A program made the position numbers and the translations under genes. Below the pieces are notes generated by a model. It was given only the letters and a program-made list of their open reading frames with translations, was not told the origin of the DNA and made no database searches. Positions 1 to 64,000 of a stretch of DNA of 64,000 bases are shown here, piece after piece (the stretch's first letter is position 1; the number at the start of each line of letters is the position of its first letter). Origin of the DNA: Euptelea pleiosperma (lineage: Eukaryota > Streptophyta > Magnoliopsida > Ranunculales > Eupteleaceae); NCBI GenBank assembly GCA_035048495.1, contig CM068543.1, positions 31,993,096-32,057,095 on the forward strand, read 5' to 3'.

Positions 1-674
1 TTGAATAGACGCCCTTTAAAAGGGCGTTTGTTAGCCGTTTCAACTTTAACTTTTGTAAGGAAGAGACGCCTTTTCAAAAGGTGTTTAGTTACTTTTTTTG
101 TAAATGTCTAAAGTCTTTTTTGTTTTTGTAAATACATTTAAATTTTTTTCTTTTAAGAAATTTTCTCGTATAAATTATTATATATATTAGAAATTATATA
201 ATATATTATATGTATATCTAGACGGTATAAAAATATTCGAATATATGTAACAGTTTAAAACATATATGTATAATTTTATACAATGTAAGTTATGTAACAT
301 TATGCACCGAATCAAGCGCAACATACATCATCATTTGTACAAACAAACACACATTATCAATTTTTTTACACAATTTGTTGAGTCCATCCAAACGTCGTAC
401 ATCCAAAGTCGTACGAATTTAACTTGCACGGATTCCAAAGTGCACCCAGCCTAAAATACCGGTGAAAAAAAAAGAGCCCAAACACTGAGAACAAATCAAT
501 CAAAAAAAAAAGTTAGGAAAAACAATGCTTTAATATCAAATTTCAGAATTTGTCTGATTCACCAATTCAAGCTTTGAACTGGCATTTGCAAGCCAATTTC
601 CCAGCCAATCAGAGTCCACAGCTAACCATGTTGGGTTTGGGAGTTGCAGAAATTACCTTAAAATCTGTTCAAAC
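1..674. other. 3' flank of ASF1, no gene seen
   Basis: AT-rich. Two short hairpins sit at the window edge: a palindrome of ACGCCC and GGGCGT around TTTAAAA at 9-28, and a related imperfect one near 66-92. The open frame at 266-454 has no recognisable content. Confidence 0.5.
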
Positions 675-916
675 CAAGGTTTTAAATGGTCTGTTATAAA
701 TGTTAAACAGTCCCTTAAACGTTACCATTACCTTTTAAACACAAAAAAACGTTACCATTATGACAGTTATAATGGGTCACATCAATAATATCTTGATACC
801 TGTAAAGAAACTTTTTTTTTCTAACAGCGATTATAACACCAAGGCCATTTTTTTTATTTGAGCATTAATTTTCAAACGTAATGGGGTCGAAGCGTTACTA
901 GACTTTTTAAACCATG
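675..916. mobile_element. hAT-type MITE, copy 1 (CAAGGTTTTAAA family)
   Basis: Flanked by an exact 8-bp duplication GTTCAAAC (667-674 and 917-924). Ends are inverted: CAAGGTTTTAAA at the left, TTTTTAAACCATG at the right. The inside carries GTTATAAT/ACGTTACC motifs also seen in the 9100-9374 copy. 242 bp, non-coding. An 8-bp TSD is the hAT superfamily hallmark. Confidence 0.8.
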
Positions 917-924
917 GTTCAAAC

Positions 925-1428
925 TAATGAGCAAGGAATTAGAATCAGATTATAGTTGAACATCTAGTTTAACAGAAATAAAATTAAATGAGAAATGCAC
1001 TCAGGACGTTTTCTTGCATAGGGTTTAAGAGATTCCTTTTAGACGAGACAACACAACCATTTCACCACTGTAATGCATTAACAGACGCTGAAGCAATTGC
1101 TTACAATCTCATCTCACTGACATGTTAGTCTGTAGTTGACACTCAAAAAACTTTTGGGTCTTTCATGTATTTTCACAGCTTGCAACAAACAGATGGTACA
1201 CAACAAATTCAACAAATACTGTACTGTACTGTACTTCTCCATCCAAGTAACATGTCAGACCAGCAGCATTGTTTTACAAACTGGAAACCATTCAACTCAC
1301 GCAAAGTTGATTTTCAAAATGCTTCAGAATCCTGGAAAACTGATCTCACCTGCAATGCTCATCACAGGATCCCCCTCCCATGACAAATCTGGAGATTTGG
1401 AATTTGCGTGTAGTTATGGTTTGGAAGT
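925..1428. other. Downstream region and probable 3' UTR of ASF1
   Basis: No gene is seen. The part next to 1429 should hold the ASF1 3' UTR, but I could not place the poly(A) site with confidence. The small open frames at 1136-1456 lack homology. Confidence 0.4.
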
Positions 1429-4400
1429 TCATGGTTCCGGCCCATCAGAAGGATGATCAGGTGGAGGGGGCTGTTCCCCGTTCTCATTAGTTTCAGGAGG
1501 ATGATCAGGTGAAGGGGGTGCCTGTCCTCCGTTCTCATTGGTTTCAGGATGGAAATTGATAGGGAACTTTGTGACTCGGGGCTTGTCGGCCAAAATATTT
1601 CTCTGGACCCTATCGACCAACACCTTTTGGGGAGGTTCCTCTCTTAGCTGTTCATCATCATAATCGTTGTTCACATAGTAGCCCACTCTGATAAACTCCT
1701 GTCCCAGATAAGAGCAAGTCAACAGCAACACTGTCACGCCAATAATATCCTCTTCACGGATCTTTGACGGGTCAGGAGGGTCTGCCTGGCAGTCCAAAAA
1801 CATCCTGATCAGTTTTGATACTATAAGCAATTCAAGAACAGAAAACCAATTTATAAAGAGTCAATGGGGATTGCCTGGAAGACAAAACGATAGTTGCCAA
1901 CATTGACAGGTCCAACGAGCACACTCTCTAAGAGTTGGTCATAAGTCTCATCCTCAGCAGATCCTACATAAACAAGTTTCCATTCCAAATCTGAAAGAAA
2001 TGACAAGGCAAAAAATTGTTACAAACTGGCAAAGATATCAAAGCAGCAACAGAATTTGATCAACCACAGAGCTGACTCAAACTTGAGCTTGATATGACTG
2101 GACAAACAAAAAACATAATAAATAAAAATTTGAAAAAAAAAAAACACAATTTAATTGGACAGTTCTTCGGATCAGTGGGTGTGTCCAAGTGGCAAAGGCA
2201 CATGATTTGAGATGAAGCGCTGTCTCATGGTAGATTTTTCGAATCAAATATCCATGTCAAGTTAAGCTATAAATATGTTTAGACTTGTCCTACTCTCACT
2301 CCTGAATTGTGTTAACACGTGAATGGAGCAGCCTCATGATAGCTGTATTATTTCCTTTCCAGTCAGAGAGAGAGAGATTTGCCTTCCCGAGGATATAATA
2401 CAGCTGTTAGTCGAGGCAAATATTAATTCCGTCAAGAGAAATATTACTCGAAAAGATTTTTATCTAAAATGACTGACATATATCCACACACTTGTCTGTG
2501 TCATTGTAATAGCTTTAAGTTAATAGCAGTTAACTTTGTTCATAACTTAATATGATAATAAGAATAAGAATCTATAACTAATATATATGTACGTATTTAT
2601 GATAGAAATAAATGTTTTCATTCTCTTTAAAGAGAAAACCCTGCGCTCTTGGAGAAGGCAAAGCAACACGAGCCACAAGCACTAATTTTGGTAGGAGCTA
2701 TGGGATATGGTCATCATTATTCTTATTAGTCTTGTGACAGTAACAACTAACAACTTATCGCTCCTACTCTGTGCGGACATGGGGTCTTCTTCTTCCTTGT
2801 GCATTAGAACATGTGTGCAACAAGGATGGTTGTTGACTGTTGTGTACAAGTACAACCAATTAATTGCTCTCTTACTTTTCCTTTTTTTTGGATTATATTA
2901 TTTGAAGATAACGATCCTAAAATTGTGATTTAAGGAGATAATGAAATTCTGAATATTTTTAGTTGTTATGAATATAATCCATAACAATAAATTCTAGAGG
3001 AACCCATTTGCTCACCTGTCACCTGGCATCTTTGACTACACTGACTGATATAAAGCTTAAGATGGTTAGTCAGTTCTCCATTTTGGAGGAATTCAAAGAC
3101 AACTACCAACCTTGATGTGAATTAGAAAGCTATTTGCGATTGTAAATCTACTATGAAAAATGTAATATGTGATTGGTGTTAAATTTTGAAGGGTACTCCT
3201 ATGTAAATGCTCAGATTGCCCAAAATTGGGGGTATCTTAGAGATGAAAGAAGCTTTTCTCCAGTCCTATCAGCATCAAAGACTCAATGCAGCAAAGGTGA
3301 GGGTTCTCCTTCAAGGAATAAAAAACTAAATTATCTTGCTTTGACCAATGTATTAAATTTCAACATATTTTAACTGTTTCGGTTGTAATATTTTGCTTTA
3401 GAGGGGGTCGATACGAAACATTACATGTACTGTCGAAAACACACATTTTATTCATTTCAGTCCGAATCTCAATGAACAATATATTTTGATCAAATATTCA
3501 ACCCACAATTATAGAAACTCAAAATTCCAATCGAAATGTTTTGACCATAAGAAACATTTAATTGGAGCTCAAAAAAACCTTTAAAAACCTATTTTTTAAG
3601 TCTAAATCGATTCTCCTGTGCTAAATTAGTCCAATACAACAATCCCACTTCGAGGCGTTTGGGGAAAAACTTGTTAGAGATGTGGAAGTTGATTTTGATT
3701 GTGTTTTTGTTTCAATTCTTGCAGAGTATTTTTCATGACACATAAAGATGTGTATGGAGGAGATTTCGTTTGGCAGCGGGTCCTAGTCTTACAGGACAAG
3801 TAGAATCCAACTATAACTATTGTGGGTGCTCGGGGATAGCGGGCTGTCCCAATTGAAGTAGCCCTTGGTCGATATGGATGCAAATTAAACAGCCCAACCT
3901 AAGCCCTACAAGCTCAACCCAACCTTGGGCCAAGCATTTCCTACTTTCAGTTAGGCTCGGGATGGGATTTCAAAGCTCGACTAAAAGTTGGGCCAGGCTC
4001 AAGTTGAGGCTTCAAGCAACCAGACCTAAGTGACCAGAGCGTAGTGCGGGAGCGGGTGAGAGTGCGACAGCAGGTACGGGAGAGCATCGAATTCAATAAG
4101 GTCCCAAAATTGGGAGCGCCTCCAAAGCGTGTTATACATATCCAAAACCGGGTTTCCGTCCACTCAGGGCTTCACTCAAGCAAAGCAGAACTCTGATAAT
4201 GGAGGTCCATCAACAAAGTTGATGACGGATGACTGTGTGGGCCACGTGGCATAATCTTATATATTAACGACCATATGGATGTTTTTCCCTACTTTAGGTA
4301 GACCTACATACCAAAAATGAGCCTGATTAGTGATTTCTAACCTTTGGATCTTAGTACCCCAAATAATCATTAAAATCCATGACTAAAAATAGACCATGAA

Positions 4401-7400
4401 AAGGACTAATCCAACAAATTGAAATTACCAATCACGTTGAATTTTGGTGTGTAAGTCCATCTAGGGATCTATACGGCACTCAAATTGTGGTCCATTTCGT
4501 ATGTAAGAGTGTGCTACAAATTGTGGTCCATCATCAAGATTTGATGAGGCCCCTACAATCACTCACGTGCTGCCCCTTTATATATAAGGTAAGTCATCAA
4601 TTTCATCAAGAGGTTAAAAAAACTCTCCTGAAAGTTCCAACTTCCGCCCACCAACTCTTCTTTCATCCCATACCGACTCTCTCTCTCTCTCTCTCCACTT
4701 GGGGCAATTCCAAGGCAATTTCTCTCTCCGATCTCCTTTGTTTCTGTGTTCTCATATCTTGTTTTCCTTTCTGATTTTTGTTCTATTTTACAAAATCTTC
4801 AATCTTAGGTTTTTATGATTTGGGAACTTTTGAAAGTAACATCTCGTCCTGGATTTTAGTTGAGGGTTCAAATGCTCTGGTTCTATTTTTACCAAATCAT
4901 CTCGTCTGAGATTTGGGAACTTTTTGGGTGATGTTCATTGAAATGTATAATTTGTCATGAGATCGTGGAAATCTATTTTTACGAAATGATCTCTGATGAT
5001 TCAAAGCTTTTTGCAACTGCCATCTCCAAAACTTAGGATCACAAACTACAACTCAAGGGAGTGCGATTTGGAAGCGAATCCGTACTCGAACCGCGGACTC
5101 GCGGTTTGAGTCCGGGATCGGTATCCCTTTAGGTCAGTTCTAGTTACTAAGAACCAGACCCAACCCGAGCCTAACCTCTATTCTGTATATAATATATCTA
5201 AAATATTACTCATAAAAACTTCTTTTTATTCTCACCTAGCTTTTGTGTGATAATTGTAAACCCAATCTGACTAACCCAACTTAGCCTAACTAGGCTCAGG
5301 CATGGTTGAAAGTTTTTCCCAAAGCTGAAAAGTTTCACTCAAAGCCGGATTGTTTCGCTCGAAACATTTCAATTTTGGCCTAGGAAGGTGCAAGAAACCT
5401 ATCTGTTTCAAGTTTCGGTCCAACTATGCCCAAACTCAGTCTGACTGAATCTGAATAGTCGAGTCAAATCGGTCCAAGGCAAAGAGAGAGAGAGAAGAAA
5501 CCCAACTTTATAAACCCTTAACTTGTTCAATTCTAGTTTGTAAAAAGAGAAGAGGAGGGAGGCGTACCTAACTACTTGTTGCATGCCTTCTTTCTACTAG
5601 CTACTGTTGCATGCTGCTCTTCTTCTTCTTTAGGTTCCGTTCCACCCAATTTCAATTAATTTCATCAGAAACCATTGAAACGTTTTGGTTTCATCCATTT
5701 GGTTTAGTCCATAGATGAAACCAAAACAAAACTGGGTATTTTGAACCATGGGCTCAAGCTAGAGATGAGTAACTTAGGTTGGGCACATGGGGGCTCAGGC
5801 TCAAGTTTGGTTGGGCTTGGGTTAAGTTGTCCAAACCTCAAGTTAGGCGTGAACTAACCCCCAACCTGCCTAAGCTGCACCCTTACGGGCCAGTGTTTTC
5901 TTAACGTGGTACATTGCACAAAATATTTGAAGGAGGTGAGACTACAAATGCAAAGACTTTTAAAGGAGAGGTTGCTGATGAGCAAGGAAATGAGTAGAAT
6001 TAAGAGTGAGTTTTGAGAGGTAATGATGAAGTAATTGTGTTGAAAGGTTGAAACAATACAATTCATGGACAATTGAGATTCCAGTGCCATTAGATTGTCA
6101 CTGCATAGATTAAGACAAACTACAGAGCTGTATGGAAATTCTCTTGTTGATCATGGAATATAAAGTTGAGGAGATCAAGGACACCAAAACCAAATTTCCA
6201 GCATTCGATTTGAGAGGTGGGTGGCAATTTATTAAGTGCTGAGAAGTTGGATGCTGCTACGAGCAATAAGGCTGTAAACAAGGCACTTCACTAGCCAAAG
6301 CCTTGAGGCGTAAGCCTCACGCACAAGCATTTTTTATGTAGATAAGTATTTAAATATATTAAATGCAGCAAAAATTCAAAAAAAAAAAAAAAGCATACTT
6401 CCAAGTTTCATATTTCCAATTCCAAGTCCCAGAAAACAAAGGAAGGAGTGAAGGTGGTGTGAAGAAAAAGAAGAAGAAAACGAAGGGGTGCTGGATTGCA
6501 GAGGAAAACAAAGGAAGAAAAAGGTGTGAAGAAGAAGAAGGCAGCAAAGCGGTGATGGACTGCTGAAGGAGGAGGTGTACAAAACCTTGAGACATTACTA
6601 TTTTTTGCTTACGAGATGCTGACTGGAGACATTGGTTGCTGCACATTGGGCCCTTCAATGCTGGTCAGAGACATTGAAGACGAAGACGTTGGTTGCCGGC
6701 TGCATGTTGAAGACGAAAGTAGAAAGAAGACAAAGGGGCTGGACTGCTGGGTCCCTTTTGAATATAAAACTTAGGGCTTTTTTATTTGGGTCAAGATCCG
6801 CGAACCAACTTTTTGCAATCATAATTTCACTAATGCTCTCGCGTGTTGATTCCAAGAATCCAACGGTGGTTGTGTGTGCTAAGCTAGCATTCACTAGATT
6901 CACTTTTTGTCAAAGCACAATCACCGTTGGATTCTCAGAATCCACGCCTGAGAGCATTAGTGAAATTATTAGAGCAAAAAAGTTGGTCCTCAAATCCTGG
7001 TCCTTTTTATTTTTATATCTTATATAAACGACACCTTTTTTCAATATCTTGACATTCTTTTTTTAATTCTTTTTAATGATTTACCAAAAGATCACCTCAA
7101 GACCGGACTTTTAAATTATTGAATATTTCTTATAAGATGTCCACGAAGCGAAACTCTCATTTAATCATTTGAAGTCTTTTACTACTTGTCCTAATATCAC
7201 ATTTTCTATTTATAAACTTCAATTCAATAATGTATATTACCCATGTTGTATTGTCCTGAATTGGTCATCTCAATTCTCAACGAGTAAACAAGGTATTTTT
7301 TGGAAGTATCACAATGTTGACAATGATGGCGGGTTGCTGACCTATTTGAGAGTAGTGATTTCAATCTTAATACTCTTTATCCTTCTCACATAAAACACAA

Positions 7401-10259
7401 GTTTTTAAGTGTTTGTTGCTCTAGCATTTTTGGTTTACCTATTATAGAAATGTAGTTAGTTGGAAACACTTCCGACCTATGTAACAAGGATGTCGATGTC
7501 CGACGCGGCAACCTAAAAAATCTGATACGGAGACACATCCGTAATATACTTATTAAAATATATTAATATAAATGAATGCTTAAAATTATTAATAAAATAA
7601 TAAAAAATAGAAAATAAAGCAGAAAATATTTATTGGTTTATTATTGTATGGAGGATGGAACACACCAACACGCTTTTAGAAATCAATTTTATATTAAAAA
7701 TTATTAAAACAAGGGATGACACGGCCAGAAGTGTCCAGATTTGTGTCGGGAATTGTCGACACGCATATTCGGGTGTCCAACACAGCAAAAAACCCTAAAA
7801 GTGCAGTGTCCTTGTTACATAGCTTCCAACTAAAGCTGCCAAGACCATGTATGTCATATTCACCAGTATAAATAAGAGGAAGATGATTTAAATCAACTTC
7901 AATCGGCTTTTTTTAGCATAGAAGATAAATGGGTAGGGTATGTCCAAAAAGAAAAGGAAAAAAATTGAAAACAAATTTTCATATGTTTGGCTTGTATACG
8001 TGGCTGTATAATCGAGGCTTAAGCCTCGATTGTGTCTCAAGCAACAATTGAGTAAGGCGTAAGCCTCTTACAAACTAGTCAAGGCTTAAGCCTTGAAACC
8101 AAGGCCCCAAGCCTTGCTTTGAGGTATGAGCCTCACACACCTTTAGGTGGGATTTTTAAAACAATGCATAACATTGAATCAGGGGCTGAATCCTATAATC
8201 ATTAATAAGCAGCACTTTTATTAGGGCCCTGGCAAGATGGCCACAGGCGCGGGAAGGGGGTGTACGAGGCAAAGATCTATGTGGATGTGACCTCCCCGTG
8301 TATTATGCAATCTTTATTATAAGATTATATAGTTAAAGTCATATGATCATGATCATTTTCATATATCATTATTACATATTTTAGGGTATTATGCTCTTAC
8401 ATACCTAACCCAACATATACAAGAGCGTAATTAATCTTCATTTTACATTCCCACTAGTCATTTATATTTCTTAAGGTTTCAACGAAAATTTCCACAATAT
8501 TCCCATTCTTTCCCTGAGAAATTACAATAATTCCACATTGTTAAAAAATATTTCCATGAAACATTACCATTTCTAGGCTAACCAAAATATACTTCAAAAC
8601 CCTTGGATTTGACACTCTTTTGGTTGTAAAGGTAGTTACATCATAGCTTGGGAATCAAACGCATCAAATGATCCTTAGAGATCTGCAAATATTGTGAAAA
8701 TATTAAAGAATCGTCCTTGGGCCAAAGAGGTTTGTGCAATCATACTCATTGGGTGTCAATGCTAAAGCCATCCTGTTGACCAATGGTGTGTATTGATATT
8801 CACGAAAGCGACCCATAGTCTCCTTTTCCTTCTTAATGCAATTTATTTGCTTATAAAATATAAACCACAACTAGAATGTTATTCTTTGTCAATTGATGAT
8901 TTGCATATCAATATTCCATGTTTGACAACTCGCTAATACAAAAATCTCAACATACATTAGAACCCTACACCATTGATCAAACATCCGTGAGTATCAAAGA
9001 GTGTCAACATATGTGCCTGTTATAGTTGGATAACTCACCGAATTAAAGTAATTTTTGTTTCTATGGTTTTTAATAAGTACGTGTTTAAGTAGTTCTTCCC
9101 AAGGTTTGAAAGGGGCCATTATAACGGACTGAGGGAGTTAACGTTTTTTCCGTTATAACAGCCGTTATAACAAAATATAACTCTCAGGGGCAAAAACGGA
9201 AAATAACAGGAAAAATTCTGCTGAAATTCAAAATTGGAACAAAAACAAAAAATTACGGAAATTACGGCCGGTTTTTTCAGAAAATAACAGCCATTATTTT
9301 TTAGCGTTTTAACAGTACATAATGTAACGGGGGAGGTCTGAATCCGTTATAACGGCAGTTTTTTAAACCATGGTTCTTCCTAAGGAACTCATGTTAATAA
9401 AAGTACGATATATTGGGAGTAGAAACTATTACATTTAGTAGGTGTCTCTCCTTATAGGAAGATGAGTTAGACTCCTCAAAGAGTTACCGATTTTACACTA
9501 TCGAGAAAGGTACTTTATCAATTCTCACAACCTAATCCTTCATCAGGTTACAGGGGTTTTTTCATCTGCAATCAGAATAAGACTCCAATGGAGTGAAGAT
9601 CAAGCTCCTTTGGAAGAGGTTGATTAATCTAATGTGATCTCTTGGGTATCGAGAAAGGTGTTGGGTCCTTGGAGGCTTGCAAATATCCTCCCTGACCATA
9701 CATGCACAATCTATTAGTAGATGTGGACAATTCATTGATCTATGTACTTAAAAATGAGGTTATAAAACCTTCCAACAAGAGCAATGATTTTTTTGGAGGG
9801 TAAGCCGGAGTAGAACTCCCGAACACGTGATTGAACTACACCACCAGACTATTATCAATAAACCAGCTAACTATTTCAAACGTATTCTGTTATAAACAAT
9901 AGAACCCTCAATGCTACAGAGATCTTTAAATTGCTTAACATTTCCATAATTTCCAAGTTTAATTTCTACTTCAATTGGAAAATAATTAGATGTCTATGCA
10001 AAAGTATCACAATATCACAAAACCTAACAAACAAATTTCATCGTTCTGTAACCCTAGCTACACCTCCAATCCACAAATCATTAAAAAAAAATCAGGAAAT
10101 ATCAAAATCAAGATTCTACGAGAAATAGGGGAAAAGAGAAGAAACTATACCGTCTTTCAGAGGAATCAAGCACTCATAAGAGATCTCAAACTGAAAAGGG
10201 TTGAGAAACGCCGCGGGATTGTCTAAGACGGTCACGTTAGTTATATTCACGGCGCTCAT
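1429..10259 (-). CDS. ASF1: Histone chaperone ASF1 (anti-silencing function 1), three exons, complete
   Basis: Nuclear chaperone that hands H3-H4 dimers to CAF-1 or HIRA during replication, repair and silencing. Exons on the minus strand: 10259-10151, 1990-1875 and 1785-1429, giving 193 residues; phases agree (108+1, 2+114, 354+stop). It starts [15 protein letters not shown], and the immunoglobulin-like core runs to about residue 155 ([11 protein letters not shown]). Family histone-contact residues fall at their usual numbers: D54, V94 (in GVTVLLLTC) and R108 (in [13 protein letters not shown]). The tail is acidic and proline-rich, with two related [18 protein letters not shown] repeats. The start is the only ATG that gives the family N terminus. 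Intron 1 is 8160 bp, unusually long. Intron 2 (1874-1786) begins GC instead of GT, since no GT lies where homology needs the junction. Length matches plant ASF1 (about 190-220 aa). The reading frame is intact, so the gene is probably functional. Confidence 0.95.
4222..4475. repeat. Foldback MITE of the family tandemly repeated at 12.4-13.8 kb
   Basis: Shares the blocks CCACGTGGCA, TATGGATGTTT, GAGCCTGATTAGTGATTT and, inverted, AATCACGTTGAATTTTGG with the 377-bp units at 12408-13760. Ends are approximate and no clear TSD was found. Confidence 0.5.
4677..4695. repeat. CT microsatellite
   Basis: About nine perfect CT dinucleotides inside ASF1 intron 1. Confidence 0.9.
6821..6969. mobile_element. 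Foldback MITE in ASF1 intron 1
   Basis: Two arms of about 55 bp face each other: ATAATTTCACTAATGCTCTC at the left and GAGCATTAGTGAAATTAT at the right, each followed inward by ATTC..AGAATCCAACGGTG-type sequence. The loop is about 40 bp. Non-coding. Superfamily not assigned, because no clear target duplication was found. Confidence 0.7.
7477..7822. mobile_element. hAT-type non-autonomous element in ASF1 intron 1
   Basis: Inverted ends CTATGTAACAAGG and CCTTGTTACATAG. Near-perfect 8-bp duplication CTTCCGAC (7469-7476) and CTTCCAAC (7823-7830). The inside is rich in GTGTCC/GGACAC blocks flanking an AT-rich centre. No coding capacity. Confidence 0.75.
9100..9374. mobile_element. hAT-type MITE, copy 2 (CAAGGTTTGAAA family)
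   Basis: Exact 8-bp duplication GTTCTTCC (9092-9099 and 9375-9382). Ends CAAGGTTTGAAA and TTTAAACCATG are inverted, as in 675-916. The inside contains repeated CCGTTATAAC motifs in both orientations. 275 bp, non-coding. Confidence 0.8.
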
Positions 10260-10435
10260 TGCCTTGAATGGAAAGCCAACTCTGCTGAAGCTTCCGTCGA
10301 TATATCAACAAAAACCCTAGATTGCAGAAACCTCATCGAAAACCAGAAACCCTGACACAAAATCAAAGAAGAATACAAAGCAAAAAAAACCTGAGAAATG
10401 GATTTCTTTCGCCGTTCTCGTTTATCTTCCAACGC

Positions 10436-10442
10436 TTTTATA
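10436..10442 (-). promoter_or_regulatory. TATA box-like motif of ASF1
   Basis: TATAAAA on the minus strand, about 177 bp before the ASF1 start codon. The stretch between it and the ATG is pyrimidine-rich and has typical plant 5' leader character (AGGGTTT blocks). No other TATA box is evident nearer the gene. Confidence 0.45.
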
Positions 10443-10525
10443 CGAGAGAGTACGGACTAATGGAAATGGACCGTCGTTTTACCGGCTGTAGCCAGTTGGA
10501 GCGAGGGAGGGAATGCACAGTGCAG

Positions 10526-10535
10526 TTTGGCGGGA
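10526..10535 (+). promoter_or_regulatory. Candidate E2F site in the ASF1 promoter
   Basis: TTTGGCGGGA fits the E2F consensus WTTSSCSS. It lies about 270 bp upstream of the ASF1 ATG and about 85 bp upstream of the TATA-like box. Arabidopsis ASF1 genes are reported E2F targets, which makes the site plausible; binding here is inferred from the match alone. Confidence 0.5.
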
Positions 10536-10703
10536 GAATTTTGAACATTTGTTGTACGAAAGAGGCGGAGTTCGCATTTTATGTCTTCCGGGGTGGAGTT
10601 AGGGTTTTATGCTTTGGTTGGCCAAAAGTAACGAGAGAGAAGGCTCGTATACTTTCAAACTTTTAGGGTATTTTTGCAATACTCCCTGGAAATTGGAAGT
10701 ATA

Positions 10704-10943
10704 TAGTAAGACCCCTAGCCTTTCAAACTTTAGGAATACCCTCCTTGACCTAGTTTAATAATAGTTGACTCAAGTTAAAAGGAACTTGAATCAATCACCA
10801 TTAATGGTGTATTTGCAATATTTTGGTCCTTTCAAGAGTGCATTAACAGGCGCACGACGCATGTCATGTTTTCGAGTCATATGATAGTTAAACTAGGTCA
10901 AGGGGTGTCTTCCTAAAGTTTGAAAGTATAAGAGGTATTACTA
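10704..10943. repeat. Foldback MITE upstream of ASF1
   Basis: Inverted arms: TTTCAAACTTTAGGAATACC followed by CCTTGACCTAGTTTAA at the left, and TTAAACTAGGTCAAGG with CCTAAAGTTTGAAAG at the right. It lies about 450 bp upstream of the ASF1 ATG. Outer ends are approximate. Confidence 0.65.
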
Positions 10944-11366
10944 ATTACTTTTAAATCAGGTGGTGTTAAAAAAGATCAAATTTTAGTATCATCCCTACTG
11001 TAGCACGTCATATGTGCATTCAAACCACTGGATGTCTTTTGAAATTTGTGGGCAATGATCATGAGTAGGGGTGTCAATCCAGCCCTACCCTGCCCTTTTA
11101 AAGCCCTGAAAAGAGGGCTTTTTTTTAATAAACTTCCAGCCCTTAGGGCCAGGCCGGGCCCAAATATGCAAGGCCTTTCTAAATAAGGACCTACCTGGCC
11201 CTTAGCAAATCATCTTTGTTATATTTACTATTTTAAATTCTATTTTATAAAACAACACACATAATGCATCTTTTTTTTTTCGGAAAATTTTCGAAACGAA
11301 CCCGAATTTTAGGGTATTTTCCTAAAATATCCGTATTTTTGTATATTTGTCAAAACAAACCTAGAA

Positions 11367-11588
11367 CGCCGAACCGTTGGGCGGATTTTAAAAATACCAA
11401 AATTGCCCTTGGAATAAATGAGAATGTTGGCGGTGCAAAGATACGCCAAACAGTATGGCGTATCGCTTAGAATATCGCCTAACCGTCTGGCATTTTGCTT
11501 GGAATATCGCCATACGGTTTGGCGGTTTCTGAATGGATACGCCAAACGGTTCGGCGGTTCCTTTTGTTATACGCCAAAGGAAAAACTC
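11367..11588. repeat. Left subterminal palindrome array, 32-bp period
   Basis: 17-bp palindromes of form CGCCNNACNGTNTGGCG start at 11367, 11444, 11476, 11508 and 11540, with a half site (CGCCAAAGG) at 11572. From 11444 on the spacing is exactly 32 bp, with 15-bp spacers that often end in ATA. Placed between the MULE terminus and the PMD gene, it probably binds a protein as a dimer on one face of the helix (about three turns per repeat). Confidence 0.9.
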
Positions 11589-11679
11589 TTCCGGCGACTT
11601 CCTCCGCCTCCTTGTCCGCTGAAAGCCCGTCGTAACTCGGTGGTTTGTGCTCCCGAAGAAACTTTCCGGCCCCTCAGGT

Positions 11680-11979
11680 AAGTCAAATATTTTTACATCT
11701 TGGTAACAGTAAAAAAAAATTTACTGTTAACCAACCTTTTTTTTTTTTTAACTTTTCACTGTTAATATTTTTTTACTTCTCTAACTTTTAACCCACATTT
11801 TTTTACTCTAAAGTTGGGGTTAAAATTGTTTGAATGGAATCATTGTTGGTGAGGATGGTCTTTATGGTGAAGAGATCACCTTAAAAAAAATTCAGATCAT
11901 TCTAAGATCTGTAGAATGGTTTACAAGTTGAAGAATCCGTGGACCGTCAATTGTATACCTGGGATCTTTTCATTTGCTG
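11680..11979. other. MULE left-end spacer
   Basis: T-rich sequence followed by a block (11830-11960) that matches the inner part of the MITE pair at 38388-39179 (GGTGAGGATGGTCT, GGTTTACAAGTTGAAGAAT). No gene is seen. Confidence 0.5.
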
Positions 11980-12293
11980 AAGCGGCATTTTTGGTAGTCA
12001 CCACTGCCATCTGGGCGCACTGACCGCATGGATGTTTATCCCACCCCTTAATAGACATTCGTACAAAAAATCAGCTTGTTGAATGATTTTTAGCCGTTGG
12101 TTTTAGTACTAAAAAATAGTTGCATTCAACGGCTATAAGAGCGCCTCAAAATTTTCTAAAAAGTGTTAAAATCTAATGGTTATAGATTATCAATCAAGGT
12201 GATTTTTGGTCTGTATATCCACCAAGGGGTGGGATAAACATCCATGCGGTCAGTGAACCCAAATGGCAGCGGTGACAACCAATAGTGCTGATT
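11980..12293. repeat. Foldback MITE inside the MULE
   Basis: Inverted arms share GGTAGTCACC, CTGCCAT and CTGACCGCATGGATGTTTAT on the left, with complements ending near 12293. A partial copy of the right arm follows at about 12290-12370. A relative lies at about 49390-49650. Confidence 0.6.
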
Positions 12294-12407
12294 TTTGGTC
12301 TGTATATCCACCAAGGGGTGGGATAAACATCGATGCAGTCAGTGAGCCCATATGGCAGCGGTGACTACCAATAATGCTGCCTCCGCATGCTCATGCTCTA
12401 CTTACTG

Positions 12408-13760
12408 GACACAATATGAGCCACGTGGCACACTCTTAGAGGACTCTGACTATATGGATGTTTGGTCAATCCCTAAGTGGACTTACAAACCGAAAATCAG
12501 CCTGATTAGTGATTTATAGGCATTGGATTGGACTTGTTTTCATGGGCTGATCTCAATTGTGGGAATTTGAGCAGTATTTGAGGTACAAAAATGCAACACT
12601 TATAAATCACTAATCAGGCTGAGTTTTGGTTTGTAGGTCCACCATGAGATAGGACAAACATCTGTACATTCATAGTCCTGTAACGGTGTGCCATGTGGCT
12701 TATATTGTGTCCCTGTCATTTTAGATCTGTCAATGGAGCCCGATCCTAAAGGAGAAAAAAAAAAAAAAGCAAAACTCTTAAGATGACACAATATGAGCCA
12801 GGCACACTCTTAGAGGACTCTGACAGTATGGATGTTTGGTCAATCCCTAAGTGGACCTACAAACCGAAAATCAGCTTGATTAGTGATTTATAGGCATTGG
12901 ATTGGACTTGTTTTCATGGGCTGATCTCAACTGTGGGAATTTGAGCAGTATTTGAGGTACAAAAATGCAACACTTATAAATCACTAATTAGGCTGAGTTT
13001 TGGTTTGTAGGTCCACCATGAGATAGGACAAACATCTGTACATTCATAGTCCTGTAACAGTGTGCCATGTGGCTTATATTGTGTCCCTGTCATTTTAGAT
13101 CTGTCAATGGAGCCCGATCCTAAAGGAGAAAAAAAAAAAAAAAAAGCAAAACTCTTAAGAGGACACAATATGAGCTAGGCACACTCTTAGAGGACTCTGA
13201 CAGTATGGATGTTTGGTCAATCCCTAAGTGGACCTACAAACCGAAAATCAGCCTGATTAGTGATTTATAGGCATTGGATTGGACTTGTTTTCATGGGCTG
13301 ATCTCAACTGTGGGAATTTGAGCAGTATTTGAGGTACAAAAATGCAACACTTATAAATCACTAATTAGGCTGAGTTTTGGTTTGTAGGTCCACCATGAGA
13401 TAGGACAAACATCTGTACATTCATAGTCCTGTAACAGTGTGCCATGTGGCTTATATTGTGTCCCTGTCATTTTAGATCTGTCAATGGAGCCCGATCCTAA
13501 AAGAGAAAAAAAAAAAAAAAAGCAAAACTCTTAGAGGACACAATATGAGCTAGGCACACTCTTAGAGGACTCTGACAGTATGGATGTTTGGTCAATCCCT
13601 AAGTGGACCTACAAACCGAAAATCAGCTTGATTAGTGATTTATAGGCATTGGATTGGACTTGTTTTCATGGGTTAATCTCTATTGTGGAATTTGAGCAGT
13701 ATTTGAGGTACAAAGGTCAATGCCTAGAAATCACTAATCAACCTGATTTTAGGTTTTAAG
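12408..13760. repeat. Tandem array of a 377-bp foldback MITE, about 3.6 units
   Basis: Units begin with GACACAATATGAGC at 12408, 12785, 13162 and 13537, the last one partial (spacings 377, 377, 375). Each unit is itself an inverted repeat: CCTACAAACCGAAAATCAG on one arm, CTGAGTTTTGGTTTGTAGG on the other. Each unit also ends in a poly-A tract of 14-18 bases that varies in length. Near-identical units imply recent amplification. The open frames here (12600-12791, 12974-13168) are repeat shadows. Confidence 0.9.
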
Positions 13761-14082
13761 GTTGACTTATGGCTGACTTTTTTATTGGGGCAATTTATAT
13801 GATGAGGAGATCATCCCCACCAAAAATCAGCCATCGATTCATCTTTTATGTGGATACGCCAACATAGGGGCCAAAAAAGGGGGTATAGGGGTCCCCAAGC
13901 CTGATCCTTTTTCTTTTTATTGTTGATTTGAAACTCATATTTGGGCTGATTTATCTTCCGTGTGGGTACATTGATTTATCTTCTATGTGGGTACATTGAT
14001 TTATTTTCCATGTGGGCATATGAAAAAAATGTCAAATATAATAGTTACAAATCACCACTTAGACTGATTATTGATGTGAAGC

Positions 14083-16444
14083 ATGGCATACATTGTTAAC
14101 GATGGTCGTATTCCGGGTGGTCCCACTACCCCTGATGTTCAAAGTGATCGATTACGTCATCGATGTAATGACATTTGGAGTGGCAAGGTTAGTATTTTAT
14201 AAATTTTTTATTAAGTTCTAAATTATTGTATAATATGATTAGGAGTTATCTCTTATATTATAATAATTGATGTAGGTGGATTATAGTGATTATCGGGCAC
14301 GTTTTCATGGGAGATGGGTTGATAATTGGGGTGAGTTGTCACCCGCTCAGCTTGAGTTAGTAACACAAGCAGGTTTTGGTTATTACCATCATCTTCGATG
14401 GTATAACACTGATCTGAGTTTGTGTTATTGTCTTGCTGAGCGTTTTTGGCCAAAGACATGTACATTCCATTTTCCTTTTGGAGAGATGTCTATTATACTA
14501 GAGGACACTCTCCATTGTCTTGGTTTGAGTATTGTTGGTCGTCCTCTGATTCTTCCTCCTTCTGAGGAGAATGAGGACTACACATCACTTTTGATACGTT
14601 TACTGGGTGTCCCGCCGGAGGATGAAGCAAGATCAAAACATGGTCAAATTAAACTTAGTTGGCTGCAACAAAATTTTGCCGTATTACCTCCAGAGCCGAC
14701 TCAATATCAGGTAATATTTATAATCATTAATGAATATAAAATAATAAATTAATGTCACACTCGTGCTTATATAAAATAATTGTGTTTCTTTATTGTAGAT
14801 CGAGTGTCACACTCGTGCTTATTTATTAGCACTGTGCGGAAACACTATGTTTCCCGATGGCAGCGGCAATAGGGTTTCAGCGAAATTGTTACATTTATTT
14901 GAAGACTTCAAAACACGGGCGAATATGCGTGGGGGGCTGCGGTCTTGGCATATTTGTATAGACACTTAGCATGTTTTTCTTTGAAGGAGAAAAAAAGCCT
15001 TACTGGGTGTATTGTCCTCCTTCAGGTAATTTGTTTTCAAATTATTCAACAATTCATTTATTATTCGATACATTTTTATTAATATATTTTAATCTTATTT
15101 ATTAAGGTATGGGCACACGAGCATTTTCCATCTGTTGGGAGACCTATATCTAATCCGGAAGCACGTACGTTTCCACGATTCTTCAGATGGATGATGGGTA
15201 ATAGAGTATATAATAGTGATCCTACCCATAGTGTGCCATTATATCGTCAAGAGTTAGACATGTTAACTCGAAATCACGTAAGTAAAATTTTAGTATTAAA
15301 ATTTTTATTAATTAAAAATTGTTAATCTGATTTTTCTAAATTTTTTATTTTTCAGGTTATTTGGCTTCCCTATTATCCCATATCTGATGATGCTCTACCG
15401 ATATTGCGGATGGCACGGGATGCTAGTCTTCATCGTGCATGTGCTATATATTTAGACACCGCTGAATTTCATCCGGCAGATCGATGTATGCGACAATTAG
15501 GCCTGCACCAAAATATTCCAGTGTCTCCCTTATGTTGGTTGAGAGCAGGTAAAAAGACTAAGTTTGATATGTCGCGAGCGATATCAGATTGGATGAATAG
15601 GTTTGAGCAATTTCGAGTGGTCGATGAAGTTTGCACTAACTTACAAGGTAAACTGCAATAACGTAATTGTTTAAAATTAGTATTTATTATTCTCAGATAA
15701 TAATGTCTTACATAATTTGTATTGCAATTATTTGAGCAGATGAGAATTTTGAACAATGGTATGGTTGTCCTCGTATCTATAATGTGAGCATTCAATATCA
15801 GGAGCCAAGATATATGCCAAGGGGATACTCGGATGGCTTGCTTGATTGGTATAGGTCAACAAATGAATATGAGGTAATTCACAGATCTATAAGTCTTTTT
15901 ATTATATTTTAGAATTTAATATATTAATAAAATATTTGGTTTATTTTTATAGGCGGCGTATTTGTCAAATGTGATCACAGATCTACATCTTGAGCTTCCT
16001 GTTAGTGATCGCATTTCGATCTCTATTGAGAGATTGAGGCGGGACCCACCCAGTAAATTTTTCCCACAGCATGTTGATCCGCCTCCTCAGGCCCCTTTTG
16101 TCGTTGTTCGACAGTTTCCTCCACATCGTCATCCTCATCAAGGTAATCAAGAAGGTGGTGAGTGGGATGATGTGTTTGTAGATGATGATCAAGAAGGTAA
16201 TGATCAAGAAGGTGATGATCCACAAGAAGGTGATGATGTTCAACATCAATCGGCATGTGATGTAGGATCATCTTCTGCCATACATCATCCATCGACGCCG
16301 TCGCCTATTATACCTCCATCCCATGTGCCAATAGAACCATCTCAGGTTGAGCAAAGATTCCCACAGAGAGAGAGACTAATTAGAGGGGCATTGGAGTTAT
16401 TAAAGGGTGGGAGGAGTAAGAAAGGTAAGAAGTGTAAGCATTAG
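14083..16444 (+). pseudogene. MULE-borne plant mobile domain (PMD/MAIN-like) gene, 7 exons, one frameshift
   Basis: PMD (PF10536-type) proteins such as Arabidopsis MAIN and MAIL1 act in the nucleus in transposon silencing and gene expression; related genes ride on transposons. Exons: 14083-14187, 14276-14710, 14799-15025, 15107-15277, 15356-15647, 15740-15873 and 15953-16444. All introns are GT-AG and about 80-90 bp. Family motifs: FHFPFGEMSIILEDTLHCLGL in exon 2 (14475 on), AYLLALCG and AWGAAVLAYLYRHLA in exon 3, and MRQLGLHQNIP in exon 5. The last exon encodes a D/E/Q-rich low-complexity tail (EGDDPQEGDD) and ends basic (GGRSKKGKKCKH). Lesion: exon 3 is 227 bp although both neighbours are in phase 0, and frames switch at about 14905, so one base is missing. 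Otherwise open, about 617 codons. Function on the MULE is unknown. Confidence 0.85.
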
Positions 16445-17527
16445 ACTGTGGGGAGTTTTCTTTTGTATTTCTTATATTATAGCTACATATGTTGGGTTTG
16501 TTGACTTTTATTATCATTTTTTTAATCACTTCATATTGGGTTTGAGCGTGTTTAGGGTGGGATTCCCTCCACATTAGGATAGTTTCAAAAATTTATACCT
16601 CCATAAGACCAAATGTTGATAGATAACTGTGGTCCACATGCAGACGTGGGACCTACATGCAAATGAGTTAATGGCTGATTTTTGGCGAGGTAATCTCCAC
16701 ACCATAGAGATCATCCTCGCCAAAAATTAGTCATTTTTAAAACTTCGAACCCTATCTAATATGGACCTTTTTTAACGGGGAAAATGAACGGTTAAATTTT
16801 TTTTTTTATTTGCAATCCACTTTTCACAAGGCTGCAAATGTTGGAATGGGCTGATTTTTTGTGTGGTTGATATCCATCTTGAAAGGAATATCATGATCAT
16901 CAAAGATTAACCATTAACTCATGTAATTGTGGGCTCCACCCCACAAATCATATAAAATAATGATAAATTCTTATTAAAAGATCCTAGGATAATATCCATT
17001 CTATGTTCACACAAGATACATTCTGAAATTTCCATGTCTCAACCATGGATCACCTATTGAAAGTCAAATGCTTAACACATGCTAAAGACATTAGACGTCA
17101 TTCCCGATCTCCTCGTCATTTTCGTCTTCATCCATGATCGTACCAACAACTTCAAACGTCCCTTCTTCGTCTGAAAGTTAATCGGTATAAAACCGTGAGC
17201 CGGAGCCTAGTAACAAGCAACTACATGGTAGTAGTGATGGCATATCTCATAACTACAGTCAGTGTTACTTACCTTATGATGAAAGACGTTTACCGATTTG
17301 AGATTCAAAATACTCACAAGCTAAAAATTTACAAAATTACCCTAGGGTGCGGGTCAGGGTATTACACATACTCCAAGTTGAAACTCCTCCACCTGCAAAG
17401 AAACCACTCCGACGCTCAAGTTAGATTATGTAGTGAAAAATAAGACTTTAGAAAAGATATCGTACCTTTTATTGTAGTCATCTCTTCTGTAGGAAATATT
17501 TTTTTTTCTTCAAATAAGGCTTTATTT
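16445..17527. other. Spacer between the two convergent MULE genes
   Basis: Holds 3' flanks of both genes and, at about 16620-16930, MITE-like pieces (GGCTGATTTTTGGCGAGG, GATCATCCTCGCC) related to 38388-39179. No further gene is seen; the frame at 17195-17443 has no recognisable domain. Confidence 0.5.
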
Positions 17528-19736
17528 TCAAATTGGATTTGTACAAGTTGATCGGTTATGTCCAATACCACCACAACGACTACAATGTAGTGGTCGTACT
17601 TCTCGAATGTCGGTGTTTCGTCGATTTACCTTAGGACGACCAGGACGACGTCGAGTCAATGGTGGTAATATTTGCATTGAACTCTCAAAAGAATTTTGCA
17701 ATTGATATGGGCTTGGGATTCCTTCCATACAAGTTGCATAAACTTGTTGGTACCTTTCAACTGATAGTTCAGGAGGACAAAATTGATAAACATCCCATCT
17801 TTTGTATCTAATTGCAGCTATAGCGTGTGGACACGGAATCAAAGTGTCCTGCCATTCTCCACATGTACAAGTTCTGTTATCTAAGTTTATCACTTCATCT
17901 CTTGATTTTTCATGATCTTTAATCTCAAATTTTATGTTATCAATAGCCAAAATGGTCATAGTTCTTTTTTTATTTTGTTATCAATTTCTTTATTAGCAGT
18001 TGGGACAAGTTGTGTTGTCCATTTTTTGCTTCTCTTCATTCTTTTTTCCATACATTTTATTATTTTACACCTAATTCTATCTAATAATCCTGTTATTGGT
18101 TTGGAACGCAGTTTCTTAATCCATGCATTAAAGGATTCTGCAAAATTAGATGTTAATATCTTATGTCTTGGAATAGGAGAATGAGCTGTCGCCCAATAAC
18201 TTAAGTTGTGTGACTGTTGATTACCATTAATAATCCATTCAAAAATTTCTAAATTCTCATTTTTAATGGTTTGTAAAATATTTTCACAATCTATTAAATT
18301 ATATGCTTTGGCTGCTCTCATTAATAACTTACAAAACATTGGTTCTTTATATCGTTTTTTTAAATTTTGTTCAAAATGTCTCATACAGAAAAAATGGTAA
18401 TGTGAAGGGAAACGATTAGCAACAGCCTGTATTAGTCCTTTTTGTCTATCAGAAATAAACGATAATTGAGAATCCACAGGTCTAATAGCCATTTCAAAAT
18501 AATTTAAAAACCAATCCCAAGTATGTTTATCTTCAGCTTCAACTACTGCATATGCCAATGAAAAAGTACCACCATCAGGATCAACAGTAGTAGCTGCAAG
18601 CAAGATACCTTGATATTTTCCCTTTAAAAATGTACCATCTAATCCTACAATAGGTTTGCATCCATTTTTAAATCCATTAATACTTGCTTTAAAACAAATA
18701 AAAATTCGTTCAAAATTTCCATTTTAGTTAGTTTTAAGAAAACAAAAACTACTAGGATTTGTTTCTAAAATGGTATGACAGTAATGATCCATACTCCTAT
18801 AAGCCTCTATTATACAACCATGAATGTCTTCTAGTGCTTTCTCTCTAGCTTTCCAAGCTTTGTTATAGGAGACTTCTACCCCATATTCGCGTTTCATATC
18901 ATTTATAATTTCTATTGGATTATAAAATTGGTTATCAGCTAAACGACCTTTAATTTTTTCTTTTATCCAATTAACAGTTGCTTGAGGATGATCGACTGAA
19001 TCACTCCTCCCTAAACATGTGTGGCTATTGTTAAAAGTTATAATGCTAAACATGTCACCATTAGCCATTCTTTTAGCATATACACGCCATGGGCAATTTG
19101 GATCATCACATGTAACTATAACTTTTTCTTTATTATTTATCACATATTTTACTGTAAAATTATCTTTTACTGCTAAATTTAAAATTGAAAGCCTAAATTG
19201 AATTACATTATTATAAACTTTACCAATATATATAGCATTCACATTAACATTTGTTGGTGATGAGCAATATCCATAGGCTTGCGGATCATCATCTGTGTCT
19301 TCTTCTTCATCATCAACAAGATTTTCATTTTCATTTTCATCATCTACAATCGAATTGTGGTCATCAGTTCGAAATTGATTTGATGAGCTAGGCTCACCTT
19401 GAACACTTGTGTGACCATAATTCGATCGATTTTCAAAAGTAATATTTTCAAGTGGTATTGGACAAACATAAAAAATTATATATGGAGAAGTTAAATTAAT
19501 GTCAAATATATGTTGTAAAGATTGATTGTAAACAATGTCAATCATATGTTTTTCTGAACCAAATGTAATAACTGACCGTAGGATAAAATTTTGCTGAATT
19601 TCACATTGCATAGCAACTTTCTCTCGAAATTCTGACAACGCCCCGGCGACTCGAATAACATCCGTTCAAATCCATCAACATATGTTTCCCCTTGTAGTTG
19701 GCCTCCGTATCGACAAATAATCGCTTTTGCCATCAT
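17528..19736 (-). pseudogene. MuDR/MURA-type transposase of the MULE, three lesions
   Basis: DDE transposase that would bind the element ends and cut. From the N terminus: MAKAIICRYGGQ start (19733; another ATG at 19736), an acidic linker (about 19270-19380), a MuDR-type DNA-binding region (about 18900-19150), and the catalytic core with VGLDGTF (about 18640), SDRQKG (about 18448), CMRHFEQN (about 18380) and NFAESFNAW (about 18130), which supply the expected D, D, C/H and E residues. A SWIM zinc finger (CTCGEW...CPHA, about 17850) and a C-terminal CCHC knuckle (CSRCGGIGHNRSTC, about 17560) follow. Lesions: frameshift near 19663, in-frame TAA at 18726-18724 between DNA-binding and catalytic parts, and frameshift near 17957 at an A-run. 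Catalytic residues remain, so decay is recent. Confidence 0.87.
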
Positions 19737-19999
19737 TTCTAATTTTGAAAAAATAAAAAAATTGTAGGTAATGAATTGTACAAAATATGAGGGAATTAGA
19801 AGAGATTGAGTATAAGAGAATTTGAGAGAACAATTGAGAGTTTGAGAGATTGAGAGAGAACAATTGAGCCAAGAGGAGTAAGAGTGAATTTAAATTAAAC
19901 CTTCCAACGGATACATTCTTCAACGGATATATTTTTAACGTTAAAAAAACGGTCAAATTGGGCTGTTGGTGGAAAGAATTGGCGAGGGTCGTTAACTGC
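19737..19999 (-). promoter_or_regulatory. Transposase upstream region
   Basis: Lies between the right palindrome array and the transposase ATG, and carries GAGAGATTGAGAGAGAACAA-like purine repeats. Presumed promoter and leader; no clear TATA box was picked. Confidence 0.4.
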
Positions 20000-20237
20000 C
20001 GCCGAACCGTTTGGTGTGAGTTATAAACTATCGCCGAACGGTTTGGCGTTCTCTTTTAAAAGTCGCCATACTGTATGGCGATATTTATCAAGATACGCCG
20101 AATGGTTTGGCGAGTTTTATTAGCTGATGCCGAACGGTTCGGCGACAGTTAATAACTCCCGCCGTTCAGTTTGGTGAATAGTGAGGGCAAAACTGCCATT
20201 TCCTTACTTTCCCGAACATACGCCGATCGGTTCGGCG
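20000..20237. repeat. Right subterminal palindrome array, 32-bp period
   Basis: The same 17-bp palindrome starts at 20000, 20032, 20064, 20096, 20128 and 20160, all exactly 32 bp apart. One more copy at 20221 is nearest the terminus. Spacers vary freely while the palindromes keep CGCC...GGCG, so the motif rather than the whole repeat appears conserved. It lies about 265 bp upstream of the transposase start, in its promoter region. Confidence 0.92.
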
Positions 20238-20332
20238 TCCTAGGTTTGTTTTGACAAATTTTAAAAAATACGGTTCCTTTTGAAAAATACCATTAAACTT
20301 AGGTTTGTTTCGAAAATTTTCCGTTTTTTTTT

Positions 20333-21651
20333 AGAAAATGGCACACTAAGTGCATGGTATACTCAAAACTAAATTAAGTTGTCTTTTAATTTGTATATAA
20401 CTCTTTTTTGAACAATAAAACATACAAAAGAAAGGAGGAAAACTAGTTGGCATGGTCTCCCAATTTCCTTAGGTACACATGTCACAATGTTATTGGTGTT
20501 GGACACTACAATTATCCTAAAAAGATACAATTTTTTGCAATTTTCAAATGATTGATTTATTCCAAAATTATGACCAGCCCAAAATCGTTCCTATTTTGAA
20601 AAATTTAAGAATGGTTCAAAATCATTCCAAAATAACTTTTTTCTAGTGTAAATTTTTAATGTATCATTCATTTTATCGAGGTTTTTAAAAAGACTAAAAG
20701 GTTTCATTTTAAAACCTTAACGGTTCACCCCTGTAACTAAAAAATTATGATCACTCATTGAAAAATCTATATAGATTAAACTAAGGAAACGCGTTACCAA
20801 GGCAAGTGTGTTATTAAAGCATCCATTTTTTTACTAAATTTTTTTATATTTTAATACTAAACCCTAAACCACACATTTCACTACTACGATGCCATCTTAG
20901 GGCATCTGAATAGTAGTTCGATGCTCGTCATGATAGATTGTTCAACTAGGGTCTCGGCAGGGGCCTTCAACAGCCCCTGTGAGGCGCGTACGCCTGCATA
21001 CATATGCGCGAGTATGCACAAGCGACAACTCTTTGTCATAAGTCCCCAAATAGCTGGGGATTTAGGGGGTTGAACTGCCTTATAACCCCCCGAGGGGGTA
21101 GGGGGTAACAATCCATATTAGCTAATGAGCTAACGTATGAGCTAATGAGAGAGGCCCGTGTAGACATCTCAACGAACTCATGTGGACACTCTTCAGCCTG
21201 AGGACAATCTCTCAAATACACATTAAGATTAAGACCCATTTTTCTTTTCTTTGTTGATTCCTCTCAATGAAATTTGCCATGTTGCATTAAGTTACTTACA
21301 AATGTATGCATGCGGTTCTCTTTTATATTCTGTCGAGAGTTCGGATTGCTCTACTTAAGTAGAATGAAAAGGAGGAATTGGAAATTCAAATGGGGTGGGG
21401 GGGAGCCAGAAGCTTCGCTTCCGGTAGCTTGCTAACTCTCCTAGTTAGAAGAAGGCTCTTTGGCTGATTATTTAGATCTGGATAGAGTCCTAGCCCTACC
21501 TTGACCCAGCCCTAGCCCTTGAGGATAGAGCTAGGGCTTAGTTGGTGCAGGCCCTCTAAGGCTAGGGCTGAGCTAGGGCCTCACCTTTATAAGTGAGGGT
21601 AGGCCCAGGGTCTGCTAGGCCTTACCCTGGCCCAGCCCTTTGACAGCCCTA
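20333..21651. other. Right body of the hAT-like element, with a GC-rich patch
   Basis: AT-rich to 20880, then a CpG-rich segment (about 20900-21240) with two overlapping minus-strand frames (21111-20884 and 21239-21036) that match no family I know, then a hairpin (AGCTTCGCTTC, 21410) and AGCCCTAG-rich subterminal sequence. Gene content is uncertain. Confidence 0.4.
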
Positions 21652-21659
21652 ATCATGAG

Positions 21660-22814
21660 TAGCTTGGACCTTAAGACAATAATGTAACAATATGTTTTTT
21701 TTTTTTTGAAAGCAAGCATTTCCGCTGCATTTGGGTAAGCTTATTGCTTATCTTAAGTGCTTTCTCAATAACACTTAAATGAAAGTGCTTAAGTTAAGCT
21801 ATTTTTGCCATTTGGTAAAACCATATAAAAAAGGCTTCTTTTCTTAAAAAACCATTTTATGATATTTGGTAAAAGAGTGTTTTGGGGTGTAAAATACCTA
21901 ATTTACCCCTAGATGCATAAAAAAACTAATCAAGCTGATTTTTGGAGTATATATAGGTCCACTTGAAGATGACCACAATAGAGAGAATATAAGAAATGCC
22001 ATGTGGCACACTCTAAGAGACCAATGACCACATGGCACACTCTTAGGGAACAATGACCTTATGGATGTTTGGCCCATCCTTAAGTGGACCTACATCACAA
22101 AAATCAACTTGATTGTCCTTTTCATGGGTTGTTTTCAACTATGGGATTCGAGCATTATTTTGGGGTACTCAGATGCAACATCTAGAAATCACCATATGGG
22201 TAGAGAAAATCGGATAGGAAGTTGATATGAATTGAAACAATTTAACAATTACACATTATGTTGAAAGAATTTTAAGATCAAGACTACCATTTGCAAGGTC
22301 AATTACGACTCCACATCAAATTGGCACAATGGAATAAACCTGTGTAATGGTATCGAACCTGCAACCTCCCACGAGAAGAGGGTACACACTAACCATCTAG
22401 ACAGCAAGGTGTACCTACACTGAGTTTCACAACCATCTAAGCTAGACAACAATCATACCATCTGATTGTTTTAAACCCAACCAATTACATCCATGTGATG
22501 GTTATTGACAATATAGTTTCATTAATTGTCCAAACGAAGGGAGGGGAAATATTCCATTTAAGGGGTACAGACAACAATTTTGCCATAGAGCCAATTAAGT
22601 CTACTACAAAATTAGTCCCATAAGGGGAGTAGCAAAAAGAATAAAAAGAGTTTTTGAGAGTCAAAATGTTTGCGCATATATTAGAAGAGAACCATCCAGC
22701 TTTTTGGGAGCCTTTGTGGAGTAGATCCATCAAATCCTTAGCATCTGCCTCCATCTCCAACGAGTGGATAGCCCAACCTCAATGCCACATTGAATCCCCA
22801 GCCTCAGAGCCTAC
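21660..22814. other. Intergenic, with a degraded MITE
   Basis: About 21925-22195 is related to the 377-bp unit at 12408 (CATGTGGCACACTCT, TATGGATGTTTGG, AAGTGGACCTACA). The rest shows no gene. Confidence 0.5.
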
Positions 22815-22819
22815 GCCTC

Positions 22820-24965
22820 TGTCACACCCCAATTTGGAATTCAGGATCCGACCCATAACTCCATAGTCAGATCCTAAAATCAAGTTAAGGCATAATAATA
22901 ATTATAAATACATAAAAAAAATTCCACTACACTAATGACATTTTACATGTATTTTATTACACAGGTTAACGGATAATTTATAGGCATGGATAAATATATA
23001 AAATCCCAACTAAAATAGCTACTATAAAAGTCAACAACTATTTAACAACTCAAAATGAAACTCCAAACCAAAACTTCAAAGCAACAGAAACAAAGTCCGA
23101 TTGACAATTTAACTGCAACTAGACTATTACAGAACTTGTCCACCTCAGCCTATCACGGCTCAAAATCTTCCACAGTCTGATATAAAAAAAAATGTGATAA
23201 TACGAGTGAGTTTCAAACGAACTCGTAAGGATGACGATCATCTTCACCATGATAATGGAGATGCAGCGTTAAAACATGCAAGATAAAAATTTGCATGACA
23301 AGTTATAATAATCTCAAAAGAACTTAAGAATGGTTAAATCTTACTCGTTTTCTTTATTTTTTATTCATATAGTTCCCTAGGATATACAAGCTCAACGCTC
23401 TTTGGCCTATTTTCCCAACAGTTGGCCAGACTATCAACACCTCACTCATGGATTCATGGAGGTTTACGGTTTTGCACCGAAAGGCTACGTCGACCCTACT
23501 TATTATCAAAGTGCCCTTGTACCTAGACTTAATTCTCATTCAATAATAGATTATTATTGTATTAATTTACTTTTCCAACCAAATCCAACACCTTTATCCA
23601 AGTTATAAGGTATTTTATCACCATAATTTATCACGTACGTCTCAATCCATATGCATGATATCAGTTTATACAAAACAGTCTCATACATGCAACTAATAAG
23701 TATAAGGTAATCCATGAAAATAATTATTTAATAATCAAGATAATGCATAAAGCAGTTCCGCATAAATCAAAATTTTAGTGTACGTGTCCTTATATATGGA
23801 CTGATTTTTAAGTATAAAATAATCCCTTAAATGTAAATATATTATGTCAAAATAGTCATAATTTAGAATCTGGTTGTCATAGTGTAACAATCCATTTTCT
23901 AGATTGATTATCAATAAAAACAACCCTTAAGTGTAAATTTATTATGTCAAAACAGTCCTAATTTATAATCTGATTGTCATAGTGTAACAGTCCATTTTCT
24001 AGACTGATTATCAATAAAAATAATCCCTTAAATGTGAATTTATTATGTCAAAACAATCCTAATTTCGAATCTGATTGTCATAGTGTAACAGTCAATTTTC
24101 TAGACTGATTGTTACACTAGAACAGTCTTATATATGTGTATTTAGTGATGACAAAATTGTCACAGATTCTTTTTCTATAAAATAAAAGGCAAAGAGTTCT
24201 TTCTTTTAGTAGTAATATAATATCTGAAAAAGATTAACTATATTACACATAATATAGTCCAATCCAAAATCATAGAAAAGATAGAAGTCCACCTACTTCT
24301 CTTGTCAAAATCTTCTATTCTTCAAGTTTTGCTCCCTCTTCTCTTCTCACAAAGTTATTGGACTTTCAGAAATTTTGAACTAATTCTATTAAGGTTTGTT
24401 GTCTACTAAAGTTTAGAAATTGAGAGAAACTACTAGAGATTTCTCTCTTAAGAGAATTTTCTAGAGAATTCAATAGATTTCCACTAATAAGGCTAGTGTG
24501 TATGCCACACACACTAATAAACTTCTCATTTATATAACATTAACACTTAATCAAATTAAATGAACAATTTAATTACATCCATACACTCTATTCTAGGTAG
24601 TTCAGCCAAACATAATGGCCATAAGTTTTGGTATTTGTAAATAAGCCCACTAAATTTTGGAAACTGTAAGAAAGTCCATATAATATATATATTTTACAAA
24701 ATAAAACTCTTAATTCCTATTAAAATCGTAGAAAATACTACTAATCTTGTTCTATCAAAAACACATGCTCCCAAGTGGGTCCCACACTAAAACATAATTA
24801 GTACAATAGTTTATATAATAAACACACATCAATATAGTTTAACATTTCAGATTTATAACTAACATGATATGCAAGGTCCCGCACAAAATGAATTACTAAA
24901 ACACTCTAAATTCTCAAGTTTACGAAAATACCCTACTTCTAATTTTAAAATTTCAGGGTATTACA
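22820..24965 (-). repeat. 3' LTR of the gypsy element
   Basis: 2146 bp, colinear with 29611-31651. Short open frames shared by the two LTRs (23354-23539 and 30142-30327) are LTR sequence, not genes. Confidence 0.9.
23821..24120. repeat. 100-bp tandem repeat in the 3' LTR, three units
   Basis: Units start with AATCCCTTAAATG-like sequence at 23821, 23922 and 24022, and contain GATTGTCATAGTGTAACAGTC. The 5' LTR has only two. Confidence 0.88.
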
Positions 24966-24990
24966 ACCTAACCCCCTTAAAAGAAATTTT
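24966..24990 (-). other. Polypurine tract of the gypsy element
   Basis: On the minus strand TTTTAAGGGGGTTAGGT directly precedes the 3' LTR. This is the usual plus-strand primer site. Confidence 0.75.
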
Positions 24991-25001
24991 GTCCTCGAAA
25001 T

Positions 25002-28000
25002 TTAAAGTATACCTCTAGTTACGAAAAGTTCCGGATACTTCTCACGCATCTCAGACTCTAACTCCCATGTATCTTCCTTCTCATTGTGGTGCTGCCACAT
25101 CACCTTGACCATTCTAATGGTCTTAGTGCGTAATACTTGCTCTTTTGAGTCTATAATCCGGGTCGGCTTCTCTTCGTAGGCTGTATCTTCCTGAAGTTGT
25201 AGGTCTAACCATTCGATGACATGAGTAGGATCTGGTTCATATTTTTGAAGCATAGATACGTGAAGAACATTATGTACTCTAGATAACTGCAGTGGTAAGG
25301 CTCGTTGATAGGAAACTTTTCCCATTCGCTGGAGAATCTCGAATGGCCCAATGAATCGTGGAGACAATTTTCCTTTCTTGCCGAATCGAATCACTCCCTT
25401 TCGTGGCGTAACTCGAAGAAACACATGATCTCCAATATGAAATTCTAAAGGTCGCCGACGCTTGTCTGCGTAACTCTTCTGTCGACTCTAGGCTGCTAAT
25501 AATCGATCGCGAATCAGTCACACCTTCTCTGAAGTTTCTTGGACTAATTCTGGTCATAACAAGTTGTGTTCCCCGACCTCAGCCCAACAAATAGGTGATC
25601 TGCAGGGTCTGCCATACAATGCCTCGTACGGTGCCATCCCTATGCTTGCCTAATAGCTGTTGTTGTACGCGAATTCTGCCAATGGTAGGTGTTCATTCCA
25701 ACTTCCCTTGAAGTCCAACGTGCACGCTCTTAGCATGTCTTCTAGAATTTGAATGGTCCTCTCTGACTGGTCATCGGTCTGTGGATGAAATGCAATACTA
25801 AACTGTAGTTGAGTTCCCAATGCCTCCTGTAAGCCTTCCTAGAATCGTGTCGTAAATCTTGAGTCTCTGTCTAACACGATAGACAGAGGAATGCCATGTA
25901 GTTTGATGATCTCCCATACATAAAGTTTGTTCAATGTCGTTGGAGAGTCCGTTGCTCGCATTGCCAAAAAATGTGAAGATTTCGTTAGTTGATCCAGGAT
26001 CACCCATATAGTGTCTTGTCCCCTTTGTGTCTTTGGTAGTCCTGTCACAAAGTCCATGGTAACGTGGTCCCATTTCCATTCTGCTACTGGCAAAGGTTGT
26101 AGTAGTCCTGCTGGTCTCTTATATATGTTCTGCCTTCAGTACTTGTTGACAAACAAGGCACTTTGAAACAAACAAAGCCACATCATTCTTCATCCCTTTC
26201 CACCATAATTGTCGCATCAGATCCTGGTACATTTTCGTGTTCCCTAGATGGATGGTATATCTCGAACGGTGTGCCTCTGATAGTATCTCTTTCTTTAGTT
26301 GATCATTTTTTGGAACACAGAGTCTTCCCAAATTCCTTATGCTGCCATCTTGCTGTATCGACCATCCTTCTAGTCCGTCACCCTTGGTTATTGTCGTACG
26401 CAGAGTCTCAAGCTCCTCATCGTGACATTGGGCCTCAATTACTTTTTGAAGAAGAGTTGGCTGAGTAACCATGCTACATAGTACTGCACTAGAATCTTGC
26501 ATTTCTAAATGAAGGTCAAACTCCTCCAATGTTTCGAACATTTGGCGCCTCCTCAGTGCTATACTAGCCACCATCCCCTTAGTCTTCCTGTTTAAAGCGT
26601 CGGACACCACGTTTTCCTTTCCAAGATGGTAGTGTAGACTAAAGTCGTAATCTTTCAAGAATTCCATCCATCGTCTCTGCCTTAGGTTCAATTCCTTCTA
26701 AGTAAACAAATACTTCAGACTTTTGTGGTCTGAGTAGATCTCAAACTATTCACCGTAGAGGTAATGCCTCCAAATCTTCAAAGCAAAAATAATTGCCGCT
26801 AACTCCAGATCATGGGTGGGGTAGTTCTGCTCGTGTATCTCCAGTTGACGGGATGCATATGCTACCACATGACCTTGCTACATTAGTACACATCCAAGTC
26901 CTCTTAAAGAAGCATCACTATAAATGGTGTACTTCTCACCAATGGTTGGCACAGTCAAAACTGGCGTCGTCGTCAATCTCTTTTTTAATTCTTGAAAAGC
27001 TTGTTCGCACTCATCTATCTAGATAAACTTCTCTCCATTCCTGGTGAGCTTCGTCATCGGACCTGTGAGATGAGAAAATTCTTCCACAAAATGCCTATAA
27101 TACCCTGCTAATCCCAAAAAGTTGCGGATGTCTGTAACAGTCTTTGGCCTCTCCCAATTCTACTGAAATGCCCTCTGCTGAAAAGACGTGTCCTAAGAAC
27201 TGAACGTCCTTCATCCAAAAATTACACTTATCCATCTTTGCGTAAAGTTGGTTTTCTCTCAAAGTTTGCAAAGTTATCCTCAGATGCTGCTCGTGCTCCT
27301 CTCGAGTCCTAGAATAAATGAGTATGTCGTCCACAAACACGACCAGAAATTGATTTAGGTGTGGTATAAATATCCTGTTCATCAAGTCCATAAAAGTTGC
27401 AGGGGCATTCGTTAATCCAAATGACATCACTAGAAATTCGTAATGACCGTAATGAGTGCAAAATGCTATTTTCGGAATATCTACGTCCTTCACTCAACTG
27501 ATGATAACCTGGCCTTAAATCAATTATGGAAAAAAACTGTGATCCTTGCAACTGATCGAACAGGTCATCTATCCGTGGCAATGGGTACTTATTCTTTACT
27601 GTTACCCGATTTAACTGCCTGTAGTTAATGCATAAATGCAAAGATCCATCCTTCTTCTTCACAAACAAGACTGGAGCTCCCCATGGTGAAATGCTGGGGT
27701 AGATATATCCCTTGCCTTGTAATTCTCTGAGCTCGGTAGGCACCCATCCGATATGGTCTAATCAAAATTGGATTTCTGCCAAGATAAACATCTATCACGA
27801 ATTCCACTTCTCTCTTCGGAGGTAGACTAGGCAACTCCTCCGGAAAGACATCAAGAAAATCTTTGACTATTGCAATTGTTTCTACCGCCATGATGGTGCA
27901 CTCTTTTTCGCTGATGTAAGCAAAATAATTAGAGTCTTCTTCTGTTCCCTTCTTGCTCCAGAAGTGGAACATGGTTTTCCCAGGAATACTAAAAGTGACC

Positions 28001-28350
28001 CTCTTAAAACAATCAACTGTGGCATGGTATGCTGCAAGCCAGTCCATGTCAAGGATTACGTCGAAGTCAAATAGACTTAGGAGAATTAAGTCAACCTCCA
28101 ACTCCTCATTAGCGATTCGAATCACACAAGATCGACACATCCTGTCAACCACTACTCTTCTCCCTATGGGAGTAGACACACACAAGGACTGATGCATAGA
28201 CTCTGATTTTAAACCCAAGGTAATAGCAAATGAAGTCGAAATAAACGAGTGCGTGGAGCCTGTATCAAATAATACTCGTGCTAAAGAATTGTAAACTGAT
28301 AAAGAACCTTCGACCACGGCATTGGTCGCTTCCTCATCCGATCGAATCAG
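25002..28350 (-). pseudogene. pol of the gypsy element (PR-RT-RH-IN-chromodomain)
   Basis: Protease LFDTGSTHSFIS at about 28290. Reverse transcriptase 27743-27095, with [16 protein letters not shown] and catalytic FVDDILIYS; frames change near 27493. RNase H about 27090-26620 (KYLFT, LHYHLGKENVVSDAL). Integrase zinc-binding part near 26130-26250 (CLVCQQ), and core 26093-25600 (DFVTGLPKTQRGQDTIW, AFHPQTDDQSERT). The C-terminal piece 25424-25002 ends in a chromodomain-like segment (VKVMWQHHNEKEDTWE). Stops include 27021, 26880, 26748, 26700, 25652 and 25500 (TAG each). All domains remain in order. Confidence 0.9.
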
Positions 28351-29381
28351 GGCAAACATCCGTCCCTGTGTCTTGGGTCTCTGATTGCCTCTGTTCTAGT
28401 TTTGTTGGGGCTATTGTTGGTTCTGTTGGGGTTGTGGTTGATTCTGCTAAGATTGTTGATTTTGCTAGAATTGTTGATTCTATTGGGGTTGTTGGTGAAA
28501 TTGTTGTTGTGCCGCAGGAAGTGAGCAATCCCTTCTGAGGTGTCCTTCTTGTCCACACCCATAGCACCTGTGTGGCCCCTGCTGTTGTTGGTTTCCCATC
28601 TGTCTCCCTTGTCTGGCCGATTGCTGCACTGTCGATCTGGGCTTCTTGGATTCTTATTTATGGGGCCCTACTCTGCCTTTACCCTTCCGGTCAAGTATCC
28701 TCCGTGCATCCTCGGCTTCTTGCTCTACTAAGAGAGCTCTTTCTACAATGTCTCCATACTCCCGAATCTTTAGAGCTGTGAGCTTTCCTCGAATGGTGAG
28801 TTTCAATCCTTGTTCAAACTTTTTAGCTGTCATGGCCTCATCAGCTACCAAGTGTGGAGCAAAATGAGATAATTTTGTGAATTTGGCCTCATATTGGGCC
28901 ACTGATAAGTTTCGTTGTGTTAGATGCAGAAACTTTGCCACCTTCACGTCCCTTGCGGATTCTGGAAAATATTTTCCCAGAAATGCTGCCTCAAACTGCA
29001 CCCACGTCATCTGTAGTCCATCTCTTGTCCGCTTGACCATATCCCACCAATGGTCAGCTTCCCCTTCAAGCATAAACGAGGCCAATGACACCCTTTGTCC
29101 CACTGTGACCCTCATTACTTCAAAAATCTTATTTGCTTTAGTCATCGCTCTGCTTCAATGGGGTTAGGAGCACCTATGAAAATAGGGGGGTTTAGCCTCT
29201 TAAACTCTTTGACCACTGAGACCATGTCTGCCCCAAGATTGTTTTGTCGTCGATACACTTGAGTCTCTCCTTGTGCCTACTGCTGTTGGATAACTCGAGT
29301 CATATCCCCGAGGGCCTGGAATACATCCTTCAATTCTCCTTGCTCTTGGGATGTGGTATCAGGTGCATTCCTTCTAGCCAT
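28350..29381 (-). pseudogene. gag of the gypsy element
   Basis: Capsid/nucleocapsid protein. Start ATG at 29381 (MARRNAPDTTSQEQ). The retrotransposon gag domain spans about 29145-28700, with motif EGEADHWWDMVK and QYEAKFTKLSHFAP. A CCHC knuckle CYGCGQEGHLRRDC lies at about 28560-28520, followed by a glutamine-rich stretch. Broken by a TAG near 29281, a TGA where Trp is expected and a frame change near 29145, and several TAG codons in the Gln-rich part, each one base from CAG. Confidence 0.85.
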
Positions 29382-29595
29382 CTCCTATAGAAAATCAACA
29401 AACTAAGGAGCAAAAACTAGATTCCTAAAGTAACTAATTTTCTCTAAACATTGTCATGTAAAATAAATATGACTATGTTACTTACAAATATATACAAATA
29501 CTCATAAACTAAATGGATATATACACAATTAGTATCCTTAAGTGATCAAATAATTATTAACATAGTTGTCTATCCCTTAAGGATCTACAACATGA

Positions 29596-29607
29596 GCTCT
29601 GATACCA
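29596..29607 (-). other. Primer binding site of the gypsy element
   Basis: Minus-strand TGGTATCAGAGC, complementary to the 3' end of initiator methionine tRNA, three bases inside the 5' LTR. Confidence 0.9.
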
Positions 29608-29610
29608 CTT

Positions 29611-31651
29611 TGTCACAACCCAATCTGGAATTCAGGATCTGACCCATAACTCCATAGTCAGATCCTAAAATCAAGTTAAGGCATAATAATAATTATAAAT
29701 ACATAAAAAAAATTCACTACACTAATGACATTTTACAAGTATTTTATTACACAGGTTAACGAACAATTTATAGACATGGATAATTATATAAAATCCCAAC
29801 CAAAATCCCTATTATAAAAGTCAACAACTATTTAACAACTCAAAATGAAACTCCAAACCAAAACTTCAAAGCAACAGAACAAAGTCCGATTGACAATTTA
29901 ACTGCAACTAGACTATTGCATAACTTGTCCACCTCAGCCTATCACGGCTCAAAATCTTCCACAGTCTGATCTGAAAAAAATGTGATAATACAGGTGAGTT
30001 TCAAACAAACTCGTAGGGATGACGACCATCTCCACCATGATAATGGAGATGCAGCGTCAAAACATGCAAGAAAAAAATATGTATGACAAGTTATAATAAT
30101 CTCAAAAAAACTTAAGAATGGTTAAATCTTACTCGTCTTCTTTATTTTTTATTCATATAGTTCCCTAGGATATACAAGCTCGACACTCTTTGGTTTATTT
30201 TCCCAACATTTGGCCAGACTATCAACCCCTCACTCATGGATCCATGAACGTTTACGGTTTTGCACTGAAGGGCTACCTCGACCCTATTTATTATCAAAGT
30301 GCCTTTGTACTTAAGCTTAATTCTCATTCAATAATAGATTATCACTGTATCAATTTACTTTTCCAACCAAATCCAACACCTTTATCCAAGTTACAAGATA
30401 TTTTATCACCAAATTTATCACGTAAGTCTCAATCTATATGCATGATATCAGTTTATACAAAATAGTCTCATATATGCAACTAATTAGTATAAGGCAATCT
30501 ATGAAAATAATCATTTAATAATCAAGATAATGCATAAAGTAGTTCCGCATAAATCAAAATTTTAGTGTACAACATGTTCTTATATATGGACTGATTTTTA
30601 AGTATAAAACAATCCCTTAAATGTAAATATATTATGTCAAAAACTGTCTTAATTTAGAATCTAATTGTCATAGTGTAACAGTCCATTTTCTAGATTGATT
30701 ATCAATAAAAACAACCCCTTAAGTGTAAATTTATTATGTCAAAACAGTCATAATTTATAATCTGATTGTCATAGTGTAACAGTCCTTTCTAGACTAATTG
30801 TTACACTAGAACAGTAATATATATGTATTTAGTGATGACAAAATTGTCACAGATTATTTTCTCATAAAATAAAAGGCAAAGAGTCTTTCTTTTAGTAGTA
30901 ATAAAATATCTGAAAAAGATAAACCATATTACACATAGTAAAGTCCAATCCAAAATCATAGAAAAGATAAAAGTCCACCTACCTCTTTTGTCAAAATCTT
31001 TTATTCTTCAAGTTTTGCTCCATCTTCTCTTCTCACAAAGTTGTTGGAACTTTCAAAAATTCTGGAATAATTCTATTAGGGTTTGGTGTCTACTAAAGTT
31101 TAGAAATAGAGAGAGACTATTGGAGATTTCTCACTCAAGAGAATTTTTTAGAGAATTCAATGGATTCTCACTAATAAGGCTAGTGTGTATGCCACACACA
31201 CTAATAAACTTCTCATTTCTATAACATTAACACTTCATCAAATTAAATGAACAATTTAATTACATCCATACACTTTATTCTAGGTAGTTTAGCCAAACAT
31301 AATGGCCACAAATTTTGGTATTAATTTATAAGTAAGCTCACTAAACTTTGGAAATTGTAAGAAAGTCCCTATAATATATATTACAAAATAAAATTCCCAT
31401 TTCTATTAAAATCACAGAAAATATTACTAATCTTGTTCTATCAAAAGCACATGCTCCCAAGTGGGTCCCACACTAAAACATAATTAGTACAATAGTTTAT
31501 ATAATAAAAACACACCAATATAGTTTAACATTTCAGATTTATAATTAACATGATATGCAAGGTCCCGTACAAAACAAATTACTAGAACACTTTAAATTCT
31601 CAAGTTTATGAAAATACCCTACTTCCAATTTTAAAATTTCAAGGTATTACA
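29611..31651 (-). repeat. 5' LTR of the gypsy element
   Basis: 2041 bp. Carries two units of a roughly 100-bp internal tandem repeat (from 30611 and about 30712). About 105 bp shorter than the other LTR, nearly the size of one unit. Confidence 0.9.
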
Positions 31652-31765
31652 GCCTCAGCGTCCTTGGCTGATCCAGCCCTTGATTAGTAGACCCCTACCA
31701 TCACATGATGATTAACTGAATCTTGAATTAAAAACCCTAGGTCTTAAGATGACTGCAGTCCCTGC

Positions 31766-32191
31766 TAGGGGTGTCAATTTTACTCGTTTATCTTGAACCG
31801 AATCAGAACCGGAACTGAAAATATCGGTTCCGGTTCCACTTTTTTGGGAACCGATTAAAAAGTAACCGAAACCGAAACCGAACCGACAATAACGGTTCCG
31901 GTTCTGGGTAGCCTAATATGGAACTGAAACTGATAAGAACTGGAACCGAACCGATAAGAACCAGTACCAATAGATAAATATAGTGTAAATATTCTAATAT
32001 TCTCAAGATTTGGCCCAATATACCCGGAACGGGAACCGAAACCTACATAAATACATAATCGGTTCTGGTTCCGGATCCATCACTTTGAGAACCGGAATCG
32101 TTAAGGAACCGAACTGATAAGAACCGGAACCGATTATTCCGGTTCTGGTCACCTTAGGATCCGAACCGGAACCAACCCGTTGACACCCCTA
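31766..32191. mobile_element. hAT-like non-autonomous element with GGAACCG repeats
   Basis: Inverted ends TAGGGGTGTCAA and TTGACACCCCTA. 8-bp duplication GTCCCTGC (31758-31765) and GCCCCTGC (32192-32199), one mismatch. The inside consists largely of AACCGGAACC/GGTTCCGGTT words in both orientations. No coding capacity. Confidence 0.8.
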
Positions 32192-32200
32192 GCCCCTGCC

Positions 32201-32679
32201 TAGGGCTGTCAATGGATAGTCAAAAATTCGAATCCGTATTCAAAAAATCGGATATTATCCAAAAATTTCAGATATAGAATTCGGATTCGGATATATTTTT
32301 AATATTCGAATAGTTTTCGGATATTGATGTATTTGATTCGATAATATTCAATCCGATATATTAATTAAAAATTATATTTAATATTTATAATTGATATTTA
32401 TTATATATAATAGCTATCATATTAAATAATATTTATTACATAGAAATATAATATTTATAATTATTTTACATATATATTTATTATTATGTAAATATTATAA
32501 TGTATTATATATCCAATTTTGGATTGAATATTAGTGGATATCTGATAAGTTAATCAGATTCGGATTCGAATATCGATTTAGGATATCTGTCGGATATCAA
32601 ATCGGATTTGGATATCGAATATTTTTTCTGATGCGGATATACTTATATTCGATCTGAATAGTATCTATTGGCGGCCCTA
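32201..32679. mobile_element. hAT-like non-autonomous element with ATTCGGATATC repeats
   Basis: Exact 8-bp duplication CCCCTGCC (32193-32200 and 32680-32687). Ends TAGGGCTGTCAATGGATA and TATCTATTGGCGGCCCTA are inverted and imperfect. Inside rich in TTCGGATAT/ATATCCGAA words around an AT-rich core. Abuts the element at 31766-32191. Confidence 0.82.
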
Positions 32680-32687
32680 CCCCTGCC

Positions 32688-34314
32688 ACAATAGCACATG
32701 ATTAGCTACAATATGCATGGTCTTAAGACGATGCTAACACTCTTCTATATCAAGCACAACGAAGGTTGTTCATCAATGGGTAGGAACTTTGGTCCACGTA
32801 ATTTGATAAGAGAATATTCCAAAAGGTGTTGTGGGCCCACCTCCAAATGTTAATGAAGAACCCTTGATTTATATGACATCCTTAATTTTCCTAATTAGGG
32901 AGGATTCTCTAGTGCTACACTCTAGAACTCTTCTTAATTAGGGTGAATTCTCTAGAGCTGCACTTTAGAACTCTTCTCAAGAGTGGTGCTGGTGTTTTCT
33001 TTATTGTTGACAGCTCAATTGGTGGGCCTATGCAATTCACCAACTCAATATATCCCCAGTGGTAAGTTTGGGCTAATAGCATTCATTAGTCATGTAGCAA
33101 AATGAAGCATATTTCTTTTGCATTTTTTCTATTTAAATATTTTAGAATTTCAATAGGTGCAATTCATAGGAGAAAAATACCATGACATGAACAAGGTAAC
33201 ATTCATATGGTCAATCCAAAGGATCAACCATCAACTAGATTCTCGGGACTGCGCATTAGCTCTAATGTAAAGAAAACAAGACAATACAAGGTCAATCCAA
33301 TAGGTCATTTATCAAAAGAGTTTGGACCCTTAGTATTGGTACATTAGCCCTCATTTTTTTTATAAGTGCGCATTTGACACTCTTTGAGTGTATAAGAAAA
33401 CCCTGCACTATAGTAAAGATTTTCGGTAAAATTACCTATGGAATGTTGTAAATCAACATTTATGACCCTATATCCCCTTCATGTAAATAGTCAAACTAAA
33501 AAAATGCAACTTTTTAAATTAGTGGACCATGAACCCCAAAAGCATTGTTGTACATGTGTTTTGCATATTTCATTTCAAAATTGCCCCAAATTTGGGTGGG
33601 CTTTCGGAACTATTTTGGAGAGTTTTGGGGGGCTAATGAAGACCTAGTTAGTAACCAGTTGATACTTATAGGCTTTAGGCCCATTTTTGTCTCATTATTG
33701 ACCTAAATTAAGGATTTTTTAGGTTGATATAAATGTCCATTTTAAAATGACAAATTATTTTTTATTTTATAAAAATATTAGAAAACCATCTTTTCTCTCT
33801 CTCGAGCAAAGTTTAATTTGTAAACCCTTGCCTATTGGTGGATTTTTCTCTCTAATATTTGATTTAGTATCTTTTCACACTATTTTCCTCATATTTTTCA
33901 TTGAATCTAGGACTCATAATTAAGGTTCCAACGCATTTAGAGTCGTATTTTTTTGATGTGTGTAGAATTATTTCATTGAATTTATTTAGCAAGTTGTGTT
34001 ATCTATGCACGAATTTCTGTCCTTATAGACATGTCGATTGGTCTGATCAACTGGTCTATGTTAGGGGGTCGACTAGTCTATTAGACAGGTCGACCGGTCT
34101 AGAAGAACTCCATAGGCATGATCAGTCGTCTACTGTATCTACGTGCAACTCGTAAGCATACTTTTGGGACTATTTTCTATAAATAATCCATGATAAATTG
34201 ATATGATAGTTTTATATGTTCGTGAAGCATGTTAGTTGATTAATTAATAGTGATATGATAGTTTTATATGTTCATGAAGCATGTCAGTCATTTAGTTAAC
34301 GGTAAACATATTGG
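32688..34314. other. Intergenic, no gene recognised
   Basis: AT-rich with a short direct repeat (GAGGATTCTCTAGTG / GTGAATTCTCTAGAG at about 32909 and 32943). Frames at 33438-33647 and 33901-34155 show no family signature. A GGTCGACxxGTCTA motif recurs near 34030-34110. Confidence 0.4.
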
Positions 34315-34342
34315 TATATATATATATATATATATATATATA
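34315..34342. repeat. TA microsatellite
   Basis: Fourteen TA units, at the left edge of a hAT-like copy. Confidence 0.9.
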
Positions 34343-34746
34343 ATGTCAATGGGTCAGTTCTAGTTCGATTCCTAGGGTACCCAGAACTGGAACTAACAAT
34401 TCTGGTTCTTATCGGTTCCAGGTCCTATCGGTTCCGGTTCTCAAAATGATGGAACTGAACTGATTATTTGGTTCTGATCAATTTCGATTTCGATTTTGGG
34501 TATATTGGTTCCAATCTTGATAATATTACAAATTTAACACTATCCTTATATATCGGTTCCAATTCCTATCAGTTCGGTTCCAGTTCCTATTGGTTTCGGG
34601 TCCATGTCAAACTACCCAGAATCGAAACTATTAATTTCGGTTTTGGTTCTTTTTTAACTAGTTCCCAAAAATGTGGAACCAGGACCAGTGTTTTCAGTTC
34701 TGGTTTTGATTCAATTCTGGTTAAACGGGTAATATTGACACCCTTA
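34343..34746. mobile_element. Second copy of the GGTTCCGGTTC hAT-like family
   Basis: Made of TCGGTTCC/GGAACTGAA words as in 31766-32191. The right end TTGACACCCTTA is followed by TA repeats; the left end (ATGTCAATGG) is degraded, so the boundary is approximate. The frame at 34468-34755 is repeat sequence. Confidence 0.65.
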
Positions 34747-35458
34747 TATATATAACTATGTTACTTTAATTATCATGATGATATGATATGTCATGAGTAC
34801 TCTAAGCTTGATTGCATATTAAGTGCATCCTTAGGTGTGTATGTCTACTATCCGAAATTAACATGCATAAGAATTCCTAGGTTGTCAGTGATCACTTAAT
34901 CGTTTGTTTGTCAAATCATTCATCTGACGGACTCATTGCATAAGTATTGCATTAAGTTAGAGTTTCGGTGTATATTTCATAATTCATGATATTTTGATCA
35001 TCCATTAATATGATTATATTTTGCATGACTGTTTCTTTGACTATAGAACTATAAAGATGTAATTTGTTTATATGGGATTATTACACCATAGTTAATATAT
35101 ACATCATATTTTGGCATGCGCATGTGGTTAATGTGTGACTAGCTTGTAGAGTACATTGTACTCACCCTTGTGTATACTATATCTTCTTTTATAGCAGGAA
35201 GTAGCTGATAGATTTGGTGAGGACTTGATCGGTTATGTAACAATAGTTTGTTTTCATTAATTAGTTTGTTTTGTCAATAACTTTATGGATGGTTCACAAG
35301 ATGTATTTATTTTGGTTATTTGAGATATTTATCATATTTTATTGGTCGCTATATTAAACTCGGGTATTATTTTTTAGATTCAATTATTAGTTTTAATTAT
35401 TCTATTTAATTATAATTGTAGTTTAGCTTTGAATTAATTTGACATTAATGAGATGACT
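34747..35458. other. AT-rich sequence, possibly part of a decayed LTR
   Basis: No gene is seen. It leads without a break into the LTR-end/PBS-like site at 35556, so it may be LTR sequence. Confidence 0.3.
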
Positions 35459-35985
35459 CCCAGAGTCTTGTAATGTATTATAATCTGTTCACAGTTCACA
35501 TATCAGGATTCGTGCACAGATAGAGATATTCTAGTATATGAATTGGGGGTGTGATAAGTTGGTAATAGAGCCTAGGTTTTAGATTCTTTGAAGGAATTTT
35601 GAGTCTAAGTTAGTTTTGGTGTTGTATTTAGGTGTCACATTGTGATTAAGTGATGTCTAGAAGATGATGACTAGGACTAGGATTATTTATCACTTGTAGG
35701 CACATGGTTAGGATATGCCTTTAAGGCATTGCTTGTTGCTTGTTTTGTTTATGTTTTGTATTTGTATTCTGATCGACTGACCGTGCTGTCTTTTCCCTTT
35801 TGAAGGCCATGTCTAGAGGAGGGGGTAGAGTTGCTAGACCTACAATGGCAACTAATACTCTAGGTGTTGTGGCGAATCCTGAGTTGACTGAGGTTTATAG
35901 AGCCTTGGGGATACCGCCCGTATCTTAGAGCAGACTGTGCAATGTATGGATGCTAGAGTTGAGGTCAAAACACCACAGGTAAGGA
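35459..35985 (+). pseudogene. Gypsy remnant: LTR end, PBS-like site and gag start
   Basis: GGGGGTGTGATA (end about 35556) resembles a chromovirus LTR end. Next comes TGGTAATAGAGC (35560-35571), a degraded initiator-tRNA primer site. An ATG at 35808 opens a gag-like start (MSRGGGRVARPT) that hits TAG about 40 codons on. Nothing downstream continues it. Confidence 0.45.
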
Positions 35986-36701
35986 CATACTCCATTAGCA
36001 AACTTAGTTAAGGCATTTAAGTGCTTGAATACGCTAGCCTTTTAAGAGACTTTGGATCCGATGGAGGCAAATAAATGGAGTTTAAGTGCTTGATGCTAAC
36101 TTTCATCTTCTTTTGATTCTTGTTTGTCTTGACTTTAATTATTACCTTGGACCTTGAGCTTGCTAATGGGCTTTGATCATCATTTAAGCATTGTTTGGAT
36201 AATTTCTTCCTCGTGACGCTCCCAATGGTTCATGACCTTTTGATAATCTTCTAATCCTTGAAAATAATCTACTTTATAATTTTTACAAAAGAAAATTCAC
36301 ATATTAAGAGAATTTATAATAAAGCTTTACATGAGAACCTTTCAAATATGTATGAATACATGTAAATACACAATTGAAACCATAAGAAGAAAGCCTACAC
36401 AATGGTTAATAGATAATGCATCACTTTACGTGTAAAACTGAATTTATACACATGAGAAGTTTGATAATGCTTGTTGGAATAATGATAATTATATCAAAAT
36501 TAGGCATTTATCACTAATCATATAATTTCCTTTGTTTGTTTCATCATTCGTTCTTTTCCCCTTTTTTCGTTTGGTGAAAATTCAACGCATAAAGGTAACA
36601 AAGAACATCTCGAAAGTAAGTTCTGTCGACATTTGACCACAATCTTAAACGCTAACCTTGGTGTTTTCTATACGTTGTTGTCTATTGGTAAATAAGGGTT
36701 T
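35986..36701. other. No gene recognised
   Basis: AT-rich spacer up to the solo LTR. Its last part is continuous with 40083 onward once the solo LTR is removed. Confidence 0.35.
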
Positions 36702-37639
36702 GAGTCTGTCACGTCCCAAAGTTTGGGTTCCAGACCCGACCCAAATACGTACCCGAGGGTCAACCTATTTACCCAAGATTCAGGTGTGATAAAACTAGAA
36801 TTAAATGATGTCTCGCAGTCTAGTACATTCGATATAATTAAAAATACTCAAAATATTTAATTTATTTCCTTAAAAGATCTCATCGAAAATCTTAAATCTT
36901 AACTAGTTCGATTATATTATTAATAACTAAAATAAAGCAAAAAGATTTAAGTTAAATTTATTCCTCCGTCAGTCCATCTCATGATGCCCATTGTCCCATT
37001 GAGTGTCATCTTGTAGGTAGTCCTCATCATCCCATTGATGATCGTTCTCTAAGCGATCTTGTCCTGTTATATCTAAAATTTTGTAGCATAAAAGGTCGTG
37101 AGCAATGACGCTCAGTAGGAAGTACCATACTACTTACAAGTTAAATATACAATTATGCATAGAGAATAACACCAGAAATTCATTAAATTAGGCATACATC
37201 AATATCAATGAAGAATTAAATATATATATATACAACAAAGCAATTAATTCTTAAATCGCAGATATAAATCAATGTAAGTACGTTATGACATGCTAACCCT
37301 AATGCTTATCCCATGAGGGTCTCCTTCTCATGCTCCCCTCTGGAACATAGCTTCCCTTCGAAGCTCTTCCTGGGGAATAATATAAAGTAATTAGTTCGAC
37401 TACAACTTGGGCCCTCTAAAACCAAATAAATAAGAGTCTAGTTTGATTCAACTTGAGCCCTCTGCAAACCAAGTGAAGAGGTGTTTTGTTCGATTCAACT
37501 TGGCCCCTTCACAAACCAAGTGAAGAAAATAACAACACTTCATATTCATAATATGTGTAAGACTCTTTAAATGAAGCATAGTAAATCACTTTCCAAATTT
37601 CAGATCGGTGTAATGTTTTATATCATGAACACTAAATCA

Positions 37640-38200
37640 AGATTCATTTCTCAAGATATAAACAACAAATCAATCTGATATTTTAGTATGTCAATCCAAA
37701 AACATAGAGTAATCTACCTAAAATTTTCAGAACGATCAAACTTCAAAAAGAGTCCCAATGAATTAATATATCAAGATATGGTTGTCTGATCATTTTGAAA
37801 TTTTAGTATATTTTATCAGAGACATAAAGAAATTTACTATAAAATTTTCAGGTCGATCAGACTTTGAGAAGGGCCTAAAAAATTTCGTATCTCGATATCT
37901 AGATGTCCGATCGATCTAAAATTTTAGTATGTCAGATCATAAATAGAAGTCTATATGCTAGAAAAATTTCAGGTTGATCAAATTTAGAAAGGTCTTAAAC
38001 AAATTTGTACCTCGAGATCTGGCCATCGGATTGATCTAAAATTTTAGTATGTCCGATCACATACATAGATCCATCCGATCGAATTTTTTTTTTTTGAGTT
38101 AATCAGACCTCAAAAAGAGTCCACTCAAATTCATATCTCAAGATCCAAATGTCAGATTGATCTAAAATTTGTAGATGTTTAATCACAAACTTTCAAGTCG
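37640..38200. repeat. 120-bp tandem repeat inside the solo LTR, about five units
   Basis: The phrase TTTTAGTAT recurs at 37681, 37801, 37922 and 38042, with a weaker copy near 38165. Units share AGATCGATCTAAAATTTTAG and CAGGTCGATCAGAC-like sequence. They have diverged from each other. Confidence 0.75.
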
Positions 38201-38387
38201 ATCATACCTCTAAAATAATCTAAACGAATATATATATATGTCTAATCATGCATCGTTACTCCACAATAATATAAACTAATAAAATACTGTGATAACATGG
38301 TTCTTACAAGATCATTTTCATCAAAATTTATGGATCAACTTCATTATGCTATCTTAATTGTCATAAGAATCAACAACTTATATATAT

Positions 38388-38769
38388 GGTCAGGATCAAG
38401 GGACAACATTTTTGACAACAAAAACTTAGTCTGGCCCAATATATAAATTAGAAGTTTTAGAATGAGATGATTTTTGGCGAGGATGTTCTCTATGTGAGGA
38501 GATCATCCTCACAAAGATTCAAATCATTTTGATATTCGTAGACCAGTTTACAAGCTGAAGAATTATGGACCGACCATTTTTATCATTAACTTCAAAACCA
38601 CATTTGATGGGGTTAGAAATTTCAGAATGTGTTGATTTTTTTTAGGGGTGATCTATATGGTGAGGAGATCATCCTCACCCAAAATCAGCTATTTATTCAT
38701 CTTCCAAGTGGGTACACCAAAATTGTTGTCAAAAATGTTGTATGAAAATGTTGTCCCCCAATCCTGACC
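38388..38769. mobile_element. MITE copy A (GGTCAGGATC ends)
   Basis: Inverted ends GGTCAGGATCAAGGGACAAC and GTTGTCCCCCAATCCTGACC, then inward GACAACAAAA / TTGTTGTC. The inside holds two facing GTGAGGAGATCATCCTCAC blocks. TA repeats flank it. Confidence 0.8.
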
Positions 38770-38787
38770 CATATATATATATATATA

Positions 38788-39176
38788 GGGTCAGGATCGG
38801 GGGACAACTATTTCATACAACGCTTTTGACAACAAAAATTGGCGCTAGCCAATTTTTAATTAGAAGTATTGGAATGGGATGATTTTTGGCGAGGACGGTC
38901 TCTATGGTGAGGAGATCATCTTCACAAAAATTCAAATCATTATGATATTCGTAGACTGGTTTACAAGTTGAAGAATTATGGACCGTTTATTTTTATCGTT
39001 AACTTGAAAACCAAATTTAATGGGGTTAGAAATTTCAGAATAGGCTGATTTTTTTGGGGGGTGATCTATATGGTGAGGAGATCATCCTCAGCAATTCACC
39101 CATTGATTCATCTTCCATGTGGGTGCACCAAAATTGTTGTCAAAAACGTTGTATGAAATTGTTGTCCCCCGATCCT

Positions 39177-39179
<3 letters not shown>
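38788..39179. mobile_element. MITE copy B (GGTCAGGATC ends)
   Basis: Same family as copy A, same orientation, separated from it by an 18-bp TA stretch. Ends GGTCAGGATCGGGGGACAAC and GTTGTCCCCCGATCCTGAC. A TA microsatellite (39180-39211) follows. Less decayed at the ends than copy A. Confidence 0.8.
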
Positions 39180-39214
<35 letters not shown>

Positions 39215-40082
39215 AATCATCAATAAGGAAAAGAAACATGTAAATCAAATAAACATGACATTATTCTTCAAAATATAATATAAACTTAAATAATAATAAA
39301 ATGCATAACAAATATCTAGTAGGTAGGGTACCTACTTTTGATCGCTTCCTAAGATTTTACTTTTAATGAAAATTTGGATCTCCACTTCTTATTTTTTCTT
39401 TATAGCTAAAAATTAGGATTTCTAACCAAGTTTAATGCCTATGGTTTGGACTTGAAAATATGTTTGAGGGGTTAAACAATGGTTGATGGAGTTCGAGGGG
39501 TTTTTTAGAGACGAAATACCCTCTTTAGATAGTGGTACAGTTAAGCAAAAAAAAGATGTTTTATTTTCTTTATTGGAATGCTCTTAAAGCCTTATTAAGT
39601 TCTTAAATGTTTGCTTAAGTTTTCTTTTCTTACACATATGTTTTTTTAATAGAAGAGATTTCTACACTTTACAATATGAATGAGCTCTTTAATTAAACTC
39701 CTACCAATAACTCATTCTTTTAATTATCTCTTAATTTAAATTTGAATTTCTTATACTTTCTTCATTATTACACATATTTAACCAAGAAGATCGATTTCCA
39801 TGGTTAAGACTCACATTTGAAGATCTTTATTTGATTCTCATCTATTTAATTCCAAAAACTTCTCTAGAATTTTAAGTTTCAAAATTCTTTTATTTCACAC
39901 TTTTTCTTTTAATTGTCTTAATTATCATTTGAGAGTATACAAAAGATCTCTCCCATGTCCAAAACGTGTGTCACAATCATGAGAGCATTTTTACAAAAAA
40001 TAATCATAAGCTTCTTCTATAAAAAAATTATTATATTTGGACTGACCAAAGTACTGTAAAATTTTTTAGGTATTATAGAGTC

Positions 40083-41664
40083 TTCTTATTGCTTCATGGT
40101 TTGACCAATATTGGCATCAACTCCCTTTGATTTCACCACTAGATGTTATAAATAGGGCATCTCTACCCTTATGTCAAAATTAAAAAAAAAGCCCTAGAGC
40201 TTGCACAACAACCCCAATTCTATGATTTTCAACAAATTTCTTAGGTGGAGAAGTTCATCAATTGACAAGTGTTACAATGTATTCAGTAAGATATATATGC
40301 ATGTGTTTTTTTTTTTTGGCATATTCAATCTTTAAGATTGCATTATGATTCATTATACTTGTGAGTTCTCATTCTTCACCACCCTCATCTATTTATACTT
40401 CTTTTCTTCTTCCTTTTTAGAGGGTGTTATTTGGTGAAACTCTCAGTAAGTTCGATATTTTGGGTACTTCATTTCCTCCGTGATGTGTAGTAAGAGATAT
40501 CACCTATTCATTTTTGAAACTTAAATTTAGTTTTTAGCATGTCGAATTGTTTCTAGGAATTCCTCTATTGGTGATTGTTGTTTTAATGAGAGCTTTATGG
40601 CACCAACTACCCTTCACTCTGTTTGAAGAAATGACTAGCTGGAAGAACCTCTTTGTTCCAATAAAATTTTTGTAAGTTACTGTAAAAAGGTTTTGCTTTG
40701 ACTTATGAAGCTTTTTTCCTTTCCAAGGTTTTGTTTAAATCACATGGGGATGCTATGAAGGGGTGGCATAATTGGGTGAATGAAATTCTAGAGATTCTAA
40801 AGTCATTTTCGTTTTGAAGGCAGGTGTGTATGAATGCATGCATGCACATTTTTACTCTGCATTAAGTGAAGAATGCTTTCACCAACTTGAAGGCTTGATA
40901 TCCTGCTAGTGTAGTGCTTCCGTATGTTTATGTTGACTCATATCCCTTGAAGACGATGTCATCTTGATATTGGTTCCCATCATTGGTGATTTAAGCAAGG
41001 TGAATTCGTTCTTGTCTAGGGATAAACAAAAAATATATGACGACCTTGTAGCTTCTCAATGTGCTACTAAAGTGAACACTACTTCAAATAAGAAAACCAT
41101 CAACAAAGGGTCCAAGAGACCTAACTTTGCTTGCTGGATTTGACATTATTTACTCTAGGTGTGGATTGCAAGAAGCTTTATATGGTGGCAACTTTAATTG
41201 CATTTTGGCTATTTTGACACATTATTTAGAGTAATCCCCACAAGAAAGTCAAATAATTTCTCTTTTTGCTAGTGACTAAAATTACTCAAGGTAAGTAGTT
41301 CCCTTTGGCTCACATGTTTTTAAGTATTTTTTATTGTTAGCTTGATATACATGTTGATGTTGTTTGGCTCTCAAATGGATATTTTGATGTTGAAACATAT
41401 GCTTCGTTGACTTTTTTTTATAAGTGCGTCATTTGGAGCACCTCCCAAATTATATATGCTCCATCCCCTAAGGTGTTTCCAGATATCATGGTAAAGAAGG
41501 TTAAAAAGTCTGATGGCTCAACAGGTAGAGCTATTCGACCCACTAATAATCTATAGATATAGCAATAGAGCACTACTATGCATCTAAACTGAGATTTGTT
41601 CTCGAATTTGAGTCGTACAAATCGAATATGTTTTTGACCTTATATTCGCATCCCTTCCTACGTG
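40083..41664 (+). pseudogene. Decayed coding sequence, possibly PMD-related (5' part)
   Basis: Stretches of plus-strand coding character separated by stops: a piece near 40640 (MTSWKNLFVP), one near 40745 (GDAMKGWHNWVNEILE), one near 40940-41110 (EDDVILILVPIIGDLS, then a Ser/Lys-rich tail) and one near 41345-41490 (LDIHVDVVWLSNGYFD, YAPSPKVFPDI). Order and wording recall the PMD found in plant transposons. The copia element at 41670 splits it from 56334 onward. It may be a transposon ORF rather than a host gene. Confidence 0.3.
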
Positions 41665-41669
41665 CTATA

Positions 41670-41902
41670 TGTTATCATATATGTATTTACGTATTTTCAT
41701 GTATAAGGGATAGTTCTATAAATACCTCCTTAATTAGAGGGGTATACTTGTCTTTTTTATTTGGTTTTTATATCCATAAGATTTATGGAGTCAATATGAT
41801 CTAATCACTTGATATCCTTTTTCCTCTCTTCTCTCTTCACCATCTTCTTTACCTTGAAACCCTAAACCTAACCCTAATTTTCCATTATTCTTCAATTCAA
41901 CT
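41670..41902 (+). repeat. 5' LTR of the copia element
   Basis: 233 bp, begins TGTTATCATATATG and ends TTCAATTCAACT. Closely matches 56100-56328. Contains CTTAATTAGAGGGGTATACT and AAACCCTAAACCTAACCC. Confidence 0.9.
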
Positions 41903-41919
41903 TGGTATATATCAGAGCC
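41903..41919 (+). other. Primer binding site of the copia element
   Basis: TGGTATATATCAGAGCC: the initiator-tRNA match TGGTATCAGAGCC with an extra four bases (ATAT) inside, probably a later change. Confidence 0.7.
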
Positions 41920-42016
41920 AAACTACAGTGAATCAGAAGGGGATTTTTTTAGACATCACTTAGGGTGAGGATGACATCATCCAGGTCGTACGATTGGCGT
42001 TGGCAACTGTACGGAT

Positions 42017-43559
42017 TGAAATTACACTGATCCATTCTCTTTAATTCAATATACCTAGAAGGGGGGGTTGATTAGATATTTAAAATTAATTATACCTATA
42101 CAGTTTTACTGGTCAATGGTAGATGAACAAAATCGCATGCCTTAGTTGTTTGATAAAAGATTATCACAACCGACTCAAATCGAATATACCTCCGCGGTAT
42201 ATTTTCTTTTTGTCATTTAGTCTAATCAAGATAGATAGCGGAATACAAATAAACAATCGCACAAGACAAGAGATTTTTACGTGAAAATATTAGTCAAGGA
42301 GAAACCATGGGACTACGTCCAGACGAAAAGTGTCACTAACTGAAAAGTTAAACGAAACAATTAAATGTTACTTACATAGCACCGTTGCAAATACAGCTTC
42401 CAACCATAGCCAAGGCCTACTGCCGATATGTCTACGTCCTTTGAATCAACGTTACGAATCCACGCGCGCCTTTTTAGCCAAGAAGCCTTGTCCGCTTGTT
42501 CAGTTTGGTACACCCCAAACCTACCGTCTATTAGCTCATCCAATCTTAATTCTCAACACTCCCGTCTTTGCAGAAGGTGAAGGATTCAGTACACCATGAA
42601 CCCTAAGTTGCTCAAAAGGTGTTGAGTCATTCTGGTACACTCAGGCTACTAGGTCGAATATATGAGTGAAAGACCTAAGTTGAGGAATAGATCAAACACT
42701 TAGCTTTGATCAAGAAGAAGAACAAGCTCACAAGATATGAATGGAAAATAAGCTTATTGCTCTTCAAATGGACACTCCAATAAATAAAATATTTTCTTCT
42801 CTCTCTTGAAGATTGAGTCACTTTGTGTCTCTGTGTGTTTTTAGAGAAGGTATAGAAGGACTGTATTTATAAAATTCGTGTCCCTAAGTCATGTGGGACG
42901 TGGGATAATAGAACCAAGAAATTTGGATCTGAGAAAGACTGAGTACGTGCAAGGTCCAATCGATTGTACTCTGGGTCCAACTAATTGGGCCATGTCCAAT
43001 CGATTGGGTATGAGTGTCCAATCGATTGGCCTCAATAAGTTTCCTATTTCGTAGGCTCCGATTGATTACACAGAGTTCTCCAATCGATTGGACTCAAAAA
43101 AGTTTATGTCCCGAAGACTCCAATCGATTTCACAGAATCTCCAATCAATCGGGCAGAAATAAGTTTCTGCTTATTAGCTTCCAATCGATTAGGTATAATT
43201 GTCCAATCGATCGGACTCTCCCATTAGTCAATATCTTTGACTTAGACTTGGGTCTGTCTAATGACTAGGTTTGACCATTATATTTTATTCATTTTAAACA
43301 TATTCTTATGGCCACTAAGTCACTTACCTTCCTAATCGAGCGTACACGATCTTTAACTGACAGATGAGCAGTTATTCAGATGACTCCAGTCATCAACCGT
43401 TTGATTCTTGTTGTCTCTGTCTTCTAGTCTTCAAGTAGTCGGCAAAGTATGCGTACCACGACATCTCTACACTACACTAGTGCTCGTAGGAAGGGTTACA
43501 AGAATATTTTTATGTCAAACGGAATCTTTGCCAAATTAAATATGAAAATATTCCTTACA
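42017..43559 (-). repeat. 3' LTR of the nested non-autonomous element
   Basis: 1543 bp, colinear with 46507-48074. Contains about ten CCAATCGATTGG-like palindromes at 42956-43220. Confidence 0.9.
42956..43220. repeat. CCAATCGATTGG palindrome array in the LTR
   Basis: 12-bp palindromes start at 42956, 42977 (degraded), 42996 and 43018, then at wider spacing to 43220. The early copies are 19-22 bp apart (two helical turns). The partner array is at about 47440-47735. Confidence 0.85.
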
Positions 43560-45540
43560 ATTCCTCCCTTTGGCAATTCCGTGACAAAAAAACATTTAAT
43601 CATATAGAAGGTAAAAGATAAAAAATTAAAAATTACAATCCCACCCTCTTACATGATTCACTCACTATCTCACACTATCTTTGAGATAATCGAACAAATA
43701 GTGATATACTTTTTGATCTGTTCCATGCACAATTTACCAACAACACATACCATGTAATATCATCGACAATTAATAAATCGTTAAAGTGCAGTGAGTTAAT
43801 TATGCACATCACAAGTAGAAAAATTGGAAAAAATAATGTAACAAAATTTTTCTCCCCTTAAATTTCTCTCCCCTATCTCATGCATCTACTTAGTTTTACC
43901 TCTATGATTTTTTCTCCCCCTTTTTGTCACATATTAACAAAGGTAGAGAAATATAAGTAGATAATAAGCATACAATGAATGTCATCATGAATAAGAAGTA
44001 CATTAGTGCAACATGATAATAAGTATAAAGATTAAAAGATAAGCACGACGCATAGTCTAAATACATCAATGGTTTAAATTTTGGTGAAACCATTTAACCA
44101 ATCATAAATCTTTTTTAAATAAATTTTAAAATCATCTCTGAAAAAATTTACATCTTACACAACTCAAATCAGATTAATCCGGAAAATGTCAAATCTGAAG
44201 AATACTAAAATTCATGAAAAGTCAAGTTAAATATAATGCATAATGAGTTTCAATGTGATTGGCACTAACAAATATCAAACTTATGATTTTAGACTTAACT
44301 ACTCAGTTTAATCTTGAATAGTTAAAATACAGTCAATCTAGGCCAATTATCAGAGCCAGTCAGTCAAACTAGTACACTTTAGTTAAATTTTCAATTTCTT
44401 TCACTTGGGTGTACTGTGATCTAACTTTCCACTTTTTAGGGTACAAGACAGATGTTAGTAAAAATCTAAATACTTTACTCAAAATCTAGAGGTATCTTGT
44501 ATCTAATCATGAAATCCTCATTAGAGCTAATAGGTTCTCACTTAACTCTCTATTTTCAAGTGTATTTGTCAATGTGATTTCACATTACTTTTGTAGCAAA
44601 AATGGCTATTTTTTACTCATTTGTTTTACCAAAATTTTAATTTTTTAAGTTCTCATCTTTTGACACTTAGTCGATTTGGTAGCCTTCACACTCGGTCGGT
44701 ATGGTATTCTCTACCGTATTAAGTAATCAGATTTTAATATAGATTGGGGCCATATGGATTTTACCACATCCACTTAAGGTAGCTCTTTCCCTAGAGAACT
44801 ATCACACAAAGAGGCTAATAATTGATTATATTACAATTTTGAAATCAACTGAAAGTAGGAACACAACTAATTTGAAGTCATGAAAAGTAGAAGTTTATTC
44901 CTGATTCAAATAAAGTACTAGATTTATTACCTCTATCAAATCCAGTCCCAACCAGTATCAGTCAGTGTGCATGTGAATAACAAGTTAAAACTTATAAACA
45001 TCCACTAATTGTGAATTAGTAAAATAAACTAATATTTTAAATTTTCTAGAATTTTATATAATGATCTAGTCTCAATTTATCTTGTGTCAAGTCCTAGTTC
45101 TAGAATTTTCTAGAGTCAATGCCCATCATATTAAAATCAATTATGCAATGCACAACTCTAAAACAAAATCCTAACAAGACAAAAAAAAATTTTGATTTTC
45201 AAATTTTCTATTTTTGTTTTTGAATAGATGAACTCAAAATAATGCAAATAAGCAAATATCTAAAACAAATAAAAAACTATGAAGAAAATAAAATCTTAAA
45301 ACAAAACTACACACCCAACTCACAAAAGATATACAATCATAAAATAGAGAAAAGTGTAAAGAACCACAATTATTCAATCAACGGGACAAGTGCCACTAGA
45401 CTTCATAAGGAATTTACTCCAAATAGATTCTAGATTTATCAGTCCTTCATTTCTCACCCATATGGTCTTATACCTTGTAGGTGGGTTCTTTTTCTTTGCC
45501 ATTTGTTTAGGTGGTGAAAGAAGATCGATATTTTTCTTTT
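43560..45540. other. Non-coding interior of the nested LTR element
   Basis: AT-rich, no reverse transcriptase, integrase or RNase H motif on either strand. This is where pol would be expected. Confidence 0.6.
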
Positions 45541-46440
45541 TATTTGTCATATATCTTATTCTGAGCCCTTTGAGTTTGGGTGCCCTTTAGTTTCATAAAG
45601 TTTATAATCTCTCTTCTCAAGGCATCCGACTTTTGATGCAAGGCTGTCATTTTATGGAGTAGATCTCCTTGGTTCCCATATAATTTTCTCTTAAGAGGAA
45701 TCATGGTATCTCTCCTCTTTTGGAAGCAATTCATACTTAGGTGACCTCTACCCCTATAGTAATTACACACAGGCACTTGTATAACTTGTCTAGGTCTAGG
45801 TTGTTCAACCTGTGGTGTGGAAGGAACTTTAGCTTTTACAAATTTAGTTCTTGAAGATAATGGGGTATTAGCATTATCAACATATCCAAGTCCCGCTTGT
45901 CTCCACATCTTTGTCCTACACTTAGAATCTCATTTAATTTCTCAGTACTTTGAGAAATATAGGGCAAGTCCTTTTTCAGTTGAACTAGTTCAAGTTCAAG
46001 TGACTTTCGCTTCTCCAAACATTCCTGATAATCAGATTCAAGAAATTTAACTTTGTCTTGGAGGCTAGCATTCTCTTCTTCATGCTGTCTAAAAATAATT
46101 TCATATTTTTCATGCTCACTTTTAAAAGATATTTTAGCATCCGTAAAAGTTTGGAACTCGCATTCCAAGAACTTGTTTCTCTCTTGAAGATATTTCTTCT
46201 CTTCCCTAAGCTAACCAACTAGCACAGATAATTCATTATTGTCTAGTTTACAAGCAGAATTTTCAGAGTCAAGAAATTCAACTATATTAATCAATTTCTT
46301 ATTTGCTTTGGCCAGTCTAAAGCTTTCTTTATATAGCTCTTGATAAGCAGTATAAAGATCGCCTTGATCTTCACTGTCTAAGTCACTACGGCTATGTACA
46401 GTGAACCCTTCTTTAGGTATCTTTTAAATGAAAGAATGAA
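45541..46440 (-). pseudogene. gag C-terminal half of the nested LTR element (coiled coil and zinc knuckle)
   Basis: The minus-strand reading gives a long coiled coil (EENASLQDKVKFLESDYQE and neighbours, about 46320-45960), then LNEILSVGQRCGDKR, GLGYVDNANTP, and a knuckle-like CNYYRGRGHLSMNC in which the second Cys is Tyr. This order is typical of SIRE/Maximus-type copia gag. Broken by a frame change near 45905 and a TAG near 46210. No pol follows. Confidence 0.65.
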
Positions 46441-46506
46441 CTAGTTTGCAGGAATCAAAATTCAGGTGATTAAACATTTTATAGAATAACCCGCTCTGAT
46501 ACCAAT

Positions 46507-48074
46507 TGAAATTACACCGGTCCGTTCTCTTTAATTCAATATACCTAGAAGGGGGGGTTGATTAGGTATTTAAAATTAATTATACCTACACAGTTTTACT
46601 GGTCAATGATAGGGGAACAAAATCGCATGCCTTAGTTGTTTGATAAAAGATTATCACAACCGATTCAAATCGAATATACCTTCATAGTATATTTTTTTTT
46701 CGTCGTTTGGTTTAATCAAGATAGATAGCGGAATATAAACAAACAATTACACATGACGAGATTTTTACGTGGAAACCTTAGCCAAGAAAAAATCACGGGA
46801 CCACGTTCAGACAGAAAATATCACTAACTGAAAAGTTAAATGAAACAAAGGTTACCTACACAGCACAGTTGCAAATACAGCTTTCAACCTTAGCCAAGGC
46901 CTACTGCAGATGCATCCACGTCCTCTGAATCAACACTACGAATCCATGCGCACCTTTCCAGCCAATAAGCCTTCTCTGCTTGTTCAGTTTGGTACACCCC
47001 AAACCTACTGTCAATCGGCTCCTCCGATCTTAATTCTCAACACTCCCGCCTTTGCAGAAGGTGAAGGATTCAGTATACCCTGAACCCTAGGTTACTCAAA
47101 AGGTGTTGAGTCACGCTAGTACACTCAGGCTACTAGGTCGAATATATGAGTGAAAGACCTAAGCTAAGGAATGGATCAAGCACTTGGCTTTGATCAAGAA
47201 GAAGAACGAGCTCACAAGATGTGAATGGAAAACAAGCTTATTGCTCTTCAAATGGACACTCTAATAAATAAAACATTTTCTTCTCTTTCTTGAAAATTGA
47301 GTCACTCTGTGTCTCTGTGTGTTTTTAGATAATGTATAGAAGGGTTGTAGTTATAGAATTCGTGACCCTGAGTCATGTGAGACGTGGGATAATAGAACTA
47401 AGAAATTCGGATCTAAAAAAGACTGAGTACGTGCAAGGTCTAATTGATTGTACTCTCGGTCCAATCGATTGGGCCATGTCTAATCGATTGGCTATGAGTG
47501 TCCAATCGATTGGCCTCAATAAGTTTCCTGTTCCGTAGGCTCCAATCGATTACACAGAGGTCTCCAATCAATTGGACTCAAAAAAGTTTCTGTCCCGAAG
47601 ATTCCAATCGATTTCACAGAGTCTCCAATCGATCAGGCTGAAATAACTGTCTGCCTATTAGCTTCCAATCGATTACATAGAGTCTCCAATCGATTGGGCT
47701 ATGTCCAATCGATTGGGTATAATTTTCAATTGATCGGACTCTCCCATTAGTCAATATCTTTGACTTAGACTCGAGTCTGTTCAATGACTAGGTTTGACCA
47801 TTATATTTTATTCATTTTAAACCTATTCCTATGGCCACTAAGTCACTTACCTTCCTAATCACAATCTTTAACTGACAGATGGGTAGTTACTCAGATGACT
47901 CCAGTCGTTAACCGTCTGATTCTTGCTGTCTATGTCTTCTAGTCTTCAAGTAGTCGACAAAGTATGTATACTACGACATCTCCACACTACAATGGTGCTC
48001 ATAGGAACAGTTACAAGAATATTTTTATGTCAAACAGAATCTTTGCCAAATTGAATATGAAAATATTCCTTACA
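46507..48074 (-). repeat. 5' LTR of the nested non-autonomous element
   Basis: 1568 bp. Contains about twelve CCAATCGATTGG-like palindromes at roughly 47440-47735, a couple more than the partner LTR, which fits its extra 25 bp. Confidence 0.9.
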
Positions 48075-48078
48075 CGGA

Positions 48079-48600
48079 CAAGTGTTTCCCTTTAACTTGA
48101 AACTCTCCTATTTGATAGAGAATGATATTTCATATTTTTGTAAATTTTCTAGATCCATTTTGGAGTATTTTTTGGGCATTCTTCGTGAAAATTACAAAAA
48201 AACTCAGTTTGTAGACTAGCTCAATTTTTGAACCCTAAATGATTTTTTCGTGGGGCTTGTTGCTTCGATCTAGTCCCCCACAATCTGATCTACATGTGGC
48301 TATATTATTGGGGGGTTTTCTCTCTCATCTAGTTACCATTGGTGGCTATATTATTGTCCCCTATGACCATCGGTTTGGTCCAAAAATTGCCCACATCGAC
48401 CATAAACCTCCTCAATAGGTGTTTGCTATCCCTAGGATGCCTTCTTATACCTTTATACTGCTTTTCTCCTTCATCTGGCCACTTATACCCCATTTTTGAG
48501 ATTTGTATTGTTGTTTGTTGATTCCCATCCTTCATTAAGTTCCTGTTTTTGGTTTTTTGGATCTTTTTGGGTTTTTTAGACCCCTATCCCTTCTTCTTTG
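48079..48600 (+). other. Untranslated leader of the copia element, right part
   Basis: Continues from 42016 after the nested element. No gene; the small frames here are not recognisable. Confidence 0.6.
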
Positions 48601-49183
48601 TTGCTTGATGACTACTCCCACTATTATTCCGGATCCTATCATTGCACCTCCCCTGGATACTCCTTCTGAATCCGTTTTGAGCATGGAAGCCACCTCCAGA
48701 GGGCCTATGGCTCAGATGGTCGTGGAAAACCCCAGATTGCAGATCACGACAGTGAAATTGGATGAGAAGAGTTATCTTGAGTGGTCACAAGCCGCAAAGA
48801 TGTTCATCGGTGGCTGTGTGAAGATGGGTTATCTTACAAGTCGTGCTACTGAACCTGCCTCACTCGATGATCTGCTTTATGCTAACTGGGAGATGGATAA
48901 TCTCACTGTGATGTCCTGGCTCGTTAGCTCTATGCAACCACACATCAGTCGTGTTTTTCGCTTCATGCATATTGCTCATGAAGTGTGGGAATCTGCTCAT
49001 AAGATTTACTCTCAATAGCAGAATGTTGGTTGCGCCTATCAGCTTAAGCAGAGTATTTCTTAACTTCACCAGGAGGAGAAATCTCTATCTGATTACTTTG
49101 CCACCCTCAAGAGCATGTGGGAGGAGTTAGATCACTACCATGCCTTTCATCCGACTGGTTCTGAGAACATCAACAGCTACCAG

Positions 49184-52100
49184 ACAAGGCCGTCTCGATA
49201 CAAGTCAAGGCCTGAGGCAAAAACTCTATATAAGGCCTTTTTTATATTAAATATATTAATATATATGGTATTAATTAAAATATTAAACTATATTATTGGA
49301 AATCTTTATATAAAAACTATTCTTGATAATAAAATACTAGGAAAAAAATTGAGATGCAGAGGACTCCCGGTGTAGTCGATGCAAAGCACTCTCGTGGTCT
49401 TACATAGATCAATTTTTGGGCCCAATGATTTCGTAGATGATAAACACACTAAAAATCAGCTTGATTGATTATTTCTAGTCATTGGATTTACTACCCAAAA
49501 AACTTGCTTGAATCCAACGGCTAGAATCATGTCCTGAAAAATACTAAAATCTATGGCTAGAGATGATAAATCAAGTTGATTTTTTATTTGTATATCCAAT
49601 AAAGGGGTGGGTTAAAAATCCACGTGATTAGTCAGACCTAGGCTGGGGGCCTTCTCTCACCAAGGGGCCTTAGGAAACCGCCTTAATGGCCTTAAGGTGG
49701 AGCCAGCTGAAACTAGGGTTTTTCCGCGTCGTTGGATACGAAAACCCTAGAATAAACACATTTGTAATTTTTATCCGATTTTTCCTGCAAAATTGAGAGA
49801 TTTGTATAGAGATTCATGTCGGATGTCGATCCGCACTCTGGATTTATCCGATTTTTCTTGCAAAAATGAGAGATTTGTATAGGGATTCGTGTCGGATGTT
49901 GATCCGCACTCAGGGTTAGGGCACGCACTTTTTAGAACCATGATATACAAAAACTTGCTGAAAATGATGATGGTGAGAATGGTGGATTCGGGGTTTTAAA
50001 ACATGATTTAGGGATTTTTAGAGAGAGAAAAATGCTACAAATATCAATAGCATGAAGAACCCAGATAAAGTAAAACATGAAAGGTAAACTATTGCAATCA
50101 AATAATAAAAAAAACTAAAATTTATTTGAAGTGATTAAATCCTTACAATCATTGCTGGAACTAAGTTTAGAAAGCAACAACTAGAGAGAAACAAAGAAAA
50201 GAATAGAGAAAGAGAACTACTTTAGAGAGAGAAATAGGTAAGAGGTAAGAACTAAGTAGAGAGAGACTTTTACCATAGGACTTGGCCATGTGAATGGGAG
50301 TTTGGCCATGCTCTCAAGTGGGGGGTGCGTGTGATGGATAATCTCGATCTCCACAGTGGTTGGAGAATGCGGCAAGGGGTATAGAGGGTAGCACTGGTTG
50401 CACATTAGCAACCCAGTCGTGAAACAGTGGAGGCAGAGCCTGCAACTCCAGTGTAACCTTGCTGGCCAAAGGTTGGTGGTTTCTGGCGTGTTGTAGGCCG
50501 GTATTGCAGTCCGATGAGATAGGGAATGAGGGTGGTGTGGTGGCTGTTCTTGGGTGCAGGACCGTGAGCTTGTTGTTCCCCACGTCTAGCAATGGAGAGG
50601 CACGTGATGGGAGACTAGTGGAGGAATGGTGAAATGGTGGTGGTTGTAGGTTATTGGCTGGCTTGCAAGTTGGTGGTGAAGATCGGGGTTTGCAAGCTAG
50701 GACACCAGCGAGGTCGCGCAAGGTTGGTGTTTCATGGTGGAGGATCCACCAGAAGCTGCTGCTCCTCCCTGTGCATTGCCTTCAACCTTTGCAAGATTGA
50801 GAAGAGTGGACGGCAATGGGGTTGGCACTTGAAGAAGTGCCGTGAGAACCAGTCCGGCCCAAAAGTGGAGAAGAGTATGTTGGTTTTGATCCTTCTTGCA
50901 GCTACAACGTAGCTATGAGAACTAGTGAGAAGAGCACACTGTTCGTATGCTAGAGAAGGAGTGAGTTCAAAGTGAAAGATGAAAACGTGGGGGAAACATC
51001 GGTTGGGAGCGGTTTGGACGTGGGTTGCTTAGTGTTGCCACCTACAACACCAACAACGTTGGAGAGTTGTATGGTGATGACGGCTCCCTTCTTGCAGGTT
51101 GGGTGGCGGCTGGCATTTTAGTGAGGATGGAATGGGAGAGGAGAGATGGAAAATGTGGGAGAGATCCCCCCTAGGGTTTCGGTTGGACCCTTTTTAAGTT
51201 AGCCCAAGAGAGGTAGAGAGAAAGGACGTATATGCCCTTGATGCCTCTCCTATCCAACGTGGATATCAGCCCAAGAATCTCCAAAAAGAAAATAGCCTCC
51301 ACGTGCTCACCTCCTTCCAAAAATCAAATATTTCTTCTTTTGCTTCTTTATAAATTAGTTTCCTCTTTGCAACTCTTCCTTTCTTGCCCTTTTCTATAAC
51401 TGCTACTTGCCATGTGGTATTGTTTCATTGCAACATTTATCACCATCTGTCATTTTGTGCCACCTTGTATGGAGTCAAGATTGCCATATGGTCTCTTATG
51501 TTTTCAAAACCAACACCTTGATCCATCTTGGCTTACTGGCCCATAAATGAGGCCCACGATCTCATGCTTGGCCAATTTACTCATGCGATGAAATCCAAAA
51601 CTGTGGCCCACCATTAATTCATACCGATCCTCTTTTAAGCGTACTTGGATTCAACACTGGGTTCTTTGACCTGGTAGGTTAGATTTAGACTTTCTTGTAT
51701 ACGGTCTCTCTACTTGATCACCTCAGTTGATATGGCAGTGGATGGGTGATAAATCTTTGTGATGAGCTTTGTGGTTGATCTTGGTCATCCACACTTTTCA
51801 CATCTCGAGGATTCTTTAAACATGGGTTATTTCCTTGATTTACCCTCCATTTGCTTGGCTCTCGTGGTTCTTAGTCTGGCTTTGGCCCATATCTTCTTGT
51901 CATCGCCTACTAGCTCTTTAAGCTTTGATCGTGAGCTTTGGTGGTCGATTGTGGGCCCGCATTCCCTCAAAATTGTCCACTTGGTGTCTCTGCGATAGAA
52001 AAAGCATGTAATGAGATTTAATCAACACAACTTTATATCTAGACTTCCGAAAATGTGTTTAATGCATACAAATATACCATTTCGTCCAGAAAAGTGTGTT

Positions 52101-52228
52101 CTACTCAATAACAGAGACTCTTATGTAGAAAAGTGAATAAATAGAGCAGTTTTACGTAGGAGAGTGTGATAACGCTTAGAGGATAATGGTGAAAAATATG
52201 CACTTTTAAGCCGATATCACCGGCCCCT
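49184..52228. mobile_element. 3.0-kb element with 8-bp TSD inside copia gag
   Basis: Exact 8-bp duplication GCTACCAG (49176-49183 and 52229-52236), and the gag frame is continuous across it when the insert is removed. Ends are only weakly inverted (ACAAGGCCG and CGGCCCCT). The left 80 bp resemble the AAGCCTTGAGGC repeat at 6292. Right subterminal region has several GAAAAGTGTG-like repeats (52050-52190). The inside holds a MITE-like stretch (49390-49650) and a 70-bp duplication. The middle (50000-51900) has no recognised domain and could be captured genomic DNA. hAT-like by TSD size. Confidence 0.7.
49769..49908. repeat. 70-bp tandem duplication
   Basis: Two units beginning TTATCCGATTTTTC and ending GATCCGCACTC, about 90% alike, inside the 3.0-kb insertion. 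Confidence 0.85.
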
Positions 52229-52539
52229 GCTACCAGAGATATATGGAGAAGAGTCGGATCTTTGAGTTTCTTTTAGGACTCAACTCCAAGTATGAGTTGG
52301 TGAGAGTTCAGTTCCTGAGTACTCGAACTAATTTATTCTCTCTAGAAGAGGTGTACTCGTACATTCAGAGTGAGGAGAGCAGGCGTAGTGTTATGGCATC
52401 GTATCCTCCTCCTGATTCTTTTGTCACATGTATAGTGGTTCCAGTTCATAGTCTTAACAATTCTAGAAGCCGAAGAGTTTTACTCCACCTAGCCAACAGC
52501 TCTATCTGACCAGCAGTATCATCCTTCCACTACTGGAAG

Positions 52540-55500
52540 CCCTCCAAGGAGAGGCCCAAATGTGATCATTGTGGCAAGTTATGTCACATGTGGGATAAGT
52601 GCTGGGTGTTGTTTGGCAAGCCTCCTCGCCTCAGTCAGCCTGGATCTTCGGGTGTCCACTCTACTAGCATGGACACTTTGGCATCACTGTCAAATCCGTC
52701 TCTTTAGAGCTCTACTCCGTTTGCCCAGCTGCATCAAATTAAGATCCTTTCCACTGGCTTTTACTAGTCCTTTGGCTGCTTCCAAGCTTGCAATACTTTG
52801 CCGGTTGCTCTCTCAACTAGATGGTCCTTTTGCCACTTCATCCTTTGCCTAGACAGGTATCATTAGGTATGCCTATCATGTGTCCATTCCCATTTCCAGT
52901 CCTAAATGGATCATTGATTCAGGGGCTTCGGAACACATGACCTGCATGTCTCCTTTATTTTTGAGTTATTCTATTTGTTCTGGTCGTGAGAAAGTTAGAA
53001 CTGCAGCTGGCACTTTATCTTCTATATTTGGAAAATGGGTTGTTCTCCCCTCTCCTAAGCTTCCCCTTGAATCTGTTTTACATGTTCCCAATTTCAAATC
53101 TAATCTCTTATCTATTGGTGCTCTTAACAAATCTTTGCATTGCAATGTGACTTTCTTTCCTTCATAATGTGTCTTTCCGGACCTCGAGACGAGGATGACA
53201 ATTGGCACTGGACATGAAGTTGATAGCCTGTACCTTCTTGATAGATGAACTTTTGAGCTCACATCACTGTAGTCCTCACCTAGTAATAGTAGGAGTAAAA
53301 TATAGTCTATTTTATGTTGGCATGCCCGTCTGGGGCATGTCTCGTTTTAGTATCTCAAACTTTTATTTTCAGCTTTATTTATTTTAGTTTTGTTATTTGA
53401 CCTGCATTGTGAGACATGTGAGCTTTCAAAATAATGTCGATCTACTTATCCTTCAAGAGGTAATCGAAGTTCTATTTCATTTGATCTCGTGCATTCTGAT
53501 GTATGTGGTCTTTCCCCTGTGGTTTCTATTTTTGGCTTCTGCTATTTTGTTACTTTTGTTGATGATCATACTAGATGCACTTGGGTTTATCCTATGAAGA
53601 TCAAAGATGACATTCATTTCATCTTTAAGGGTTATCATTAGATGATCCTAACTCAGTTTGGTGCCTTCATCAAGGTCTTTCGTTCTGACCAAGGTGGAGA
53701 GTATATGTATGGGGGACTCTAGCAATATTTTTTAGACCATGGGATTTGTCACCAAAATTCTTGTAGCTACACCCCTCAACAAGATGGTGTAGCTGAAAGA
53801 AAGATGCATCATCTGACTGAGGTAGCTCGATCTCTTCTGATCGACTCCAAAGTCTCCAAATCCTATTGGTCGGATGCTATTTTGACTGTCGCTTATTTGA
53901 CTAATAGAATACCCTTTCCTGTTCTCATCTTCAAGTCTCCACTCCAAGTCCTTACTCCCACTGCTTCCCTCTTCGCAGTCCCTCCTCGCATCTTTGGGTG
54001 TGCATGCTATGAGCACATCCTCGGTCCTCATTGTACCAAACTCAATCCTTAAGCACTTAAATGTGTATTCCTGGGTTACTCTTATTCCCATAAAGGCTAT
54101 AAGTGTTACCATATTTCCATAGGAAAAAAAATTGCGTCTATAGATGTCACCTTTCGTGAGGAGCTACCTTTTTTCTCTGCCTCTCTTCAGGGGGAGAATA
54201 GTAGTGAAGAGAGGTGATGTTCCTCTTCCTGCTATATTACTCTCTTCTCCCTCTCTTGAGTTTGAGAGGCCTCAGACTACTCCATCTGCTGCTGTGATTG
54301 ATAATGCTCCTGATGCTCAGAAGGAGCTCCGAGTCTATCACAGAAGGGAGAAAGCCACAGCTAATCCAACACCAGTGGTACCATCCTCAGATCAAGGTAA
54401 TCCTTCTTCCCTCACTATTTGTCATTTCTTTTACTGATGCTTCTGATCTTCTCATTACTTTACGAAAAGGAGTTAGAAGTTGCACTTAGCATCCTTTGAG
54501 CTACTTTGTTTCCTATGATGCCTTGTCTCCCTCTTATAAAACCTTTGTCACATCCCTTTCCACCATTCATATCCCTTCTTCTGTGGTAGAAGGTCTGGCT
54601 CAACCAAGGTGGAAAGCTACTATGATAGAGGAAATAGGAGTTCTTGATAATAATGGAACATGTGAACTTGTTGACTTGCCAAGAGGCAAAAAACCTATGG
54701 GTTGCAGATGGGTGTTCACAGTCAAATACCAGGCAGACGGGTCAGTCGAGAAGTACAAGGCAAGATTAGTAGCTAAGGCGTACACTCAGACCTATGGGAT
54801 TGACTATGTAGATACTTTTGCACCTGTTGCCAAAATGAATTCCATTAAGGCATTGTTGTCCATGACAGCAAACCAAGATTGGCCTTTGCATCAGCTGGAT
54901 GTGAAGAATGAATTTCTTCATGGAGATCTACATAAAGAAATCTACATGGTGCCTCCTCTTGGATTCACTCCACTAGGAAATAGTAGCAAATTGTGTCGAC
55001 TAAAGAAAGCCCTCTATGGGATAAAGCAATCTCCACGAGCATGGTTCAAGAGGTTCACCCTAGTTGTAAAGAAGTTACATTACCTTTAGAGTCAAGCGGA
55101 TCACACCCTATTTTTGAAGCATCAAGGGAAGCACACCACTGCTCTCATTGTTTATGTTGATGACATCGTTCTCACAGGGAATGATGTAGAAGATGTGGCT
55201 AAGTTGAAGCGTCTGTTAGCAGAGGAGTTTGAAATCAAGGATCTAGAATCTCTCAAGTACTACCTAGGTATCGAAGTGGCAAGATCCAGTCAGGGGATCT
55301 TCATCTCTCAGAGAAAGTATGTTTTAGATTTGTTGAAGGACTCAGGCAAGTTGGGTACCAAGCTAATGGAAACTCCTATAGAACAGAATCACCAGTTGGC
55401 CGATGTCAATGGTAAGTTACTACAGGACGTAGGGAGCTTTCAGAGATTAGTTGGGAGATTAATCTATCTCTCTCTAATTAGACCAGATATTGCCTATGCA

Positions 55501-56090
55501 GTGAGTGTGATCAGTCAGTATATGCACTCACCTAGAGGCCGCACATCAGATCTTGAGGTATCTCAAGTCAGCTCTTGGTAGAGACTTCTTTTTTAGAAGA
55601 ATGGACACATGCGTATAGAGGCGTGTACGGATGCAGACTGGGCAGGGGCCGAAGATGACCGATGATCTACTTCGGGGTATTGCACCCTTGTTGGGGGCAA
55701 TCTGGTCACTTGGAGGAACAAGAAGTAACCATTTGTTGCTAGATCTAGTGCTGAAGCTGAATTTAGAGCAATGGCTAATGGCTTATGTGAGATGCTCTGA
55801 TTAAAGGTGTTGGTTGCTGAACTTGGCTTTCCAGTTTCAAGATCTGTGAGCTTGTACTATAACAACAAAGCCGCCATCAGCATTGCTCACAATCCTGTTT
55901 TGTATGATCGTGCCAAGCACATTGAGGTAGACCTCCACTTCAGTAGAGAAGATTGCCTCTAGGGCAATGTGCATTCCTTTTGTGAAGACTGATGAACAAG
56001 TGTCAGATATTTTCACTAAAGGAGTACCCAGTTGGCAACTACATAAGTGTTTGTGCAAGTTGGGCATGAAAGATATTTATGCACCAACTT
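52540..56090 (+). pseudogene. pol of the copia element (CCHC-PR-IN-RT-RH)
   Basis: Knuckle CDHCGKLCHMWDKC at about 52560. Protease WIIDSGASEHMTC at about 52910. Integrase is spread over several frames from 53260 to 54060 (FVDDHTRCTWVYP near 53555, RSDQGGEY near 53690, LTEVARSLLIDSKV). Reverse transcriptase 54496-55290, with KPMGCRWVFTVKYQADGS, ARLVAKAYTQTYGIDY, and catalytic VYVDDIVLTGND at about 55150; a TAG near 55088 breaks it. RNase H 55600-56090 (ending SDIFTKGVPSWQLH). RT is well preserved; integrase is frameshifted. Confidence 0.9.
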
Positions 56091-56099
56091 GAGGGGGAG
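56089..56099 (+). other. Polypurine tract of the copia element
   Basis: TTGAGGGGGAG directly before the 3' LTR, a typical copia plus-strand primer. Confidence 0.8.
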
Positions 56100-56328
56100 T
56101 GTTATTATATACGTATTTACATATTTCCATGTATAAGGGGTAGTTCTATACATACCTCCTTAGAGGGGTATACTTGTCTTTTGTATTTGGTTTTTATATC
56201 CATAAGATTCATGGAGTCAATGTGATCTAATCACTTGACATCATTTCTATTCTCTTCTCTCTTCTCCATCATCTTTACCTTGAAACCCTAAACCTAACCC
56301 TACTTCTCCATTATTCTTCAAATCAACT
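56100..56328 (+). repeat. 3' LTR of the copia element
   Basis: 229 bp, begins TGTTATTATATACG. Preceded by the purine tract GAGGGGGAG and followed directly by the duplicated CTATA. Confidence 0.9.
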
Positions 56329-56333
56329 CTATA

Positions 56334-58860
56334 GGTGTGGTCTTGGGCTGATGCTCCCGGGGCTACTATCTATTTGACTGGTAACATGAGTAATTAGAGA
56401 GCGAGCTCATCCTTATTTTTAATGCGACTATCTGGTTTGTGATGACTTAACTTGACAATCAATGGACTTCCATGGAGTATAACATGAACCATTTTCCTCC
56501 TCATCTTGACAATCAATGGACTTCCATGGAGTAGCATGAACCATTTTCCTCACCAAATGGGGTTTGATCAAGGCATTCCTATGACAAGGGGTCCAAGGCC
56601 AAGTCTACAAACATTCTCCGAACTCTTACTTTTTATGGCGTGTGATGCATTCTCTATTTCACCTAGGTGAAGCTTTATTGCCTTATCTGATGGAGAATTG
56701 TTGTGGGCATGTTAGCCTCGAAGTGAATGCTTTTTTGGGGTCGAACGTTATCAGGTCTTGAAGCCTTTGTTAATTTTTGAGGTAGACACGGTATTTCAAA
56801 CAAGAATGATTGCAAAGGACATCCTCATCTGAAGTCCAAGAAAGAATCTTCTTTGAAAGGTCCTTCGACTTCGAAAGGCAAGTCTAGATTGGCACAAATT
56901 TCCAATGAAGGAAATGTAGATGCCATAGATCAAGGTTCTAAGGTATCGCCAGAGAGATGATTATTCAAGATGAGGATAATTTGAAGGGCAACAGTCTTAT
57001 CAAGAAGATAATGTCACACTCGCTCCTCCTGTTGTTCTTACCGATGGTCCTTTACAAGGTACTCGCGAGCAGAAGGCTCGAGCACAAGCCAAACCTCCTT
57101 GTGGTAAGGTTAAAGTTACCACCAATAAGACATCATCCTTGCTCCTTTCATAGGCATTCAGGCTTTCTTTTTTCCCTCCCTTTCTTGCATTCAATATTAC
57201 AATGGTTCATGTTTTACTATTGTTATTAAAAGAATTTGAACACGTAGGCCGTTCTTTTAAACTTAGAGAAAGGTGGATTTACAGAGGTTGACGACCTGTG
57301 TGCCATGCTTGAGTCTGTCATGCAAAGATCCTCGCATCAGACTTCATTTGTGTTTTCATTTCGATCTATGCTCTTGTTTCTACATGGCTCGTTCTCAGCT
57401 TTTCGTTTTCTCTTTAACCATGCAAGTGTAAGCACCAAGATCTGATTGTTCTTGGCACTGCAAGGCGTGGTAGTGTCATAGAATTTTAGACATTGGAAGG
57501 TTCTGATTCCTTTAGAGGTCCATGTCTCCTTTATCATCATCACATATTTACCGAGGAAATTGACTGTTGAAATGGGCACTAGTGTTTCTCAAGCGAGTGG
57601 TTTGTTAGTTCCCAATGAACAACATGGGGCTATTATATTTCCTTCACATCATGAAATGGTCAAGAGTTTCTACTCTTTATGTTGAAGTTTGGGCTGAAGA
57701 TTGTGGTTCTGAAAGTTCACCACCACCCGTTAAATCAGCTCATTTGTTTCTGCGGTTTGATCATGGTTTAACTTCCGTGCCCATTCTTCTTGTGGCTGAG
57801 GATGACACTGTAGAGAGTGATGATCGTGATAAAGGCCCTATGGAGGATCCTCCATCTTCTCCTATTGTGATTCCTCCTGGCAAGGTTATTGAAACCCCTC
57901 AATCTAAGGATTTGGAGGAAATGTGGCTTCGGGTGTTCACCGTTGCTTGTTATTATGTTCAGATGAGGTTTGCCGTACACTCTTCCGCCTTCTATCAATT
58001 TATTTGAGGACACATCTTCCAACATTCATTCTCTTGGCACGGATGATCTCAGTCTTATTAATCGTGGTGTTGCTTCTCAGAACGTGATCCAAGGTGTTGT
58101 TTGTGAGTTCATTTCCTTCTGATGATACTCCTATTGCTCATGTTGGTACTGATGCTCCTCTTCTATACCAGATTACTTCTCCATAAGGGTGGTTCCAAAA
58201 TCCGTTAAACTCATTATCTCGCATACCATCTGCAAGTTCAGATGGTTGAAATAGTAAATGAGGAACATAATGAGACAGATATGGGTAATTGGGAAAAGGG
58301 ACTAGTGATGTAGGATTTACAACAGTGGATATGGAACACATGGTCCCTTTGTTGGAAGGAATTTTGTCTATTCGTACTCGTGATATGGCTATTAGCAAGG
58401 GAGAAACATCATTGGCTAAGTGGGTTCAAGGCCTTTGTGTGGACTTTGAAAGCAGTCCACAAAATCAAATAAGTAATGGTGTGGTAGATCTTGCTCCAGA
58501 ACTTTTCATGTACGTAGATTGCTTTAAGTTGTTTAAGAAGCAGGCAGGGTTATATCGAAAAATTCATCAGCGAAATGGTCACACAACACAAGCATTTCTT
58601 TAAGGGCGTCAAGGAGCGCCATTACTGTTAAGTCGGTGAAATGGTTCTTGTGGTAGAGATTACGTCGAAAGGAAGCCTCACAAAGAATACAACTATGAGC
58701 TTGGTCCCTTATTCTCATCCAACATTTTGGGCACACTGATCCGGCTTTTGGAAAACAGACCCGGATTCTGTATAACACAAAAATCATATTCGACGGCCTC
58801 TACTATAATCCCAATAATTATCTAACTGTTTGAAGTGAATTCTCATTTTGTCAAAACTAT
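56334..58860 (+). pseudogene. Decayed coding sequence, possibly PMD-related (3' part)
   Basis: Continues 41664 after removal of the copia element. Near 56540 the reading MGFDQGIPMTRGPRP recalls the PMD phrase FGLDQDIP. Then come a basic/Ser-rich part (56850-57100), an acidic proline-rich stretch at 57615-58007 (EDPPSSPIVIPPGK) and an open segment 58289-58603 (MEHMVPLLEGILSIRTRD). Several stops and frame changes. The PMD assignment is tentative. Confidence 0.3.
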
Positions 58861-59102
58861 ACCCCCTTCATCCTCTATTTGAATTCGAATCTTTTGGGGT
58901 GGTTTTAAAAGAACTTAAAAGAGTTCTATTCATAACATTCATATATGGGCAGCCGAACTATGCACACTGAAAACGGAAAACCTGAGCCCTTATCTTTTCA
59001 AGCAAGACCAACAGCAAAAAGGCCAATTAACTAAGTTTGGCAAAGCTGTACATTCCAAACTCAGCTGAAACGATACTTTACTGTACAGAACAGCAACAAA
59101 AT

Positions 59103-62074
59103 TCAATCTTCGACACTCACATCCATCTTTCGGGTCTGAGACCGAAACATATCAGCTACATCTGCAGCCGTGCTACAATCCTCCGCTCTCCTATCTAATA
59201 TAGAGCGGATGAATCTTGGGAATCTGATTGAGATACCACGCGAGGGATGAACTAAACCAATGGCAGCCTGGTGAACCGGCGAAATTGTGAAGTCTGCAAA
59301 ATATACAATTACTGAGGAGAGTGTTGCACAAGGGTTTGAATTGACTGACATTATTAAAATGTTAATATTTTGGAAGTTATAAACTACCGTACTTACCTGC
59401 ACCTCTTATTTCCCAAACAAGCTCCGGAGAGAACCATCTATCAGGTACCTCAGCCGTTTGATAATAAGGTGGTTTCTTGGAAAATATCTTTTCGCCGGAG
59501 AAAAACTCTTTCATCTGCAACTCAGTTTCAACAAGCAACATCTTTTATTATGATAATAAAAATTTAAACCCAAAGGAGCATGACCTAGATTTTCTAAACC
59601 AGAAAAAACAGGCATGAGCTTTGACCTTGCCGACAGCCAGCCTATAACTCGCATTGCATATGCTGTCGGAATCAATCACATTAAACTAGCTATATGAATA
59701 CACCTGTCTCGAAGTTGTCACATAACGAGGCGATTAGCACAACTCTTAAGGTCCTTGGCTTTGTAGTATGCTGTACGCCGTATGCCACATGGACTGTAAC
59801 CCACTTTTTTAACATTTTTGTGTACTTCCCATTACACAGGGAATAAGTTTAAATGTCCCTTTTACCCACTCAAGAAAGAAGAAACACAGAAGAATATTTC
59901 TAGCACCTGCATGTGGCTATATCCCTCTATCCTAAACCCTCAGTTTTTCTCTAACAAAATCCATGCCGGTTTATACCCAGATGATGTAGATTTTTAAACT
60001 TCCATGCATATCAACAATATATAGTATATACCTCTAAATAGAAAGAATCAGAGAATCCAGACATGACGCGACACACACTTTGAAATTCTTCTGTATCGGG
60101 GTTGTAACATGCCATAAGGAATGGACTGTACCTGAAATAAAATATAACAATCAAACTCATGCCTAGTAGCAGTGCTCCCCGGACCACGAGGATTCACTTG
60201 TGGAAATCAATTAAAACCAGAAGCAGCAAAAATAGGGGAATGGTTCTAGAGTGGTCATTACCATCCCGCTTTTCTCCCATTCCCATGCCAAGCACCAATG
60301 GGAACTAAATCAAGAGAATCATTCAGTCCCATATAATCTCGCTTGACCTAAAAAGGGAGCACCGTTAGCCATCATAGTTTATCTTTTCTTTGGTGATTAA
60401 TTACTTACTATGGAAAAGACCTAATTATCTCATATCAAATTGAGATAACCTTTAACCATGTGTCAGTACGCTTTGATGCAGCATACCCAGCATCAACATC
60501 TAGAGATTTCACCATGATTCCTTCACATGAGGAGTTAAATGCATCCTCAAGAAACAAGTTTATCTTAGTCAATGTGGCTTGAGAATCCAAAGAAGAATCT
60601 TCAGCTTCCACCTACAAAGTACCAAAATAAGAAACACTAGCATTTGTAATAAAAAAAAAATAATGATGTAAACAGGTAAGAGCAAAAGTACTCACTGTTA
60701 TTTCCTTTGCATACTCGAAATAACCCAACTTTTCATCATAAAAAATATCCTTCAAATCTGTGATGTTTTACGATCAAGATAAAAGAGAATAGTTGAGATC
60801 TAGAACGAATGATAATCCTTGAGACTTGAGAGTACAAGGAATTCTTTTCCAGTAAAACAGAACTATGAATTCATCTTGTCAGAAAGGAAAAGGCTTACAC
60901 TTTCGCCTTTGACGTAGAGGAAGACCCAGCAGCCTGTATACAAGAGAATTTATTTAAGGTCACATGTTAAGTTCAATAAGTACGTTATTGCATGTTATAC
61001 TATCCATCTAAAGTTTTGAAATGATCAACACCAGGTAACAAAGCATCTTTTGAATAGGATTTTACTTTTGCTAAGACGAGCAACCAACGACATAATAGGA
61101 TTCTATCTAATACAGGGTTTGCTTGCATATGTAATATGTCCTGCCAGGCAACACCAACTGAAGTAAAAAATTCCTCAACAGCAAAAATCCTTTGTTGTGA
61201 ATATTTTAATGCTCTCTCAGTCATGAAGATTAATCAGGTTTCCGCTCGACCAATTTGAAGATTTTCAACAGTACCAATCTTCAGAATTTAGATCTGATTA
61301 GTTCTTATTGTACTACTTCAAGATTTTATCCCCCATTCAGGTCCATGAATTTAAATTAAAACATTTGCACCCCTAACAGATGCAATTTCTTCAAAAAAAC
61401 GTAGAAGATTTTTGACAGCACAACAAAACTATTTCGAATGTTGCACAGAAACCTCCAGTGAATCATTAAGACTTCATGGTCAGTTTTTCAAAAACCATGG
61501 GTGAATGTATGGAACAAAAACTGTGAAAGACACTATGATAAAAATGTTATTACATAGGCATCAATAAGTAAACTAAAGTAGAGTTTAATCTATCAAGAAC
61601 CGCACACATACAAAAACTAATCCACATGGGAGAAGGTGCCATACTCCAACAAATTTAGGACTAGCCTAAAAGACAACTGCTTTTTCTGAAGGCTAAGACA
61701 CACCCACTAGAATCCTCACAAAGTAGACGCAATGTGAATGACAAGTAATAAAATCGTTTCACTTTTGTTCACCCAACTATGCTTTCAATTATATGAAGAA
61801 TGAAGACTTCAATACTAGCAGCCATCCAGTTTTTGACATGTAACTGCATGGTCATATTCTAAAATATCAAAATTTTCAGGTGTCATAAACAAAATGCTTT
61901 TGGTGCAGTGTACTAGAGATAACAATTTTTAGTCTCTAAAAGTTAGTCAAAGTGTAATAGTTCAGCCAAAACATTTTAAACCATGAGTCTCAAAACTAAT
62001 CCAAGAAAGGCCATAGATGATTACTGCTCTCCATTAGCAAACATGATATCAAAGACGAAGATGCAAATGTCAAC
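59103..62074 (-). CDS. LIG6: DNA ligase 6-type ATP-dependent DNA ligase, C-terminal eight exons (5' part outside window)
   Basis: Seals nicks via an AMP-lysine intermediate; plant LIG6 is tied to DNA repair and seed longevity. Exons: 62074-62025, 60933-60899, 60757-60696, 60611-60450, 60347-60262, 60131-60032, 59514-59397 and 59293-59103. All introns are GT-AG and phases match, totalling 804 bp or 267 residues plus stop. Visible: VDICIFVFDIMF, CEGIMVKSLD (motif IV), SKRTDTWLK joined to VKRDY (motif V), the OB-fold part GAWHGNGRKAGW, and GISIRFPRFIR (motif VI region). The ending DRRAEDCSTAADVADMF...QTRKMDV is of LIG6 rather than LIG1 type. The adenylated lysine and any N-terminal nuclease-like domain would lie beyond 64000. 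One exon is only 35 bp. No lesion is seen. Confidence 0.9.
60934..62024 (-). other. LIG6 intron between the 50-bp and 35-bp exons
   Basis: 1091 bp with GT at 62024-62023 and AG at 60935-60934. The minus frame at 61224-61000 has no ligase similarity and falls inside the intron. Confidence 0.75.
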
Positions 62075-64000
62075 CTGCACGGTGAGCACATATTACAAAA
62101 TTAATCCATGAATTAAAACAACTTGAGCAAAACTAAGAGAAAAGGAAAATGCGCATTAAAGGAATTAATGAACACTCCAAATCATATTAATAACAAGAGG
62201 TACAAAGGCAGTCATGAACAAATGAAACAACATAAGATGATCATACAAAGAAATAACTGGAGCAGAACCTCACACATTTGAGTAAATCGAATGGAAAGGT
62301 CTATCAAACCACTTTGAAAGACAAAATGATGGTGTTATAAGAGTTCATATAACTTGAATGAAAATCATCATTGTGAGAAAACAGTGGAGAGAAAGCTATG
62401 TAACTAGATTGAGATGGATGTCCTAAGCTACAACGCTATCTCACAATAAATTCCTCTCTCTAGATACAATCAGAAGAAACCATAGCTTTTATTTAGAAGT
62501 CCAAAGAGTATATTCCTCCAAACTCATACCCACCAAAAATCATGCACCTCATGCACAGACCCTGGACTAGGAGTACCAGGCGCAGATGTTCAACGTGCTC
62601 CTCCAAAGAAGGACTATACACCAGACACAAAAGGGAAGAATATTTTGAAACAGTTCATGAACTTCATTAACTCACAGAAAACACGCTAAATGGACACTTA
62701 TGGACATAAAAGATGAAGGCAAAGTAAGGAAAGGTGAGATGTAAACTTAAGGAACAACATGGATAATTCGATCTCTCAAATTCTTGGAATTCAATTATAA
62801 GGGGAAGGTATTTCTAGCAGGGTTTTAGAGGAATTTCTCACTCTCTTTCCCGAATTGGAATTTATGATTATTCCTCATAGGGATAATGCAAACGTGGCTC
62901 AAAATATCAACAATGGTCAAAACATACCAATACGTGTCACTATTTTTGGCTTCCAATATACCTACACATGTTCTATTTGTGCCAAGACATTGTATGAGCC
63001 ACCAATATATTGTATTTCTGTTGATGTTTCAGTTATATATTGGCTTCATTATGCTTTGGTCGAATCATTACGAAGCATACCTTAAATTATAATGTACGAC
63101 CCACTGCACGCTAATGTGGACTGAATTTTTGAATCATTACGAAGCATACCTTAAATTATAATGTGTGACCGACTGCATGCTAATGTGGACTGAATTTTTT
63201 TTCATTCACACTAAAACTCCCTCAAAATCCCTCTTCTCCCCATTTTTTGTTTAAAACTGCATTCTAGGCTATTAATTTCAAAAAACTACTATAGCATTGG
63301 TGTTTTGAGGGATTCAAAACTGCCATAATCCATGTGTTCAAGAACGAAATTTTGAATTTTTTCCTGAAAGTATACTTTTTGAGTTTTTTCATGTCAGTTT
63401 TTTTCAATAGATTCAAGCGAAGAAATCGGTATATCTATTGTAAATGCATCAAATCTACTGATTTATGATGCGTTTATACTTAGATCTAAAGATTTAATTT
63501 TAAATTTTTGGATCTTTCTCATTTTGTCCCTTAAATATTGAGGAAACCTATAGTAAAATCACTATTTAATAGTGACCTCAGGCTCAAGTAAACATACTTA
63601 ATAGTTCGAGTTGCTTTTCAATTGTCAATATGCATGCGAATTTATTTATGTAGATTACATGACTATTGACACATCTATTGCCAAATTTTTAATATTTTCA
63701 TCGATTTAAATAATATCATGTCACTAAAAGAGGGTGTGTGAATTGGTTTTGTATCTTATACAGAAATTGATCCGGATTATTTCTGAATGGTTCATATTAG
63801 CTCAGAGGGAACCCAAGGCAAGAAATTTTCATGTCACTAAAATATATATGAAAGAAGTTGTTCCTTAGAAAGATGTTATAATTCCGTGCAAGGTCCAAAA
63901 ATTTTGGTTTCAGCAACTATAGAAATTGAAACCCACTTCCCATAAATTTCGAATTTTGTTTACTTGCATCAACGTGTGGCAGAACGTTATGGACTTCCAT
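62075..64000 (-). other. LIG6 upstream intron to the window end
   Basis: AG at 62076-62075. I found no upstream ligase exon in either orientation up to 64000, so the intron is probably over 1.9 kb. Contains a 69-bp tandem duplication at 63062-63199. Confidence 0.5.
63062..63199. repeat. 69-bp tandem duplication
   Basis: Two units starting GAATCATTACGAAGCATACC at 63062 and 63131, differing at only a few bases, and ending TAATGTGGACTGAATTTTT. Confidence 0.9.

Follow-up and report, generated by a model that had tools for sequence, protein, structure and literature searches.

Both ends of a Mutator-like transposon (MULE) in the Euptelea pleiosperma genome carry arrays of 17-bp palindromes spaced exactly 32 bp apart. 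This pitch recurs across copies of the element, is retained in mobile derivatives that contain no genes (MITEs), and is found with other palindromes in related families. Judging from sequence features, these arrays are rather probably cis-acting docking tracks for an element-encoded dimer, the transposase being the most likely candidate.

The element lies in a 64-kb stretch of DNA (the window), where it occupies positions 11281-20323 as a broken copy of a 9-kb MULE. Its termini, placed by comparison of copies, delimit a left terminal inverted repeat (TIR) at 11281-11389 and, on the opposite strand, a right TIR at 20215-20323; positions 11283-11389 are 82% identical to 20321-20215 reversed. Long TIRs of this kind (107-108 bp) are characteristic of MULEs, and the terminus contains GAAAATTTTC. 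The flanking 9-bp target-site duplication, TTTTTTTTT, agrees with the 9-11 bp expected of a MULE and is identical at 11272-11280 and 20324-20332, but as a run of T it is weak evidence on its own. Among the 18 copies with both ends, all 9 bases of the duplication match in 9, including that of the window, and in the other 9 the flanks likewise give 9 bp when read 2 bp earlier; four of the copies (L024-L027) have the same flank and so represent one insertion that was duplicated.

Two genes were identified within the element. A Plant Mobile Domain (PMD) gene with introns lies on the forward strand (14083-16444), with matches to Pfam PF10536 on two exon pieces (E-values 9.5e-17 and 4e-6, the second under the curated cut-off). 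The MULE transposase gene lies on the reverse strand (17528-19736), and its three pieces match DBD_Tnp_Mut (1.6e-10), MULE (8.3e-15) and SWIM (1e-6), so that the MuDR DNA-binding, MULE DDE and SWIM domains expected of a MULE transposase are all present. One stop and one frameshift disrupt this gene in the window, but five other copies contain an uninterrupted 738-aa frame. A search for protein relatives of a 304-aa piece of the transposase gave 349 candidates, none at an E-value of 1e-3, and its one PDB match (E-value 1) was taken as chance. The Pfam matches and coordinates agree with the initial annotation, which had described a MULE with a PMD gene and one array upstream of each of its two genes. 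Just past the left array is a putative 5' splice donor, CAG/GTAAGT (11678-11679, forward strand), whose AGGTAAG is conserved in 31 of 40 copies; the left array appears to adjoin a putative 5' UTR exon.

All 13 palindrome positions given in the initial annotation are correct, and comprise 12 full palindromes and one half-site. The full 17-mers begin at 11367, 11444, 11476, 11508 and 11540 on the left and at 20000, 20032, 20064, 20096, 20128, 20160 and 20221 on the right. They score 14-17 of 17 against CGCCRAACNGTTYGGCG, and no other site in the window scores above 13. A chance origin of these motifs was rejected, as 20 simulations from a first-order Markov model of the window gave a mean of 0.1 hits at a score of 14 and none higher. 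Four palindromes form the left array (11444-11556) and six the right (20000-20176), with the described 32-bp step present three times on the left and five times on the right; lag 32 ranks first of 88 lags in the autocorrelation of the left array, in a region chosen around it. At the inner edge of each array there is a further half-site in register, one retaining CGCCAAA (11572-11588) and the other, absent from the earlier list, retaining only the GGCG half as TTGGCG (19968-19984). The outermost palindromes, within the TIRs (11367-11383 and 20221-20237), each begin 86 bp from their terminus and are out of register with the arrays, at 77 bp on the left and 61 bp on the right.

The claim that spacers diverge while motifs persist also holds: between units the motifs are 0.77-0.80 identical and the spacers far less so. 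Left-array spacers (0.39) lie within the shuffled range (mean 0.33, upper 2.5% point 0.42), while right-array spacers (0.47; shuffled 0.32, upper 2.5% point 0.40) exceed it and therefore share something. Likeness between left and right spacers is at the shuffled level (0.37 in both cases). A reading of the palindromes as RNA hairpins was rejected by eye, since positions 5 and 13 vary independently, mostly from CpG to TpG or CpA, and do not compensate; the only paired change in the window, again by eye, is at positions 6 and 12 of the palindrome at 20064. Rfam models at gathering thresholds gave no match in the 10-22 kb portion of the window.

We searched for further copies in the element's own 613-Mb genome, to which all comparisons here refer. 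The 17-mer matrix was built only from array words scoring at least 13. Genome-wide, 263 of the 268 motif pairs 2-32 bp apart have a step of exactly 32, and a reversed-pattern control gave none. In the 40 copies scored among 97 candidates, the most distant of which is 70% identical, 109 of 115 array steps equal 32, while the linker between the TIR palindrome and the array varies from 64 to 99 bp. The right array has the same layout in 18 copies including that of the window, with 89 of 90 steps at 32. Two copies (L028 and L030) each lack exactly one 32-bp unit and stay in phase. For 30 of the 40 left ends, with near-duplicates removed, array length is unchanged in 21 and linker length in only 2; linker and downstream lengths drift where array length mostly does not. 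The initial annotation had proposed that the 32-bp phase should be kept across copies while spacers drift, and both the 40 copies and the genome-wide pairs bear this out. Together with the MITEs described below, the 40 copies rule out an artefact of a single copy. Common ancestry of the copies, and homology of their spacers within the window family, mean that the step may be in part inherited.

The position of the TIR palindrome is similarly constant. All 8 additional ends examined in the window family have it 86 bp from the terminus, as do 7 of 8 ends in a related family (family B), whose remaining end has 85 bp. This common offset ties the TIR palindrome to end recognition. For another family (family C), represented by one copy with an uncertain terminus, the apparent offset is 69 bp.

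Sequence variation among the same 30 left ends is lower in motifs than in spacers (mean pairwise difference 0.126 and 0.172, respectively), though the motif value is near that of the linker (0.138) and exceeds that of the outer TIR (0.093), and in the left array the fourth motif is as variable as its spacer (0.225 versus 0.202). Within the window family, CpG transitions are rarer in motifs (rate 0.021) than in any of the other seven compartments compared (0.026-0.058), a result based on 14 of the 18 both-ended copies (the short L024-L027 were left out) and on counts in which a mutation common to several copies is counted repeatedly. Non-CpG change, on the other hand, is higher in motifs (0.025) than in coding parts (about 0.010).

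The arrays are also present in derivatives that have lost nearly everything else. MITEs of 693-755 bp consist of scarcely more than the TIRs and both arrays and contain no genes, yet they have transposed, as equal 9-bp flanks are present in all 10 for which both ends could be inspected. Of 40 TIR-only matches, scored among 537 candidates, 39 contain an array, the exception being L079. Departures from regularity among the MITEs include one 26-bp step (L049), one 43-bp step (L055) and five palindromes rather than six (L052). Because mobile gene-less MITEs keep both arrays, a role confined to promoter function is unlikely. Spacers in the MITE arrays are partly palindromic, with 4.58 (longer arrays) and 3.25 of 7 pairs matching against 2.11 and 2.02 after shuffling. 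The possibility of dyads every 16 bp was discarded as a general rule, as left-array spacers are not palindromic (2.39 versus 2.37 shuffled) and those of the right array are borderline (3.22 versus 2.41, equal to the shuffle maximum).

Related MULEs have transposases 42-60% identical in an N-terminal piece and different palindromes, with cores such as TTTNAAA and GATTCAATC, at the same pitch. Lag 32 ranked first in 10 of 10 regions drawn round arrays already seen, and because of this choice of regions the test was repeated with fixed windows. Again lag 32 came out as the top period upstream of related transposases, in 15 of 17 cases compared with 44 of 2000 random windows. Two of these 15 are individually modest (L073, z 2.71, below the control 99th percentile of 2.92; L075, z 2.93, about equal to it), and the remaining two transposases (L069 and L072) have no array in the stretch examined. 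Family B, in which a search that scored 130 of 436 candidates found open transposase frames of 742 codons, is less uniform: among 50 listed of 312 pitches, 32 occurs 32 times, 48 five times, 31 four times, 30 and 33 three times each, and 36, 37 and 27 once each, while at its other end the strongest autocorrelation is at lags 89, 31 and 63 and not at 32. Besides the window family, family C also has its PMD gene antisense to the transposase (the family B stretch carries 5000 N). Overall, at least three palindrome types occur on one 32-bp lattice in this genome, and a pitch that is constant while palindromes differ between families favours a geometry set by protein.

These observations lend themselves to a model in which the transposase, through DBD_Tnp_Mut and SWIM, would bind each 17-bp palindrome as a symmetric dimer with half-site CGCCnWAC. 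Since 32 bp is about three helical turns, successive dimers would sit on one side of the helix, where they could touch their neighbours and form a regular row beside each end. Such a row may help draw the two ends together, with the single TIR palindrome, placed at a constant 86 bp from the cleavage site, anchoring the end complex. We infer the binding itself, the identity of the protein, its dimeric state, its cooperativity and its role in pairing ends. Mobility would require the arrays in cis, and expression or anti-silencing might do so as well, as the same occupancy upstream of both genes could regulate them or keep them unmethylated. A broader proposal, to which we give appreciable but less than even credence, is that a clade of plant MULEs carries, at either end, a fixed 32-bp lattice of 17-bp palindromes as the scaffold on which dimers encoded by the element assemble into a regular row or filament. 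The protein would dictate the lattice constant, which would be conserved between families, and the palindrome core would serve as an exchangeable address that changes along with the protein. Each family would then act on none but its own copies and MITEs.

The strongest competitor to transposase docking, though we consider it fairly unlikely, is a VANC-like anti-silencing system in which an element regulator, perhaps the PMD protein, occupies the arrays and strips host DNA methylation, while the transposase uses the TIR only. The retention of arrays in MITEs would then reflect the immobility of silenced ones. The available text on VANC of Arabidopsis VANDAL MULEs describes binding to short family-specific motifs, tandemly repeated in terminal regions and elsewhere in non-coding DNA (PMC5735166, PMC10398659), and a review raises the possibility that PMD proteins encoded by transposable elements counter silencing (PMC8616336). 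In the present elements, the family-specific palindrome cores, the arrays upstream of both genes, the slow decay of motif CpGs and the PMD genes of the window family and family C all suit this explanation. However, the VANC motifs reported in the same two sources are 8-9 bp; 'palindrom' occurs in neither main text, 'spacing' is absent from PMC5735166 and 'periodic' from PMC10398659. Moreover, the constant distance of 86 bp between the TIR palindrome and the terminus points instead to end recognition.

The location of the arrays upstream of both genes would also suit promoter or enhancer sites for a dimeric host transcription factor (MYB-like AACNG or E2F-like TTTGGCG) that would drive expression in the cell cycle or the germline, by analogy with the MuDR TIR. 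The core AACNGTT contains AACNG, the MYB core, on both strands, whereas the half-sites TTCGGCG and TATGGCG presumably misfit the E2F consensus. MuDR TIRs are described as carrying promoters and cell-cycle enhancer motifs (PMC3310237). Retention of both arrays in gene-less MITEs, and equal pitch in related families with other cores, make a host factor improbable. Least probable of all, in our view, is that the arrays are a functionless 32-bp tandem repeat, inherited from one slippage event, with palindromes arising via inverted duplication. Descent of the copies from few ancestors, right-array spacers at 0.47 against 0.32 shuffled, the palindromic spacers of the longer MITE arrays and the occasional loss of units are consistent with such a relic. 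Yet the motifs are 0.77-0.80 identical between units while left spacers lie in the shuffled range and right spacers only modestly above it, array length is mostly constant beside drifting linker and downstream lengths, and the palindrome has been replaced between families at constant pitch.

These elements form a natural series, with at least three palindrome types, uninterrupted transposase frames and near-identical copies, and its MITEs, about 750 bp long, are potential minimal substrates. The series bears on how MULE transposases recognize and pair ends, and on how related families keep from driving one another. With it, the recognition of ends, changes in specificity and the question of whether helical phase is required become directly testable.

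The initial annotation knew of no description of such an arrangement. This stands for 32-bp palindrome arrays, which we did not find in the open literature searched, where the motif strings gave no match either; the paired 17-mer pattern with spacers of 13-17 bp was likewise absent from viral and prokaryote collections. It does not stand for arrays of subterminal motifs in general, which are already known for MULEs from VANDAL/VANC and Muta1. The resemblance to replication iterons that had been drawn is in pitch only, and no replication function is indicated. Cooperative loading of dimers on helically phased subterminal motifs, with a filament that captures the other end, is described for IS607-family ends (IS1535) in the accessible part of PMC6188088; the parallel is in mode of working only, as IS1535 has an unrelated bacterial serine transposase and 9-bp direct repeats. 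Maize MuDR/Mu similarly has convergent genes and a transposase site and promoters near its ends (PMC3310237), but with one conserved MURA-binding motif of about 32 bp in TIRs of about 215 bp (PMC2774946 for the length) and no palindrome array described in the text available. The number 32 is probably shared by coincidence. For citrus MULEs, only degenerate subterminal motifs are mentioned in the part of PMC4334395 available.

VANDAL elements, as partly described, are likewise multi-gene MULEs with a short, family-specific motif repeated in non-coding and terminal regions, and such repetition in non-coding regions is found in the window element too. Excerpts of PMC6446971 report a PMD and/or a DUF in half of VANDAL members, and an antisense PMD gene as the mark of some MULE groups. 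They also give VANDAL TIRs as absent or short and degenerate (46-174 bp), compared with about 107 bp and a TIR palindrome at 86 bp here. The VANC motifs are YAGTATTAY or AGTTGTCC/AGTTGTAC, with no fixed pitch mentioned in the text available (PMC5735166, PMC10398659), in place of 17-bp palindromes at 32-bp pitch. Muta1, an active Aedes aegypti MULE, is called a type 2 Foldback element, a kind whose TIR combines a palindromic terminus with tandem subterminal repeats. It also shares several features according to the accessible text of PMC5225508: duplications of 8-9 bp, a palindromic motif at the terminus, nine subterminal repeats in each TIR, and non-autonomous copies that retain these repeats in variable number. 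Short subterminal tandem repeats are reported there for 10 of 12 long-TIR families. The Muta1 repeats are 12-bp tandem units with 3-4 bp spacers and a period of about 15.5 bp inside the TIR, whereas those of the present element are 17-bp palindromes with 15-bp spacers and a 32-bp period, interior to the TIR, four at one end and six at the other.

The Mutator-like element (MULE) at 11281-20323 has TIRs (~107 bp each, 82% identical to each other), a target duplication of nine T, and genes for a transposase and a Plant Mobile Domain (PMD) protein, which point inward, one from each end. The minus-strand transposase gene encodes DBD_Tnp_Mut, MULE and SWIM domains, with one stop and one frameshift breaking its frame, and the plus-strand PMD gene has introns. 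All of the 17-bp palindromes that the initial annotation had listed near both ends were found in position, at 32-bp steps in a left array (11444-11556) and a right array (20000-20176) and as a further single copy within each TIR (11367-11383 and 20221-20237; here called the TIR palindrome), and a half-site at 19968-19984, absent from that annotation, also falls in register. Within its putative first intron the PMD gene holds 3.6 copies of a 377-bp unit (96%; 12407-13756), a number that appears to vary among copies of the element. The TIR has an internal duplication (20241-20261 and 20300-20320; TAGGTTTGTTTTGACAAATTT / TAGGTTTGTTTCGAAAATTTT, 59 bp apart), and GAAAATTTTC lies within the terminus.

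The 32-bp pitch is conserved among copies of this family. Searching with 301 bp of the left end, array included, identified 40 primary places at 70-100% identity, with 40 of 97 candidates scored; all 40 were inspected (20 with 10 kb, 19 as ends, plus the window). Every one of the 40 copies contains the TIR palindrome plus three or more array palindromes. From one array palindrome to the next, the step is 32 bp in 109 of 115 cases and 31 or 33 in the remaining six (L031, L032 twice, L035, L036 and L040; the two in L032 cancel out). The linker from TIR palindrome to array spans 64-99 bp across these copies. Among 30 non-redundant ends, left array length was the same in 21, exactly 32 shorter in 2, off by 1 in 4 and off by 6 in 3, where other sequence replaces the fourth unit; linker length was unchanged in 2. 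Right ends, covered by the sequence for 18 of 21 copies, carry six array palindromes plus the TIR palindrome in every case, with 89/90 array steps equal to 32 and a final step of 61 in 18/18. An alignment-free count of two exact motifs (CGCCRWACNGTWYGGCG) separated by 2-32 bases returned 268 places in the whole 613-Mb genome, and the reversed-pattern control over the same spacers and genome returned 0. Of the 268, 2 have spacers of 2-14 (14 in each case) and 3 have spacers of 16-32, leaving, by subtraction, 263/268 with a spacer of exactly 15.

The TIR palindrome likewise has a fixed position: in the window element it starts 86 bp from either terminus, and the same offset holds at 8/8 ends of further TIR-matched copies. 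In a related family, B, this offset is 86 in 7 of 8 ends and 85 in one, despite a different palindrome, while in the one copy of family C it is 69, the terminus being uncertain.

Five copies (L010, L011, L012, L014 and L017) have an uninterrupted 738-codon transposase frame, and three of them (L011, L012 and L014), located on three chromosomes, show no difference across the 700 bp compared; we infer that the family has been active recently. Internally deleted copies retain both arrays, whether PMD-side sequence (L009 and L013) or most of both genes (L024-L027) is gone. The latter four, short derivatives on one chromosome, have a common 9-bp flank and therefore seem to stem from a single insertion by segmental duplication, not from four separate events.

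Arrays also occur in gene-less MITEs, sampled at 19 loci (12 fetched from motif-pattern matches and 7 of 8 fetched from TIR matches). They have a TIR with its TIR palindrome at either end, an array of usually six palindromes next to one and an array of four next to the other, with ~135 bp between the two arrays. Linkers are mostly 90 and 65 bp, where the window element has 61 and 77. The array step is 32 with few exceptions (one 26 in L049, one 43 in L055), and palindrome number departs in L052 (five) and L085 (fewer). Ten of the 19 loci (L048-L052, L081-L084 and L086; 693-755 bp) have both ends in the fetched stretch. In each of these the two 9-bp flanks are equal, in one case as a run of T; one end of L084 is seemingly shorter by ~59 bp, the spacing of the TIR duplication, its flanks nevertheless being equal. 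With an array-free query restricted to the outermost 86 bp of the TIR, 40 matches were scored among 537 candidates: 28 were copies already known with arrays, 4 had an array by pattern match or previous fetch, and 8 were newly fetched, showing an array in 7 and none in L079. Given the arrays kept in these TIR-only matches and in the MITEs, arrays move along with element ends even where the elements encode nothing. In MITEs L048-L059 the longer array also has near-palindromic spacers (ACTGTTAATAACCGT), such that dyads alternate every 16 bp.

A search with a 304-aa N-terminal piece of the transposase, in which 130 of 436 candidates were scored, found 140 matches; these include a well-preserved family at 55-58% identity with 742-codon open frames and others down to 42%. 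In DNA upstream of 17 related transposases, we found the window motif at L070, L071, L073 and L076 (63-81%), CGCCCTTTTAAAGGGCG in family B (L060-L066 and L068), CKCCGWTTCAAWCGGMG in family C (L067, 60%) and degenerate CGTTTTTTCAAAAAACG-like palindromes in the more distant relatives L074 (49%) and L075 (42%); none of these motifs was seen in the upstream DNA examined at L069 and L072. In fixed 550-bp windows, lag 32 was the strongest of 88 lags for 15/17, a count in which L060-L066 are close copies and so not independent; it ranked 86 at L069 and 3 at L072, and first in 44/2000 random control windows from the 64 kb outside the element. Family-B motif pairs occur at 312 places genome-wide (control, 0). 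Among 50 listed, the pitch is 32 in 32, 48 in 5 (equal to family B's TIR-to-array step) and between 27 and 37 in 13 others; with only 32 of 50 listed pairs at pitch 32, this lattice is looser than that of the window family. One family-B element is 9388 bp long and flanked on both sides by the same 8 bases, and the other end of this family has two clear palindromes 63 bp apart plus the TIR palindrome, with no peak at lag 32; in family-B element L077, positions 2893-7892 (5000 bases) are N in the sequence compared. In family C a PMD gene lies opposite to that of the transposase, and each end bears an array; at its other end the autocorrelation is 0.62 for lag 32, 0.61 for lag 64 and 0.58 for lag 96. 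A second palindrome (GCCAAAACCATTTTGGC) lies at the 16-bp half-step in this family (L067 and L078).

These pitch and family results come from one genome, by computation. Dimers of a protein encoded by the element, bound in a row, would impose this combination of conserved pitch, free linkers, drifting spacers, family-specific cores and retention in gene-less mobile copies. The fixed TIR-palindrome anchor and the MITEs lead us to rank the transposase first as the putative array-binding protein, with an anti-silencing protein like the VANCs of Arabidopsis VANDAL MULEs ranked second. Variation of the half-sites at positions 5 and 13 is mostly from CpG to TpG/CpA. Among eight compartments compared, the CpG transition rate is nevertheless lowest in the motifs (0.021 vs 0.026-0.058), which for the motif CpGs fits their being selected or protected, the test being rough and the copies related; non-CpG change is 0.025 in motifs and 0.041 in spacers, both above coding parts (~0.010).

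Elsewhere in the window, two direct copies that look like retroelement LTRs (42956-43214 and 47461-47716) contain near-copies of another palindrome, CCAATCGATTGG, 8 in one and 10 in the other, mostly at steps of ~20-22 and 40 bp (18 matches with at most 2 mismatches in the window vs 2.4 expected). This would be a further palindrome array in a transposon, unrelated to that of the MULE and again roughly in phase with the helix. In the parts of the open-access literature consulted, no description was found of 17-bp palindromes set strictly on a 32-bp lattice that is kept from family to family while their cores change. Subterminal motif arrays as such are known in MULEs, namely the VANC target repeats of VANDAL elements (PMC5735166, PMC10398659) and the tandem repeats of Muta1 from Aedes aegypti (PMC5225508).
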